A model generated the notes under the pieces. That model worked only from the letters and a program-made list of their open reading frames with translations, was not told the origin of the DNA and searched no databases. This document shows, one piece after another, positions 1-64,000 of a DNA stretch of 64,000 bases. The DNA lies in the NCBI RefSeq assembly GCF_022374935.2, contig NZ_CP092430.2:3162001-3226000 (forward strand), written 5' to 3'. The DNA is from Mycolicibacter virginiensis. GTDB taxonomy: Bacteria; Actinomycetota; Actinomycetes; Mycobacteriales; Mycobacteriaceae. The position numbers were made by a program, and so were the translations under genes. How positions within the stretch are numbered: position 1 is the stretch's first letter; each line of letters begins with the position of its first letter.

Positions 1-158
1 TCGGTGGAAATCGCCACTCGGCCGTCGGCGCAGCGCACCACCGCTGCATCGTCGCCGGGACCCAGCTGGGTGGTGTCGGGCTGACGTCGCCCGGCCACCA
101 GCCGGTCGATCATGGGAAACTCTCCAAGCTGACCCAGCGTGGGCTCGTTACCGCGCAC
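1..158 (-). CDS. thiL: Thiamine-monophosphate kinase, N-terminal part (cut by window edge)
   Basis: Only the first about 52 codons are present; the gene runs off the left edge. The product phosphorylates thiamine monophosphate to thiamine diphosphate with ATP. The visible protein contains GEFPMIDRL followed by LGPGDDAAV, the N-terminal Mg-ATP binding region typical of ThiL (PurM-like fold). A GTG at 158 opens the frame with VRGNEPTLGQLGEF; the ATG at 113 would remove part of the conserved GEF segment, so GTG is preferred. It diverges from the DUF3515 gene with about 39 bp between them. Its place beside ddl and gpsA agrees with the mycobacterial order. Confidence 0.85.
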   Translation of the reverse strand, partial: MRGNEPTLGQLGEFPMIDRLVAGRRQPDTTQLGPGDDAAVVRCADGRVAIST

Positions 159-197
159 AGCCTGGAGTGTAGGTGTGATCAGAACGGTAGGCGGGGC

Positions 198-740
198 TTG
201 ACCACTGACAACGACGCGGACGGACCGCCGCGGCTCGCGCTGATCATCGCGCTGGTGGTCGCCGTCGCCGCGGTAGGCGCCGCGCTGACGGTCGCCGCGC
301 AACACCACCCGGACAAGCGGCCGGCCGGACCGGTCCCGGTCGCGACGGTGCCTGCTCCACACGCCGACAGCGAAGACTGCCGTGCCCTGCTCGAGGCGCT
401 ACCGGCTCAGCTGGGCGACTACCGGCGTGCCGAGCTCGCCGCACCCGCACCGCAAGGCGCGGCGGCCTGGACCGCCGATGACAGCGAGGCCGTGGTGCTG
501 CGCTGTGGACTGGACCGGCCGGCCGACTTCGTGGTGGGCTCCCCCATCCAGGTGGTCGATCACGTGCAGTGGTTCGAAGTCCGCGAAGGCGACCGCGCCA
601 CCTGGTATGTGGTGGACCGGACCGTCTATCTGGCGCTGACGCTGCCGCCGGGATCGGGCCCCACGCCGATCCAGGAGGTGTCGGATCTGATCGCCGACAC
701 CGTTGCTGCCGTCCCGATCCGGCCGGGCCCACCGCGTTGA
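198..740 (+). CDS. DUF3515-family membrane-anchored protein
   Basis: 180 residues from a TTG start. A short charged N-terminus is followed by one hydrophobic segment at about residues 13-34 (LALIIALVVAVAAVGAALTV), then a Pro-rich stretch and an extracytoplasmic domain with two cysteines (about residues 54 and 97). No lipobox cysteine follows the hydrophobic segment, so it is more likely an anchored or secreted protein than a lipoprotein. Size, topology and position between thiL and ddl match the actinobacterial DUF3515 family (Rv2980 in M. tuberculosis), whose function is unknown. It is convergent with ddl. Confidence 0.75.
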   Translation: MTTDNDADGPPRLALIIALVVAVAAVGAALTVAAQHHPDKRPAGPVPVATVPAPHADSEDCRALLEALPAQLGDYRRAELAAPAPQGAAAWTADDSEAVVLRCGLDRPADFVVGSPIQVVDHVQWFEVREGDRATWYVVDRTVYLALTLPPGSGPTPIQEVSDLIADTVAAVPIRPGPPR

Positions 741-764
741 TCCTCACGCCGAGCGTGTAACCAC

Positions 765-790
765 CGCGAAATTCGGGCAGATTTTTCGCG
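765..790. terminator. Possible weak bidirectional terminator between the DUF3515 gene and ddl
   Basis: CGCGAAA at 765-771 pairs with TTTCGCG at 784-790, with a T-rich stretch inside the loop side. It lies between two convergent genes. The 7-bp stem is short for a mycobacterial terminator, so confidence is low. Confidence 0.3.
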
Positions 791-824
791 CTGAGTGCAC
801 ATTCGGCGCGCTACCCGAGGCAGC

Positions 825-1937
<1,113 letters not shown>

Positions 1938-1972
1938 ACGCCAGAGGGTACCGGCCGACCCGCAGCGGGCGC

Positions 1973-3001
1973 CTACTCCGGTTTGGTGCGACGTCCCAGC
2001 AGCAACGCCACCGCCTCGTTGACCGACGACCCCTTGTGGCAGACCCGGTGCACGGCGTCGGTCAGCGGCATCTCCACGTCGTAGCTCAACGCCAGCGCCA
2101 GCACCGACTGACACGACGTCACGCCTTCGACGACATGGCCGTCGGAGGTGCTCAACAACCCCGCCGAGCCGGGCACCGGCGGCATCGCCTCGCCCCGGCC
2201 GAGCCGTTCGCCGAACGAGCGGTTGCGCGAGTGCGGGGATGTGCAGGTGGCGACCAGATCGCCCACTCCGGCCAGGCCGGCCAGGGTGGCGCCCTTGGCA
2301 CCCAGCGCTACTCCCAGTCGAATGATCTCGGCCAGGCCCCGGGTGATGATCGCGGCCGCCGTGTTCTCGCCCAGCCCCACTCCGGCCGCCATCCCGCAGG
2401 CCAGGGCGATGACGTTCTTGCAGGCGCCGCCGATCTCGGTGCCGACGACGTCGGAGTTGGTGTACGGCCGGAAGTAGCCCGTGTTGAGCATGCGCTGCAG
2501 TGCCACCGCACGGCCGGAGTCGGTGCAGGCGACCACGGTGGCTGCCGGCTGTTCGGCGGCGATCTCCGCGGCCAAGTTGGGACCGGACACCACCGCGACC
2601 TGACCGGGATCGAACCCGGTCACCGCCGCGACCACCTGACTCATCCGCATCAGCGTGCCCAGCTCGATGCCCTTGGCGACGCTGACCAGGGTGGCGCTGT
2701 CGGTCAGGTGCGGCGTCCATGCTTGGAGATTGGCCCGCATCGTCTGTGCCGGCACGGCCAGCACCACGGTGGTCAAGCCGTCCAGCGCCTCGGCCGGATC
2801 ACTGGTGGCGCGCACCGCGTCGGGGACCTCGAAGCCTGGCAGATAGTCGGGGTTACGCCGGGTCTCGTTGATCTGCGCGGCGATGTCGGGCCGGCGCGCC
2901 CAGAGTCTGACGTCACTGCCGGCATCGGCGAGCACCTTGGCCAGAGCCGTGCCCCACGCGCCCGCGCCCATCACCGCGACCGTTCCCTCGGTGCCGCCCA
3001 T
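1973..3001 (-). CDS. gpsA: Glycerol-3-phosphate dehydrogenase [NAD(P)+]
   Basis: Reduces dihydroxyacetone phosphate to sn-glycerol-3-phosphate, the backbone for phospholipids. The 342-residue protein opens with the Rossmann motif [21 protein letters not shown] (GAGAWG). It has the SVAKGIE segment with the catalytic lysine region, [10 protein letters not shown], and the C-terminal domain lysine in [17 protein letters not shown]. The family and length match bacterial GpsA (gpdA2 in mycobacteria). The gene is followed by ddl on the same strand; its upstream side faces the 55-bp tandem repeats and the divergent fbiD. Confidence 0.96.
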
Positions 3002-3035
3002 CGCACACCACCTCCCTCTATAGGCGCCTCACCTT

Positions 3036-3200
3036 AGCGGTGATCGCGAGCGCGGCGGAGCCGGGCGAAGCGGGTCACCGCCAACAACCCAGCGGTGATC
3101 GCGAGCGCGGCGGAGCCGGGCGAAGCGGGTCACCGCCAACAACCCAGCGGTGATCGCGAGCGCGGCGGAGCCGGGCGAAGCGGGTCACCGCCAACAACCC
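3036..3200. repeat. Three tandem 55-bp repeats (mycobacterial interspersed hairpin-type repeat)
   Basis: Units start at 3036, 3091 and 3146, with almost no divergence among copies. Each carries the core GCGGCGGAGCCGGGCG framed by arms GCGGTGA and TCACCGC, which are perfect inverted repeats, so each unit can fold into a hairpin with the core as apical part. They fill the divergent spacer between gpsA and fbiD and may affect its promoters. The same core recurs at 15371 and 37800 with different arms. Copy number is probably variable. Confidence 0.9.
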
Positions 3201-3239
3201 AGCCCGCGGAACACCCAGCCCGACGCTGGCAGGATGTGA

Positions 3240-6120
<2,881 letters not shown>

Positions 6121-6169
6121 CCCCCGGCCCACCGCCCACGAAGCCCGAATTGACCTGCAGGAGTGCAAG

Positions 6170-7102
6170 GTGCTCGAAACGACAGTGTCGAATGGCTCCG
6201 GGACGGTAGACAAGGTCGTCCACGCCGCCGGCGCGGTGCTGTGGCGGAAACGGCGCAATGCCGTTGAGGTGGCGCTCATCCACCGCCCGCGCTACGACGA
6301 CTGGTCATTGCCCAAGGGCAAGGTCGATCCCGGTGAGACCGAGCCGGTGACAGCCGTGCGGGAGATCCTGGAGGAGACCGGCCAGCATGCACAGCTAGGC
6401 CGCCGGCTGGGGGCGGTCCGCTATCCGGTAACCCAGGGCGTCAAGAAGGTCCGGTACTGGGCTGCACAAGCGCAGGGCGGAGACTTCGTGCCCAATCACG
6501 AGGTCGACGATCTGGTCTGGCTACCGGTCGATGCCGCGATGAAGGAACTGCAGTACTCCTATGACCGGAAGATGCTGCGGCGGTTCGCCAAGCAGCCCGC
6601 CGACACCCAAACGGTGTTGATCGTGCGGCACGGTACCGCCGGGCGTCGATCCCGGTTCTCCGGCGATGACCGCGAGCGGCCGCTGGACAAGAAGGGCCGC
6701 GCACAGGCCGAGGCGCTCACCGAGCAGCTCTTGGCCTTCGGCGCGAGCGTGGTGTACGCGGCCGACCGGGTGCGCTGCGAGCAGACGGTGGAGCCACTGG
6801 CCGCCGAACTCGGGGTGACCGTGCACAACGAGCCGACGCTGACCGAGGAGTCCTACGCCGCCAATCCAAAGCAGGGCCGCCGCCGGGTGGTGGAGATCGC
6901 GAAATTGGGCGGGACACCGGTTATCTGTACCCAAGGCAAGGTGATTCCAGACCTGATCGCCTGGTGGTGTGACCGCGACGGCGTCAGTCCGGACAAGTCC
7001 CGCAATCGCAAGGGCAGCACGTGGGTACTGTCACTGGCGGGTGGCCGGCTGATCGCCGCCGACCACATCGGTAGCCCGCTGGCTACCCAAGCACTGGTAT
7101 GA
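6170..7102 (+). CDS. mutT1: Nudix hydrolase / histidine phosphatase fusion (8-oxo-(d)GTP sanitising)
   Basis: 310 residues from GTG 6170. The N-terminal Nudix domain has the box [20 protein letters not shown] (GX5EX7REUXEEXGU). The C-terminal histidine-phosphatase domain begins [11 protein letters not shown], with the catalytic RHG. This two-domain layout and size match mycobacterial MutT1 (317 residues), which hydrolyses 8-oxo-dGTP/GTP and diadenosine polyphosphates. It follows ppk on the same strand and converges on hupB across a strong hairpin. Confidence 0.95.
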
Positions 7103-7106
7103 ACGA

Positions 7107-7141
7107 CCGAGCGCCGCGGGGATAATCCCCGCGGCGCTCGG
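7107..7141. terminator. Bidirectional terminator between mutT1 and hupB
   Basis: A perfect 15-bp stem (7107-7121 with 7127-7141) surrounds a 5-nt loop ATAAT, between the convergent ends of mutT1 and hupB. No T tract follows, which is common in mycobacterial terminators. Confidence 0.8.
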
Positions 7142-7151
7142 CTATTCGTTG

Positions 7152-7844
7152 CTACTTGCGACCCTTGCGGGCCGGGGCCTTGGTGGCTTTCTTGGCCGGA
7201 GCCTTCTTCGCCACGGCCTTGGTGGCTGCCTTCTTGGCGACAACCTTCTTGGCCGGAGCCTTGGTCGCTGCCTTCTTGGCGACAACCTTCTTGGCCGGAG
7301 CCTTGGTCACGGCCTTCTTGGCCGGAGCCTTGGTCGCTGCCTTCTTCGCAACAACCTTCTTGGCCGGAGCCTTGGTCACGGCCTTCTTGGCCGGAGCCTT
7401 GGTCGCTGCCTTCTTCGCGGCGACCTTCTTGGCCGGAGCCTTGGCCGCAGTCTTCTTGGCGGCGGCCTTGGTGGCCTTGGTGGCCTTCTTGGCCGGAGCC
7501 TTCTTGGCAGGCGCGGCGGTCGCGCCAGCGCCGCGCTTGACGGCCAGACCCTCCGACGGGACACGCTGCGCGCCAGAAACAATCGCCTTGAACTGCGCAC
7601 CGGGGCGGAATGCGGGGACGGACGTCGGCTTCACCTTGACCGTTTCACCGGTGCGGGGATTGCGGGCGACGCGCGCGGCGCGACGACGACGCTCGAAAAC
7701 GCCGAACCCGGTGATGGTGACGCTCTCACCCTTGTGGACGGCGCGCACAATGGCATTGACGAAATGCTCGACGGCCTCGGTCGCCGACCGGCGGTCGGTG
7801 TCCAATTCCTTTGTGAGCACCTCGATGAGCTCTGCTTTGTTCAT
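7152..7844 (-). CDS. hupB: HU-family nucleoid protein with Lys/Ala-rich tail
   Basis: The first about 90 residues are a standard HU fold ([15 protein letters not shown]..., [22 protein letters not shown] with the DNA-binding arm). The remaining about 130 residues are [14 protein letters not shown] and PAKKAVTKA repeats resembling histone H1, as in mycobacterial HupB/Hlp. The protein compacts DNA, and in M. tuberculosis it is acetylated and methylated and linked to iron homeostasis (established knowledge). The tail is encoded by near-identical DNA repeats (about 7180-7500), so its length probably varies between strains. About 190 bp upstream are free of genes and should hold the promoter. Confidence 0.97.
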
Positions 7845-8032
7845 CCAATCCCTCCGAAACCAGTGGCCCTACTTGAGCCGACTAGAGCACACGGTAAACC
7901 CTGATACCACTGATATCCAAGAGCCACGCGCAATTTCAGACGAGATTATGGGCGAATTCGGCAATCCGGTTACCGCCCTTGGACGCTGACGAGAGCGTCG
8001 AAACCACCGGAATTCAGCTCCGGCGCGGGCCC

Positions 8033-8629
8033 TCAAGAAGCCGGCAGAGTGCGCGGTTTCCAGCTCGGGCGAGCAGCCTCGAATGAGTCGATCTCTTCGA
8101 GTTTCCGCAGCGTAAGGCCTATATCGTCCAGCCCTTCCGACAACCGCCAGGCGGTGTAGTCGTCAATCGTGAACGCCACCACCACCGTTCCGGCGGTGAT
8201 ATTCCGATCTTGAAGATTGACAGTGATTTCCAGCCCGGGGCTCTGTTCGATAACTTTCCACAGCAGTTCCACATCATCTTGAGCCACCTGGGCCGCCAGC
8301 AGGCCGGCCTTGCCGGCATTGCCGCGGAAGATGTCGGCGAATCGGGAGGAGATCACCACCCGGAACCCGTAGTCGAGCAGCGCCCACACCGCATGTTCCC
8401 GCGACGATCCGGTGCCGAAGTCCGGTCCGGCCACCAGCACCGAACCTTGGTCGAAAGGGCTGAGATTCAGCACGAAGGACGGATCGGTGCGCCACGTGGC
8501 GAACAGGCCGTCCTCGAATCCCGTCCGGGTGATGCGCTTCAAATAGACCGCGGGAATGATTTGGTCAGTGTCGACATTGGACCGCCGCAGCGGCACTCCG
8601 ATTCCGGTATGAGTGCGGAAAGCTTCCAT
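8033..8629 (-). CDS. leuD: 3-isopropylmalate dehydratase small subunit
   Basis: 198 residues. With LeuC it isomerises 2-isopropylmalate to 3-isopropylmalate in leucine synthesis. The protein has the swivel domain with the [19 protein letters not shown] loop and [17 protein letters not shown], the aconitase-type substrate loop. It lies 38 bp downstream of leuC on the same strand, as in other mycobacteria. Confidence 0.97.
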
Positions 8630-8667
8630 GACTAGGCTCCTTTTAATACCGTGGCGGTCAGTTCAAG

Positions 8668-10095
8668 TCAGTTCAAGTCCTGGGGGGCCGACAGCTTCCC
8701 ACGGACGGCGGTGGCGGCGGCGACGATCGGAGACACCAAGTGGGTGCGTCCGCCCTTGCCCTGCCGGCCCTCGAAATTGCGGTTGGACGTCGAAGCGGAC
8801 CGCTGCCCAGGCTCCAGCTGATCGGGGTTCATCCCCAGGCACATTGAGCAGCCGGGCTGCCGCCACTCGGCACCTGCGGCGGTGAAAACCTCCGCGAGGC
8901 CTTCGGCTTCGGCCTGATTGCGCACCCGCATCGAACCCGGCACCACCAGCATCCGCACACCGTCGGCGACCTGACGCCCGCGCAGCACATCGGCCACCGC
9001 ACGCAGGTCCTCGATGCGACCGTTGGTGCACGACCCGACGAACACCGTGTCGACCGCGATCTCGCGCATCGGCGTGCCCGGCTGAAGGTCCATGTACGCC
9101 AACGCCTTCTCCGCGGCCCGCCGCTCGGCCTCGTCGTTGATCGCCTCCGGGTCGGGCACGTCGGAGCCCAGCGGGACGCCTTGGCCGGGGTTGGTGCCCC
9201 AGGTCACGAACGGGGTCAGCGCATCGGCGTCCAAATGGACCTCGACGTCGAACACCGCACCGGGGTCGGTTCGCAGGCTGCTCCAATAGCCCACGGCGGC
9301 ATCCCAGTCCGCACCGCTGGGCGCGTGGGGCCGGCCCCGCAGGTACTCATAGGTGGTCTCATCGGGGGCAACCATGCCGGCCCGGGCGCCGGCCTCAATG
9401 CTCATGTTGCAGATCGTCATCCGCGCCTCCATCGACAGCGCCTCAATGGCGCTGCCCCGGTATTCGATGACGTAGCCCTGACCGCCGCCGGTGCCGATCT
9501 GAGCGATCACCGCCAAGATGATGTCCTTGGCCGTCACGCCGTCGGCGAGTTTCCCGTCGACATTGACCGCCATCGTCTTGAACGGCTTCAGCGGAAGCGT
9601 CTGAGTGGCCAGCACGTGTTCGACCTCGGAGGTACCGATACCCATCGCCAGCGCACCGAACGCGCCGTGGGTGGAGGTGTGACTGTCGCCGCAGACCACC
9701 GTCGTGCCGGGCTGGGTGAGCCCCAGCTGCGGCCCGATGATGTGCACGATCCCCTGATCGATGTCGCCCATCGGATGCAACCGGATACCGAACTCGGCGC
9801 AGTTGTGCCGCAACGTCTCAACCTGAGTACGCGACACCGGGTCGGCGATCGGTTTGTCGATGTCGACCGTCGGCACGTTGTGGTCCTCGGTGGCGATGGT
9901 CAGGTCCGGGCGGCGCACCGGACGACCGGCCAGCCGCAGGCCCTCGAAGGCCTGCGGACTGGTGACTTCATGAACCAGGTGCAGATCGATGTAGATGAGG
10001 TCGGGCTCGGTCCCGCCGCCGGATACCACGACGTGGTCTGCCCAGACCTTCTCGGCCAGGGTGCGAGGCTGCTCGGTCTTGAACATCACTGCCAT
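8668..10095 (-). CDS. leuC: 3-isopropylmalate dehydratase large subunit
   Basis: 475 residues from ATG 10095 ([18 protein letters not shown]); an in-frame TTG two codons earlier is less likely. It is the [4Fe-4S] catalytic subunit. Visible are [21 protein letters not shown] and the cluster cysteines in [12 protein letters not shown] and [11 protein letters not shown]. It forms an operon with leuD. The promoter region is shared with the divergent IclR gene at 10142 and contains a perfect inverted repeat. Confidence 0.97.
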
Positions 10096-10110
10096 CCCCA
10101 AATCTGCACG

Positions 10111-10127
10111 GTCTCATATTTTGAGAC
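10111..10127. promoter_or_regulatory. Candidate operator in the leuC / IclR divergent promoter
   Basis: GTCTCA (10111-10116) and TGAGAC (10122-10127) form a perfect inverted repeat with 5-nt spacer TATTT. It lies in the 46-bp gap between divergent leuC and the IclR gene, so the IclR protein is the natural candidate ligand. A -10-like TAGTAT/TATCTG region lies on its right side. Confidence 0.6.
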
Positions 10128-10141
10128 GCTAGTATCTGTAT

Positions 10142-10843
10142 ATGGGACAGCATAGCGGCATCGGCGTTCTGGACAAAGCGCTGACGGTGCTCCATTCAAT
10201 CGCCGAATCGCCGTGCGGGCTGGCTGAACTGTGCGACCGCACCGGCCTACCCCGCGCCACCGCGCACCGGCTGGCCGCGGGCCTGGAGACCCACCGGCTG
10301 CTCGGGCGTGACAACGAGGGCCGCTGGCAGATCGGACCCGCGGTCAGTGAACTGGCCGCCCGCGCCGACGATCCGCTTCGGGCGGCCGGCGCGACGGTGC
10401 TGCCGCGGCTGCGAGAGATCACCGGAGAGAGCGTGCAGCTGTATCGCCGCGAAGGCACCGAAAGAGTCTGCGTTGCGGCGCTGGAACCGCCTGCGGGGCT
10501 GCGAGACACGGTTCCGGTTGGCGCCCGGCTGCCGATGACCGCCGGGTCGGGCGCCAAGGTCTTGCTGGCCTACGCCGATGCAGGCGTGCAAGAAGAAGTG
10601 CTGGCGGCGGCCAAGTTCACCAGCCGCACCCTCTCGGAGATGCGCCGCCGGGGCTGGGCGCAGAGCGTCGCCGAGCGCGAGCCCGGGGTGGCCAGCGTGT
10701 CAGCGCCGGTGCGCGATCACCGCGGCACGGTGGTGGCAGCGATCTCGGTGTCAGGCCCGATCGATCGGATGGGGCGTCGCCCGGGGGCGCGCTGGGCCGC
10801 CGACCTGCTCGCGGCGGCCGACGACCTGACAGCCCGGCTGTAA
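10142..10843 (+). CDS. IclR-family regulator, probable leucine-biosynthesis regulator
   Basis: 233 residues. The N-terminal winged helix (SGIGVLDKALTVLHSIAESPCGLAELCDRTGLPRATAHRLAAGL) is followed by the IclR effector domain (about residues 80-230; GARLPMTAGSGAKVLLAY, VASVSAPVRDHRG). It matches Rv2989 in position. In actinobacteria the orthologue beside leuCD (NdgR/AreB/LeuR type) controls leucine synthesis (established for relatives). Here it diverges from leuC across a perfect palindrome, consistent with leuCD and self control (inference). Confidence 0.9.
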   Translation: MGQHSGIGVLDKALTVLHSIAESPCGLAELCDRTGLPRATAHRLAAGLETHRLLGRDNEGRWQIGPAVSELAARADDPLRAAGATVLPRLREITGESVQLYRREGTERVCVAALEPPAGLRDTVPVGARLPMTAGSGAKVLLAYADAGVQEEVLAAAKFTSRTLSEMRRRGWAQSVAEREPGVASVSAPVRDHRGTVVAAISVSGPIDRMGRRPGARWAADLLAAADDLTARL

Positions 10844-10884
10844 CCCGGGCGCGGGGGCCCTGGTCCGCCTGTCAGACTGCAGAG

Positions 10885-11385
10885 ATGGGAACCAAACAGC
10901 GCGCACAGATCGTCATGACCGATGCCGAGGTCGCTGACTTCGTCAACACTCACCGCACCGGAACACTGGCCACCATCGGGCCCGACGGCCAGCCCCACCT
11001 GACCGCGATGTGGTACGCGGTGCTCGACGGCGAGATCTGGCTCGAAACCAAGGCCAAGTCCCAGAAGGCGGTCAACCTGCGCCGCGATCCGCGGGTCACC
11101 TTCCTGCTGGAAGCCGGCCAGACATACGACACCCTGCGCGGGGCCGCTTTCGAGGGCGTCGCCGAGATCGTCGACGACCCCGAGACCATCTTCCGGGTGG
11201 GCGTCAGCGTCTGGGAGCGCTACACCGGTCCCTACACCGATGAGATGAAGCCCGGCGTCGACGCGATGATGAACAACCGGGTGGCTGTGCGCATCGTCAC
11301 ACGGCGCACACGCTCCTGGGACCACCGCAAGCTGGGGTTGCCGGCCATGCCGCTGGCTGGCTCCACCGCTCCGAAGGGCGACTGA
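10885..11385 (+). CDS. PNPOx-like flavin/F420-binding split-barrel protein
   Basis: 166 residues (Rv2991 position). It has the split beta-barrel of the flavin/deazaflavin oxidoreductase superfamily: FVNTHRTGTLATIGPDGQPHLTAMWYAVLDGEIWLETKAKSQKAVNLRRDPRVTFLLEAG. The lysine-rich strand (TKAKSQK) resembles F420-binding FDOR-B members. The physiological substrate is unknown. It follows the IclR gene on the same strand after 41 bp and ends before a strong intrinsic terminator. Confidence 0.8.
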   Translation: MGTKQRAQIVMTDAEVADFVNTHRTGTLATIGPDGQPHLTAMWYAVLDGEIWLETKAKSQKAVNLRRDPRVTFLLEAGQTYDTLRGAAFEGVAEIVDDPETIFRVGVSVWERYTGPYTDEMKPGVDAMMNNRVAVRIVTRRTRSWDHRKLGLPAMPLAGSTAPKGD

Positions 11386-11410
11386 GACCACTTAGGTCTC
11401 GGCCGATACG

Positions 11411-11444
11411 AAAAGGCCCGCACCGTGATGGTGCGGGCCTTTTT
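11411..11444 (+). terminator. Intrinsic terminator
   Basis: A 14-bp stem (11411-11424 with 11430-11443; GGCCCGCACC core, loop GTGAT) is followed by a T run. It terminates the 10885 gene and lies only 4 bp from the left target duplication of the IS481-type element. Confidence 0.9.
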
Positions 11445-11462
11445 GCGATGTACCCCCGATGG

Positions 11463-12763
11463 TGTGTGATTCCAGGACATCGGAATAGCGTGTCTCGAGA
11501 CATCGGAATAGGTGCTGGGCACACCGTCGAGCGGTGTCGAAAGCCCGTCTGGTCATCACCGCCGTCGTCATCGAGGGACGCAGCCAATCCGAGGTCGCCC
11601 TCGCATACGGAGTCTCCCAGAGCTGGATTTCCCGTCTCGTTCGCCGTTACGCCCTCGAAGGCGAGTCCGCGTTCGAACCCCGCTCACGCCGACCACACAC
11701 CAGCCCAGCACGGCTACCCGAGAACACCATCGAACTGATCTGCACCCTGCGAGCGGAACTGGCAGGCAAAGGCCTCGACCACGGACCGGCGACCATCGCC
11801 TGGCACCTGCGACACCACCACGGCATCACCGTGGCCCACAGCACCGTGCACCGTCACCTACACGCCGCCGGACTCATCGACCCCCAACCCCACAAACGGC
11901 CCAAATCCTCCTACACCCGATTCGCCGCCGAACAGCCCAATGAACGCTGGCAGGCCGACTTCACCCACTGGTGGCTCGCCGACGGCACACACATCGAAAT
12001 CCTCGACTTCATCGACGACCACGCCCGCTACGCCCTCTCGGTCACCGCCCACCACCGCGTCACCGGCTCCATCGTCCTCACCGAATTCCGCAAAACCGTT
12101 GAACACCATGGAATCCCATACTCAACACTGACCGACAACGGCATGGTCTTCACCACCCGCCTGGCCGGCGGCAAAGGCGGCCGCAACGCATTTGAAACCG
12201 AACTGCACCGCCTGGGCGTCCAACAGATCAACTCGACCCCCAACCACCCCACCACCTGCGGAAAAGTGGAACGCTTCCACCAAACCCTGAAGAAATGGCT
12301 CAAAGCCCAACCGCGGGCCACCACCGTCACCGAGTTGCAAGCCCAACTCGACGCCTTCATCGAGGAATACAACCACCGGCGACCCCACCGCAGCCTGGCC
12401 CACCACGCCACCCCAACCGCGGCCTACACCGCCCGTCCCAAAGCCGACCCAGCTAACCGCACCGACACCCACAACCGCGTCCGACACGACCGCGTCGACA
12501 CCACCGGAGCCCTCTCCCTACGCCTCAACGGCCGGCTACACCACATCGGCGTCGGCCGAACCCACGCCGGCACCCGAGTCCTCATGCTCATCCAGGACCT
12601 CGACATCAGAGTCATCAACGCCGCCACCGGCGAACTCATCCGCCAGCTGACCCTCGACCCCACCAGGGACTACCAACCACGCGGAGTCCCACCCGGACCA
12701 AAACGGAAAAAGCCCCGAACCTAATGCAGGTTCAGAGCTATTCCGATGTCGTGCGACATCACA
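11463..12763 (+). mobile_element. IS481-family insertion sequence, 1,301 bp, 15-bp target duplication
   Basis: Left end TGTGTGATTCCAG and right end (reverse complement) TGTGATGTCGCAC are imperfect, and both are followed by the identical GACATCGGAATAGC. The left end repeats GACATCGGAATAG at 11499-11511, a likely extra transposase-binding copy. The 15-bp sequence ATGTACCCCCGATGG occurs directly outside both ends (11448-11462 and 12764-12778). It includes the last bases of tRNA-Glu, so the insertion went into the tRNA 3' end and the duplication left an intact tRNA. It carries one transposase gene. Confidence 0.92.
11534..12724 (+). CDS. IS481-family transposase (DDE, rve domain)
   Basis: 396 residues from GTG 11534. 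An N-terminal helix-turn-helix (GRSQSEVALAYGVSQSWISRLVRRYALEG) precedes an rve catalytic domain with the DDE residues in WQADFTHW, LTDNGMVF and GKVERFHQTLKKWL. The C-terminal part has HRRPHRSLAHHATPTAAY, also typical. The frame is complete with no stops or shifts, so the element looks intact. It ends 39 bp before the right end of the element. Confidence 0.93.
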   Translation: MSKARLVITAVVIEGRSQSEVALAYGVSQSWISRLVRRYALEGESAFEPRSRRPHTSPARLPENTIELICTLRAELAGKGLDHGPATIAWHLRHHHGITVAHSTVHRHLHAAGLIDPQPHKRPKSSYTRFAAEQPNERWQADFTHWWLADGTHIEILDFIDDHARYALSVTAHHRVTGSIVLTEFRKTVEHHGIPYSTLTDNGMVFTTRLAGGKGGRNAFETELHRLGVQQINSTPNHPTTCGKVERFHQTLKKWLKAQPRATTVTELQAQLDAFIEEYNHRRPHRSLAHHATPTAAYTARPKADPANRTDTHNRVRHDRVDTTGALSLRLNGRLHHIGVGRTHAGTRVLMLIQDLDIRVINAATGELIRQLTLDPTRDYQPRGVPPGPKRKKPRT

Positions 12764-12766
12764 ATG

Positions 12767-12839
12767 TACCCCCGATGGGATTCGAACCCACGCTACCGCC
12801 GTGAGAGGGCGGCGTCCTAGGCCGCTAGACGACGGGGGC
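12767..12839 (-). tRNA. tRNA-Glu (anticodon CTC)
   Basis: On the minus strand the gene starts GCCCCCG and ends CGGGGGT plus discriminator A. The anticodon stem CCGCC/GGCGG closes the loop CTCTCAC with anticodon CTC. The T arm GTGGG-TTCGAAT-CCCAT is intact, and CCA is not encoded. The last 12 bp lie inside the target duplication of the adjacent IS element, so the tRNA survived the insertion, but its downstream processing region is now IS DNA. Confidence 0.95.
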
Positions 12840-12912
12840 TAGAACATTTCCGGGTTGCCAGCATAGCTCAACCCGTACGGCCCGCCTAATCGCTTGCAGC
12901 GGACCGCTTTTG

Positions 12913-12984
12913 CTGGGGTACCAGGACTCGAACCTAGAATGGCTGAACCAGAATCAGCTGTGTTGCCAATTACACCATACCCCA
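12913..12984 (-). tRNA. tRNA-Gln (anticodon CTG)
   Basis: The acceptor stem is TGGGGTA/TACCCCA with discriminator G. The anticodon stem GCTGA/TCAGC closes the loop TTCTGGT, anticodon CTG. The T loop is TTCGAGT. It lies 73 bp upstream of tRNA-Glu on the same strand, next to gltX, as in other mycobacteria. Confidence 0.95.
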
Positions 12985-13094
12985 AGGACCAACAACGTCC
13001 CGGCCATTACCGCTGGTCAGAGTGCCGGTGGGGCACTGCTGGCCAGCCGTTCTTGGGCCGACGAGCAGACTACCAAACTTCTAGCGCGAAGTTG

Positions 13095-14567
13095 TCATCG
13101 CGCTTCCCCAACGCCGTCTCGGGCGCTCCGCAGCCGGGTCAAGCTGCGGTTTGAGCCCAACAGTTCCAGCGACTCGAACAGCGGCGGACTGACCAATCCG
13201 CCGGAGACCCCGACCCGGATCGGGCCGAACGCCTTGCGCGGTTTGAGCCCCAGATCGTCCAGCAGCGCGGCCTTCAGGGCAGCCTCGATGTTGGCGGTGG
13301 TCCACTCCCCCACGCCCTCCAGCGCCGCGATAGCGGCATCCAGCACCGGAGCCGCGTCGGGGCCCAGCTCCTTGGCGGCGGCCCGCGGGTCCAGCTCGTA
13401 GTGCGCGTCGTTGAAGAACTTCAGCAGCGGCCATGCATCGCCGAGCACCACGATGCGGGTCTGCACCAGCGCAGCGGCCACCGCGAAGCCGGTGTCGTCC
13501 AGGCCGGTGTCATGTCCGTGGGTGTCGAGGAAACTGCGCAACCGTGCGGTGAAGTCGTCCAGCTCGAGCAGCCGGATGTGCTCGGCGTTGAGCGCATCGG
13601 CCTTCTTCTGGTCGAACCGGGCCGGGTTGGAGTTGACGTTGATCACATCGAACGCGGCGACCATCTCGTCGAGACTGAACACGTCGCGGTCGTCGGCGAT
13701 AGACCAGCCCAGCAGTGCCAGATAATTCAACAGCCCCTCGGGGATGAAACCTCGGTCGCGATGCGCGAAAAGGTTCGACTGCGGGTCACGCTTGGACAGC
13801 TTCTTGGTGCCCTCACCCAAAACGGTTGGCAGGTGGCCGAATTCCGGGATGCGATCAGCCACGCCGATGCGAATCAACGCCTGATACAGCGCGATCTGGC
13901 GCGGCGTGGACGGCAACAGGTCCTCGCCGCGCAGCACGTGAGTGATCTTCATCATGGCGTCATCGACCGGGTTGACCAACGTATACAGCGGGTCCCCGTT
14001 GGCACGTGTCAGCGCGAAATCGGGAACAGTGCCCGCCGGAAAGGATGTCTGCCCGCGCACCAGATCCGCCCAACCGAGCTCGGTATCGGGCATCCGCAGC
14101 CGCACGACCGGCTTGCGGCCCTCGGCCAGAAAAGTGGCCCGCTGCTCCGCGGTCAGCTCGCGGTCGAAGTTGTCGTAACCCAGCTTGGGGTTGCGGCCGG
14201 CGGCAAGGTGGCGGGCCTCGACCTCCTCCGGGGTGGAGAACGCTTCGTAAGCCTCTCCCGCCGCCAGCAGCTGCGCCACCACATCACGGTGGATGTCGGC
14301 GCGCTGCGACTGCCGGTACGGGCCGTAGGGGCCGCCCACCTCCGGCCCCTCGTCCCAGTCCAGATGCAGCCAGCGCAGCGCGTCCAGCAGCGCCAAGTAG
14401 CTTTCCTCGCTGTCGCGTTCGGCGTCAGTGTCCTCGACCCGGAAGACCATGGTTCCGCCGGTGTGGCGGGCGTACGCCCAGTTGAACAGGGCGGTACGGA
14501 TCAGCCCGACGTGCGGCGTGCCGGTCGGTGACGGACAGAACCGGACACGAACACCAGATGTGGTCAC
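13095..14567 (-). CDS. gltX: Glutamyl-tRNA synthetase
   Basis: 490 residues from GTG 14567. The class I motifs are visible: the HIGH-type [10 protein letters not shown] near the N-terminus and KLSKRD (about residue 256). The catalytic region has [14 protein letters not shown]. Actinobacteria lack GlnRS, so the enzyme normally works with GatCAB for Gln-tRNA (established); gatB lies at 60826 here. The start overlaps the stop of the FAH-family gene by 4 bp (GTGA), so the two are probably coupled. Confidence 0.97.
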
Positions 14568-15352
14568 GAGTTTCCTTTGCGGATAACCGGATTGGACAGG
14601 GTGCCAATGCCTTCGATGGATACGGACACGGTGTCACCGTGCTCGATGGGGCCGACACCCTCGGGGGTGCCGGTCAGGAGGATGTCGCCGGGCAGCAGCG
14701 TCATCACCGCGGAGATCCACTCCACGATGGCGCCGATGTCGTGCATCATCAGCGAAGTTCTGCTGTCCTGCTTCAACACCCCATTGACCTCGGTGCGAAT
14801 CGCCAGGTCAGCGGGGTCGACGTCGGTGACGATCCACGGTCCGATCGGGCAGAAGGTGTCGTGGCCTTTAGCCCGGGTCCACTGACCGTCGGACTGTTGC
14901 TGGTCACGGGCCGACACGTCGTTGCCGATGGTGTAGCCCAGGATGTTGTCCTTGGCCCGTGCGGCCGGAACGTCCTTGCACGGACGCGAGATAACTACGG
15001 CCAGCTCGCCTTCGAAGTGCACCGGGGAAGCATTGGCAGGCAGCTGAATCGGCACGTTGGGCCCGATGATGGCGGTATTGGGCTTGAGGAACATCGTCGG
15101 GTTGGCCGGTGGGGCACCGCCCATTTCGGCGATGTGGGCCGCGTAGTTCTTGCCGATACAGACCACCTTGCTGGCCAGGATCGGTGCCAGCAGGCGCACG
15201 TCGGCCAGCGGCCAGGACCGGCCGGTGAACTCCGGTGTGCCGAACGGGTGCTCGGCGATCTCGCGGGCGGTCATCTCGTGTGGCCGGTCCGGGTCTCCTT
15301 CAATACTGACGAAGGCGACACCGTCCGGGCTGGCAATTCGGCCTAGTCGCAT
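14564..15352 (-). CDS. Fumarylacetoacetate hydrolase family protein
   Basis: 262 residues from ATG 15352 ([11 protein letters not shown]). The FAH fold is recognised from [42 protein letters not shown] (metal-binding acidic residues), [14 protein letters not shown] and [14 protein letters not shown]. Members act as 5-oxopent-3-ene-1,2,5-tricarboxylate decarboxylases, acylpyruvases or oxaloacetate decarboxylases; the substrate cannot be told here. It corresponds to Rv2993c by position and is coupled to gltX. The upstream side meets a tandem-repeat cluster. Confidence 0.9.
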
Positions 15353-15370
15353 TCGAGCAAGCCTAATGGC

Positions 15371-15562
15371 GATCACAAGCGCGGCGGAGCCGGGCGCAGT
15401 GGGTCGCCATCGACCAACACAAGCCGATCACAAGCGCGGCGGAGCCGGGCGCAGTGGGTCGCCATCAACCAACACAAGCCGATCACAAGCGCGGCGGAGC
15501 CGAGCGCAGTGGGTCGCCATCAACCAACACAAGCCGATCACAAGCGCGGCGGAGCCGGGCGC
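15371..15562. repeat. Tandem 55-bp repeats, three full units and a partial fourth
   Basis: Units start at 15371, 15426, 15481 and 15536, each with the core GCGGCGGAGCCGGGCG (one G to A change in unit 3). In the first unit ATGGCGA on the left pairs with TCGCCAT on the right. The last unit changes after the core into a GCTGGGGGCAC...CCGCTTGCGGAGGATGGG extension (about 15561-15613), also found in the 37800 cluster. The repeats fill the 321-bp divergent gap between the FAH gene and the MFS gene, where I see no gene. Confidence 0.9.
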
Positions 15563-15673
15563 TGGGGGCACTCCCCTACCTACGGTGGGTGCCCACCCGC
15601 TTGCGGAGGATGGGTCGCCACCAATCGGCTCAGGTCGCCTACCGGGTAGGTGGGCCTGTGGAAACATGGTCGG

Positions 15674-16930
15674 ATGTCCACCGAGCCGATCGGGAAAGCC
15701 GCTCGCTGGTCGGTCGTGGTCGTCGCTCTGATGGCGACGCTGTGTTCATTCGTCTTCATCAACGGCATCGCCTTCGTCATCCCCATGTTGGAGACCAAGA
15801 GGGAAACCAACCTGGCAATGGCCGGCCTGCTGGCCTCCATGCCCAGCTTCGGAATGGTGCTGACCCTGTTCGCCTGGGGAGCGCTGTTGGACCGCATCGG
15901 CGAGCGGATCGTGTTGAGCGTGGGTTCGGCGTTGACCGCGCTGGCCACGTTCGCGGCGGCATCGATGGAGTCGCTGGTCGGCGTCGGCGCATTCCTGTTT
16001 CTCGGAGGTATGGCCGCCGCCAGTGCCAACAGCGCCAGCGGGCGGTTGGTGACCGGCTGGTTCCCGCCTCACCAGCGCGGACTGGTGATGGGTATCCGCC
16101 AGACCGCCCAGCCGCTGGGCATCGCGTTGGGGGCCGAGGTGATTCCCGAGCTGGCCGAGCACGGGCTGGCACGGGCGCTGATGTTCCCGGCAACGCTGTG
16201 CGCCGTTGCGGCGGTGGCGTGCGCGATCGGTGTCGTCGATCCACCGCGCAGGCCACGATCGGCGGCCTCCGGCACCGAACTGGCCAGCCCCTACAGCGAT
16301 TCAAAGGTGCTGTGGCGCATCCACTTGTCTTCGGCTCTGTTGATGGTTCCGCAGTGCGTGCTCGCCACATTCATGCTGGTGTGGCTGATCGTGGACACCG
16401 ACTGGTCGATCGCCGCCGCAGGCGGTCTGGTGACGGTGTCGCAGTTGCTCGGCGCCGCCGGGCGAGTGGCGGCCGGTCGGTGGTCCGACCGGGTGCGCTC
16501 GCGGCTGCGGCCGATTCGCAGCCTCGCCGTCGCCGGGGCGCTGGCGATGCTGGCGCTGGGCACCGCCGACTATCTGCACTCCCGTCTCGCCGAAGCGACG
16601 ATGGTCATCGCAGCGGTTATCACCGTGCTGGACAACGGATTGGCATCGACAGCAGTCGCCGAAATCGCCGGCCCGTACTGGAGCGGGCGCGCGCTGGGCA
16701 TCCAGAACACCACCCAGCGGCTGACCGCCGGCATCGCTCCCCCGCTCTTCGGTGCGCTGATCGGCGCCGCCGGCTACCCGGTGGCCTTCGCGCTGTGCGG
16801 ACTGTTCCCCCTGGCCGCCATGCGTTTGGTACCGGTCAGCGCCGAGCCAGAAGGCCGCTCGGTGCTCGAAGCGCTGCGGACCCTCCGAGTGCCGCCCGGG
16901 CCGCCGCCCGATACGCCAGCGCAACCCTGA
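15674..16930 (+). CDS. Major facilitator superfamily transporter
   Basis: 418 residues from ATG 15674 (MSTEPIGKAARWS). Hydrophobic segments fit 12 transmembrane helices. The loop 2-3 MFS motif is GALLDRIGERIVLSVGS, and a related motif (GRVAAGRWSDRVRSR) occurs in the second half. The position matches Rv2994. The substrate is unknown. It is separated by 26 bp from ectA on the same strand, so it could be read with the ectoine genes, but its orthologue exists in species without them. Confidence 0.88.
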   Translation: MSTEPIGKAARWSVVVVALMATLCSFVFINGIAFVIPMLETKRETNLAMAGLLASMPSFGMVLTLFAWGALLDRIGERIVLSVGSALTALATFAAASMESLVGVGAFLFLGGMAAASANSASGRLVTGWFPPHQRGLVMGIRQTAQPLGIALGAEVIPELAEHGLARALMFPATLCAVAAVACAIGVVDPPRRPRSAASGTELASPYSDSKVLWRIHLSSALLMVPQCVLATFMLVWLIVDTDWSIAAAGGLVTVSQLLGAAGRVAAGRWSDRVRSRLRPIRSLAVAGALAMLALGTADYLHSRLAEATMVIAAVITVLDNGLASTAVAEIAGPYWSGRALGIQNTTQRLTAGIAPPLFGALIGAAGYPVAFALCGLFPLAAMRLVPVSAEPEGRSVLEALRTLRVPPGPPPDTPAQP

Positions 16931-16956
16931 GCCCGCCGGCAAGTACCGTCGAAACG

Positions 16957-17466
16957 ATGACGGATACGGATCATGTCCGGCTTCGGACACCAACTGTGGC
17001 GGACGGCCAGGCCCTATGGCAGATGGCGGTCGACAGCGCCACTCTCGACGTCAATTCGCCTTACGCCTACCTGCTTTGGTGCCGCGATTTCGCCTCTACC
17101 TCGGTAGTTGCCGAGGTCGACGGAGTCCCGGGCGGCTATGTCACCGGCTATCGGCGTCCCGAGCAGCCACAGACCCTGATGGTCTGGCAGGTGGCAGTCA
17201 ACGCGGCCCACCGGGGAGCCGGCCTGGCCGGCCGGATGCTCGATCACCTGGCGACTACGCAGGTCACTCAAGGCGTTACCCATCTTGAGACCTCGATCAC
17301 ACCGGACAACGACGCCAGCCGACGGCTCTTCAGCGCCTTCGCCCGCCGATGGGACGCATCACTGGAGTGTTCCGTGCTGTTCGGAGCGGATTTGTTCGCC
17401 GAATCTCATCTGGCAGAAGAACTGTTTCGCATCGGACCGCTTCGGGTACACCCACGTCGCCAGTGA
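16957..17466 (+). CDS. ectA: L-2,4-diaminobutyrate acetyltransferase
   Basis: 169 residues from ATG 16957. It acetylates the gamma-amino group of L-2,4-diaminobutyrate with acetyl-CoA, the second step of ectoine synthesis. The GNAT acetyl-CoA loop is VNAAHRGAGLAGRMLDHLA, with LETSITPDNDASRRLF downstream as in EctA. The function is secured by ectB, ectC and ectD following in order. A 188-bp gap separates it from ectB. Confidence 0.95.
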   Translation: MTDTDHVRLRTPTVADGQALWQMAVDSATLDVNSPYAYLLWCRDFASTSVVAEVDGVPGGYVTGYRRPEQPQTLMVWQVAVNAAHRGAGLAGRMLDHLATTQVTQGVTHLETSITPDNDASRRLFSAFARRWDASLECSVLFGADLFAESHLAEELFRIGPLRVHPRRQ

Positions 17467-17654
17467 GGGCGTGGCAAGGTTGAGATCACAAAATGGTCTC
17501 GGTAAGGTCACGAACGCGCAAACGTGAGCCCCGACAGACCTAGGCCGGGGGCATACGAGCGGGGTGGTGGGTCGAGCCGAGATCACCCGCGGCACGAGTT
17601 TGATGTCGACCTGTCGTTCCGTTCCGTTGTATGTGACCGACGGACGGAGGAACT
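17467..17654. other. ectA-ectB intergenic spacer
   Basis: This 188-bp spacer is long for an ect operon. It ends with a strong Shine-Dalgarno (CGGAGGAAC) before ectB. I see no terminator hairpin and no convincing ORF, so an internal ectB promoter is possible but not demonstrated. Confidence 0.4.
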
Positions 17655-18932
17655 ATGACGATTTTCGAAACCCTGGAATCCGAAGTACGAAGTTATTGCC
17701 GGTCGTGGCCGGTGACGTTCGACCGGGCCAGCGGCTCCCGGATGTGGGATGTCAACGGCAAGGAGTATCTGGACTTCTTTGCCGGCGCCGGAGCGCTCAA
17801 CTACGGCCACAACCACCCGGATCTGAGGGCGCCGCTGCTCGAATACCTGAGCTCGGATCGAGTGGTGCACAGCCTCGACATGAACACCGTCGCGAAGGCC
17901 GAGTTCCTGGAGCGCTTCAACGACGTGATCCTCAAACCTCGCGAGCTCGACTACAAGGTGCAGTTTCCGGGCCCCACTGGGACCAACGCGGTGGAATCGG
18001 CTCTGAAACTGGTGCGCAAGGTCACTGGCCGCGAGAGCATCATCAGCTTTACCAACGCATTTCACGGCATGACGCTGGGTTCGCTGAGTGTCACCGGCAA
18101 CTCGATGAAGCGCGGCGGCGCCGGGATCCCGCTGGTGCACGCCACGCCGATGCCCTATGACAACTACCTCGATGGCGTAGTGCCCGACTTCATCTGGTTC
18201 GAGCGCCTGCTCGATGACAGCGGCAGCGGCCTGAATGAGCCGGCGGGGGTGATCGTCGAGACCGTTCAGGGTGAAGGCGGAATCAATGTGGCCCGCCTGG
18301 AATGGTTGCGCGGCCTGTCCGATCTGTGCCAGCGCCACAACCTGCTGCTGATCGTCGATGACGTCCAGATGGGCTGCGGGCGCACCGGGCCCTTCTTCAG
18401 CTTCGAGGCGGCCGGCATCGTTCCCGACATCGTCTGCTTGTCCAAGTCGATCAGCGGGTACGGGCTTCCGATGGCATTGACGCTGCTCAAGCCCGAACTG
18501 GATGTGTGGGAGCCGGGCGAGCACAACGGCACATTCCGCGGCCAGAACCCATCATTCGTGACCGCCGCGGCGGCGCTGAACTTCTGGACCGACAACCGTC
18601 TGGAGAAGTCCGTGCTGCGCAAGGGCGAACTGATCGAACAGGCGCTGACCGAAGTGGTGGACCCGATCCCCGGCGTCACCACCCGGGGCCGTGGGCTGAT
18701 TCGCGGTGTGGCCTTCGAACGCCCCGAGCTGGCAAGCGCGGTATGCCGCGAAGCCTTCGAGCGCGGCCTGCTGTTGGAGACCTCTGGTCCTGAGGGCGAG
18801 GTCGTAAAAATGATGCCGCCGTTGGTCATTGACGATGACGACCTGGCCGAAGGTCTGATGATCGCCGCCAAGTCGATCGAAGCCGTCGCCGCCCGCGAAC
18901 TCACCGCAACCACCTCAGGAGCCAGCCGATGA
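17655..18932 (+). CDS. ectB: Diaminobutyrate--2-oxoglutarate transaminase
   Basis: 425 residues. This class III PLP aminotransferase converts aspartate semialdehyde and glutamate to 2,4-diaminobutyrate. The PLP lysine is in [12 protein letters not shown] (about residue 264). The Asp of [27 protein letters not shown] and the ectB-typical LNYGHNHP region are visible. GGAGGA lies just upstream of the ATG. The stop overlaps the ectC start by 4 bp. Confidence 0.96.
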
Positions 18933-19336
18933 TCGTCCGTACCCTCGCCGAGATCAAGGGCACCGACCGCGACGTCCAGTCCAAGACGTGGAACAGCCAG
19001 CGACTGCTGCTGGCCCGCGACGGACAGCGGTTCTCGATGCACGAGACCTGCCTGTACGCCGGAACTGAAACGTCGATGTGGTACGCCAACCACGTTGAGG
19101 CGGTGTACTGCGTGGGCGGCGAAGGCGAGCTGATCAACGACGAGACCGGCGAGGTACACCCGCTGCATGACGGCACGCTGTACCTGCTCGACGGTCACGA
19201 GCACCACCGGGTCATCGCCCACACCGACCTGCGCATGGTGTGCGTATTCGATCCGCCGGTCACCGGGCAGGAGGTGCACGACGACACCGGCGCGTACCCC
19301 CTGCTCACTGAACAACCACAGGAGACGGCATCGTGA
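18929..19336 (+). CDS. ectC: L-ectoine synthase
   Basis: 135 residues, a cupin that cyclises N-acetyl-diaminobutyrate to ectoine. It begins [16 protein letters not shown], the usual EctC N-terminus. The metal-binding cupin strand [19 protein letters not shown] and the [10 protein letters not shown] region are visible. It overlaps ectB and ectD by 4 bp on each side. Confidence 0.96.
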
Positions 19337-20235
19337 CTCCTCCTCTGGCCGAAACCCTCACCGACCGCTACCCCACGCGCAACAACGTCACGATCGGTAT
19401 CGAACCCCGGCACGACCCGGTGGTCTGGACTACCGGGCTCAACGGCGGCCCGTTGAGCCCGGACCGTGTCGCGCAGTTCGACGCCGACGGATTTCTGGCC
19501 GTCGACACCCTGGTAGACACCGACGTGGTGGCGGACCTGCGTAACGAACTTGACCGCCTGCGGGCCGACGCCGCGCTGGCCGCAGACGAGCGTTCGATCT
19601 GCGAGCGCGACAGCGGCCAGATCCGGTCCATCTTCGAGGTGCACCGGATCAGCCCGGCGTTCGCCGCGCTGGTCGCCGACCCGCGCCTGGTGGGACCGGC
19701 CCGTCAACTGCTCGGATCCGATGTCTATGTGCACCAGAGCCGGGTCAACTTCAAGCCGGGGTTCAATGGCCGAGAGTTCTACTGGCACTCCGATTTTGAG
19801 ACCTGGCATGCCGAAGACGGCATGCCCACCCCGCGCGCGGTCAGCGTCTCGGTGGCCCTCACCGAGAACCTGGACAGCAACGGGTCGCTGATGATCATGC
19901 CCGGCTCGCATCGTTGGTTCGTGTCGTGCCCGGGCCAGACCCCGCCGGATCACTACCGCTCGTCGCTCAAGCAGCAGGAGATCGGCACGCCCGACGATGC
20001 GAGCCTGACCTGGCTGGCCGATCAACACGGGATTCGTCAGATCACCGGCCCGGCCGGGTCTGCGGTGTTCTTCGACAGCAACTGCATGCACGGCTCGAGC
20101 AGCAACATCACGCCGTACGCGCGCTCGAACGTCTTCATTGTCTACAACAGCGTGGACAACGCCCTGGTGGAGCCGTTCGGCGCTGCCGTTCCGCGACCGA
20201 CATTCATTGCCAGCCGCGTCTTCGATCCGGTCTAG
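19333..20235 (+). CDS. ectD: Ectoine 5-hydroxylase
   Basis: 300 residues from GTG 19333. This non-haem Fe(II)/2-oxoglutarate dioxygenase converts ectoine to 5-hydroxyectoine. The iron ligands are seen as His152 and Asp154 ([17 protein letters not shown]) and His253 (CMHGSSSN). The EctD signature around that segment is conserved, so this strain should make hydroxyectoine. It is translationally coupled to ectC and followed after 27 bp by a DUF3830 gene. Confidence 0.96.
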
Positions 20236-20262
20236 AACCGGCCGGGGAGGAAAGGGACCGCT

Positions 20263-20754
20263 GTGGCACGTTTCCTGTCCATCACGCTGACCGGACGTGG
20301 GGTTTCTTGCCGGGCGCGACTGCTCGACGAGCAGGCGCCCCTTACCTGCGCCGTGGTCTGGGAGGCGTTACCCGTCGCCGGGCAGGCCTTTCACGGCAAG
20401 TACGCCCGCAACGAGGTCTACACGCTCTTGCCGCCGTTGGGCACGCCGGGCCGGGAGAACACCACGGTCACGCCGATCCCCGGCGACGTCTGCTTCTTCG
20501 ACTTCGATGCCGGCGACATCGGCAACCCCGCCTACGGTTATGACAAAGACGGCCAAGCGAATTCACCGCTGGGCGCCACGGACCTAGCGATCTTCTACGG
20601 CCGCAACAACTTGCTCATCAACGGCGACGTCGGGTGGGTGCCCGGCAATGTCTTCGCCACAATCGAGGACGGCCTGACCGAGATGGCCGCCGCATGCAAC
20701 GACTTGTGGATGGCCGGCGCGGTCGGCGAACAGTTGGCCTTCACAAGGGCCTAG
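20263..20754 (+). CDS. DUF3830 (cyclophilin-like fold) protein
   Basis: 163 residues from GTG 20263, with GGGGAGGAAAGG upstream. It has DUF3830-like features: RFLSITLTGRGVSCRARLLDEQAPLTC at the N-terminus, GRENTTVTPIPGDVCFFDF, IFYGRNNLLI and GNVFATIEDGL. The family is thought to adopt a cyclophilin-like beta barrel and is not characterised. It sits 27 bp after ectD on the same strand, but its natural partners look like the amidase, dehydrogenase and maleate-isomerase-like genes that follow. Confidence concerns the family, not a function. Confidence 0.7.
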   Translation: MARFLSITLTGRGVSCRARLLDEQAPLTCAVVWEALPVAGQAFHGKYARNEVYTLLPPLGTPGRENTTVTPIPGDVCFFDFDAGDIGNPAYGYDKDGQANSPLGATDLAIFYGRNNLLINGDVGWVPGNVFATIEDGLTEMAAACNDLWMAGAVGEQLAFTRA

Positions 20755-20773
20755 CAAAGGCGTGACCGACCGG

Positions 20774-22144
20774 TCAGGCAAAGACCCGCTCGGCGAACAG
20801 ACCCGCCGCCAACACCAGATCGTCGCTGTGCCGGGGCCCGATGATCTGCATGCCGATCGGCAGCCCATCCGATGTGGTGCCGATCGGGATGCTCAGCGCC
20901 GGCTGTTGAGTCATGTTGAACGGGTATGTGAAAGGCGTCCACTGCGCCCACCACCGCATATCGGATTCGACTGGCACGTCGTGGCCGGCGGTGAAGGCCG
21001 CAATCGGAACGGTCGGCGTGATCAGCAGGTTGTGCCGTTCGTGGAAGCGCCCCATGGCCACTCCCAGATCCACACTGACTTGGCGGGCGGCCAGATAGTC
21101 GACGCCGGAAACCGCCGTCCCCCGATCCCACATGTCAGCCAGCCCGGGGTCGACCAGCCCGCGGTCGATTTCCCGGCCACGCAGGCTGCCCGCTGCCCCG
21201 GTTGCCCACAGCACCTCGAACGCGTCGATCGGATCGGCGAAGCCGGGATCGGCCGCCAGGACGTTCAATCCCGCGTCGGCCAGCGCCTGAACCGCCTCCG
21301 CCACCGCGGACTCGACCTGCGGGTCGACGTCGACATATCCCAGAGTCGGCGAGTAGGCGACGTCGAGACCGACCACGTCGCGCCGGACTTCGCCGCGGTA
21401 GGTCGTCAAAGTCGCCGGCAATGATGTGGGGTCGCGAAAGTCCGGCAGCGCGATGATGTCCATCAGCACCGCGGCGTCTTCGACGGTCCGGGTTATCGGG
21501 CCGGCGTGCGCCAGCGGCCCGAACGGACTGATCGGATACATCGGCACTCGTCCATGAGTGGGTTTGAAGCCGACCACACCACAGAAGCTCGCGGGAATCC
21601 GGATACTTCCGCCACCGTCGGTGCCGATAGCCAAGGGCGCCATTCCGGCGGCAACCGCGGCGGCGCTGCCGCCCGAGGAGCCACCCGCGGTGCGACTGGT
21701 GTCGGCGGGGTTGCGGGTGATACCGGTGCGCGGGCTGTCGGTGACGCCTTTCCACGCCAGTTCCGGAGTGGTTGTCTTACCGAGCAACACCATGCCGTCG
21801 TTGCGGATCTTGTCCACCGCTGGGCTGTCGTCGGGCCATGGCCCCGCCGCGTCGGCGAGCAGCGATCCCCGCAAAGTCGGCCAACCGGCCGTGTGAAAGA
21901 CGTCTTTGATCGCGATCGGCACCCCGTCGAGCAGGCCCTTGGTGTAGTTGCCGCCCCAGCGGACCTCGGACTTGCGGGCTTCCGACAGCGCAGTCTCTTC
22001 GTCGACCAGGCAGAAGGCGTTGACCTCGCCGTCGCGTTCACTGATCGCGGCGAGCGCGGCCGCGGTGGCTTCCACCGGAGAGAGCTCGCCGGAGGTATAG
22101 GCGGCAACCAGTTGCAGGGCGGTCAGTTCGGTCGGCTCGGTCAT
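20774..22144 (-). CDS. Amidase signature family hydrolase
   Basis: 456 residues from ATG 22144. The Ser-cisSer-Lys triad is visible: Lys80 in GVPIAIKDVF, the cis-Ser in GGSSGGSAAAVAAG (residues 154-167) and the nucleophile Ser180 in GTDGGGSIRIPASFCG. The family hydrolyses C-N amide bonds; the substrate is unknown. It lies 10 bp downstream of the 2-hydroxyacid dehydrogenase on the same strand, so the two are probably one transcript. The neighbourhood suggests an amide intermediate of a nitrogen compound (inference). Confidence 0.88.
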   Translation of the reverse strand: MTEPTELTALQLVAAYTSGELSPVEATAAALAAISERDGEVNAFCLVDEETALSEARKSEVRWGGNYTKGLLDGVPIAIKDVFHTAGWPTLRGSLLADAAGPWPDDSPAVDKIRNDGMVLLGKTTTPELAWKGVTDSPRTGITRNPADTSRTAGGSSGGSAAAVAAGMAPLAIGTDGGGSIRIPASFCGVVGFKPTHGRVPMYPISPFGPLAHAGPITRTVEDAAVLMDIIALPDFRDPTSLPATLTTYRGEVRRDVVGLDVAYSPTLGYVDVDPQVESAVAEAVQALADAGLNVLAADPGFADPIDAFEVLWATGAAGSLRGREIDRGLVDPGLADMWDRGTAVSGVDYLAARQVSVDLGVAMGRFHERHNLLITPTVPIAAFTAGHDVPVESDMRWWAQWTPFTYPFNMTQQPALSIPIGTTSDGLPIGMQIIGPRHSDDLVLAAGLFAERVFA

Positions 22145-22154
22145 CTCAGCCCCC

Positions 22155-23123
22155 TCAGCCGGTTCCACTGGATGCGTACCGGATCATCTGCTTATCGACG
22201 ACGTTGTGCAGTGGCTGCCCAGCGACATACCGCCTGAAGTTTGCGATGAACTGCTGCTGCAACAGGTTCCGCCAACCCCGGATATCACCGCTGTTATGCG
22301 GCGTCAGGCTGACGTTGGGCGCACTCCACAGCGGATGATCGGCCGGGAGCGGCTCTGGGTCGACGACATCGAGGGCCGCGCCGGCGATGACGCCGCCCTG
22401 CAGCGCCGCCACCAGAGCGCCGGTGTCCACCAGCTCGCCGCGCCCCACGTTGATCAGCCGCGCCGAGGGCCGCATCGCGTCAAGAACGCCGGCATCGACC
22501 ATGCCCCGGGTCTGCGGTGTCAATGGCGCGGCCAGCACCACATAGTCGGCATCGGTGACTGCGGTGAGCATGTCGGTGGTGATCGAGCCGAAGTCGGGGT
22601 CCTCGCGCGCGCGGCGACCCACACCACGTACCGACATGCCCACGGCCCGCAGCAACCGGGAGATGGCCCGGCCCACCGGCCCCGGCCCGACGATCGTGAC
22701 CGACGCACCGGCGATCGGCTCACTGTCGAAGTGCTCCCACCGGTGGAGACGCTGCGCGTCCCCGGAGCGCCGGAAGTCCTTGGCGAAGGCCAGGATCTGC
22801 CCCAGCACATATTCGGCAATGGGTTCCTCGAAGATGCCGCGCGAATTGGTGACCACGACATCGCTGTCGATCAGCCCGTCGAACAGCACGGCGTCCACGC
22901 CGATCGCGGCGACTTGTACCCACCGCAACGCCTCGGCGGAAGACCACACCGATTCCAGTGCAGGAGAAGAGAAATCATATAGAAACAGCACGTCGGCGCC
23001 GACAATCCCGTCGGCCAGCCGCGACGACGGAACCATGCGCAGCTCCGCGTCTGCGCTAATCGAATCGAGTTGGGCGGGAACCGACTCACCGTGCTGGACG
23101 GTCACCACCGGCCGCGCGTCCAC
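22155..23123 (-). CDS. D-2-hydroxyacid dehydrogenase family protein
   Basis: 322 residues from GTG 23123. The NAD-binding loop is VTIVGPGPVGRAISRLLRAVG; the second glycine-motif position is unusual (GPGPVG against GxGxxG). The catalytic Arg (NVGRGELVD), Glu (DVVDPEPLP) and His (LTPHNSGD) are present. The substrate is unknown; relatives act on D-2-hydroxyacids or glyoxylate. It diverges from the maleate-isomerase-like gene with only 24 bp between GTG 23123 and ATG 23148, so the true start of one of them is probably further inside. Confidence 0.85.
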   Translation of the reverse strand: MDARPVVTVQHGESVPAQLDSISADAELRMVPSSRLADGIVGADVLFLYDFSSPALESVWSSAEALRWVQVAAIGVDAVLFDGLIDSDVVVTNSRGIFEEPIAEYVLGQILAFAKDFRRSGDAQRLHRWEHFDSEPIAGASVTIVGPGPVGRAISRLLRAVGMSVRGVGRRAREDPDFGSITTDMLTAVTDADYVVLAAPLTPQTRGMVDAGVLDAMRPSARLINVGRGELVDTGALVAALQGGVIAGAALDVVDPEPLPADHPLWSAPNVSLTPHNSGDIRGWRNLLQQQFIANFRRYVAGQPLHNVVDKQMIRYASSGTG

Positions 23124-23147
23124 ATTGACACCGTAAAAACAGATCGT

Positions 23148-23972
23148 ATGATTGTCAACAATCCAGGGCTGGCCTGGGGGTGGAACGTCGGTATGGGGAA
23201 ACCCATGGATCTGTCCCAGTTTCCGGAGTTACCGGACTTCGACGGGCCGGTCGATCAGCGCGGTGTCGGCATCATCGCGCCGTTCGATCTGGCTATCGAA
23301 CGCGAACTGTGGCGCTGGATCCCTGCCGAGGTGACGCTGCACCTGGCCCGTACTCACTACGAACCGGTTCCGGTCAGCCGGGCCATGGCCGAGCTGGTGT
23401 CTGACACCCACCACCTGCAGGCCGCGACCCGAGACGTGCTGCACGTCGAACCGGAGGTGGTTGCCTATCTGTGCTCGTCGGGCAGCTTCATCCACGGCGT
23501 CGAATACGAGAAGACGTTGGTCTCTGCGATCGAAGCCGCCGGCGCCAAGACGGCGGTCACCACGTCGGGAGCACTGGCCGAAGCGATTATCGCGCTGGAT
23601 ATCTCGCGGATCAGCGTGCTGACCCCCTACGACGAGGAGCTGACCGACCTGCTGCGGGTGTTCTTGAATCAGCTCGGGGTGTCCGTGCTGCACTCGGATC
23701 ACCTGGGGCTGGGCGGGGGGATCTGGAAAGTCAACTACCGCACCGTGGCCGAACGGATCCTGGCTGCGGATCGCCCCGAGTCGCAGGCCATCTTCGTCAG
23801 CTGCACCAACCTGCGTACCTACGACATCGTCGCGCCGCTGGAGCAGATGCTGGGCAAACCGATCCTCACGGCCAACCAACTCACGATGTGGGCGTGCCTG
23901 GGCCGGATGGAGCTGCCGATGATGGGCCCAGGCCGGTGGCTCCGCGACGTCTTCACCGGAGCCCCGCAATGA
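23148..23972 (+). CDS. Maleate cis-trans isomerase / Asp-Glu racemase superfamily protein A
   Basis: 274 residues from ATG 23148; a start at ATG 23193 (MGKPMDLSQFPEL) is equally likely because an operator-like palindrome covers 23150-23163. Both catalytic cysteines of the superfamily are present: Cys109 in AYLCSSGSFIHG and Cys219 in FVSCTNLRTYD. Members isomerise maleate to fumarate, racemise amino acids or decarboxylate arylmalonates; EutA of ectoine catabolism is also related (established knowledge). It overlaps protein B by 4 bp. Confidence 0.8.
   Translation: MIVNNPGLAWGWNVGMGKPMDLSQFPELPDFDGPVDQRGVGIIAPFDLAIERELWRWIPAEVTLHLARTHYEPVPVSRAMAELVSDTHHLQAATRDVLHVEPEVVAYLCSSGSFIHGVEYEKTLVSAIEAAGAKTAVTTSGALAEAIIALDISRISVLTPYDEELTDLLRVFLNQLGVSVLHSDHLGLGGGIWKVNYRTVAERILAADRPESQAIFVSCTNLRTYDIVAPLEQMLGKPILTANQLTMWACLGRMELPMMGPGRWLRDVFTGAPQ
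23150..23163. promoter_or_regulatory. Candidate GntR (FadR-type) operator
   Basis: GATTGTCAACAATC is a perfect 14-bp palindrome between the divergent dehydrogenase and maleate-isomerase-like genes. TTGT/ACAA half sites resemble those bound by FCD-type GntR regulators, and such a regulator is encoded at 24688. It overlaps the first possible ATG (23148), which favours translation from ATG 23193. Confidence 0.45.
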
Positions 23973-24691
23973 CCGCCGCGCAACCCACCGTCGGGTTCAT
24001 CTATCCCGACCACGCCGCCGAGTCCGACTACCCGCGCGCCGCCCGCCTACTGGACATGCACCTGCCCGTGGTGCATATCTACGGCACCGACCTGCATGCC
24101 GTACCAGAGCTGATGGATCTCGGCAGCCCTGACAAACTCGCCCGCGGGGCCGCGCTGCTGGCGCCGCAGCGTCCCGCCGCGGTGGTCTGGGCGTGCACAT
24201 CGGGCAGCTTCGTGTTCGGGCCTACGGGCGCGGCCGAGCAGGTCGAGCAGCTGGCGGCGGAAGCGGGCGCCCCCGCCTCGAGCACCTCGTTCGCGTTCGT
24301 GCACGCGCTGGCCGCGCTCGATTGCCACCACGTCGCGGTCGCGGCCAGCTATCCGCGCGATATCGCTGAGCTGTTCGTGAACTTCGTTGCCGCCCACGGC
24401 GTCACCGTCGAAACCATGGGCGATGCCGGCATCCCCACCGCCGCACAAGTGGGTCGGCTGACGCCGAGTCAGGTCCGGGAGTTGGCGGTTCGAAATGATT
24501 CTCCCCGGGCAGACGCTCTGTTGATTCCCGACACCGCCATGCACACCGTCGATCTGGTCGACGAACTCGAGCAACTGCTCGGCAAGCCGGTACTGACAGC
24601 CAATGCGGTGACGGTGTGGGAAGGTTTGCGCATCGCCGGGATAACCCGGCGGACCACCGGGCTGGGCGCATTGTTCGAGGATGGGCGATGA
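23969..24691 (+). CDS. Maleate isomerase-like protein B lacking the second catalytic cysteine
   Basis: 240 residues. It has the same fold as protein A, with Cys76 in VWACTSGSFVFGP. At the position of the second catalytic cysteine it has Asp188 (LLIPDTAMHTVDL). It cannot use the two-cysteine proton relay of racemases or maleate isomerases, so it may be a decarboxylase-like or regulatory partner of A, or act with a different base (inference). It is coupled to A by ATGA and to the GntR gene by ATGA. Confidence 0.75.
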   Translation: MTAAQPTVGFIYPDHAAESDYPRAARLLDMHLPVVHIYGTDLHAVPELMDLGSPDKLARGAALLAPQRPAAVVWACTSGSFVFGPTGAAEQVEQLAAEAGAPASSTSFAFVHALAALDCHHVAVAASYPRDIAELFVNFVAAHGVTVETMGDAGIPTAAQVGRLTPSQVRELAVRNDSPRADALLIPDTAMHTVDLVDELEQLLGKPVLTANAVTVWEGLRIAGITRRTTGLGALFEDGR

Positions 24692-25380
24692 CAATCTCAC
24701 ACGATCCCGGGTTCGAACCGCTGAGCCGGGCCTCGACGGCCGAGCTGATCGCCGAACGACTGCGGGAGGCGATCACCCGTGGGCGGCTGTTGCCGGGTCA
24801 GCAACTCGGCGAAGCGAGTCTGGCCGCGCAGTTTGCGGTGTCGCGTGGGCCGGTGCGTGAGGCGATGCAGCGGCTGGTGGCCGAGGGGTTGCTGCGCAGC
24901 GAACGCAACCGGGGCATCTTCGTCGTCGAGCTCACCGATGACGACGTGCGCGACGTGTATCAGGCCCGCAAGGCCATCGAACGCGCCGCGGTGATCGAAG
25001 TGCTCCGCGGTGACCCCCGCGGCGCGGCGGCGCGGTTGCGTGGCCCCGTGGAGGCCCTGCGGGTGGCCGCCGCCCACGGCGACGGCACCGCGGCGGCCGA
25101 CGCCGACCAGGCGTTCCATGAGGTGCTGGTCGAGTGTGCCGGCAGTCCACGACTGCACCGCGCGATGCGGACCCTGCTTTCGGAGACTCGAATCCTGCTC
25201 GGCGAACTTGAAGAGGCCTACCCCGACCTGCGCGAGCAGGTCACCGAACATGTCGTGCTGCGCAAGGCGATCGGTGCCGGCGACGAAGACCTGACGATCC
25301 GACTGATCGATGAACACATGGACGATGCGGTACGTCGCCTGTTGGCGCGGCGGGCGCAGCTGCTCTTGGCCCCGTCGTAG
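24688..25380 (+). CDS. GntR-family regulator (FCD domain)
   Basis: 230 residues from ATG 24688. The winged helix (STAELIAERLREAITRGRLLPGQQLGEASLAAQFAVSRGPVREAMQRLVAEGLL) is followed by an all-helical FCD domain with metal/effector-ligand residues (about 95-220; DADQAFHEVLVECAGSPRL). The last gene of the A-B-GntR set, it probably controls both arms of the divergent module through the 23150 palindrome (inference). It converges on the IclR gene with 3 bp between them. Confidence 0.88.
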   Translation: MTISHDPGFEPLSRASTAELIAERLREAITRGRLLPGQQLGEASLAAQFAVSRGPVREAMQRLVAEGLLRSERNRGIFVVELTDDDVRDVYQARKAIERAAVIEVLRGDPRGAAARLRGPVEALRVAAAHGDGTAAADADQAFHEVLVECAGSPRLHRAMRTLLSETRILLGELEEAYPDLREQVTEHVVLRKAIGAGDEDLTIRLIDEHMDDAVRRLLARRAQLLLAPS

Positions 25381-25383
25381 CGC

Positions 25384-26190
25384 CTAGCCGATCTGCGCGC
25401 CTATCTCGTTGGCCGCCTCGACCAGCACAGCTGCCACCCCTCGGTACTGCGAACTGCTCAGACGGTGCACGGGCGCTGCGGCATTGAGCGCCAGCAGCAC
25501 GCCCGGTGCACGCGTGGGAATCGGCACCGCGACCGAGGCGACGCCGTCCTCACTGCCCTCCCGATTCACCGCGTAGCCCTGTTCTCGTATTCGACCGAGC
25601 TCACGTTGCAGCTCCGTCCTGGTGGCGACCGAATATGCCGTCACCCGCTGCAGCTCTTCGTCGGGATACAGGCGGGCGATGTCGGCATCAGATAGGCGCG
25701 CCAGCAGCGCCTTGCCGGTCGAGGTGCAGTGCGCCGGCATGGTGCGTCCCAGCCGTGAGGCGACCCGCACCGCGGTCTGCCCCTCGGCGGCCGCGATAAA
25801 ACGAACGCCTGAGCCCTCAAGTACGCCCAGATGCACCGACTCATTGAGACGTTCGCTCAGGCGCAGCAGTACCGGTTTTGCCGCTCCTTCGATATCGGTG
25901 CGGTTGAACACCGAAAACGCCACGCTCATCAGCGCCGGCCCGGGGTGATACGCCTTGGACGCCGGATCCTGGCGTACGAATCCCCGATACTGCAGCATCG
26001 CCAACAGACGGTGAGCGGTGGAGGATGCGACGCCCAAGTGATTCGCCGCGTCGGTCAAACGGATCTGCGGCTGCTCCCCCAGCAACAGCAGAAGCTTCAG
26101 CGCCCTATCCACCGAGCCGATCGGATACTGCGGCACGCCCCGATCCGGGGCCGCTTCGCCGGGTGGCCAAATAGGCTCGTCATTCTGCAT
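25384..26190 (-). CDS. IclR-family regulator of the aromatic operon
   Basis: 268 residues from ATG 26190 (MQNDEPIWPPGE); the frame is open upstream but into the promoter region. The helix-turn-helix is at about residues 25-85 (YPIGSVDRALKLLLLLGEQPQIRLTDAANHLGVASSTAHRLLAML), and the effector domain follows (SRLGRTMPAHCTSTGKALLA; VASVAVPIPTRAPGV). It diverges from the Rieske dioxygenase operon. IclR proteins such as PcaR and PcaU control beta-ketoadipate genes (established), so regulation of 26309-35123 is a strong inference. Confidence 0.88.
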   Translation of the reverse strand: MQNDEPIWPPGEAAPDRGVPQYPIGSVDRALKLLLLLGEQPQIRLTDAANHLGVASSTAHRLLAMLQYRGFVRQDPASKAYHPGPALMSVAFSVFNRTDIEGAAKPVLLRLSERLNESVHLGVLEGSGVRFIAAAEGQTAVRVASRLGRTMPAHCTSTGKALLARLSDADIARLYPDEELQRVTAYSVATRTELQRELGRIREQGYAVNREGSEDGVASVAVPIPTRAPGVLLALNAAAPVHRLSSSQYRGVAAVLVEAANEIGAQIG

Positions 26191-26308
26191 AGCAGAGATG
26201 CTACTCAGTATTGTTGACCCGCAAACCCTGATCCTGGCAGAGTTTTCCCAACGCCCCAGGGAATTTTTCTGCATACCAGACATTGCTGCTAAGACTGGAG
26301 ACGCATCG
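26191..26308. promoter_or_regulatory. Divergent promoter region, IclR gene / dioxygenase operon
   Basis: 118 bp that are more A+T-rich than their surroundings. They contain ATTGTTGAC (26210-26218), whose complement GTCAACAAT equals a 9-bp part of the palindrome at 23150, so the GntR protein might also act here. AGACTGGAGACGC before ATG 26309 provides a weak Shine-Dalgarno. Confidence 0.4.
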
Positions 26309-27748
26309 ATGAGTGATCACCGGCATGTCCTCGATGAGGTCAGGCGGGGAATGATCCCAGCGCACATCTACAACGACGCCGGGATCTTCGAACTCGAGAA
26401 GGAGCGGCTCTTCCGTCGTGCCTGGATGTTCGTGGCGCATGAGTCGGAGATCCCCCAAGACGGCGACTACGTCGTGCGACGCCTGCTCAACGACTCCTTC
26501 ATCATTGCGCGCGACTCCAAGGGCGACGTGCGGGCCATGTTCAACATGTGCCTGCATCGCGGGATGCAGATCTGCCGCGCCGAGATGGGCAACGCCTCCA
26601 ATTTCCGCTGCCCCTACCACGGCTGGTCGTATCGCAACGATGGACGCATCACCGGCCTGCCCTTCCACCAAGAGGCCTATGGCGGCGAGGCCGGCTTTTC
26701 CAAGCGAGGCCAGACCCTGTTGCCGGCACCGAGCCTCGCCAGCTACAACGGGCTGATCTTCATCAGCCTTGACCCGCAGGCTCCCCCGCTCGAAGAGTTT
26801 CTCGGCGACTTCAAGTTCTATCTCGACTTCTACACCAAGCAGAGCCGCAGCGGCCTCGAGGTGCGCGGCCCGCAACGGTGGCGCATCAAAGCGAACTGGA
26901 AGATCGGCGTCGAGAACTTCGCCGGGGACATGTATCACACCCCGCATACCCACGCCTCCGTCGTCGACATCGGGCTGTTTCGGGAACCGAAGGCGCAGAA
27001 GCGCAAAGACGGTGCGACGTACTGGGCGACCTGCGGCGGCGGTACGACCTACAAGCTGCCGCCCGGCAGTTTCGAGGAACGGATGCGCTACGTCGGCTAC
27101 CCCGACGAGATGGTGGGGCGAATCAAGGACGTGTGGACTGCCGACCACCAGCGCATGGTCGCCGACGACGGCTTCATGATCTCGGCGGCATCGTGCTTTC
27201 CCAACATGAGCCTGGTGCACAACTGGCCGAAGATTCAAGACAGCGAAGATGTGTTGCCGTTCATATCGATTCGTACCTGGCAGCCGATCAGCGAAAACGA
27301 AACCGAGGTGTACTCGTGGTTCGCGGTCGACGCGGCCGCCCCCGAACAGTTCAAGAAGGACTCCTACAAGGCCTACCTGATGTGCTTTGGCTCCACGGGC
27401 ATGTTCGAACAGGATGACGTGGAGAACTGGGTGTCGCTGACCAACACCGCTGCCGGCTCCATGGCCCGTCAACTGTTGCTCAACGGACGGATGGGGCTGC
27501 TCGCCGACGACACCCCGGTGGTCAACGCATTGCCACCGGAGCTGTTCCATGGCCCAGGCGCCGCTCAAGTCGGCTACAACGAGAACAATCAGCGGGCGAT
27601 CCTTCGGATGTGGGCCGATCACCTCCAGATGGCTCCGGTAGCGACGGACACCGCGGCGATGGGAACACAGCGCGACGGAATCACCCCCCTGGTGCAGACC
27701 AACGGCACGTCGGCATGCGAGACAGCCTGCGAGGAGGCCCGGGTATGA
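26309..27748 (+). CDS. Rieske ring-hydroxylating dioxygenase, large (alpha) subunit
   Basis: 479 residues from ATG 26309. The Rieske cluster ligands are Cys81/His83 (CLH) and Cys101/His104 (CPYHGW), in the CxH-x17-CxxH spacing. The mononuclear iron site is in NWKIGVENFAGDMYHTPHTHAS: Asp207 bridge, His210 and His215. The enzyme would form a cis-dihydrodiol on an aromatic ring. The downstream SDR dehydrogenase, class II aldolase-type decarboxylase and protocatechuate genes suggest an aromatic acid such as phthalate or a relative (inference). It overlaps the beta-subunit gene by 4 bp. Confidence 0.92.
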   Translation: MSDHRHVLDEVRRGMIPAHIYNDAGIFELEKERLFRRAWMFVAHESEIPQDGDYVVRRLLNDSFIIARDSKGDVRAMFNMCLHRGMQICRAEMGNASNFRCPYHGWSYRNDGRITGLPFHQEAYGGEAGFSKRGQTLLPAPSLASYNGLIFISLDPQAPPLEEFLGDFKFYLDFYTKQSRSGLEVRGPQRWRIKANWKIGVENFAGDMYHTPHTHASVVDIGLFREPKAQKRKDGATYWATCGGGTTYKLPPGSFEERMRYVGYPDEMVGRIKDVWTADHQRMVADDGFMISAASCFPNMSLVHNWPKIQDSEDVLPFISIRTWQPISENETEVYSWFAVDAAAPEQFKKDSYKAYLMCFGSTGMFEQDDVENWVSLTNTAAGSMARQLLLNGRMGLLADDTPVVNALPPELFHGPGAAQVGYNENNQRAILRMWADHLQMAPVATDTAAMGTQRDGITPLVQTNGTSACETACEEARV

Positions 27749-28371
27749 CATCCGCCGAGAAAAGTCAGCGGCCCGGGTTTGCCCGACCGAAAGGTGCCGG
27801 CGGACCGTGGGATCTGGCGGTTCTGGGTGACCATGCGCCCACGAAGGTTCGCATCGGTAAGCCCTTGCCGTTCAACGACGCCCGACACCTGCAGGCGCAT
27901 CAGTTCTTGGTGGACGAGGCGTATCTGCTCGACGCACAGCAGTACACCGAATGGCTCGATACCCTCACCGAGGACATCCATTACTTCATGCCCGTCCGGG
28001 TGACCACCGCCTCGGGCGCTGGATTCGACACGTCGCCCGGCATGGCCCATTTCGACGAGAACAAATACTCATTGAACCGGCGCGTCGCACGCTTTGCGAC
28101 CGAGCACGCCTGGACCGAAGATCCGCCGTCACGGCTGCGTCACCACATCACCAACGTTCGCACCTTTGCCTGCGATGATGACCAGCACCTGATCGTCGAG
28201 TCAGCCGAGCTGCTCTTCCGCAGCCGCGGCGACGTGAACGAGGCGGCGTTCGTCTCCTGCGGCCGTGAAGACCTGCTGCGACGCACAGACGACCAATGGA
28301 AGTTGGCGCGGCGCACCATCTATGTCGATGAGTCGGTCCTGCGTATGCAGAACCTGGCGGTCTTCCTGTGA
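27745..28371 (+). CDS. Ring-hydroxylating dioxygenase, small (beta) subunit
   Basis: 208 residues from ATG 27745. The conserved beta-subunit (SnoaL/NTF2-like) region starts at about residue 50: HQFLVDEAYLLDAQQYTEWLDTLTEDIHYFMPVR, then RLRHHITNVR and RREDLLRRTDDQWKLARRTIYVDE-type motifs. It supports the alpha3beta3 hexamer and has no cofactor. It is coupled to the alpha gene and to the 86-residue ORF by 4-bp overlaps. Confidence 0.92.
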   Translation: MTSAEKSQRPGFARPKGAGGPWDLAVLGDHAPTKVRIGKPLPFNDARHLQAHQFLVDEAYLLDAQQYTEWLDTLTEDIHYFMPVRVTTASGAGFDTSPGMAHFDENKYSLNRRVARFATEHAWTEDPPSRLRHHITNVRTFACDDDQHLIVESAELLFRSRGDVNEAAFVSCGREDLLRRTDDQWKLARRTIYVDESVLRMQNLAVFL

Positions 28372-28628
28372 GCGCACTCGACGACCTGATGGCCAACGCG
28401 GTCGGTGACGCCATAACCATCGCCAACGAGTTCACCGAAGTGACGCTGCACCGGGTCGACACCCGCAACGGGTCGCGGCTGCTGATCACGTCGCCGAAGT
28501 CGGGGCAATGGATCAGTCTCGACGCCCTGGAACTTGAAGCATTGACCTGGCAGAACGCCTACACTCTGGCGGCGATGGTCGGCAACATGCATCAACCGCT
28601 CCTCTCGGACGACAGTGATCTGCCGTGA
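28368..28628 (+). CDS. Small protein of the dioxygenase operon, unknown function
   Basis: 86 residues, GTG start overlapping the beta-subunit stop by 4 bp and ending in a 4-bp overlap with the SDR gene. It contains no cysteine, so it is not a ferredoxin. Visible features are an acidic N-terminus, VTLHRVDTRNGSRLLITSPKSG and GQWISLDALELEALTWQNAYTLA. I do not recognise a characterised family; short proteins in the same place in actinobacterial aromatic operons have been labelled dihydrodiol dehydrogenase without evidence. A chaperone or activity-modulating role is possible. Confidence 0.75.
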   Translation: MSALDDLMANAVGDAITIANEFTEVTLHRVDTRNGSRLLITSPKSGQWISLDALELEALTWQNAYTLAAMVGNMHQPLLSDDSDLP

Positions 28629-29425
28629 CGCGATGGCTGGACGGAAAGCGGGCGCTCGTCGTCGGCGCCGGCTCGGGCATCGGCCGAGCAGTCGTCGACG
28701 CTTATCTCGACGAGGGGGCCCAGGTCGCGGTGTTGGAACGCGATCGGTCGAAATGCGCTGCGTTGGCAACTGAGTTGCCGGGAGTTCCGGTGACACAGGG
28801 CGACGCAACGACCTTTGAGGCAAACGAGCGCGCTGTCGCTGCCGCCGTTGCGGCTTTCGGTGGCCTGGACACGCTGGTCAATTGCGTTGGGATTTTCGAC
28901 TTCTACAAGGGAATCACCGATATCTCGACCGAAGAGCTGGAGCCGGCGTTCGACGAGATGTTCAAGACCAACGTGCTGAGTCAGCTGCAGTCGGTGAAGG
29001 CCGCTATCCCAGCGCTTCAAGCCCAGGAACGGTCGTCGATCGTCCTCACCGAGTCTGCGTCATCGTTCTACCCGGGCCGCGGCGGCGTGCTTTACGTTGC
29101 GTCGAAGTTCGCCGTGCGCGGCCTGGTCAGCACTCTCGCCTACGAACTCGCCCCGCGCATCCGGGTCAACGGCGTTGCGCCGGGCGGAACGTTGAACACC
29201 GACCTGCGCGGCTTGCAGAACCTGTCGCTCGACCATATCCGGCTGGACGACACCCCCAACCGGGCACGCGATCTCGCGGCACGCACCCCGCTCAATGTGG
29301 CTCTCACTCCCCAGGACCACGCCTGGAGCTACGTCTTCTTAGCATCAGACCGGTCCCGCGGTATCACGGCCGGGACTACACATCCCGACGGTGGATTCGG
29401 AATGACTACCGGGGGAACCTCTTGA
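28625..29425 (+). CDS. SDR dehydrogenase, probable cis-dihydrodiol dehydrogenase
   Basis: 266 residues from GTG 28625. The glycine motif is ALVVGAGSGIGRAV, NVG-type LVNCVGIFDFYKG follows, and the active site has Ser in LTESASSFYPG and YVASK (Tyr and Lys). The extended HcaB/BphB-type C-terminus (LNTDLRGLQNLSLD) suggests action on a cis-dihydrodiol to give a catechol with NAD+. It follows the dioxygenase genes and precedes a decarboxylase-like gene. Confidence 0.87.
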   Translation: MTRWLDGKRALVVGAGSGIGRAVVDAYLDEGAQVAVLERDRSKCAALATELPGVPVTQGDATTFEANERAVAAAVAAFGGLDTLVNCVGIFDFYKGITDISTEELEPAFDEMFKTNVLSQLQSVKAAIPALQAQERSSIVLTESASSFYPGRGGVLYVASKFAVRGLVSTLAYELAPRIRVNGVAPGGTLNTDLRGLQNLSLDHIRLDDTPNRARDLAARTPLNVALTPQDHAWSYVFLASDRSRGITAGTTHPDGGFGMTTGGTS

Positions 29426-30150
29426 CCGCCGATGATCTGGCGCCGCTGCGACTCGAGGTTGCGCAAGCCTGCCGCGTGGCTGCCGCCCGGGGCCTGGTGG
29501 ACGGCATTCTCGGACACATCAGTGCCCGAGTCGACGAACAACACCTACTCGTGCGGTGCCGCAGCGACTCCGACGACGGCGTGGCGTTCACTTCTCCCGA
29601 CGACATTCGACTCATCCGCTTTGACGGAACACCGGGCGTGCCAGGGGAACTGGACGGATATCGGGTGCCCAACGAGCTGCCGATCCACGTCGAAACCCTG
29701 CTGGCCCATCCCGAACACCGGGCAGTGGCCCACCTGCATCCCCCGGCCGTCGTGGCCGCCGACCTGGCGGGCATCACGATCGAACCCATCTACGGGGCCT
29801 TCGACATCCCTGGCGCATGGCTCGCGCGCCGCGGCGTCCCGGTGTACCCACGGGCCGTGCTGATCCGCACCGCGGAACTTGGCAAAGAGATGGTTGCCGC
29901 CATGGCCGGCAAGCCGGTGGTGATCTGTCGCGGTCATGGAATCACCAGTGCCGCTGCCACGGTTCGCCAGGCTGTCCTGCAGGCGATCAGCGTGGACCAA
30001 TTGGCTTCGATCTCAATGCGGGTCCGCTGCGCAGGCGGCACCTGCAAGCCGATCGACGAGGCAGATTGGGCAGACCTGCCCGACCTCGGCCCCGCGTTCA
30101 CCGCGGACGCCGCCTGGCGCCATGAACTGGCCCGGCTGGAGCAGCGATGA
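29422..30150 (+). CDS. Class II aldolase/adducin family protein, probable dihydroxy-aromatic acid decarboxylase
   Basis: 242 residues from TTG 29422, overlapping the SDR stop (TTGA). The family zinc ligands are visible as AHLHPP (two His) and CRGHGI, with GHISARVDE and VPNELPIHVETLLAHP near the N-terminus. PhtC, the 3,4-dihydroxyphthalate decarboxylase of phthalate degradation, belongs to this family (established knowledge). Here it would supply protocatechuate to the next genes; that assignment rests on context. An aldolase role is the alternative. Confidence 0.8.
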   Translation: MTADDLAPLRLEVAQACRVAAARGLVDGILGHISARVDEQHLLVRCRSDSDDGVAFTSPDDIRLIRFDGTPGVPGELDGYRVPNELPIHVETLLAHPEHRAVAHLHPPAVVAADLAGITIEPIYGAFDIPGAWLARRGVPVYPRAVLIRTAELGKEMVAAMAGKPVVICRGHGITSAAATVRQAVLQAISVDQLASISMRVRCAGGTCKPIDEADWADLPDLGPAFTADAAWRHELARLEQR

Positions 30151-30896
30151 CTGGCCAGGCCGAGATCAGCGCCGAAATCGGCGCGATCCAGGCCGATTAC
30201 CAGCGTGCGGGCCTCGAGGAAAGCCAACCCAGGCTCGACTATCCGCCGTACCGCAGCAGCGTGCTCCGGCATCCCAAGAACGCTCTACTCCTGGCAGACC
30301 CAGAGGCCGCCGAACTACAGGCGCCCTGTTTCGGCACAGACGACGTCGCCCTGCTCGACGCCGATCTGACGACTCAGCACGCGGGCACGCCGATCGGTGA
30401 GCGCACCGTGGTGACCGGGCGGATCGTCGACGGCAACGGCATGCCGGTGCGCCGGCAACTCGTCGAAATCTGGCAGGCCAACGCCAGCGGGCGATACATC
30501 CATCAGGGCGACCAGCATCCCGCACCGTTGGACCCCAATTTCACCGGAGCGGGGCGCTGCCTGACCGACGAAGACGGGTTCTACCGCTTCACGACGATCA
30601 AGCCCGGCCCGTACCCCTGGCGCAACCACCACAACGCCTGGCGACCCGCGCACATCCATTTCTCCTTGTTCGGAACTGATTTCACACAACGGATGATCAC
30701 TCAGATGTACTTTCCGGGCGACCCGCTGTGCCCGTTGGACCCGATCTATCAGTCCATCACCGACCAGAAGGCTCGTGATCGCCTCGTGGCGACCTACGAC
30801 CACGACACCACCAGACACGAATGGGCCACCGGCTACCGGTGGGACATCGTGCTCACCGGCCCAGCCGCAACGCCGTTCGAGGATCGCAATGACTGA
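30147..30896 (+). CDS. pcaH: Protocatechuate 3,4-dioxygenase beta subunit
   Basis: 249 residues. It carries the catalytic Fe(III): ligands Tyr117 (GRYIH), Tyr156 (GPYPWRN), His169 and His171 (RPAHIHFS). With PcaG it cleaves protocatechuate between the hydroxyls to 3-carboxy-cis,cis-muconate. It overlaps the decarboxylase gene by 4 bp and pcaG by 8 bp. Confidence 0.96.
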   Translation: MTGQAEISAEIGAIQADYQRAGLEESQPRLDYPPYRSSVLRHPKNALLLADPEAAELQAPCFGTDDVALLDADLTTQHAGTPIGERTVVTGRIVDGNGMPVRRQLVEIWQANASGRYIHQGDQHPAPLDPNFTGAGRCLTDEDGFYRFTTIKPGPYPWRNHHNAWRPAHIHFSLFGTDFTQRMITQMYFPGDPLCPLDPIYQSITDQKARDRLVATYDHDTTRHEWATGYRWDIVLTGPAATPFEDRND

Positions 30897-31437
30897 GCTG
30901 GCGGCCACTCCCGGGCAGACCATCGGCCCGTTCTTCGGCTATGCGTTGCCGTTCGAACGCGGCAACGAGCTCGTATCCCCTGGCTCGGCCGGCGCTATCG
31001 GGCTACACGGCACCGTCACCGACGGCGCCGGGGCGCCCGTTCCCGACGCGCTGCTGGAGATCTGGCAGGCCGATGCGAGCGGCGGCGTGCCAACGTCCAG
31101 TTCGCTTCGCCGCGACGGCGACACCTTCAGCGGGTGGGGACGCGCCGCAACAGATGCCAACGGCCACTACAGCTTCACGACGGTGAAACCTGGTGTGCTC
31201 CGGCAGTCGACACCATTCATCACCGTCGCCGTGTTTGCCCGGGGCCTGCTGAACCGGTTGTTCACCCGGGCCTATCTGCCCGGCGATCACCTCGATGCAG
31301 ATCGCTTGCTGAATTCCGTGCCGGCTGAGCGTCGACATACCCTCATCGCGGTGCCCGACGAGGGTGGCTTTCGATTCGACATCAGGCTGCAGGGCACCGA
31401 CGAGACGGTATTCCTGCGCTATCGGGGGCAACCATGA
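30889..31437 (+). CDS. pcaG: Protocatechuate 3,4-dioxygenase alpha subunit
   Basis: 182 residues from ATG 30889. It has the intradiol dioxygenase fold (TPGQTIGPFFGYALPF, DALLEIWQADASG, GHYSFTTVKPG) without the four iron ligands, as expected for the alpha subunit. The C-terminus RFDIRLQGTDETVFLRY is typical. Confidence 0.95.
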   Translation: MTELAATPGQTIGPFFGYALPFERGNELVSPGSAGAIGLHGTVTDGAGAPVPDALLEIWQADASGGVPTSSSLRRDGDTFSGWGRAATDANGHYSFTTVKPGVLRQSTPFITVAVFARGLLNRLFTRAYLPGDHLDADRLLNSVPAERRHTLIAVPDEGGFRFDIRLQGTDETVFLRYRGQP

Positions 31438-32633
31438 CCGACTTGTTATGGCCCGGCGACCACCGGGCCGGGCCGATCTTCAGCGACGCGGCATACCTGG
31501 CTGCGATGCTGCGGGTCGAAAGTGCCTGGCTCGATACGCTTGTCGACGCCGAGATCGCGCCGGTGTCGGCACGGGCCGAGCTGACCGCGGCGGTCTCGGC
31601 AGCGGACGTCGAAGCGGTGGCCGTGGCCGCCGAGACGACTGGCAACCCGGTGCCGGGCCTGCTCGAACTACTCCGCGAACGCATCGGTGGCGAACCGGCA
31701 CGCTGGCTGCACCGCGGCCTGACCAGCCAGGATGTCGTCGACACCGCGCTGATGCTCTGCCTGCGAGACGCATTGGATCGAGTTTGCCACGAGCTCAGCA
31801 CCCACGTACGCACCCTGGCCGCCCTGGCCGCTACCTACCGTGACAGCCCCATGCTTGCCCGCACCTTGACGCAACCCGCGTTGCCCACCACAGTCGGAAT
31901 GAAGTTTGCCAACTGGCTGACCGGACTTTTGGACGGCGCCGACTGTGTCGCCGCGCTGCCGCAGCTTCCGGTGCAGGCCGGCGGCGCCGCGGGAACTATG
32001 GCCGCTGCCAGCGAGCTAGCCGGGTCGCCTGCCGATGCGGTCACGCTGTCCCGACGGTTGGCCGCAGCCCTTGGTCTTGCTGACGGCCCGCCGTGGCACA
32101 CCACTCGCTCAGTCATCACCCGCGCCGGCGACGCGTTGGTGACATGTTGCGACGCCTGGTCCCACATCGCCAATGACGTTGCGACGAACAGCAGGCCCGA
32201 GGTCGGTGAATTGGCCGAGGGCCGCGGCGGCGGTTCGTCGACGATGCCCCACAAGAACAATCCGGTGTTGTCCGTACTGATCCGCCGTACTGCATTGGTG
32301 GCACCGCCGCTGGCTGCCAGCCTGCACGCCGCGTCGGCAGGCAGCATCGACGAGCGTTCCGACGGCGGCTGGCACGCCGAATGGGCGGCCCTGCGGACCT
32401 TGTGCCGCTATACCGTCGTAGCTGCCGCCCAGACCACAGATCTGCTGGCCGGACTGGTCATCGACACCGATCGCGCCGCGACGAATCTCGCCGCCGCCGG
32501 CGACCTGCTCGGCGAGCAGCGGGCGATGACCGAACTGACCGGGAAAACCACTCGGGGCGACTACACCGGGGCCGCAAGCCATCTCATCGATGCCGTGCTG
32601 CAACGCGCGCACCGCCACTTGGAGGCAACATGA
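31434..32633 (+). CDS. pcaB: 3-carboxy-cis,cis-muconate cycloisomerase
   Basis: 399 residues, fumarase/aspartase superfamily. The signature GGGSSTMPHKNNPVLS and the N-terminal HRGLTSQDVVDTALMLCL are visible. It lactonises carboxymuconate to gamma-carboxymuconolactone. Coupled to pcaG and pcaL by 4-bp overlaps. Confidence 0.94.
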   Translation: MTDLLWPGDHRAGPIFSDAAYLAAMLRVESAWLDTLVDAEIAPVSARAELTAAVSAADVEAVAVAAETTGNPVPGLLELLRERIGGEPARWLHRGLTSQDVVDTALMLCLRDALDRVCHELSTHVRTLAALAATYRDSPMLARTLTQPALPTTVGMKFANWLTGLLDGADCVAALPQLPVQAGGAAGTMAAASELAGSPADAVTLSRRLAAALGLADGPPWHTTRSVITRAGDALVTCCDAWSHIANDVATNSRPEVGELAEGRGGGSSTMPHKNNPVLSVLIRRTALVAPPLAASLHAASAGSIDERSDGGWHAEWAALRTLCRYTVVAAAQTTDLLAGLVIDTDRAATNLAAAGDLLGEQRAMTELTGKTTRGDYTGAASHLIDAVLQRAHRHLEAT

Positions 32634-33787
32634 GCGTGCCGCGGCTGGTCGGCACCGACTTCGGCGGCCCGCCGAACGCGGACCTGCTCCTGCTCGGGCC
32701 ATCGCTCGGGACTTCGGCAACGGCCCTGTGGGGCTTAGCCGCTGAACAACTCGCCGAGCGTCTGCGCGTCGTCGCGTGGGACCTTCCCGGCCACGGACGT
32801 AGTCCGGCAGCTTCCTTCCGGATGCCAGACCTGGCAGCAGGCGTGCTGTCCTTGGCGGACGAGATCGCGCCGCGCGCGGCGTTCCATTACGCCGGCAATT
32901 CGATCGGTGGTGCGGTCGGCTTGCAGTTGCTGCTCGATGCCCCCGAACGGGTGTCGAGTGCCACGCTGCAATGCACTGGCGCCGCCATCGGCCGAGCCGA
33001 GGACTGGGCCGCACGCGCGGAAACCGTGCGCACATCGGGCACCGACGCGGTCGTCGAGGCTTCCCTACAACGCTGGTTCGCACCCGGATTCATCGATCGA
33101 GCGCCGGGGCTGGTCGCAGCACTGGTGGATGCGCTGCGCGGCACCGACAACGAATCGTATGCCCAAGCCTGCGAGGCACTGGCCGACTTCGATGTCACCG
33201 CGCGACTCGGTCAGATCGCTGCACCGGTGTTGGCCATCGCCGGTTCCCATGATGGAGCTACTCCCCCGGAGTTACTGGGGCGCATCGCTTCCGGTGTCCA
33301 GCACGGCCGCCTGGTAGTGCTCGACGATGTCGGCCACCTTGCACCCGCAGAGGCGCCCAAGGCGACGGTCAACCTCATTCTCGCCCACCTGATGGTGCGC
33401 GATCCGGCCTACACCGCGGGTATGTCGGTGCGCCGACAGGTTCTGGGCAACGAACACGTCGACCGCACGATCGCACGCACCACCGAGTTCACCGCCGACT
33501 TTCAGGACCTGATCACCCGATACGCGTGGGGCAACATCTGGGCCCGAGACGGCCTCGACCGACGCAGTCGCTCGATCGTCACCCTGACCGCCCTGGTGGC
33601 ACGGGGCCACCATGAGGAGCTCGCCATGCATCTGCGCGCGGCGCGCCGCAACGGCCTGTCCAACGACGAGATCAAAGAGGTGCTGTTGCAGACCGCCATC
33701 TATTGCGGTGTACCCGACGCCAACACCGCGTTCCGTATCGCCGCGCAGGTGCTGGCCGACCACGACAGCTCAGAGGACCAACGGTGA
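32630..33787 (+). CDS. pcaL: 3-oxoadipate enol-lactonase / 4-carboxymuconolactone decarboxylase fusion
   Basis: 385 residues from ATG 32630, with GGAGG upstream. The N-terminal alpha/beta hydrolase (PcaD) has LPGHGRS and nucleophile Ser91 in AGNSIGG. The C-terminal part (about 265-380) is a carboxymuconolactone decarboxylase domain (VDRTIARTTEFTADFQDLITRYAWGNIWAR...RSRSIVTLTALVA). This PcaD-PcaC fusion is typical of actinobacteria. Confidence 0.95.
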   Translation: MSVPRLVGTDFGGPPNADLLLLGPSLGTSATALWGLAAEQLAERLRVVAWDLPGHGRSPAASFRMPDLAAGVLSLADEIAPRAAFHYAGNSIGGAVGLQLLLDAPERVSSATLQCTGAAIGRAEDWAARAETVRTSGTDAVVEASLQRWFAPGFIDRAPGLVAALVDALRGTDNESYAQACEALADFDVTARLGQIAAPVLAIAGSHDGATPPELLGRIASGVQHGRLVVLDDVGHLAPAEAPKATVNLILAHLMVRDPAYTAGMSVRRQVLGNEHVDRTIARTTEFTADFQDLITRYAWGNIWARDGLDRRSRSIVTLTALVARGHHEELAMHLRAARRNGLSNDEIKEVLLQTAIYCGVPDANTAFRIAAQVLADHDSSEDQR

Positions 33788-34452
33788 GCCGTGCCGTGGT
33801 CTGTGACACCGCCGCCGAAGCGGTATCCGGAGTCGCCGACGGCGCAACGGTTTTGGTAGGCGGATTCGGCTTGGCCGGCCTGCCCACCGTGCTGATCGAT
33901 GCGCTGATCGCCCAGGGAGCTCACGATCTGACCATCGTCAGCAACAATGCGGGCACTGCTGACACCGGGCTGGCAGCATTGTTGGCCGCCGGGCGGGTCC
34001 GCAAACTGATCTGTTCGTTCCCCCGCCAGTCCGATTCCTATGTATTCGACGGCCTGTATCGCGCCGGCAAGATCGAACTGGAACTGGTACCACAAGGCAA
34101 CCTCGCCGAACGTATTCGCGCTGCCGGTGCGGGTATCGGAGCGTTCTACTGCCCCACCGGAGTCGGCACGCTGCTCACCGAGGGCAAGGAGATACGGAAC
34201 ATCGACGGACGAGACTACGCGCTGGAATATCCCATCCATGCGGATGTCGCATTGATCCGCGCCTACGTCGGGGATCGCTCGGGAAATCTGGTGTATCGCA
34301 AGACCGCCCGCAACTTCGGCCCGGTGATGGCTACCGCTGCGGCGCTGACGGTCGCTGAAGTGTCTCGTGTCGTCGACACCGGCCAGCTCGATCCCGAAGC
34401 GATTGTCACGCCGGGTATCTACGTCGACCGGATCCTGGAGACGACCTCGTGA
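33784..34452 (+). CDS. pcaI: 3-oxoadipate CoA-transferase alpha subunit
   Basis: 222 residues from GTG 33784. The CoA-transferase family I alpha motif is GGFGLAGLPTVLIDAL, and the CoA-binding region is FYCPTGVGTLL. It transfers CoA from succinyl-CoA to 3-oxoadipate. Coupled to pcaL and pcaJ. Confidence 0.94.
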   Translation: MSRAVVCDTAAEAVSGVADGATVLVGGFGLAGLPTVLIDALIAQGAHDLTIVSNNAGTADTGLAALLAAGRVRKLICSFPRQSDSYVFDGLYRAGKIELELVPQGNLAERIRAAGAGIGAFYCPTGVGTLLTEGKEIRNIDGRDYALEYPIHADVALIRAYVGDRSGNLVYRKTARNFGPVMATAAALTVAEVSRVVDTGQLDPEAIVTPGIYVDRILETTS

Positions 34453-35123
34453 CGCGGCCCCCTGCCCTTCCCGTAGAGCATGTTGATCGCGGTCCCCTGA
34501 CCCGCGACGAACTCGCCGCCGTCATCGCCCGGGACATCCCGGCGGGCTCCTATGTCAATCTCGGCATCGGGCAACCCACACTGGTCGCCGAGCACCTGTC
34601 GCCAGACGACGCGGTGGTACTGCACACCGAAAACGGCATGCTAGGCATGGGGCCCGCCGCACGGGGCGACGACGTCGACCCCGACCTCACCAATGCCGGC
34701 AAGATTGCGGTGACCGAGACGCCCGGCGCCTCCTACTTCCATCACGCCGACTCCTTCGCGATGATGCGCGGCGGGCACCTCGACGTGTGCGTGCTGGGAG
34801 CCTTACAGGTCAGTCAGCACGGTGACCTGGCCAACTGGCATACCGGGGAGCCGGGCGCGATCCCGGCCGTCGGAGGAGCGATGGATTTGGCGATCGGAGC
34901 CAAGAAGGTGTTCGTGATGATGGATCTGTTCACCAAGGGCGGTGTCGCCAAACTGGTTCCGTCGTGCACCTACCCGCTGACCGGTCTGCGTTGCGTCAGC
35001 AGGGTCTACACCGAGCACGCCATCATCGACATCGAAACGGCTACCGGAACAATCCGGGCACGCGAAACCTTCGGCACCACCGCCGCTGACCTCGCGGCAA
35101 GATTGCCCGTCAGTTTCAGCTAG
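34449..35123 (+). CDS. pcaJ: 3-oxoadipate CoA-transferase beta subunit
   Basis: 224 residues from GTG 34449. The catalytic glutamate is Glu61 in [24 protein letters not shown] near the N-terminus is typical. It is the last gene of the operon; no pcaF thiolase follows, so the final thiolysis must be supplied elsewhere. Confidence 0.94.
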
Positions 35124-35141
35124 TCCAGCGCGTTATCCACG

Positions 35142-35176
35142 GTGATGCGGCCCAAGCCAATTGGGCCGCATCACCA
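35142..35176. terminator. Bidirectional terminator between pcaJ and leuB
   Basis: A perfect 15-bp stem (35142-35156 with 35162-35176) closes a 5-nt loop, between the convergent ends of the pca operon and leuB. Confidence 0.88.
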
Positions 35177-35184
35177 GAGCAGCG

Positions 35185-36201
35185 TCAGAGCAGGCCCAGG
35201 ATCCGGTCACCGGTGGCGACCGTCGACAACTTCTGCCCACCGCGGGTAGCCAGGTGCTGCTCGACGGCAGCATCGACTCGAGCCGCGGCCTCGTGCTGGC
35301 CGATGTGGTTGAGCAGCATGGCCACCGACGTCACCGCCGCGGTCGGGTCGGCAATGCCCTGCCCGGCGATGTCGGGCGCACTGCCGTGCACCGGCTCGAA
35401 CATCGACGGGTTGGCACCGGTGGCGTCGATGTTGCCGCTGGCCGCCAGCCCGATCCCGCCGCAGACAGCACCCGCGAGGTCGGTGATGATGTCGCCGAAC
35501 AGGTTGTCGCTGACGATCACGTCGAACCGGCCGGGGTCGGTGACCATGTAGATGGTGGCGGCGTCGACGTGGGTGTAGGCCGTCTCGACGTCGGGGTAGT
35601 CCTTGGCGATCTCGGCCACCGTCCGGGTCCACAGCGATCCCGCGTAGGCCAGCACGTTGTTCTTGTGCACCAGAGTCAGGTGCTTACGCCGGGCGCGGGC
35701 CTTCTCGAAAGCGAATCGCACCACCCGGGCCACCCCGAACGCGGTGTTGACACTGACCTCGGTGGCCACCTCATGGGGCGTGCCGACGCGCAGTGCCCCG
35801 CCGTTGCCGGTGTAAGGGCCCTCGGTTCCTTCGCGCACCACCAGGAAGTCGATCTCCGGCGGATCGGCCAGCGGGCTGGACACGCCCGGGTACAGCCGGC
35901 TGGGACGCAGGTTGACGTGGTGGTCGAGGGCGAAGCGGGCGTGCAGCAACAGGCCGCGCTCCAGCACACCCGACGGCACCGACGGGTCACCGATCGCGCC
36001 GAGCAGGATCACGTCGTGGCCGCGGATCTCCTCCAGCACCGAGTCCGGCAGGACCTCGCCGGTGGCGTGATAACGCTTGGCGCCCAAGTCGTATTCGGTC
36101 TTCTCGGTGCCCGGCAGCACCGCGTCGAGCACCTTGACGGCCTCGGCGATGACCTCCGGGCCGATCCCGTCGCCGGGAATGACAGCAAGCTTGAGGCTCA
36201 T
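35185..36201 (-). CDS. leuB: 3-isopropylmalate dehydrogenase
   Basis: 338 residues. It oxidises and decarboxylates 3-isopropylmalate. Visible are [11 protein letters not shown], the substrate arginines in [23 protein letters not shown], the Mg-binding [14 protein letters not shown] and [18 protein letters not shown]. Its start overlaps the serA stop by 4 bp, the usual mycobacterial serA-leuB arrangement. Confidence 0.97.
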
Positions 36202-37784
36202 GACAGGTCTACCTCTTCAATCTTGTTGGCGCCGACCGCAGCAGTGATCGCCGACTGCACGTCGGCGGGCACCTGGCGGTCGACCCGCAGCAGGACGGTC
36301 GCCGCAGGGCCTTCGGCGTCCTCGGACAGCTGGGCGGCGTGGATGTTGATGCCCGCCGAACCCAGCAGAGTGCCGATCTTGCCGAGCGCGCCGGGCTGGT
36401 CGGAGTAGTTGATGATCAGGTTGACGCCCTGGGCCCGCAGGTCAAAGTGCCGGCCGTTGATCTCGACGATCTTCTCCACCAGCTGGGTGCCGGACAGTGT
36501 GCCGGCAACCGTGACGGTGGAGCCGTCGGCGGTGACCGCCTTGAGCTCGACGACGCTGCGGTGGTTGGGGCTTTCGGTGGCGGTGCCGATCTCGGCGTCG
36601 ACACCGCGCTCTGCGGCCAGGGCCGGCGCGTTGACGAAGGTCACCGGGTCTTCGATGACCGCCGAGAACAGGCCGCGCAACGCCGACAAGCGCAGCACGC
36701 CAACGTCTTCGGAGGCCAGCTCGCCACGCACCTGCACCGACAGCGACACCGGCAGCCCGTCGGAGAGCGCTCCCGCCAGCAGGCCGAGCTTGCGCACCAG
36801 GTCCAGCCAGGGCGCGACTTCCTCGCTGACCGCGCCTCCGCCGACGTTGACTGCGTCGGGAACGAATTCGCCGGCCAGCGCCAGCTTCACGCTCTTGGCG
36901 ACGTCGGTGCCGGCCCGGTCCTGGGCCTCGGCGGTCGATGCACCCAGGTGCGGGGTCACCACCACCTGCGGCAGGTCGAACAGCGGCGAGTCGGTGCACG
37001 GTTCGGTGGCGAACACGTCCAGGCCGGCGGCCCGGACATGACCGCTGGTGATCGCCTCGGCCAGTGCCGCCTCGTCGATCAACCCGCCGCGGGCCGCGTT
37101 GACGATGATCACCCCAGGCTTGGTCTTGGCCAGGTTTTCCTTGCCGATGAGACCCGCGGTCTCGGGGGTCTTGGGCAGGTGCACGGAGATGAAGTCGGCG
37201 CGGCCGAGCAACTCGTCGAGGCTGAGCAGCTCGATGCCGAGCTGGGCGGCGCGGGCCGCCGACACGTACGGGTCGTAGGCGACGATGTGGGCGCCGAACG
37301 CGGCCAGCCGCTGGGCGACCAGCTGTCCGATGCGTCCCAGGCCGACCACGCCGACGGTGTGGTCGTAGATCTCGGTGCCGGAGAACGACGACCGCTTCCA
37401 CTGCTTGCCGTGCAGCGAGGCGTCGGCGGCGGGGATCTCGCGGGCGGCGGCGAGCATCAGCGCGATCGCGTGCTCGGCGGCGCTGTGGATGTTCGAGGTC
37501 GGGGCGTTGACCACCAGCACACCTCGGGCGGTGGCAGCCTCGACGTCGACGTTGTCCAGGCCGACCCCGGCGCGCGCCACGATCTTGAGCTTGGTGCCGG
37601 CCGCGAGGACCTCGGCGTCGACGGTGGTGGCCGAGCGCACCAGCAGCGCGTCGGCTTCCGGTACCGCGGCCAGCAGCTTCTCCCGGTCCGGGCCATCCAC
37701 CCAGCGAACCTCGACCTGGTCGCCGAGGGCGGCGACGGTGGATTGGGCGAGTTTGTCAGCGATCAAAACCACGGGCAGAGTCAC
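36198..37784 (-). CDS. serA: D-3-phosphoglycerate dehydrogenase
   Basis: 528 residues, the long (type I) form. An NAD domain ([29 protein letters not shown]; catalytic [19 protein letters not shown] and [10 protein letters not shown]) is followed by the ASB domain (about 320-450) and a C-terminal ACT domain ([27 protein letters not shown]). The last normally mediates serine feedback. It is coupled to leuB. The upstream 15 bp border a tandem-repeat cluster. Confidence 0.97.
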
Positions 37785-37799
37785 CCGGACAGCCTAGTG

Positions 37800-37965
37800 G
37801 CCGGTCGCAAGTCCGGCGGAGCCGGGCGCTGGGGGCCGGCCACCATCAGCACAGTGCCGGTCGCAAGTCCGGCGGAGCCGGGCGCTGGGGGCACCTCCCG
37901 CTTGCGGGGGACGGGCCGGCCACCATCAGCACAGTGCCGGTCGCAAGTCCGGCGGAGCCGGGCGC
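37800..37965. repeat. Interspersed repeat cluster, two units and a partial third
   Basis: Units start at 37800, 37856 and 37936. They share GTCCGGCGGAGCCGGGCG, a variant of the core at 3036 and 15371. The first unit has arms GTGGCCGG and CCGGCCAC. The second unit contains an extra segment of about 24 bp (GCACCTCCCGCTTGCGGGGGACGGG-like, about 37887-37915) related to the extension at 15561-15613. The cluster fills the serA-DUF4262 divergent gap. Confidence 0.88.
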
Positions 37966-38056
37966 ATTTCACCTACCTGAGTTCGATCTCGCGCATTTCT
38001 TGTCGGACCGTCGGCGCACCCTGTGGTCAATTCGACCCGAGGGAAGGGGTGCACAT

Positions 38057-38527
38057 ATGTGCTGGAAATGCGATCACCCGGAGAGCACCGTCGAGCAGTG
38101 GCTGGATGCCATTCGCGCCACGGTGGACAGACACGGTTGGGCGGTGCAATACGTGGAGAGCGACCGAGCGCCGTTCGCTTACACGGTCGGCTTGCATGAA
38201 CACGGCCTGCCCGAGCTGCTGGTGACGGGCCTGCCGCCGGAGCCAACGGCCCGGTTGCTCAACGGCGTGGCCCGCTATCTGCTGAGGGGTGGACGACCGC
38301 TGCCCGGCGAATGGATCGAGGGACCCGACGGTCAGCTGATCGCCGTAGTGGCGGTGGAGCATCCGGATGCGCACATGAACGTGGCAATCGCGTTCTACGG
38401 CCCCAGTGTGCGGGCATTGCAGCTGGTGTGGCCAGATGAGCGCGGCCATCGGCCTTGGTGCCCCGAATTCGACAACGGCGGTGTCCGGCAGCCGGTGCTG
38501 GGGGTGCACCCCGATTTGGCCGCATAG
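38057..38527 (+). CDS. DUF4262 domain protein
   Basis: 156 residues from ATG 38057, with GGGAAGGGG upstream. It has CWKCDHPESTVEQWLDAIRATVDRHGWAVQYVE and YTVGLHEHGLPELLVTGLPP, the DUF4262 signature; the CxxC near the N-terminus could bind a metal. The function is unknown. It precedes the FAD oxidoreductase by 26 bp on the same strand. Confidence 0.8.
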   Translation: MCWKCDHPESTVEQWLDAIRATVDRHGWAVQYVESDRAPFAYTVGLHEHGLPELLVTGLPPEPTARLLNGVARYLLRGGRPLPGEWIEGPDGQLIAVVAVEHPDAHMNVAIAFYGPSVRALQLVWPDERGHRPWCPEFDNGGVRQPVLGVHPDLAA

Positions 38528-38553
38528 CGCGGGTCGCTCCCTACTATCGACGG

Positions 38554-39987
38554 ATGGATGTCACCGTCGTCGGTAGTGGACCCAACGGCCTGGCCGCCGC
38601 CGTCATCTGTGCCCGCGCCGGCCTGTCGGTTCAGGTGCTGGAAGCCCAGCCCACGTTCGGCGGCGGCGCGCGCACCGCCGCCGATCCGGAGTTCAGTGAC
38701 GTCGCCCACGACATCTGTTCAGCGGTGCACCCGCTCGGATTGGCATCGCCGTTCTTCAGCGAGTTCGACCTTGCCGCCCGCGGTGTACAGCTGACGTCGC
38801 CGGAGATCTCCTATGGCAATCCGCTAGATCATCGGCCGGCAGCAATCGCCTACCGAGACCTGGACCGCACCTGCGCAGAGTTGGAGGACGGTTCCTCCTG
38901 GCGACGGCTGCTCGGCCCACTGGTCTCCGACAGCCAAGCTGTAGTGAGGTTTCTGCTGGGCGACAAGCGGTCCGTCCCGTCCGGGATCGCGACGGTCGCT
39001 CGGCTGGGTCTGCGGATGGCCGGGCAGGCCGGCCCGGCCTGGAACGTGACGCTGGCCGGCGACGATGCCCGCGCCCTCTACACCGGGGTGGCCGCGCACA
39101 CGATCTCGCGACTGCCATCGGTGACCTCGGCCGGCGCGGGCATGATGCTGGCGACGCTTGGCCATACGGTCGGCTGGCCCATTCCGGTCGGCGGCAGCCA
39201 GGCGATCACCGATGCACTCATCGCGGACCTGACCGCGCACGGCGGCCAGCTGGCCACCGATAACCCGGTGAGAAAACCGCCCGGCGGTGTGGTGCTGTTC
39301 GACACCGCCCCGACCGAGCTGCTGGCGATCTACGGGGACGCGCTCCCGGCCCGCTATGCGAAGGCACTGCGCCGTTACCGGTTCGGCTCTGCGGCCGCCA
39401 AGGTCGACTTCGTGCTCTCCGATGAGGTGCCGTGGAGCGATCCACGCCTGGCGCAGGCGCCCACGCTGCATCTCGGGGGCGACCGCCAACAGATGGCCCA
39501 GGCCGAAGCAGTGATCGCCGCGGGCCGGCACGCACCGCAGCCGATGATCTTGGCGGCGCTGCCCCATCTGGTCGACCCCTCTCGTATCGACGCCGCCGGA
39601 CGGCGGCCAATGTGGGCTTATGCCCACGTTCCAGCCGGGTCGACTGTCGACCAGGCCGAGACCGTGACGGCAGGCATCGAGCGTTTCGCCCCCGGCTTCC
39701 GCGACATCGTGGTCGCGGTCCGGTCCGTTCCCGCAGCCCAGCTGGCAAACCACAATGCCAACTACGTCGGCGGCGACATCTCCGCTGGAGGCAACAGTGC
39801 ATGGCGGGCTCTGGCTGGGCCAACGCCGCGGGTAAATCCTTGGGCCACAGCGATACCCGGGGTGTATCTGTGTTCGGCAGCGACGCCGCCAGGCGCCGGT
39901 GTGCATGGAATGGCCGGCTACTACGCCGCACGCACCCTGTTGCGGCGCGAGTTCGGGATTGACCGGCTGCCGAGCCTGGCACCCTGA
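38554..39987 (+). CDS. FAD-dependent phytoene-desaturase-like oxidoreductase
   Basis: 477 residues from ATG 38554. The N-terminal dinucleotide fold is VTVVGSGPNGLAAAVICARAGLSVQVLEAQPTFGGGART (GxGxxG then the Glu and GG doublet). A C-terminal FAD segment is PGVYLCSAATPPGAGVHGMAGYYAA. It matches Rv2997 in position. It belongs to the carotenoid desaturase/amine oxidase-like NAD(P)/FAD family; the substrate is unknown. Confidence 0.88.
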   Translation: MDVTVVGSGPNGLAAAVICARAGLSVQVLEAQPTFGGGARTAADPEFSDVAHDICSAVHPLGLASPFFSEFDLAARGVQLTSPEISYGNPLDHRPAAIAYRDLDRTCAELEDGSSWRRLLGPLVSDSQAVVRFLLGDKRSVPSGIATVARLGLRMAGQAGPAWNVTLAGDDARALYTGVAAHTISRLPSVTSAGAGMMLATLGHTVGWPIPVGGSQAITDALIADLTAHGGQLATDNPVRKPPGGVVLFDTAPTELLAIYGDALPARYAKALRRYRFGSAAAKVDFVLSDEVPWSDPRLAQAPTLHLGGDRQQMAQAEAVIAAGRHAPQPMILAALPHLVDPSRIDAAGRRPMWAYAHVPAGSTVDQAETVTAGIERFAPGFRDIVVAVRSVPAAQLANHNANYVGGDISAGGNSAWRALAGPTPRVNPWATAIPGVYLCSAATPPGAGVHGMAGYYAARTLLRREFGIDRLPSLAP

Positions 39988-40168
39988 CCGGCCGGACACC
40001 ATACTCGGGCGCCAGCGAAGGCATCAGCTTTGCGGGAGCCTACGGTCCGCACAGATATTTCCCAGTTAATTAGAGACGCACTGCCAGGTTTGGTGTAGCC
40101 TCAGCTAACTTGTGTCGGGCGTTACAGAGACGCCGGAGAGTGGCACAAGTCACATTTAAGGAGAAACC

Positions 40169-40789
40169 GTGCCAACTCTTCTTCGTCCGTTTGCCTTGGC
40201 GGGCGCCGCGCTCATCGGCGCCAGCGCCATTGCCGCAACTCCCGTGATCGTCGCCCCGGCCAACCTGCACACGCCGGCCATCGAACTCACTGCTGACGGC
40301 GGCGGTGTGCTCGATGGCGCCCTCGGCAACATCGACTTCGCCGGTATCCTCAGCGGCCTTGGCGACTGGCTGAACAACATCGACTTCTCCGCGATCTTCA
40401 GCGACCTGTTCGCCAACCTAGACCTGTCCGGCATCTTCGACGATCTGTTCACCAACTTCGACCTGTCGGGGATCTTCAGCGGCCTCACCGACTTCCTGGC
40501 TAACTTCGACCTCTCCGGCATCCTCAGCGGCCTCTTCGACAACTTCGACTTGTCGGCCATCTTCGGCGGCCTCGGCGACATCTTCGCCAACTTCGACCTG
40601 TCGAGCCTCTTCAGCGGCCTCACCGACCTGCTGACCAACTTCGACCTGTCGAACCTGTTCGACAACTTCGACCTATCGAACCTGTTCGACAGCTTCGACC
40701 TGTCGGCCCTGTTCGACGACTTGGACCTGTCCACCTTGTTCTCGGGACTGGACCTGTCCGGCTGGCTCGACGGCTTGCTCGGCCTGTAG
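40169..40789 (+). CDS. Secreted protein made of NFDLS-type short repeats
   Basis: 206 residues from GTG 40169, with AAGGAG eight bases upstream. A signal peptide is predicted at residues 1-30 (FALAGAALIGASAIAATPVIV). The mature part is almost entirely repeats of N[FIL]D[FL]Sx[IL]F with 16, 13, 16 and 9-residue periods; at least 11 copies start near residue 54. It is rich in Asp, Leu, Phe, Ser and Gly and has no cysteine. I recognise no domain. The pattern suggests a solenoid or amphipathic repeat, possibly cell-surface. The signal region resembles those at 49002 and 53991 (VALIGAGA type). Confidence 0.85.
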   Translation: MPTLLRPFALAGAALIGASAIAATPVIVAPANLHTPAIELTADGGGVLDGALGNIDFAGILSGLGDWLNNIDFSAIFSDLFANLDLSGIFDDLFTNFDLSGIFSGLTDFLANFDLSGILSGLFDNFDLSAIFGGLGDIFANFDLSSLFSGLTDLLTNFDLSNLFDNFDLSNLFDSFDLSALFDDLDLSTLFSGLDLSGWLDGLLGL

Positions 40790-40798
40790 GTGCCGCCA

Positions 40799-40839
40799 AC
40801 GGCGAGTGGCCCCTTCCTCGGAAGGGGCCACTCGTCGTT
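40799..40839. terminator. Bidirectional terminator between the repeat protein gene and ilvC
   Basis: A 20-bp stem with one G-T pair (left arm 40798-40817, right arm 40820-40839, GAGTGGCCCCTTCC core) and a 2-nt loop, between convergent genes. Confidence 0.85.
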
Positions 40840-40906
40840 GTAAATCTTCTTCGTCGCGTAACCGCTGTGGGCCAACGGCTATCACGCCGCAACCAGCCGC
40901 GAACGC

Positions 40907-41932
<1,026 letters not shown>

Positions 41933-41962
41933 TTACTATCTCTACTGGCTTTTTCTGGGGGA

Positions 41963-42475
41963 CTATTTGGTCGTGCCGATGCCGCGCGGACCGCGAGACA
42001 ACGATACGAGACCCGATTGGACGATTTCGCGGATGCCGTAAGGCTCCAGCACCCGCAGTAGCGCGTCGAACTTGGCCGGCGTACCGGTGGCCTCGATGAT
42101 CAACGACTCCGGAGAGACATCGATCACCCTGGCGCGGAACAGGTTCACCGCCTCGACGATCTGTCCGCGCGTACTGGCGTCAGCACGGACTTTGATCAGC
42201 GCGATCTCACGGGAGACGGAGTTATCCTCCTCCTGTTCGACGATCTTGATGACGTTGATCAGCTTGTTGAGCTGCTTGGTGATCTGCTCTAGCGGGGTGT
42301 CCTCCACCGAGACCACGATCGTCATCCGCGACATGTTCTTGGTCTCGGTGGCGCCGACGGCCAGCGACTCGATGTTGAAGCCGCGGCGGGAGAACAGTGC
42401 CGCCACCCGCGCGAGCACACCGGGCTTGTCTTCGACCAGCACCGACAGGGTGTGGGTCTTCCAACCGGTCGCCAT
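41963..42475 (-). CDS. ilvN: Acetolactate synthase small (regulatory) subunit
   Basis: 170 residues. The N-terminal ACT domain is HTLSVLVEDKPGVLARVAALFSRRGFNIESLAVG; the second domain contains LFRARVIDVSPESLIIEATG. It gives valine feedback and activates IlvB. ATG 42475 overlaps the ilvB stop by 1 bp. Confidence 0.96.
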   Translation of the reverse strand: MATGWKTHTLSVLVEDKPGVLARVAALFSRRGFNIESLAVGATETKNMSRMTIVVSVEDTPLEQITKQLNKLINVIKIVEQEEDNSVSREIALIKVRADASTRGQIVEAVNLFRARVIDVSPESLIIEATGTPAKFDALLRVLEPYGIREIVQSGLVSLSRGPRGIGTTK

Positions 42476-44361
42476 CACGCGTGCCCCTCGTTGTTCTCGT
42501 CGTCGAACAGCGGCCGGATGCCGCGTGCAGCCTGAATCTCGTCGTTGCTGGTGCCGGCGGCCACCATCGGCCACACCTGCGCATCCGCGCCGACGATGAA
42601 GTCGATCACCACCGGCCGGTCCGTGACCGCCCGCGCCTGATTGATCACGTCTTCGACGTCTTCCTCACGCTCACAACGCAATCCGACACAGCCAAGGGCC
42701 TCGGCCAGCATCACGAAGTCGGGGATGCGGTGCGAGTGGGTGGCCAGGTCGGTCTGGCTGTAGCGCTCCCCGTAGAACAGGGTCTGCCATTGGCGCACCA
42801 TGCCCAGGTTGCCGTTGTTGATCAACGCAACCTTGATCGGGACGCCCTCGATAGCGCAGGTGGCCAACTCCTGGTTGGTCATCTGGAAGCAGCCGTCGCC
42901 GTCGATTGCCCACACCTCAGCGTCCGGGCGGCCCATCTTGGCGCCCATGGCCGCCGGGATCGAGAAGCCCATGGTGCCCAGGCCCCCGGAGTTCAGCCAG
43001 GTGCGCGGCTTCTCGTACTTCACGAACTGCGCGGCCCACATCTGGTGCTGGCCGACGCCGGCAACATAGAGCGCGTCGGGTCCGGCGATGCGGCCCAGCG
43101 TCTCGATGACGAACTCCGGCGACAGGCTGCCGTCGCTCTGCGGCCCATAGCTCAGCGGGTAAGTCGAGCGCACCCCGTCGAGGTAGCTCCACCAGTCGGC
43201 GAGATCGAGGGAGGCCAGCGTCTTTTCGTGGCGCAGCACCTCGAGCAGCTCGGTGATGACGGCCTTGACGTCACCGACGATCGGGACGTCGGCGTGCCGG
43301 TTCTTGCCGATCTCGGCGGGGTCGATATCGGCGTGAATCACCTTGGCGTCCGGGGCGAACGAATCCAGTTGGCCCGTGACCCGGTCGTCGAATCGTGCGC
43401 CCAGGGTGATCAGAAGATCCGAGCGCTGCAGCCCGGCCACCGCCGCGACCGTACCGTGCATACCGGGCATGCCCAGGTGCTGACGGTGGCTGTCAGGGAA
43501 TGCGCCGCGGGCCATCAAGGTGGTGACCACCGGGATGCCGGTCAGCTCGGCCAGCTCGGCCAGTTCCTCGCAGGCATCCCCACGGATCACCCCGCCGCCC
43601 ACATAAAGCACCGGGCGGCTCGCGGCCGCGATCAGCTTGGCGGCCTCGCGGACCTGCCGGCTGTGCGGCTTGGTGGTGGGCTTGTAACCGGGCAGGTCCA
43701 GCCGCGGCGGCCAGGCGAAGGTGCACTGGCCCTGCAGCACATCCTTGGGGATATCGACGAGAACCGCGCCGGGCCGTCCGCTCGCCGCGATGTGGAACGC
43801 CTCGGCCAACGCACGCGGGATGTCGTCACCGTTGCGAACCAGAAAGTTGTGCTTGGTGATCGGCATGGTGATGCCGGAGATGTCGGCCTCTTGGAAGGCG
43901 TCGGTGCCGATCAGCTGACGGCCGACCTGACCGGTGATCGCGACCACCGGGATGGAGTCCATCTGGGCGTCGGCCAGCGGCGTGACCAAGTTGGTGGCGC
44001 CCGGCCCCGAGGTGGCCATGCACACCCCGACCCGTCCGGTGGCGTGCGCGTAGCCGCTGGCCGCGTGCCCGGCGCCCTGCTCGTGGCGGACCAGCACGTG
44101 GCGCAGCTTCTTGGAGTCAAAGAGCGGGTCGTAGACCGGCAGCACCGCGCCGCCGGGGATGCCGAAGATCACGTCGACGTCGAGCTCTTCCAGCGACCGG
44201 ATAACCGATTGGGCACCGGTCATCTGCTCCGGCGGAACCCGCTTGGCGGGTGACTTGGCCTTGCCTGACGCTGCGTCCGAGGCCTTGTCAACGGATTGAG
44301 CCCCGTTGGGGGCTTGCGACGGTGCCGACCGCTCCGGCGGTCGCGTGGTGGGTGCGCTCAC
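42475..44361 (-). CDS. ilvB: Acetolactate synthase large (catalytic) subunit
   Basis: 628 residues from GTG 44361 (SD GAGGAAACC). The N-terminal about 55 residues are a variable Pro/Ala-rich extension. The TPP enzyme follows with the catalytic Glu in [14 protein letters not shown] and the TPP motif [29 protein letters not shown]. It condenses pyruvate to acetolactate. A leader peptide and attenuator precede it. Confidence 0.97.
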
Positions 44362-44405
44362 GGTTTCCTCTTCAATTCCTCTGGTGCTATAGAACTGGTG
44401 GCAAC

Positions 44406-44441
44406 AAAAAACCCCCGCCAGCTCAGCTGCTGCACGAGGGT
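44406..44441 (-). terminator. Attenuator terminator of the ilvB operon
   Basis: On the minus strand ACCCTCGTGCAGC pairs with GCTGGCGGGGGT (one bulge, some G-U pairs) around the loop AGCTGA, followed by six Ts. It lies between the leader peptide and ilvB, so it acts before the structural gene. Confidence 0.8.
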
Positions 44442-44461
44442 TGCGCGTCGGTGTTGGAAGT

Positions 44462-44512
44462 TCAGGCAACAACCAACGCGCAGTGGGCTACTACGAGCAT
44501 GCCGTTGTCCAT
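44462..44512 (-). CDS. ilvB leader peptide (Val/Leu-rich)
   Basis: 16 residues, [16 protein letters not shown]. Four valines and two leucines in such a short ORF, directly upstream of a terminator hairpin, fit classical attenuation by charged tRNA-Val/Leu. The promoter at 44521-44550 would start transcription within a few bases of this ATG, so the leader may be translated leaderless. Attenuation of ilvBNC is known in corynebacteria (established); this peptide is from direct reading. Confidence 0.75.
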
Positions 44513-44520
44513 AGCAGACG

Positions 44521-44550
44521 ACGGTAGCCGCTGGACCGAGCATGCGTCAA
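44521..44550 (-). promoter_or_regulatory. Predicted sigma-A promoter of the ilvB leader
   Basis: TTGACG (44550-44545) and TACCGT (44526-44521) are separated by 18 bp on the minus strand. The expected start point lies at about 44512-44514, at the leader ATG. Confidence 0.55.
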
Positions 44551-44562
44551 ATGAGCGAGCAC

Positions 44563-45417
44563 TCAGTTCAGGTGGTCGACCAGCGATCCCTGCTCGCCGA
44601 ACAGCGCCGCCTCCCAGTGTTCGAGCAGAGCGGTGTTGTCCTGGTCGTCGGGATGGAAGCCCGGCCGCATGTACTCCCCCAGCCGGCGGAAGACCGCGCG
44701 GGTCAGGAACGGCGAGTGCCGCAGGGCCGCAAAGCTTCGGACGAGTCGCACCGGGTGATAGGCGGCCCGGTCGGCGAAGAGCGAGATGATGGTGTTCGTC
44801 ACGACGGCGAGAGGAAAACTGAACCGGATGATCCGCATCGTCCGGATGCGCCGGGTCTCATCACCCCCGACCGCGCGATAGACGTCGAAGGCCACCGAGC
44901 GGTGCTCGGATTCCTCGATGGCGTGCCAGAGCAGCATGGACCGCACTTCGGTCGTGCCGAGCAGGGCCTGAGCCCGCTCGTCAGAGAGCAGGGTCTCGGC
45001 GAAGACGGCGGTGAAATGTTCGAGTGCGGCCGTAATGGCCAGGCAGGTCAGCGGGGAGAACCGTCGTTCGATGACTTTCTGGCGGCGGTTCACCAGCCGG
45101 TCGATCCTGCGAGTCGGATAACCCATCTCGTGCAGGCGCTCATTGAGTGCACGGTGCTCGCGCCCGTGGGTGACCTCCTGGCCGATGAACCCCTTGACCT
45201 GATCTTTGAGTTCGGGGTCGGTGATCTGGTCGGCGTAGCGACGCACCGAACGGATGAAGAAGTCCTCGCCCTCCGGGAAGACCGCCGACAGGTGCGCGAT
45301 CATGTGGCTCATCACCAGGTCACCCTGAACGAAGTGGCGATCCAGCGCGGCCACCGGGTAGTTGAACCGGATGCGACGCGGCTGTACCGCCTGGGGGCGG
45401 TTCTCGTTGGCGGTCAT
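44563..45417 (-). CDS. Metal-dependent hydrolase of the PF10118 (ferritin-like) type
   Basis: 284 residues from ATG 45417. It contains HHAIEES-like WHAIEESEHRSVAFDVY and QEVTHGREHRALNERL, which supply Glu and His residues for a di-metal helical-bundle site, and LEHFTAVFAETLL. The family is annotated as predicted metal-dependent hydrolase; the substrate is unknown. It overlaps the upstream TetR gene by 4 bp, so TetR is likely its regulator. Confidence 0.8.
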   Translation of the reverse strand: MTANENRPQAVQPRRIRFNYPVAALDRHFVQGDLVMSHMIAHLSAVFPEGEDFFIRSVRRYADQITDPELKDQVKGFIGQEVTHGREHRALNERLHEMGYPTRRIDRLVNRRQKVIERRFSPLTCLAITAALEHFTAVFAETLLSDERAQALLGTTEVRSMLLWHAIEESEHRSVAFDVYRAVGGDETRRIRTMRIIRFSFPLAVVTNTIISLFADRAAYHPVRLVRSFAALRHSPFLTRAVFRRLGEYMRPGFHPDDQDNTALLEHWEAALFGEQGSLVDHLN

Positions 45418-46064
45418 GACTCTCTCTCGGGTTGGGGGTCCGCAAAGCCGGTCGCCAGTGGCCGAACCAGCACTTTGAAAGTTTCGAGAATGTCGTTGGT
45501 GGCCACCGGTTCGTGGCCCTCTATAGACCGCGACATCGCGAGGCCGTTCATCAGCACGAAAGCCATCTGCAGGCCGATGCGCGACCGTGGGGCGCCGATA
45601 TCGGCGGGGTCGGCCGGGCCGAGCAGTTGGTCGTAGACCCGCTCGCAGGCTTCCGCGAACTGCCGATCGGTTTCGATGACTGCCGGCGCCAGCTCCCGGT
45701 CGGTGCGCGCCGCCACCCACAGCTCGTGCGTTGCAGTGAAGGTCGGACCGGAAAACATCGACCACAGCAGGTCGAAGGCCTCATCGATCTTGTCGGCGGA
45801 CGGGTCCAGCCCCGCCATCAACACCTCGAACTCTTCGATGCGGCGGTTCAGCGAGAACTCGATGGCGGCGGTCAGCAGGCCGATCTTCGTCGGGAAATGT
45901 CCCTGCAGCGCCCCCACCGATACGCCGGCACGGCGGGCTACCTCGGTCGTGGTGGTTCCCTTGAAACCAACCTCTACCAGCGCGTCGAGCGTCGCATTGA
46001 GCAACGCATGCCGGGTCTCGGCAGTGCGCTCCGCCTGAGTTCGGCGGGGTTTGGTCGGCGACAT
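45414..46064 (-). CDS. TetR-family regulator
   Basis: 216 residues from ATG 46064; TTG 46079 would add five residues. The helix-turn-helix is ALLNATLDALVEVGFKGTTTTEVARRAGVSVGALQGHFPTKIGLLTAAIEF. The ligand domain follows. It is coupled to the downstream hydrolase gene. The upstream region is strikingly A+T-rich with an inverted repeat. Confidence 0.88.
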   Translation of the reverse strand: MSPTKPRRTQAERTAETRHALLNATLDALVEVGFKGTTTTEVARRAGVSVGALQGHFPTKIGLLTAAIEFSLNRRIEEFEVLMAGLDPSADKIDEAFDLLWSMFSGPTFTATHELWVAARTDRELAPAVIETDRQFAEACERVYDQLLGPADPADIGAPRSRIGLQMAFVLMNGLAMSRSIEGHEPVATNDILETFKVLVRPLATGFADPQPERES

Positions 46065-46084
46065 GCGTCCATCATTCAATACAT

Positions 46085-46109
46085 AAAATAAGTAGTCAAT
46101 ATTTATTTT
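46085..46109. promoter_or_regulatory. A+T-rich inverted repeat upstream of the TetR gene
   Basis: AAAATAA (46085-46091) and TTATTTT (46103-46109) flank an 11-bp centre containing TTGACT on the minus strand. It stands out from GC-rich surroundings and is a candidate autoregulatory operator. Confidence 0.4.
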
Positions 46110-46170
46110 TAGCGCGGCGCTGCCTGGCGCCCTGCGGGTCGCACAAGGCCGACGGTGACATCATGCGGGG

Positions 46171-46560
46171 GTGGCCTCTCCTTCCTCCACTCCCGCGCCT
46201 CTGGTGATCCGCATCTCGCCGATGGCCCACTTCGCGGTCGGCTTTCTGGCCCTCGGCCTGCTGATCCCCGTGTTGACCTGGCCGGTCACCGCACCCCTGC
46301 TGGCGCTGCCGATCCTGCTCTCGGTGCTGATCGCTCGGTGGCGCACGGTGGCCGACGCTCAGCAGATCACCGTCCGGACCCTGACCAGCAGCCGCTCGAT
46401 GGGTTGGGATGCCATCGACGGACTGGGATTCACCCGGGGATCGTGGGCACAGGCCCACCTGCGCGACGGCGAGATTGTGCGGTTGCCCGCGGTAAGTTTC
46501 GCCACCCTGCCGCTGCTCACCGAGGCCAGCGGCGGGCGGGTGCCCAACCCGTATCGCTGA
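46171..46560 (+). CDS. cfp6: CFP-6-like PH-domain protein
   Basis: 129 residues from GTG 46171; the M. tuberculosis protein begins at the equivalent of ATG 46222 (MAHFAVGFLALG). Two hydrophobic segments (about 20-56) precede a small PH-like domain (RWRTVADAQQITVRTLTSSRSMGWDAIDGLGF) ending LPAVSFATLPLLTEASGGRVPNPYR, which closely matches CFP-6 (Rv3004). It is a low-molecular-weight culture-filtrate antigen in M. tuberculosis. Confidence 0.92.
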   Translation: MASPSSTPAPLVIRISPMAHFAVGFLALGLLIPVLTWPVTAPLLALPILLSVLIARWRTVADAQQITVRTLTSSRSMGWDAIDGLGFTRGSWAQAHLRDGEIVRLPAVSFATLPLLTEASGGRVPNPYR

Positions 46561-46593
46561 GTAAGCAGGGCGCGGCGACGCGCCACTGCCGTG

Positions 46594-47409
46594 CTAACCC
46601 AGCGGGTTGGCTCCGTTGAGGAACACCCACATCGCGATACCACCGGCGATTCCGAGCACCAGGGCCGCGATCGATCCGATGAAGGGCCGCCGAGCCCAGC
46701 CGCGGTCGCCGTCGAGGCCGTACCGTCCGGGCCCGACCAGCACGATCGCCACCGCCACCACGATCAGCATGACGTGGTACTCGTGGCCGTCGGGCAGGAA
46801 GAGGTCAAACCGGCCCTGGTTATGCGACGCGACGCCGGTGAGCACGCCGTTGATGAAGTACGCCAGCGCACCGGCGGCGGCCAGCGGGGTGAACAACCCG
46901 AGCACCAGCAGCAGGCCGGCGGCGATCTGCCCGCCCCCTGCCGCGTAGGTCAGGATGTCGGCGTGTTGGTAGCCGGCCGCGGCGATGGAGCTCTTGAAGT
47001 CGGCCAGCCCCTGACCGCCCCACCACCCGAACAACTGACGCAGCCCGTGGGCCACCAACAGCACACCGAGGCCCAACCGCAGAACCAGCAGACCGAGGTC
47101 CTGGGTGCCGCGCCGGTCCACCGCCCGGAACGGTTCATCGGCGTCGGTGTCGCCGCCGATGGCAACTCCGACGCGGCCGGGGTTGGCCTGCGGCTCGGCG
47201 TAGGGCAACGGGTGGTAGCCGGCGCCTACCGGGCGAACACCGGTGGGGTCGTAAGCCGGAATGGCCGCGGTCTCGAAATCACCGGTGTAAGTCGGTGATG
47301 GCATGTCGTCCTCCGGATCTACCAGACGTGCCGACTTCGGACGTCCTTTTCCTGCGTCGGCAGTCTCACCCGGCCGACGCCAGTGTGAGCCCTCGCCATG
47401 ACTGGTCAC
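46594..47409 (-). CDS. DoxX-family membrane protein
   Basis: 271 residues from GTG 47409. The N-terminal about 95 residues are polar (PVGAGYHPLPYAEPQANPG). Four hydrophobic segments follow, with LGLLVLRLGLGVLLVAHGLRQLFGWWGGQGL and GFFTPLAA-like motifs of DoxX. It matches Rv3005c, which forms a membrane-associated oxidoreductase complex with SodA and SseA in M. tuberculosis (established). It converges on cfp6 across 33 bp. Confidence 0.92.
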   Translation of the reverse strand: MTSHGEGSHWRRPGETADAGKGRPKSARLVDPEDDMPSPTYTGDFETAAIPAYDPTGVRPVGAGYHPLPYAEPQANPGRVGVAIGGDTDADEPFRAVDRRGTQDLGLLVLRLGLGVLLVAHGLRQLFGWWGGQGLADFKSSIAAAGYQHADILTYAAGGGQIAAGLLLVLGLFTPLAAAGALAYFINGVLTGVASHNQGRFDLFLPDGHEYHVMLIVVAVAIVLVGPGRYGLDGDRGWARRPFIGSIAALVLGIAGGIAMWVFLNGANPLG

Positions 47410-47542
47410 CCTGTCAGAGTAAGTGCAACCCCGGCGGGATTGGGGATTTGAACGGCTTCGTTAGCGAATCGAATCCGGCCCGGTGCAGCACTGCGGCGGG
47501 CGTCGTGGCGAAACCCAACCAGGTGTCCGTAACCTGACGGGC

Positions 47543-48664
47543 ATGCGGATGCGCGGGGTGGTTCACCGGGTGCCTGTCGTACTGTGCGCGGCACTCCTGG
47601 TTCTGACGGGCTGCGCACACTTCGATGACGCCCAGTCTCAGCCGTTCACCACCGTGCCGCGGCGCGGGATGGCGCCGCCCACGACTCCCCCGCCGCCGCC
47701 ACCGCTGCCCGCCAACCCGTTCCCGAAACAGTGCCCGGCACCCGGCGTGATGCAGGGCTGCCTCGAGAGCACCAGCGGCCTGATCATGCATGGCGACAGC
47801 AAATCGGCCCTGGTCGCCGAACGGACCACCGGCGCGGTCAAGGAAGTCTCACTGTCCGCCGAGCCCAAGGTGAAAACCGTCATCGGCGTCGACCCGGCCG
47901 GTGACGGCGGCCTGATGGACATCGTGCTGTCACCGACCTACACGCAGGACCGGTTGATGTACGCCTACATCAGCACGCCCACCGACAACCGGGTGATCCG
48001 CATCGCCGACGGTGACGTCCCGAAGGACATCCTGACCGGAATCCCCAAGGGCGCGACGGGCAATACCGGCGCGCTGATCTTCACCAGTCCGACCACCCTG
48101 GTGGTGTTGACCGGCGATGCGGGCAATCCCGCCGCGGCCGCCGATCCCGGTTCGACGGCCGGCAAGGTGCTGCGCATCGAGCAACCCACCACCATCGGCC
48201 AAGCCGCGCCCACCACCGCACTGAGCGGGATGGGCGCCGGCGGCGGGTTGTGCATCGACCACGTCGACGGCTCGCTCTACGTCACCGACCGAACGCCGAG
48301 CGGCGACCGGTTGCAACGCATCACCAAGGATTCCCGGGTGTCGACCGTGTGGACGTGGCCGGATAAGCCCGGCGTCGCCGGTTGCGCCGCGATGGATGGC
48401 ATCGTGCTGGTCAACCTGGTCAACACCAAGCAGACGGTGGCCGTGCGACTGGCCGCGGGCACCGGATCGGTCACCAGCGAACCCGAGGTCATGCGCCAGG
48501 ACACCCACGGCCACGTCTGGGCGGTCAAGATGTCGCCGGACGGCAACGTCTGGGGCGCGACGGTGAATAAGACCGCCGGGGATGCCGAGAAGCTCGATGA
48601 CGTGGTCTTCCCGCTGTTCCCGTCTGGCGGCGGGTTCCCGCGCGCCAACGACGACAAAGACTAG
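47543..48664 (+). CDS. lppZ: Lipoprotein LppZ
   Basis: 373 residues from ATG 47543. The signal peptide ends with the lipobox LVLTGC (Cys about residue 24). A Pro-rich linker (TTPPPPPPLPANPFPKQC) precedes a beta-propeller-like PQQ/glucose dehydrogenase-type domain (VDPAGDGGLMDIVLSPTYTQDRLMYAYIST; GGGLCIDHVDGSLYVTDRT). It matches Rv3006. It diverges from the DoxX gene. Confidence 0.93.
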   Translation: MRMRGVVHRVPVVLCAALLVLTGCAHFDDAQSQPFTTVPRRGMAPPTTPPPPPPLPANPFPKQCPAPGVMQGCLESTSGLIMHGDSKSALVAERTTGAVKEVSLSAEPKVKTVIGVDPAGDGGLMDIVLSPTYTQDRLMYAYISTPTDNRVIRIADGDVPKDILTGIPKGATGNTGALIFTSPTTLVVLTGDAGNPAAAADPGSTAGKVLRIEQPTTIGQAAPTTALSGMGAGGGLCIDHVDGSLYVTDRTPSGDRLQRITKDSRVSTVWTWPDKPGVAGCAAMDGIVLVNLVNTKQTVAVRLAAGTGSVTSEPEVMRQDTHGHVWAVKMSPDGNVWGATVNKTAGDAEKLDDVVFPLFPSGGGFPRANDDKD

Positions 48665-49001
48665 ACGCGCGTCGGGCGCCCTCCGCGCCACCAACTAAGC
48701 GCCCGCGAGGCCCCCGCTTCTGTCAGCTTCGCGCTGCCGAGCCATCGGTTCATTCGCGGCCGCAAGGCTCCCAGACACCACTTTGGTCCACTCGCGGCCG
48801 CCGCTCTTCCACCGGACGCAACTAAGTTTCTGAGAATTCTCTGTCAATCATTTTTCTCGGATCTAAATAACCCCAGTTCACGCAGGGCGTGCTTGAGGCG
48901 ACCTTGGCATTTGTTAGCAGTCAGTTCATTTGCACATAAGCTACTTTCAGGTAGCCTTTCGTTGCCGTGGCAGCCGTCACGCTTACGTAACTAGGAGACC
49001 A
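48665..49001 (+). promoter_or_regulatory. Intergenic region with the conserved secreted-protein leader
   Basis: No gene was seen in the first about 115 bp. From ACTTTGGTCCACT (48780) to the ATG the sequence parallels the region before 53991: GAATTCTCTGTCAATC, TTGTTAGC, CAGTTC, TTGCAC, CTACTTTCAGGTAG and the stretch ending TACGTAACTAGGAGACC. CTAC-TTTCA-GTAG is an inverted repeat; in the other leader the matching arms are ACTT/AAGT. This is probably promoter plus 5' untranslated region. Confidence 0.65.
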
Positions 49002-50036
49002 ATGCAACACTTTGCCCCCGCTCCGTGGGTCGCAGCAGGCGTCGCGCTCATCGGCGCCGGCGCCGTCGCCGTCACCCCGGTCACCGTTCCGCTGCCCGGT
49101 CTGAGCCCTTCCCACTCGGCCGCTGTGGCCCTGACCGCCGACTTCGACCTGTTTGGCGCTTGGCAGGACGTCTTCGCCACCGCCAAGGACAACGCCAGCA
49201 CGCTGTGGGACCACATGTCCGCGGTGCCGGGCGTGGCCGCCCAGCAGCTGATCGCCGACCTCATGAATGGCACGTCCATCGACCCGCAGGCGGTCCTCGA
49301 GGCGATCGTGCAGCCCAACATGGCGACCGACCTGACGATGTCGCCGCTGCTGCTGAGCAACGACGCGCTGCAGGCGCTGGTCACGCTGGTGATGCCCCAG
49401 TACATGCCCGAGGACTTCCCGCTCACCACCGACGAGCTCACGCCGATTCTCTCCTTCCTGGCGTCACCGCTCAGCGGGGTGCTGATCGGCGCGCTCGGCC
49501 CCTCCATCAGCCCGCTGGTGGCACTGGGCAACAGCGTCAGCGAGATCAGCGCCGCTCTGTCCGGCGACGAGCCGGACTGGACCGCGGCGTTGCAGGGCGT
49601 GGCCAACATCCCGGCCAACATGGTCGGCGGGCTCCTCAACGGGGCCACCCTCAACCTGGATGCGCTGCTGCCCAGCCTGACCGAGGCCGGCTTGCTGCCC
49701 GCAGACCTGGACGTCACCGCGCTCAGCTACACCTTCGGCGGGCTGCTGTCGCCCGGTGTCACCGGCACCGACGTCGAGGGCTTCATCAAGGAGATCTCTG
49801 ACGGCAGCTCCCCCGGTATCGGCGGCTCGATCATCAACGGCCTGGGATTGACCACCGGTCTCATGGGCTTCCCGCTGGAGATTGAGGGCCAAGGCGTCGG
49901 ACTGCTGGGCGCGTGGCAAAGCCTGCAGGAGATCATCGCCATGACGCTCGGCTGGGACGGCGTCGGCAGCCCCTTGGGCGATGAGGCCGACACCGTCGCC
50001 TCGCTGGTGAGCGACATCTTCGGCGCCAGCGTGTAA
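49002..50036 (+). CDS. Mycobacterial secreted protein, paralogue 1 of the MQHxAPAPWVAA family
   Basis: 344 residues. A signal peptide (MQHFAPAPWVAAGVALIGAG, then AVAVTPV) is followed by a mature part beginning VALTADFDLFGAWQDVFATAKDNASTLWDHMSAVPG. The domain LSGVLIGALG...ISAALSGDEPDWTAALQGVANIPANMVGGLLNG is shared with the split gene at 53991/59792. No enzyme motif is visible. Related predicted exported proteins occur in several mycobacteria without known function. It uses GGAGACC upstream and a conserved leader. Its terminator is interrupted by IS30. Confidence 0.85.
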   Translation: MQHFAPAPWVAAGVALIGAGAVAVTPVTVPLPGLSPSHSAAVALTADFDLFGAWQDVFATAKDNASTLWDHMSAVPGVAAQQLIADLMNGTSIDPQAVLEAIVQPNMATDLTMSPLLLSNDALQALVTLVMPQYMPEDFPLTTDELTPILSFLASPLSGVLIGALGPSISPLVALGNSVSEISAALSGDEPDWTAALQGVANIPANMVGGLLNGATLNLDALLPSLTEAGLLPADLDVTALSYTFGGLLSPGVTGTDVEGFIKEISDGSSPGIGGSIINGLGLTTGLMGFPLEIEGQGVGLLGAWQSLQEIIAMTLGWDGVGSPLGDEADTVASLVSDIFGASV

Positions 50037-50068
50037 ACCCCGTCAATACAGAAGTGGCCCCCTTCACC

Positions 50069-51716
50069 GGCGGGTTCACATGGTCGTCGCAACACTGCTG
50101 GTTAGTTGGCCAGTAGTAGATCACGCAGGCGCTCGGCTGGGGTATCCCAGCCGAGCGTTTTGCGTGGGCGGCTGTTGAGCTCTTGGGCGACGTGTTCGAG
50201 GTCTTCGGGTCCGTAGATGCTCAGGTCGGTTCCTTTGGGGAAGTACTGCCGCAGCAGTCCGTTGGTGTTCTCGTTGCTGCCACGCTGCCAGGGGCTGGCC
50301 GGATCGCAGAAATAGACGGCCATGTCGGTGGCCATGCTGAACTGCTTGTGCCCGGCCATCTCGGCGCCTTGGTCCCAGGTCAGTGACCCCCGCAGATGTG
50401 CCGGCAGGGTGCTCATAGTTGCGATCAGTGCATCGCGCACGGTCTCGGCGTCATGCCCGCCCGGTAGGTGCAGCAGCATCGTGTAGCGCGTCGTTCGCTC
50501 GACGAGGGTGCCGATCGCGGTCTGGTTCTTCTCCCCGGTGATCAGATCGCCTTCCCAATGCCCGGGGATCGCACGGTCTTCGACTTCGGCGGGGCGGTCG
50601 CTGATCATCACCATCGGGTCGGTGAACCGCTGATAGCGTTCGCCGTCTTTGCGGTGCGGTTTACGTCTCGTTCGTCCGGTCCGAAGTGCTTGCTGCACTT
50701 CTCGTTTCAAGCCACCTCGGGCCTGGAAGTAGAGGGCCTGGTAGATCGTTTCGTGGCTCACCCACATGCTCTCGTCGTCGGGATGATCCCGGCGCAGGCG
50801 GCGCGAGATCTGCTCCGGTGAGAGCTTGCGCGATAAGCCTTCCTCGACCGCCTCCCGCAGGACCGTGTTCACCACCAGTTTGGACCCCTTGGGCCGCGCC
50901 CGGGCCGCCACTGCCACACGATCGGCCTGATACGGCAGGTATCGGCCATCAATGCTGTGTCTGCGGACCTCCCGCGAGACGGTGGAGACGTTCTTGCCGA
51001 TCCGGTCGGCGATCGCCCGCAGCGAATCCCTCCCGAGCAGGCCCTCGGCGATCGCTACCCGATCCTCGATCGACAGATACCGGCCGTCAATCGCCGGCGG
51101 CCCGGTGTCATCGCAGGTCACACTGGTCACAGGCTGTTTGTAGACGGTGCCGTGGTTGTAGTCCACGACCCGGCCATCGGGATAGATCCGCGTGTTGTTG
51201 ACGTGGCGAATCCCCTGGCGCCAGTCCCGCGCGGTCCGTACGTTCACACCGACCTCACGAGCTGCCTGCGCGGTTGACCAGCCGGCCGCGAGCAGCTCCA
51301 TGCAACGACGTTTGGCCTCGTCCTTGCCCTTCGGCGGGATCTTCTCGGTGGTGACCAGACCCTCGACGACCAATATTCGACGCGCCACCGAATGCGATAC
51401 CCGACAGGCTTTTGCCGCCTGATTGATCGAGCCCGTCTTGTCGAATACGGCCACGATGATGTCCCGATCGGCAACCCCACGCTGATCACCACGCTTGCCA
51501 GGACCCCGGGCCTGCCCGGCCGGCCGGCCGATGGCCCGCAGAATCGCAAAGCACCGGTCACGGGACAGGCCGACCGCGACCGCAGCCTCCTTAACCGGAA
51601 CCCCAGCATCGACCAACTTCGCTAGCTGGTCACCGAACCGCGCACAGTCCTCCAAAAACGACATGGTCGCCGCAACCTCTCAATCGAGAGTGTTGCGACG
51701 ACCATGTGAACCCGCC
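50069..51716 (-). mobile_element. IS30-family insertion sequence, 1,648 bp
   Basis: Perfect 28-bp terminal inverted repeats begin GGCGGGTTCACATGG and end GCAACACT; they lie at 50069-50096 and 51689-51716. The target duplication is ACC (50066-50068 and 51717-51719). The one ORF is an intact transposase on the minus strand. The target is a terminator loop, a palindromic site of the kind IS30-type elements are known to prefer. Confidence 0.95.
50102..51664 (-). CDS. IS30-family transposase
   Basis: 520 residues, longer than classic IS30 (about 380) because of an N-terminal extension (about 1-170) with additional helix-turn-helix segments (VPVKEAAVAVGLSRDRCFAIL; SINQAAKACRVSHSVARRIL). The IS30 HTH is YLSIEDRVAIAEGLLGRDSLRAIADRIGKNVSTVSREVRRH. 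The DDE domain is IPGHWEGDLI, LTWDQGAEMAGH and PWQRGSNENTNGLLRQYFPKGTDL. No stops or frameshifts, so it is likely active. Confidence 0.95.
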   Translation of the reverse strand: MSFLEDCARFGDQLAKLVDAGVPVKEAAVAVGLSRDRCFAILRAIGRPAGQARGPGKRGDQRGVADRDIIVAVFDKTGSINQAAKACRVSHSVARRILVVEGLVTTEKIPPKGKDEAKRRCMELLAAGWSTAQAAREVGVNVRTARDWRQGIRHVNNTRIYPDGRVVDYNHGTVYKQPVTSVTCDDTGPPAIDGRYLSIEDRVAIAEGLLGRDSLRAIADRIGKNVSTVSREVRRHSIDGRYLPYQADRVAVAARARPKGSKLVVNTVLREAVEEGLSRKLSPEQISRRLRRDHPDDESMWVSHETIYQALYFQARGGLKREVQQALRTGRTRRKPHRKDGERYQRFTDPMVMISDRPAEVEDRAIPGHWEGDLITGEKNQTAIGTLVERTTRYTMLLHLPGGHDAETVRDALIATMSTLPAHLRGSLTWDQGAEMAGHKQFSMATDMAVYFCDPASPWQRGSNENTNGLLRQYFPKGTDLSIYGPEDLEHVAQELNSRPRKTLGWDTPAERLRDLLLAN

Positions 51717-51748
51717 ACCGCGAAGGGGGCCACTTTTGTGTTGCGCGG

Positions 51749-53413
51749 TCAGTGCAGCGGATGAGCAAGCAGCAACTCGCAGTTGCGATCCGCCACGGCG
51801 CCTAGCCGGGCATCCTTGCGGTGCAGATCGTTGTAGGACAGCTCGCGGTACAGGCTGGCCAGACCGGCGGGACTCAGATCGCTGGGGTCCGCGGTGAACG
51901 GCGCCTGGGCCTCGACCAGCGGGGTGAACAGACTCAGCGTGCCGTCGTGATTGTCGGTGACTTCGATGATCCTGGCCAGCTGCGGATAGTCGATGTGGCT
52001 GGCCGTGTTGATCTCCCAGAAGCTCTGCTTGGGAGTGGGACCCTTGTGCGGGATCATCTCGTTAGTGTGAGTGTGCCCATTCACCCATGCGATCACGTTC
52101 GGCCGCTCCAGCAGTGCCGCGACAAGCGATGCGCCCGTATAGAGCTTTTCGCCGGGATGATTCGGATCCGGCAGGCCAACATTCATAGTCCGTGAGGTGT
52201 GGTGGCTGAATAGGATCACCAACTGATCCCGGTGCGCGTCGATCTGCTCGAGGACGAACCGCAACTGACTTTCGTTGATCGAGCCGGCCGACAGGCCAAG
52301 GTCATTGGTGGTGTTCATCGCCACACCGAGGACACCGGGCGCCACTTGGAAGGTGTACCAGGTAGGCCCATCTGGATCGGTGAAACCATGCCCGACCGGT
52401 CCGGGGCCGGTGATGGCTGGCTCGAAGTGCCGACGAACGTACTGGCTCAACGTGAATGGCATGCGTCGCTGATCCACCGTTGCAGGCAAGAAGGGGCCGC
52501 CGGACTTGAGCTGCAGCAGGATCGGGACGAGCTGCGAGGGATCGGCGCACAGCGCCTTGGCGATGGCGATCGCCGAGGGATCGCTATGCGGCAGATCGAA
52601 TTTGATCGGCGAGGTGTACATCCAGTCCAGCAGACCGTTGGGAACGGTGCCCAGCAGCTGCTCGTCGTGGTTGCCCACCACCGAATACCAGGGCATGCGC
52701 AGACCCGGGCTGACATGCGCAGAAATCGCAGCGGACAGGAAGCCCGGAATCTGCTGAAATCCCTTGCCCTTGTAGCTGTCCCAATAGGGCGACTCGGCCA
52801 GCCAGTAATCCGACGAGCCATGCGCCTGCACGCCCTCATAGCGATCCGGCGCACCGGTGTTGGGGATGATCGACCCTCCCGACATCACCGTCAGAAACCA
52901 GTCCAGTTCGATCAGCTCTTTGTTGTCGGTGTTGTCCCCGGTGGAGACCAAGCAATCGAATGGCCGTCCGGTGAACGGCCCGCCGGGAAGCGCGTTGAGC
53001 TGCTTCACCAGCGAGACCGCCCCCTGCGTGGTCAGTGTCTCGTGCGGCCGGTAGGCCGACGAGACAAACGGATGGACGAACTCGAATCGGGCCGGACTCT
53101 GCGCGTCGGTGAGGTGCAGATCGGTGACCTGGACGAACGCCGTCAACGCGGTGCGGGCCATCTCGCGCGCGGGGCCCGCGGTGGCCAGCTCCTGGCGGAT
53201 GTACAACGGCCATCCACTGCCGGCGACCAGCGGCCGATAGCCACCCGCTTGGGCCATGCCCGGCGTGCTGACCACATCCAAGGTGGTGCCGGTCGGATTC
53301 GACGCCAGCAACGCCGCCGGTTCGGCATGCGCCAAGCGGGAACCCAGGCCTGCGGCAGCGCCGGCGGCCACGGCCAGCCCGGCCTGAAGGAAACTACGAC
53401 GGGACAGGCTCAC
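51749..53413 (-). CDS. Tat-exported calcineurin-like metallophosphoesterase
   Basis: 554 residues. The N-terminus MSLSRRSFLQAGLAVAAGAA is a twin-arginine signal. The metallophosphoesterase blocks are seen in order: VTDLHLTD (Asp, His), STGDNTDN (Asp), VVGNHDEQ (Asn, His), FSHHTS and NGHTHTNE (His). The long form resembles an actinobacterial exported subfamily. The substrate is unknown. It is convergent with the 49002 gene and lies 13 bp from the terminator arm left by the IS. Confidence 0.88.
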   Translation of the reverse strand: MSLSRRSFLQAGLAVAAGAAAGLGSRLAHAEPAALLASNPTGTTLDVVSTPGMAQAGGYRPLVAGSGWPLYIRQELATAGPAREMARTALTAFVQVTDLHLTDAQSPARFEFVHPFVSSAYRPHETLTTQGAVSLVKQLNALPGGPFTGRPFDCLVSTGDNTDNKELIELDWFLTVMSGGSIIPNTGAPDRYEGVQAHGSSDYWLAESPYWDSYKGKGFQQIPGFLSAAISAHVSPGLRMPWYSVVGNHDEQLLGTVPNGLLDWMYTSPIKFDLPHSDPSAIAIAKALCADPSQLVPILLQLKSGGPFLPATVDQRRMPFTLSQYVRRHFEPAITGPGPVGHGFTDPDGPTWYTFQVAPGVLGVAMNTTNDLGLSAGSINESQLRFVLEQIDAHRDQLVILFSHHTSRTMNVGLPDPNHPGEKLYTGASLVAALLERPNVIAWVNGHTHTNEMIPHKGPTPKQSFWEINTASHIDYPQLARIIEVTDNHDGTLSLFTPLVEAQAPFTADPSDLSPAGLASLYRELSYNDLHRKDARLGAVADRNCELLLAHPLH

Positions 53414-53990
53414 TACACCGGCACCGGATTCATCCGCGGTCGCGGCACGATAAAGCGCATGACGCGAAACGCTATGAAATCACCAAGAAAACAGCCACGG
53501 GAGTAATGGTTTCGTCTCAGGTTTGTGGCCCGCCCGGCCCCTCCCCGTTTCCAACCGGTGATTAACTACCCGCAAGGTAGACCGAACCGACCGGCCCCGT
53601 AGGGCGGTGGCGGGCACTCCTCGGCCACAGGCGGCAAGCAGCGATTCAGGCGGCGTCAGCCTGGCCCTGACGGCTTCCCCATCGCCGCTTCGGCGGAGGG
53701 CGCCGCCGGCCCACCGCGGACGCGCATAGGCTCCGACCAGCGCCCCACCGACCGTCCCCCGGCGCAATACTTTGGTCCACTAACCAAGTTCGTCGTTCCA
53801 TTTCAAGCTACCAAGTTTTTAAGAATTCTCTGTCAATCGCCTGACCGACATCGCGGTACGACGCGGTTGTCCAGGCAAAAGGTGGGACGACCTTGGATTT
53901 TGTTAGCGATCAGTTCGCTTGCACCTAACCTACTTTCAAGTAACCTTTCGTTCCCGTGGCAGTCGTCACGCCTACGTAACTAGGAGACCA
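53414..53990 (+). other. 577-bp intergenic region with the second conserved leader
   Basis: The first about 350 bp have no convincing gene. From ACTTTGGTCCACT (53769) on the sequence parallels the region before 49002, most strongly over the last 90 bp (TTGTTAGC, CAGTTC, TTGCACCTAA, TACTTTCAAGTA, TACGTAACTAGGAGACC). The promoter of the phosphoesterase gene should be at its left end, on the minus strand. Confidence 0.6.
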
Positions 53991-54454
53991 ATGCAACACC
54001 GTGCCCCCGCCCCGTGGGTCGCCGCAAGCGTCGCGCTCTTCGGAGCCGGTTCTGTGGCCGCCACGACGGCCGTCGCGCCCCTGCCCGCCCAGCCGGCCCT
54101 GCACTCCCATGCGGTGCAGCTGACGGCCAGCTGGGACGACGTCTTGCAGACCGCCGAGGCCAACGCCACCGACATCTGGAACCACTTCTCCGCGGCGCCG
54201 TTCGCGGGCCTGCAACAGCAACTGGCCAACCAGATCGGCTACATCCAGGGCCTGGCCGACGGCTCGCTGAGCTTCGCCGACGTCACCAAGGACATTCAAG
54301 ATCACTTGACTGCCCTGTTCGGCGCACCGGCGACCGAAGACACCGCAGCGGTCCCCGGTGCCCTGTTCGGGCCGTTCCTTCCCGAGGGCGGTGCCACCGA
54401 CACGCTGTACCAATCGCTGGATGACGTGGTGAAGGCCACCGACGGGCTGCTCGC
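53991..54454 (+). pseudogene. Secreted protein paralogue 2, 5' part (disrupted by transposon)
   Basis: Start ATG 53991 gives MQHRAPAPWVAASVALFGAG..., matching the signal peptide and leader of the 49002 gene. The mature part begins VQLTASWDDVLQTAEANATDIWNHFSAAPFAGLQQQLANQ. About 155 codons remain before the element starts after CTCGC (54450-54454). Read-through into the element adds about 104 unrelated residues to a stop at 54765-54767, so a truncated secreted product is possible. Confidence 0.9.
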
Positions 54455-54936
54455 TGTCCGTTGGCATCTGACGTGGGGCATTGTCACGGCATCTGAGGTA
54501 TCGGCGTGTCTTTGCCAATCTATCTGGGGTACTGCCCGTAGCCTCGACTCAGTGTGCGCTGCAACGGTGGCGGCATGGCCGCAGGTCACTCGACCTGGCG
54601 GACCCGGGCATACCCCCAACCGCCCAGCACACCGTTCCGACACGTCGGACAGCCGATCTCGCCGGCCAAAAGCCGGGACTCGACGCAGGCCAAATCAACC
54701 TCTACCGTCACCATCAGTGCCTGCGAGCACTACAGCGCGGCACCCAGCGAGCCGACAAAGACTTTAGCGGGGTGTCGCGCACCCATCAGTTACCTCGTCA
54801 CACTGATGGTGAACACGAGCCCAAGCAACCGGCAGATCCGGCCGACCGGCCTATCGGCAACCCCAGTGGCGAATCCCCACCCCGTGGTCGTCACCCAGAG
54901 AGACGGTCAACATCCGTTCTCGCTTGACCTGAGGCA
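54455..54936. repeat. Left-end repeated motif array of the transposon
   Basis: Motif ATCTGAGGYA or close variants occur at 54466-54475 (ATCTGACGTG), 54491-54500 (ATCTGAGGTA), 54522-54531 (ATCTGGGGTA) and 54927-54936 (ACCTGAGGCA). The second is preceded by ATTGTCAC (54480-54487), as in the right end. No credible gene is seen in 54540-54890; ORFs there have no recognisable domain. Confidence 0.6.
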
Positions 54937-55643
54937 CTGTTTGCTGCCTGACCAGCGGTTGAATTATCGCCGGCCGGTGTGGTTGCGGGTTCCCTGTCCT
55001 TGTGTCGGTGGGAGGCGAGGAAGTCGTCGACGATGCGTGTGCAGTCGTGGGCAGTCATGGTGCGCAGGCCGGTCATCCGCGCGAAGGCGAATGGCCCGAT
55101 GAGTTGGCACAGTACGAGTTCGACGTCGAAGTCGCCGAGTTCAGCGCGGGCTTCGGCGCTTTGCAGTATGGCGTCGAAGGGTTGTCGGTATTGGTCAATG
55201 ACTCGTGCGCGCAGGGCCCTAGGGGCGTGCTCGGTACTGGCGTGATCGGTGGTTGCGGTGGGGCCCAGGGCGAGCCAGGCCAGCGCGGTGACGTGCAGCG
55301 GGGCGTCGTCGAATAAGGCGGCCTGGCGGGTGAGCAGTTCGATGAGCCGTTCGCGCAGCGTTCCACTGGCGGGTGCAGGCGGGGTGACTTGGGGCAGTAG
55401 CCGCTCGAAGGTCGCTGCAAGCAGCTGCGACGAGCTGTTGAAATGACGGTAGAGGGTGGTGCGAGCCACCTTGGAGGCTTTGGTGACCGCATCAATGGTG
55501 ACGGCCTCAACGCCGCCGCTGGTGAGCAGTGCGGCCGCTGCGTCCAGTAGGCGATTGCGAGACCGGATCCGGCGGGGGTCGATGTCGTCATCGTCCTTGC
55601 TGTCATCGTGGCCGAACTGCAACCGGCTGCTCACCTCGCTCAC
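54891..55643 (-). CDS. TetR-family regulator of the transposon-borne transporter
   Basis: 250 residues from GTG 55643. The helix-turn-helix is RIRSRNRLLDAAAALLTSGGVEAVTIDAVTKASKVARTTLYRHFNSSSQLLAATFERLL. The C-terminal about 30 residues are low-complexity (DNSTAGQAANSASGQ). It is divergent from the DUF6188 and mmpL genes and probably represses them, as TetR genes do for many mmpL genes. Confidence 0.88.
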   Translation of the reverse strand: MSEVSSRLQFGHDDSKDDDDIDPRRIRSRNRLLDAAAALLTSGGVEAVTIDAVTKASKVARTTLYRHFNSSSQLLAATFERLLPQVTPPAPASGTLRERLIELLTRQAALFDDAPLHVTALAWLALGPTATTDHASTEHAPRALRARVIDQYRQPFDAILQSAEARAELGDFDVELVLCQLIGPFAFARMTGLRTMTAHDCTRIVDDFLASHRHKDREPATTPAGDNSTAGQAANSASGQARTDVDRLSG

Positions 55644-55783
55644 CTCGCTGCTTCCGGGTTTTTGGCCGGCGTTGCGCGCTTGGGCCGATTATGGCACCAA
55701 CGGTAGCCCAGCGAAACGGTTCGTCGCTGGCAGTGCCATCGTGTTCCGGATTGGCTCCGTGACACCCAGTGATTGCTACCGCT

Positions 55784-55799
55784 AGTAGTGTAGCGCTAC
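55784..55799. promoter_or_regulatory. Candidate TetR operator with palindrome
   Basis: AGTAGTGTAGCG (55784-55795) overlaps the perfect palindrome GTAGCGCTAC (55790-55799) in the divergent promoter between tetR and the DUF6188 gene. The near-identical AGTAGCGTAGCG occurs at 56358-56369 in front of mmpL. Confidence 0.5.
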
Positions 55800-55843
55800 C
55801 AATAGTACCATTTGTGCATCGCTCGACGGTTGATGGAGGCGCC

Positions 55844-56278
55844 ATGTACACCCAATGGATCCAAGCGTGCACTGTGCAGCGGGTGTCGCTGCGTGGCGGG
55901 CTGATGTTGGGCTTCGATGACGGCAATGAGGTGGTCATCTACAGTCCGCTGCTGCTTACGTTGCCCGCTGTCGGTGACTTTCCGATCGAGGCAGTGTTCA
56001 TCGACCCCGCCCGGGTCGCGACTCATGAGATCCCACTGCTGGACTTCGCCGGCGCGGTGTGCACGCAGGCATGGTGCGGTGATGGCGGTGCGCTGCACCT
56101 TGGCTTTTCGAGCGGACACGGCATCGACGTTGACGCCCATCCGGAGGTCACCGCCTGGGAGTTGTACGGCCGGCACCATGGCTACATGGCGTGCCTGCCG
56201 CAAGGGCGGGTCCGGGTGGTCCGCTATGACGTCCCCGAGGCCTACGACTCCGAGGTAGATCTCGCCGCACGTCGTTAA
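55844..56278 (+). CDS. DUF6188-like small protein
   Basis: 144 residues from ATG 55844, with GGAGG seven bases upstream. It has GGLMLGFDDGNEVVIYSP and ALHLGFSSGHGIDVDAHPEVTAWELYG, the features of DUF6188 proteins in mycobacteria. No signal peptide or membrane segment. The function is unknown; it travels with tetR and mmpL, so it could sense or assist the transporter. Confidence 0.72.
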   Translation: MYTQWIQACTVQRVSLRGGLMLGFDDGNEVVIYSPLLLTLPAVGDFPIEAVFIDPARVATHEIPLLDFAGAVCTQAWCGDGGALHLGFSSGHGIDVDAHPEVTAWELYGRHHGYMACLPQGRVRVVRYDVPEAYDSEVDLAARR

Positions 56279-56357
56279 TGGTTCATTCCGCAATGGCCTA
56301 CGCCGGGCCGCGCGTGGGGCCCGGAATAGCACCCGTTTCGACCACTGTGGCACTATG

Positions 56358-56369
56358 AGTAGCGTAGCG
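56358..56369 (+). promoter_or_regulatory. Second TetR operator-like sequence upstream of mmpL
   Basis: AGTAGCGTAGCG, 11 of 12 bases identical to 55784-55795, 20 bp before the mmpL start. This suggests that the same regulator controls mmpL separately. Confidence 0.45.
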
Positions 56370-56388
56370 ATATCGAAAGTTTCGTTTG

Positions 56389-59300
56389 ATGGGGGGTGGG
56401 GTGATCGACGGCGATCGGGACTTCTCGGGTACCACAGCGACACTGCCGAAACGGACTGGCGGTTCGGCCCCTGCGGCCGCTTCCAGCGAGTACAGCGTGC
56501 GATTGGCCGCCCTGGCCGGGTTCACGGTGCGACACAAGGCGCTGGTGATGGGGGCATGGGTCGGCGTTGCGCTCGTGCTGGCGCTGCTGTTTCCTCAGCT
56601 GGAGACGGTGGTGCGGCAGCAGTCGGTAAATCTGCTCCCCGGCGATGTCCCGTCGTTTCAAACGGTGGACCGCATGAGCGCGGCGTTCAGCGAACAGGGT
56701 TCCAAAACGATGGTGTTCGTGGCGATGGAAGACCCCGCCGGGTTAACCCCCGCGGTGCGGCAGCACTACGAGCAGCTCGTGGCGCGGCTCAGCGCCAACA
56801 CCGATCACGTCCTGCTGGTTGAAGACTTGCTGGCCGACCCTGTCACCGCGGCCCACGCGGTCAGCAACGATCACCAAGCTTGGTATCTGCCGGTGGGTGT
56901 GGCTGGCACCCTGGGTGACCCCACCGCGGCCGCCTCCGTGCAGGCGGTGCGCGATATCGCCGCTGGGGTGTTCGCCGGCACGTCGACCACAGCGTATGTG
57001 ACGGGGCCGACGGCGACCTTCAGTGACATGATCGCCTCTGCCGAGCATGACCTGCTGCTGATTTCGATCGCGACTGCCGGCTTGATCGCGCTGATCCTGC
57101 TGATCGTGTACCGGTCGGTATTCACCGCGCTGCTGCCGCTGCTGGTGATCGCAGTGAGCCTGGCCGTTGGGCGCGGTGTGCTATCGGTACTGGGCGAGCT
57201 GGGCATGCCTGTCTCGCAGTTCACCGTGGCGTTTATGACCGCGATCCTGCTGGGTGCAGGCACCGATTACACCGTATTCTTGATCAGCCGCTATCACGAG
57301 CAGCGGCGCACACACGTGCCCGCCGACCAGGCCGTTATCCACGCTACCGCCAGCATCGGTCGGGTGATCCTGGCCTCGGCGGCCACCGTCGCGTTCGCGT
57401 TTTTGGCTATGGTGTTCGCCCGCCTGAGTGTGTTCGCCGCGCTCGGCCCTTCGTGTGCGGTCGCAGTGCTGATCGGATTCGCAGCCACCGTCACACTGCT
57501 GCCGCCGGTGCTGGCGCTCGCGTCCAAACACGGCATCGGCGAACCCAAATCCGATCGCACCCGCCGGTACTGGAACAGCGTCGCGGTCGCGGTGGTCCGG
57601 CGCCCCGGCCGGTTATTGATCACCAGCCTGGTCATATTACTGCCCTTGGCAGGAGTCGCAGCGACAATGAAAATCAGCTACGACGACCGCAAAGGCCAGC
57701 CCGCCAGCACCGCGAGCAACCAGGGCTACCAGCTGCTGGACCACCACTTCGGCAAAGATATCGTCATCCCTGAATTCCTGGTGGTGGAAAGCCCCACCGA
57801 CATGCGCACCGGTAAGGGGCTGGCAGACCTCGACGAAATGGCCTCCCGCATCTCCCAGATCCCCGGCGTCACCAAAGTCTCCGGGATCACCCGGCCCACC
57901 GGAGAGCGCCTCGAACAGGCCCGACTCTCGTGGCAGAACGGCCAGATCGGTGACAAGTTGGCTGGCGCCGTCGCCGACGGCAACGAACGCAAGGACGACC
58001 TCACCAAGCTCACCGACGGCGCCGACCAACTCGCCAGCGGGCTCGCACAGCTTGACACCACCCTGCGCAGGGCTTTGACACCACTGACCGGGATACTGGC
58101 TCAAGCTCAGTCCGCGGGCGCTCAGGCCCAGCAGTTCCGACCGTTGCTCCAACAGCTTTCAGCGACCGCCCCGGCCATCGACCACGCAATCCAATCCGGC
58201 CCCGGGCTGCGACCTTTGGCGGAACAAGCCCAAAGCGCCATCACAATCCTCGACCCCCTCGCCGCCGCCCTCAACACCTCCCCGTGGTGCCTCACCACGC
58301 CGCAATGCGCCCAGATCCGTGATCAGGTTCAGATTCTGGTGAGCTTGCGCGACAGCGGATTCTTCACCGAGGTCGCCGACCTCGGTGACCACTACAACCC
58401 CACCAGCAACGCCACCGTGGCTGGCGCCCTCACCGATGTCCAAAACGCGGTGACCGGCCTGGACAAGGCCTTCGGAGCCCTCGGTGATCCCACTGATCTG
58501 GCCGGCAACATAGGTCGACTCCAAGACGGCATCAGTCGACTCGCCTCGGGCGCCCAAGCACTGGCAACCGGCGTGCACACCTTGGCCGACAGCAACATCG
58601 AACTGCTGTCCGGGATGAGCCAGATCGCCACCCAACTGCAGAACTCGGCTCGCGCCAGCGCCTCCTCAGACTCTGCCAGCGGCTTCTACCTGCCCGCCAA
58701 CGTCTTCGAGAACCGCCGATTCGCCGATGTGGCGAAACAATTCCTGTCAGCCGACGGCAAAGCCGCACGCTTCGCCATCGAATCGACACCCGACCCCTAC
58801 AGTGGCGCAGCAATCCGCCTGGCGCACGAGATCGTCGACGTTGCCAACGCGGCGCGCCCCAACACATCACTGGCAGACGTCACCGTCTCGGTTGCCGGGT
58901 TCCCCGCCGTCAACTCCGACATCCAACGGCTGCTGCGGGCGGACTTCGCCCAACTGGCCATCGCCACCCTGCTCATTGTCGGCCTCATCCTCGTGGTGTT
59001 GCTGCGCGCCGTGCTGGCCCCGCTGTACCTGCTGGGCACCGTCGTGTTGAACTACCTGGCCTCACTCGGCATCGGCGTCCTGATCTTCCAATGGGGACTC
59101 AACTACGAAATCGCCTGGCCGGTGCCGCTGTTGGCATTCATCATCCTGGTAGCAGTCGGCGCCGACTACAACATGCTGCTCGTCTCACGGCTGCGCGAAG
59201 AATCCGGACCCAACATCCGCGTCGGCGTACTACGCACCGTCGCCAACACCGGCTCCGTCATCACCTCAGCCGGCCTGATCTTCGCCGCCAGCATGTTCGG

Positions 59301-59562
59301 CCTCACCACCGGCTCGATCGCCATCATGATCCAGGCCGGCCTCATCATCGGCTGTGGGCTCCTCCTCGACACCTTCCTGGTGCGCACCCTCACCGTCCCC
59401 GCCATCGCCACACTGCTGCGCGAAGCCAGCTGGTGGCCCAACGTGCGGCACCGTCATCGCGGCCGACGGACCCGACAAGTTGCTGATCGTAGATCCACTA
59501 GCGAATCGGCCAGGCATGGTCAGGATGGTCAGGGCGTACCGGGAAGCGGTGAACGAGGCTGA
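56389..59562 (+). CDS. MmpL-family RND transporter
   Basis: 1,057 residues from ATG 56389 (or GTG 56401). It has an N-terminal TM helix (KALVMGAWVGVALVLALLF), a periplasmic domain, a bundle of five TM helices with the GTDYTVFLISRYHEQ motif (the Asp-Tyr proton relay), a second periplasmic region with coiled-coil-like DGADQLASGLAQL and related repeats, and a second bundle with GADYNMLLVSRLREE. MmpL proteins export lipids, siderophores or drugs. The long basic C-terminus (about 1010-1057) runs to the non-coding right end of the element. Confidence 0.93.
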   Translation: MGGGVIDGDRDFSGTTATLPKRTGGSAPAAASSEYSVRLAALAGFTVRHKALVMGAWVGVALVLALLFPQLETVVRQQSVNLLPGDVPSFQTVDRMSAAFSEQGSKTMVFVAMEDPAGLTPAVRQHYEQLVARLSANTDHVLLVEDLLADPVTAAHAVSNDHQAWYLPVGVAGTLGDPTAAASVQAVRDIAAGVFAGTSTTAYVTGPTATFSDMIASAEHDLLLISIATAGLIALILLIVYRSVFTALLPLLVIAVSLAVGRGVLSVLGELGMPVSQFTVAFMTAILLGAGTDYTVFLISRYHEQRRTHVPADQAVIHATASIGRVILASAATVAFAFLAMVFARLSVFAALGPSCAVAVLIGFAATVTLLPPVLALASKHGIGEPKSDRTRRYWNSVAVAVVRRPGRLLITSLVILLPLAGVAATMKISYDDRKGQPASTASNQGYQLLDHHFGKDIVIPEFLVVESPTDMRTGKGLADLDEMASRISQIPGVTKVSGITRPTGERLEQARLSWQNGQIGDKLAGAVADGNERKDDLTKLTDGADQLASGLAQLDTTLRRALTPLTGILAQAQSAGAQAQQFRPLLQQLSATAPAIDHAIQSGPGLRPLAEQAQSAITILDPLAAALNTSPWCLTTPQCAQIRDQVQILVSLRDSGFFTEVADLGDHYNPTSNATVAGALTDVQNAVTGLDKAFGALGDPTDLAGNIGRLQDGISRLASGAQALATGVHTLADSNIELLSGMSQIATQLQNSARASASSDSASGFYLPANVFENRRFADVAKQFLSADGKAARFAIESTPDPYSGAAIRLAHEIVDVANAARPNTSLADVTVSVAGFPAVNSDIQRLLRADFAQLAIATLLIVGLILVVLLRAVLAPLYLLGTVVLNYLASLGIGVLIFQWGLNYEIAWPVPLLAFIILVAVGADYNMLLVSRLREESGPNIRVGVLRTVANTGSVITSAGLIFAASMFGLTTGSIAIMIQAGLIIGCGLLLDTFLVRTLTVPAIATLLREASWWPNVRHRHRGRRTRQVADRRSTSESARHGQDGQGVPGSGERG

Positions 59563-59791
59563 TGGGACCGAGCCGACGGCACGAGCGCGGGCTCGTGTCT
59601 CATGCTTCGGGTCCCAGCCGGAGCCAAGCAGTGTTCCTTCTGGCCGACAGCCCGGGCCCGCGCTCGTTCCCCGCCACGAAAGTCCACTTACCCCAGTTCA
59701 AATGGCAAACCATCCGCTGCCGATTGTCACTTGATCTGAGGCACCGCAGGTCAGCGTCCCCGACCTGCCTCAGATAGATCGACAACGGACA
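59563..59791. repeat. Right end of the transposon with repeated end motifs
   Basis: No gene. ATCTGAGGCA is on the plus strand at 59734-59743 (preceded by ATTGTCAC at 59723-59730) and on the minus strand at 59766-59775; the two form an inverted pair. The terminal CAACGGACA ends at 59791. Confidence 0.65.
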
Positions 59792-60418
59792 CTCGCCGGC
59801 ATCATCGATCACAGCACCCTTTTCGGGATGCTCACCGATTCGACCGTCCTGCCGGGCATCGTCGAATCCCTCGGCTTGGACGAGAGTGCGGTGCCGCTGG
59901 TAGCGGCAGTGCTGAACTTCGCCGGTTCCTCGCTGAGCGGTGTTTTGATCGGGCAGATCAGCACCATGCTCAGCCCGGTGTTGCAGGTCAACGAGGACCT
60001 GGCCAACATCTCCGCGGCGCTAACGGGCGGTGACCCGGACTGGGACGCGGCGTTGCAGCATCTGACCGACATGCCGGCCAACGTCGTCAATGCCTATCTC
60101 AACGGTTACGGCGAAGTCGACCTGATGCCGCTCCTGGATCAGCTGGGGATCGCCCTGCCCGCCCTGACGCTGCTCGATTTGCCCACATACATCACCGAGC
60201 TGAATCTGAACCTGGGCGGACTGCTCAGCTCTGGTGGCTCGATCTTCGATGTCATCGGCATGGGCGCCGGAACCGACGCGCTGGGCGAACCGATGGACCT
60301 TTTCAGCCTGCCGGGCGTCGCGGTCGGCCCGATCGCATCCATGGTGGAGTTCTCCCAGTCCATCGCGATGGCCCTCGGCTGGGACGGCAGCAGCGACATC
60401 CTGGGCGGCCTGTTCTAA
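59792..60418 (+). pseudogene. Secreted protein paralogue 2, 3' part
   Basis: Continues the frame of 53991 after removal of the element: LAGIIDHSTLFGMLTDSTVLPGIVESLGLDES, then LSGVLIGQISTMLSPVLQ...ISAALTGGDPDWDAALQHLTDMPANVVNAYLNG, closely similar to the 49002 protein, and the C-terminus SIAMALGWDGSSDILGGLF. An internal ATG at 59828 exists, but without a signal peptide the product would not be exported. Confidence 0.9.
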
Positions 60419-60444
60419 ATCGCTCAACCGGCTAGATCGCTCAA

Positions 60445-60486
60445 CCGCACCGTGTGGCCCCCTCGGGGGTCACACGGTGCGGTTTT
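60445..60486 (+). terminator. Terminator of the disrupted secreted-protein gene
   Basis: CCGCACCGTGTGGCCCCC pairs with GGGGGTCACACGGTGCGG (one G-T pair) around a 2-nt loop, followed by TTTT. Confidence 0.88.
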
Positions 60487-60714
60487 GTTTGGACCCGTGC
60501 TGGCTTTCACGACCGCTCGACGGTTTGTGCCACACCATCTAGATCGCACCATCGGGTCAGCGCCAATCGATCGGTTCTCACAGAAGTATTACTGACTCCG
60601 CCCGGACGCCTTAAATATCGGGCTTACCTTGGGTTTCAACGGGTCGAAAGCAGTGACTCCCGCAGAACGTCACCGCCGCATACTCGCCCGACGAGCGAAA
60701 AGGATGAGCACGCA

Positions 60715-60813
60715 ATGTTGATCGACTTTCGGTGGCTGCAGTTCATCTTCGACCACCGCGACCACCAGGGTTCCCGCCACCTGCCGCTGACTCGCCGCGC
60801 CACCGCCGGCTGA
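60715..60813 (+). CDS. Possible small protein (32 aa) overlapping a 5-codon ORF
   Basis: ATG 60715 starts MLIDFRWLQFIFDHRDHQG...RATAG. Immediately upstream, AAAAGGATG at about 60701 starts a mini-ORF MSTQC whose stop overlaps this ATG. The arrangement resembles leader/short ORF pairs in mycobacteria, but the next gene on this strand is missing because gatB is convergent. Low confidence that it is translated. The rest of the 407-bp gap (60419-60825) holds the terminator and a promoter-like stretch. Confidence 0.3.
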   Translation: MLIDFRWLQFIFDHRDHQGSRHLPLTRRATAG

Positions 60814-60825
60814 GGCAGCCGGGTA

Positions 60826-62331
60826 CTACCCGCCGCAGGCGGCCAGTACCAGTTCCCGCACTCGGGCGGCGTCGGCCTGCCCCTTAGTGGCTTTCATAAC
60901 CGCACCGACAATGGCGCCGGCGGCCTGTACCTTGCCACCCCGGATCTTCTCGGCCACATCAGGATTGGCGGCTAAGGCTTCGTCGATCGCCGCCTGGATC
61001 ACCGAGTCGTCACGCACCACGACGAGGCCGCGGTCGGCCATCACCTGGGCGGGCTCTCCCTCGCCGGCGAGCACCCCTTCGACCACCTGTCGAGCCAGCT
61101 TGTTGGAGAGCTCGCCCGATTCCACCAGCGCCACAACAGCGGCCACCTGCTTGGGTGTGATGGCCAGGGCGTCGAGTTCGACACCGGCCTCGTTGGCCTT
61201 CTGTACCAGGAAGTTTCCCCACCAGGCCCGGGCCGCCTCGCTGGATGCGCCGGCCGACACGGTGGCGGCCACCAACTCAACCGCGCCCGCGTTGACCAGA
61301 TCGCGCATCACCTCGTCGGAGACGCCCCACTGCTCCTGGATCTTCTTGCGGGACAGCCACGGCAGTTCCGGGATGGTCTCCCGCAGCCCTGCCACCAGCT
61401 CCGCCGATGGCGCCACCGGCTCCAGATCGGGCTCAGGGAAGTACCGGTAGTCCTCGGCGGTCTCCTTTGCACGGCCCGGGCTGGTGTAACCGGCTTCGTG
61501 GAAGTGCCGGGTCTCCTGAATGACGGTGCCGCCTCCGGTCAGCACCGCGCCCTGGCGTCGCATCTCGTAGCTCACCGCCACCTCGACGCTCTTGAGCGAG
61601 TTGACGTTCTTGGTCTCGGTTCGGGTGCCGAATTCGGTTGCCCCGGTGGGCTTCAGCGACACGTTGGCGTCGCAGCGCATCGAACCCTGGTCCATCCGCA
61701 CGTCAGAAACGTCCAACGCCCGCAGCAGATCCCGCAGCGCCGTCACATAAGCCCGAGCGATCTGCGGTGCGCGTTCAGCTGCGCCGGTGATCGGCTTGGT
61801 GACGATCTCGATCAGCGGCACGCCGGCCCGGTTGTAGTCGACCAGGGATTCGCTGGCACCTTCGATGCGACCGGTGTCGCTGCCCACATGGGTGAGCTTG
61901 CCGGTGTCTTCCTCCATGTGGGCGCGCTCGATGTCCACCCGCCACACCGACCCGTCTTCCAGCGGCACGTCCAGGTAACCGTTGAATGCGATCGGCTCGT
62001 CGTACTGGGAGATCTGGTAGTTCTTCGGCTGGTCGGGATAGAAATAGTTCTTGCGGGCAAACCGGCACCAGGAGGCGATGTCGCAGTTGAGCGCCAGCCC
62101 GATCCGGATCGCCGATTCGACCGCGGTGGCATTGAGCACCGGCAGCGAACCGGGCAGGCCCAGGCACACCGGACAGACCTGAGTATTCGGCTCGGCGCCG
62201 AATGCCGTCGAGCATCCGCAGAACATCTTGGTGGCCGTAGACAGCTCGACGTGCACTTCCAGGCCCAGTACCGGGTCGAAGCGGGCGACGACGTCGTCGT
62301 AATCGAGCAGTTCAGCGACAGCAGCGGTCAT
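60826..62331 (-). CDS. gatB: Aspartyl/glutamyl-tRNA(Asn/Gln) amidotransferase subunit B
   Basis: 501 residues from ATG 62331. With GatA and GatC it converts Glu-tRNA-Gln (and Asp-tRNA-Asn) to Gln-tRNA-Gln. GatB features: [36 protein letters not shown] (zinc cysteines), [35 protein letters not shown] and the YqeY-like tail. gatC and gatA lie outside the window. A tenA, a DUF2237 and a DUF732 gene separate gatB from pfkA here, unlike in M. tuberculosis. Confidence 0.97.
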
Positions 62332-62368
62332 GGCGCAAAGTCTAGGTGACCCACTCAGCCAGACTTGG

Positions 62369-63037
62369 TCACACCGGCCAGTCCTCCATCCGGTAGGCGG
62401 CGTCGAAGAACATCCATTCATAACGGGCGGCGGTGTGGAAATGCCGGCGCATCAGCTCCCACTCCGCTGCCGGCAGATGTGTACCGATGCGATCGGCGAC
62501 GGCAAGCACCGCCTCGACCACCGCCTGATACTCCTGTCCCGCGTACGTATCGATCCAGCGCTGGAACAGCGGCTCCGGTGAGCCGTGGCGCTGCAGGTGC
62601 TCACCCACCCGGGCGTAGACCCAGTAGCAGGGCAGCACTGCGGCGACGGCCTCGGCGTACGAGCCGGAGCCGGTGACCGCCAGCAGATAGCTGGTGTAGG
62701 CCTGAGTCGTCGGGGCGATCGGCAGTGCGGCGGCAGCTTCGACGTCGACCCCCAGATCCGCCAGCAGCCCGGCATGCAGTTCCGCTTCGGCGGTGATCGC
62801 CGCGCCTGCGTGCTCGGCGAACATCGTCAGCTCCGACTCGATCGGCGCCTTGGCCGCGCAGATCGCCAGTGCCCGCGCGTAACCGCGCAGGTAGTGCGCG
62901 TCCTGTACCAGGTAGTAGCGAAACTGGTTGCGCCCCAAGGTTCCCTTGGTCAGACCGGTGACGAACGGATGCTCGCAGATCTGCCGGTAGATTCCGTCGA
63001 TATGCGCCCACAGCCGCTCCCGGTTCCGCTCGGTCAT
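62369..63037 (-). CDS. TenA/THI-4 family protein (thiamine salvage)
   Basis: 222 residues. The TenA fold has [34 protein letters not shown] (active-site region with Tyr and Asp), [16 protein letters not shown] (Cys) and [15 protein letters not shown]. TenA hydrolyses aminopyrimidine for thiamine salvage or acts as thiaminase II. It lies 37 bp upstream of gatB on the same strand. Confidence 0.88.
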
Positions 63038-63074
63038 ACCTCACGGTAGGTGACGCCGCCCTAGACTGTGCCCC

Positions 63075-63461
63075 ATGCCCGACCGCAACGTACTGGGCGG
63101 CCCGCTGGAGCCGTGCGGCAGCGACCCGATCACCGGCTTCTACCGCGACGGCTGTTGCTCGTCAGGGCCCGAGGACATCGGACGGCACACGATTTGCGCC
63201 GTCGTCACCGGCGAATTCCTGGAACACCAGCGCTCGATCGGCAACGACCTGTCCACGCCGATGCCGGCCTACCGGTTCCCGGGGCTGGTGCCCGGCGATC
63301 GCTGGTGCGTCACCGCGCTGAACTGGTTGCGGGCCCACCGCGACGGCTGCGCCGCGCCGGTAGTGCTGGCCGCCACCCATGAACGCACTCTGGAGGTGGT
63401 CGCGCTGGAGGTGCTGGCCGACTACGCCGTCGACGTACCCGACGACCCAAGCGACCTGTGA
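63075..63461 (+). CDS. DUF2237 family protein
   Basis: 128 residues. It contains NVLGGPLEPCGSDPITGFYRDGCCSSGPEDIGRHTICAVVT and NDLSTPMPAYRFPGLVPGDRWC, the DUF2237 signature with conserved cysteines (CC at about 24-25). The function is unknown. It diverges from tenA over 37 bp. Confidence 0.85.
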   Translation: MPDRNVLGGPLEPCGSDPITGFYRDGCCSSGPEDIGRHTICAVVTGEFLEHQRSIGNDLSTPMPAYRFPGLVPGDRWCVTALNWLRAHRDGCAAPVVLAATHERTLEVVALEVLADYAVDVPDDPSDL

Positions 63462-63484
63462 CCGAGGATCGCCGAACGCCCTGA

Positions 63485-63805
63485 TTACTGCTGCTGCTGG
63501 CGCCGCTTGACGTACAGGACGAATTCCTCGACCAGCAGGCCGTCTTCGGGGCAGTCGGCAATCACTGACCCGGCCAGCAGCCGCCCGGTCTGATCCTCCG
63601 GCAGACCACTGGTCGCCAAGATGTGATCGACAGCATGCCTGACCCCCGCCAGGTTCGGCTGTTCGTTGATCAATGCGCAGACGTCGCCACCGTGGTCGGT
63701 GACGTAATCGCCGATGAGGTCACCGCTGGCGTGGGCCGGCGTCGACAGCACCAGCCCCATCGGCAGACCGCACAGCACCGCGGCAGATAACGCCATCTTT
63801 CCCAT
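63485..63805 (-). CDS. DUF732-family secreted small protein
   Basis: 106 residues from ATG 63805 (114 if ATG 63829 is used). The signal peptide is MGKMALSAAVLCGLPMGLVLSTPAHA. The mature domain has two cysteines (DVCALINEQ and IADCPEDG) in the DUF732 pattern of mycobacterial exported proteins. The C-terminus is Gln-rich (RRQQQQ). The function is unknown. GGGGGTGGGG lies upstream of 63805. Confidence 0.8.
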   Translation of the reverse strand: MGKMALSAAVLCGLPMGLVLSTPAHASGDLIGDYVTDHGGDVCALINEQPNLAGVRHAVDHILATSGLPEDQTGRLLAGSVIADCPEDGLLVEEFVLYVKRRQQQQ

Positions 63806-63896
63806 ACCCCACCCCCAGCCTTCATCCATCAGGCAACACGAAGCACAACCTCACCATTGTGAGGTCATTTCGCGATGTTGTCACGCCACACGCGCG

Positions 63897-64000
63897 TCAG
63901 CCGAAGAACGCCGCCGCATCGTCGTAGCGGCTCTGCGGCACCACTTTGAGCTGTCGGACCGAGTCGGCCAACGCCACCCTGCCGATCTCCTGCCCACGCA
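63897..64000 (-). CDS. pfkA: 6-phosphofructokinase, C-terminal end (cut by window edge)
   Basis: About 34 codons: RGQEIGRVALADSV, then RQLKVVPQSRYDDAAAFFG and stop. This tail and the position upstream of gatB match mycobacterial PfkA (Rv3010c). The rest lies beyond the window. Confidence 0.8.
   Translation of the reverse strand, partial: RGQEIGRVALADSVRQLKVVPQSRYDDAAAFFG

What the first reader, a model, noticed from the sequence alone, without database searches (positions are those of the whole stretch)
54455..59791. A cargo-only transposon with exact ends, interrupting a secreted-protein gene
The ends TGTCCGTTG/CAACGGACA are perfect 9-bp inverted repeats flanked on both sides by CTCGC. Precise excision with one CTCGC restores an in-frame gene (53991-54454 plus 59797-60418, 361 codons) whose two halves match the neighbouring paralogue at 49002. 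The 5,337-bp element contains tetR, a DUF6188 gene and a 1,057-residue mmpL but nothing that resembles a transposase, resolvase or integrase. It therefore looks like a passenger element moved in trans, carrying a lipid/drug-type RND exporter. I know of no described mycobacterial element of this kind.
Basis: partly seen in the sequence, partly recalled or inferred. Interest (0 to 1): 0.95.

Follow-up and report, generated by a model that had tools for sequence, protein, structure and literature searches.

The report
Cargo-only Tn7-like transposon in mycobacteria
A 5.3-kb DNA segment carrying an exporter gene sits at three different places, identical or nearly so, in four mycobacterial genomes with the end sequences of a Tn7-like transposon family but without that family's movement genes, so it is likely a passenger element moved by the enzymes of its longer relatives.

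Summary
Window 54455-59791 is a precise 5,337-bp insertion with a 5-bp duplication (CTCGC). A relative (G153) has the same gene uninterrupted, with CTCGC once. The same element is 100% identical in two other genomes at a second site (GTAGA) and 99.6% identical in a fourth genome at a third site (TGTGG), so the transposase-less form itself moved repeatedly. The mover family is identified: elements with the same two ends and 5-bp duplications carry tnsA-tnsB-tnsC-tniQ, among them a 10-kb form with the same tetR/DUF6188/mmpL cargo. The element looks like that 10-kb Tn7-like transposon minus about 5 kb of tns genes; a relic of a different insertion sequence lies at the deletion junction, next to the first codons of tnsA. 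The window's genome has no intact cognate tnsB, so the copy is probably stranded there. Two further tns-less relatives exist: a 3.4-kb element carrying a PPE gene and a 226-bp miniature. Movement in trans is inferred, not assayed. I rate it a new variant of a known kind: a natural non-autonomous Tn7-like transposon, which tnsB-based surveys miss by design.

The parts
54450..54454 (.). left copy of the 5-bp target duplication CTCGC
   Evidence: present once in the uninterrupted G153 gene
54455..54531 (+). left end (LE): TGTCCGTTG plus three direct 20-bp repeats at 54461, 54481, 54512 (predicted TnsB sites)
   Evidence: same 7/27/58 spacing in 8 of the 9 elements scanned (L033 shows two of the three sites at the threshold used)
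54552..54590 (+). relic of the first ~12-13 codons of tnsA
   Evidence: element 1-134 aligns to the LE plus tnsA start of autonomous L093/L096 (78% over 134 bp) and L161 (82% over 136), but only 1-86 aligns to L094/L166; tnsA of L096 begins at the equivalent of element position 98; the protein match alone is weak (E 3.3)
54582..54912 (-). relic (~330 bp) of one end of a different insertion sequence (DUF6431-like protein + rve/Mu-transpos_C transposase + AAA_22 ATPase), at the tns deletion junction
   Evidence: element 151-458 = IS positions 309-2 at 80%; domains (DUF6431 below its cut-off)
54911..54936 (+). internal right-type end relic (site 16 of 20)
   Evidence: fuller counterpart at L094:5152
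54891..55643 (-). tetR regulator (TetR_N, TetR_C_11)
55769..56278 (+). DUF6188 gene (start codon not settled)
   Evidence: PF19686 E 1.7e-41
56386..59562 (+). mmpL, RND exporter of the MmpL4/MmpL5 class
   Evidence: MMPL 9e-153; best solved relative MmpL4 (9syt) 6.7e-145
59468..59563 (-). possible tniQ-like relic with an in-frame stop (weak)
   Evidence: E 0.009; clearer at the equivalent place in autonomous relatives L094, L095, L161, L166
59689..59791 (-). right end (RE): 20-bp repeats at 59766 (-), 59724 (+), 59689 (-), then CAACGGACA
   Evidence: 7/49(inverted)/84-85 spacing in 7 of 9 elements scanned; L033 has 7/49/90, L097 7/40/74
59792..59796 (.). right copy of the 5-bp target duplication CTCGC
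53991..54454 (+). 5' part of the interrupted gene (no Pfam family)
59797..60418 (+). 3' part of the interrupted gene

Best explanation
The segment 54455-59791 is a Tn7-like transposon without transposition genes: it has the ends and the 5-bp target duplication of a mycobacterial TnsA-TnsB-TnsC-TniQ transposon family, and it was likely moved in trans by that family's proteins. Shown: the ends, with three repeats on the left and three on the right at fixed spacings; a precise insertion with a 5-bp duplication; the same element at three sites; autonomous relatives with the same end type and, in several, the same cargo; the absence of the tns half, with an insertion-sequence relic where it would be. 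Inferred: TnsB binds those repeats; TnsA/TnsB cut the element out and TnsC/TniQ direct it to a target; the insertion sequence took part in the deletion; the mover reached the window's lineage on another replicon or element and was lost or decayed. The MmpL cargo is predicted to be an exporter under the adjacent TetR regulator; its substrate is unknown.
For: Copies: identical over all 5,337 bp in G101 and G204 at a GTAGA site and 99.6% in G374 at a TGTGG site. All four copies share the tns deletion, so the tns-less form moved after losing the genes. Empty site with CTCGC once in G153. gatB is only 89% identical between the window's genome and G101/G204, so the spread is recent. Same end type with tns genes and matching 5-bp repeats: L051, L052, L093, L094, L095, L106, L107, L108, L161, L166 and the G124 element L096/L069. 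Cargo 90.8-90.9% identical to that of autonomous L094, L095, L161, L166. Shared end-repeat layout. TnsA (L094) matches NCBIfam TnsA_like_Actin (281 bits, cut-off 110); in L052 TnsB has Mu-transpos_C, TnsC TniB/AAA_22, TniQ PF06527; TnsB (L094) matches Tn6677 TnsB in the PDB (3.3e-9). G204 and G374 hold both the tns-less element and intact tnsABC-tniQ of the family.
Against: No transposition assay exists. The window's genome has only a 34-residue tnsB fragment, and G101 only a 35%-identical TnsB, so in two of the four carriers no cognate mover is present now. LE and RE are 82-91% identical to those of the autonomous MmpL elements, so the exact parent or partner was not found. Two of the 19 elements of the family with both ends located have unequal 5-mers at their borders. 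L094's TnsA has no PDB match, and L052's no Pfam match.
Confidence: 0.87

Rival explanations
1. The element arrived as a complete transposon and lost its tns genes only after inserting at 54455.
For: The tns deletion and IS relic are inside the element; decayed Tn7-like remains exist elsewhere in this genome.
Against: G101, G204 (identical) and G374 (99.6%) carry the same deleted form at two other sites with their own duplications.
Confidence: 0.03
2. Another DDE transposase (IS481/IS21-type, or the insertion sequence whose relic the element holds) moved it, not the TnsABC-TniQ family.
For: The TnsB query also hits IS481 and IS21 models, below cut-off; the insertion sequence that left a relic inside has its own rve/Mu-transpos_C transposase and AAA_22 ATPase.
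Against: That insertion sequence has other ends (GTGTTGACC..). TGTCCGTTG-type ends with the same repeat layout bound tns genes in eleven elements with matching 5-bp repeats (layout scanned in six of them).
Confidence: 0.05
3. The copies spread inside larger plasmid or island transfers and homologous recombination; transposition played little part.
For: G101 and G204 share the GTAGA site (97% over 13.9 kb element included; 1-kb left flank 100%); the window's genome and G204 share a 17.7-kb stretch at 99.99%.
Against: Three different sites, each with its own exact 5-bp duplication. Left flanks were compared: the window's has no match in G101 and only a short 78% paralogue match on another contig of G204, the GTAGA one has none in the window's genome, and neither matches the TGTGG flanks. 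Right flanks were not compared this way. Transfer between cells still needs a vehicle, so this complements rather than replaces transposition.
Confidence: 0.05

Closest known systems
Tn7-like transposons with TnsA-TnsB-TnsC-TniQ, Actinobacteria-dominated TnsB clade (Benler 2021, PMC8649781, passages seen)
   Same: Ends with several repeats, tnsA/B/C/tniQ in the relatives, metal-resistance and other cargo, presence on plasmids.
   Different: This element has no tns genes. That survey required tnsB, so such derivatives were outside it; 'mycobact' does not occur in its main text. That this family falls in their Actinobacteria clade is likely but untested.
Tn7706 of Rhodococcus erythropolis NI86/21 (PMC12915292, passages seen)
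   Same: Described actinobacterial Tn7-like transposon with tnsA, tnsB, tniQ, tniB and passenger genes, on plasmids and in islands, one copy carrying an IS21-family insertion.
   Different: Autonomous, 19.4 kb, other host genus; its ends were not compared here.
mini-Tn7 laboratory tools (recalled; no call)
   Same: Ends plus cargo moved by Tns proteins supplied in trans.
   Different: Engineered; this one is natural.
11,965-bp element of M. intracellulare subsp. chimaera DSM 44623 plasmids (NZ_CP015279, NZ_CP015280)
   Same: Same end type, 5-bp duplications (ACTTC, CCGGC), two copies 100% identical in one strain.
   Different: Has tnsABC-tniQ and metal P-type ATPases instead of mmpL.

Membership tests
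Tn7-like transposon (autonomous) | tnsA, tnsB, tnsC, tniQ inside the element | tested here: not met
   Only short relics in 54455-59791; genes full length in relatives L093, L096 and, with shorter tniQ matches, L094, L095, L161, L166
Tn7-like transposon family (non-autonomous derivative) | ends homologous to those of tnsABC-tniQ elements, with the same array of repeats | tested here: met
Tn7-like transposon family (non-autonomous derivative) | 5-bp target duplication | tested here: met
   CTCGC with empty site; GTAGA, TGTGG for other copies
Tn7-like transposon family (non-autonomous derivative) | asymmetric left and right ends | tested here: met
   LE sites direct at 7/27/58; RE sites at 7, 49 inverted, 84
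Tn7-like transposon family (non-autonomous derivative) | TnsB binds the end repeats and moves the element | not testable with these tools
   needs biochemistry
Tn7 itself | insertion at one fixed attachment site | tested here: not met
   three different sites, one inside a coding gene; no common 5-bp target
Tn5053/Tn402 type | no tnsA, resolvase present | tested here: inconclusive
   a relative has a TnsA; resolvases were not searched for
the insertion sequence that left the internal relic | its own ends at the element's borders | tested here: not met
   ends differ; only an internal relic

The most novel reading that the evidence does not exclude
Mycobacteria carry a shared pool of tns-less Tn7-like passenger transposons that bring cell-envelope and host-interaction genes (MmpL exporter, PPE protein) into new sites and species, powered in trans by a few autonomous TnsABC-TniQ elements; internal right-type ends turn cargo blocks into exchangeable cassettes.
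Probability: 0.35. Interest if true: 0.78.

Novelty: new variant of a known kind. Interest (0 to 1): 0.62.

Why it matters
It is a natural counterpart of the laboratory mini-Tn7 with a traceable history: close autonomous relatives, a deletion scar, several insertion sites and a candidate mover in the same genome. It shows that surveys anchored on tnsB miss a class of mobile cargo, and that genes typical of the mycobacterial cell envelope (MmpL, PPE) can be transposon passengers. It makes trans-mobilisation by a wild Tn7-like system directly testable.

Tried and rejected
First idea: the 54582-54918 match to a multi-copy transposase locus was the element's own mover. Rejected after comparing the two identical 3,349-bp copies in G012, whose ends are different. 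Second idea: the window genome's other end at C1:946742 belongs to an intact mover. Rejected: that element is decayed (no tnsA found in the stretch examined, tnsB only about 31-34 residues, tnsC full length, tniQ split over two frames), and no partner end was found in 936800-995999 at the threshold used. A genome-wide tnsA search was not run.

Right-type ends at L094:5152 and similar places were first taken for partners of the outer right end; they carry no matching 5-bp repeat and are internal. Count of elements with both ends located: 19. Equal 5-mers in 17: eleven with tns genes (L051, L052, L093, L094, L095, L106, L107, L108, L161, L166, and G124 with LE in L096 and RE in L069, both TTCAT) and six without (window, L090, L092, L157, L033, L097; L090 and L092 are one site in two genomes). 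Unequal in 2: Rhodococcus L049 and the G374 metal-type element L158/L168. For the other single-end matches the partner was outside the fetched stretch or not found, and they are left out of the count.

Papers: ten searches of the open-licence PMC library. No title in the lists shown describes a tns-less Tn7-like transposon in mycobacteria; four lists were partial (15 of 26, 10 of 124, 15 of 36, 10 of 34). I saw passages of four papers only (PMC8649781, PMC10293859, PMC11406308, PMC12915292); the rest I saw as listings. Subscription journals are not held, so this is no proof of absence.

Full report
OBSERVATION. The window lies at G000:C1:3162001-3226000 of a 4.98-Mb single-contig genome; its closest relatives are grouped with mycobacteria by the named records found. 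TGTCCGTTG at 54455-54463, CAACGGACA at 59783-59791 and CTCGC on both sides are in the sequence. The 9-mer alone would not convince: 16 of 100 shuffles give two matches. Relatives decide. Of 196 genus genomes searched with the 5' half of the interrupted gene, 65 have some homologue. The closest, G153, has 91% identity in one open frame. Aligned separately, the window's left flank ends and its right flank begins on the same five bases, CTCGC, of the G153 gene. So the gene existed whole and the insertion duplicated CTCGC.

SAME ELEMENT ELSEWHERE. A left-end pattern hit 7 of 198 genus genomes with up to 3 mismatches and 15 of 396 with up to 2. Two genomes, G101 and G204, carry the element letter for letter over 5,337 bp at a site with GTAGA on both sides. 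A third, G374, carries it at 99.6% (19 mismatches, 2 gaps) with TGTGG on both sides. The window's gatB is 89% identical to that of G101 and G204, so an identical 5.3-kb stretch means recent spread. G204 has contigs of the same lengths (176,563 and 21,234) as Mycolicibacter longobardus DSM 45394 records, which I take as its likely identity. All four copies lack tns genes, so the tns-less form moved after the loss.

THE MOVER FAMILY. The right-end consensus (up to 3 mismatches) matched 12 of 198 genomes, and a 70-base end matched 4 plasmid records: one M. avium, two M. intracellulare, one Rhodococcus. In M. chimaera DSM 44623 an 11,965-bp element sits on two plasmids, 100% identical, with ACTTC and CCGGC duplications. 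It holds a TnsA-like endonuclease, a TnsB with Mu-transpos_C, a TniB/AAA_22 ATPase and TniQ, plus metal P-type ATPases. The L094 TnsA scores 281 bits against NCBIfam TnsA_like_Actin (cut-off 110) but has no PDB match; the L094 TnsB matches Tn6677 TnsB in the PDB (3.3e-9). In all, 19 elements with both ends were located. Seventeen have equal 5-mers: eleven with tns genes (L051, L052, L093, L094, L095, L106, L107, L108, L161, L166, L096/L069) and six without (window, L090, L092, L157, L033, L097). Two do not (L049; L158/L168). L090 and L092 are one site in two genomes. L106 has tnsB and tnsC in several pieces and L107 tnsC in two, so they may be decayed; in L106-L108 the tniQ match covers 162 of 303 residues.

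END ARCHITECTURE. With a 20-base repeat taken from the window genome's other end, nine elements were scanned. Left ends have direct repeats at 7, 27 and 58 (L033 shows only the first two at the threshold used). Right ends have repeats at 7, 49 (inverted) and 84-90; the 226-bp miniature L097 has 7, 40 and 74. In our element these are 54461, 54481, 54512 and 59766, 59724, 59689. A review describes arrays of TnsB sites whose spacing tells the two ends of Tn7-like elements apart (PMC11406308, passages); binding here is inferred.

ORIGIN BY DELETION. The autonomous MmpL elements are 10,010 (L094), 10,011 (L095), 10,011 (L166) and 9,808 bp (L161), with tnsA, B, C and tniQ in the left half and tetR, DUF6188 and mmpL in the right half. 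Our positions 459-5210 (459-5177 for L161) match that right half at 90.8-90.9%; 1-134 match the left end and the first codons of tnsA in L161, L093 and L096 (78-82%; only 1-86 in L094 and L166); 5208-5337 or 5219-5337 match the right end at 86-91%. Between them, about 128-458, lies the outer end of a different 3,349-bp insertion sequence, 80% identical to the two copies in G012. Its proteins have a DUF6431-like domain (below cut-off), rve plus Mu-transpos_C, and AAA_22. So tnsA from about codon 13 to the end of tniQ is gone and an insertion-sequence relic sits at the scar. That the insertion sequence took part in the deletion is inference. None of the autonomous relatives found is the direct parent (about 9% divergence).

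WHERE THE MOVER IS NOW. With the L094 TnsB as query, 8 genomes were searched. G204 has 100% and 93% copies (also a 35% homologue and the 34-residue fragment); G154 and G124 have 93-99% copies; the window's genome has only the 34-residue fragment; G101 has a 35% homologue; G193 a 42% one; G015 and G153 none. G374 has tnsABC-tniQ at 99.7-100% to the M. chimaera proteins. The window genome's fragment belongs to a decayed metal-resistance element (946742 to about 959674) with full-length tnsC and tniQ split over two frames. A 17.7-kb stretch across that element's outer end is 99.99% identical to G204. So the window's copy is probably stranded, while G204 and G374 could still move theirs.

CARGO. 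The MmpL belongs to the MmpL4/MmpL5 class (best PDB match 9syt, 6.7e-145). The tetR/DUF6188/MMPL group, often with a thioesterase and a second tetR, is also on plasmids of M. dioxanotrophicus, M. chubuense, M. abscessus and others at 76-83% DNA identity. Its substrate is unknown. A second tns-less element (L033, 3,396 bp, GGTGA) carries a PPE gene (PF00823 3e-60, PPE-PPW) and a DUF7676 gene, and tblastn at E 0.01 finds no tns trace in it.

NOVELTY. Tn7-like transposons with cargo are well known; the survey of 6,549 required tnsB (PMC8649781, passages), so tns-less derivatives lay outside it. Tn7706 of Rhodococcus is the nearest described relative I saw (PMC12915292, passages). Ten library searches (four lists partial) showed no title on a natural tns-less Tn7-like transposon in mycobacteria. 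I therefore call it a new variant of a known kind.

Noticed in passing
L033 (G015:C257) 1274-4669: A 3,396-bp element with the same end type and GGTGA duplication carries a PPE-family gene and a DUF7676 gene and no tns genes; its genome has no TnsB match.
   Followed up: partly
L097 (G193:C79) 5494-5719: A 226-bp miniature element of the family with AATGG on both sides.
   Followed up: partly
L093 5882 and 9683; L094 5152; L096, L110, L158, L167: Internal right-type ends separate cargo blocks inside larger elements, suggesting modular cargo. The review seen says a synthetic Tn7 with two right ends works, so such blocks might move alone; no free block with matching 5-mers was found.
   Followed up: partly
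G000:C1:946742-959674 (L032, L054): Decayed Tn7-like metal-resistance element in the window's genome, its end apparently lying in a P-type ATPase frame; a 17.7-kb stretch across the end is 99.99% identical to G204 although gatB is 89%.
   Followed up: partly
L051, L052 (M. chimaera DSM 44623 plasmids): The same 11,965-bp autonomous element, 100% identical, on two plasmids of one strain with different 5-bp duplications.
   Followed up: yes
L035 5917-9265 and L036 6050-9398 (G012): Two identical 3,349-bp insertion sequences with a DUF6431-like protein, an rve/Mu-transpos_C transposase and an AAA_22 ATPase; possible 2-3 bp target duplication not settled.
   Followed up: partly
L053 (NZ_CP020810) 1912-11735: The same tetR/thioesterase/tetR/DUF6188/MMPL group lies next to two tyrosine recombinases and a DUF6262 gene, so the cargo may travel with a different recombinase system too.
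   Followed up: no
window 50102-51664 (-): A 520-residue transposase-like protein with HTH_38 and rve domains close to the interrupted gene.
   Followed up: no
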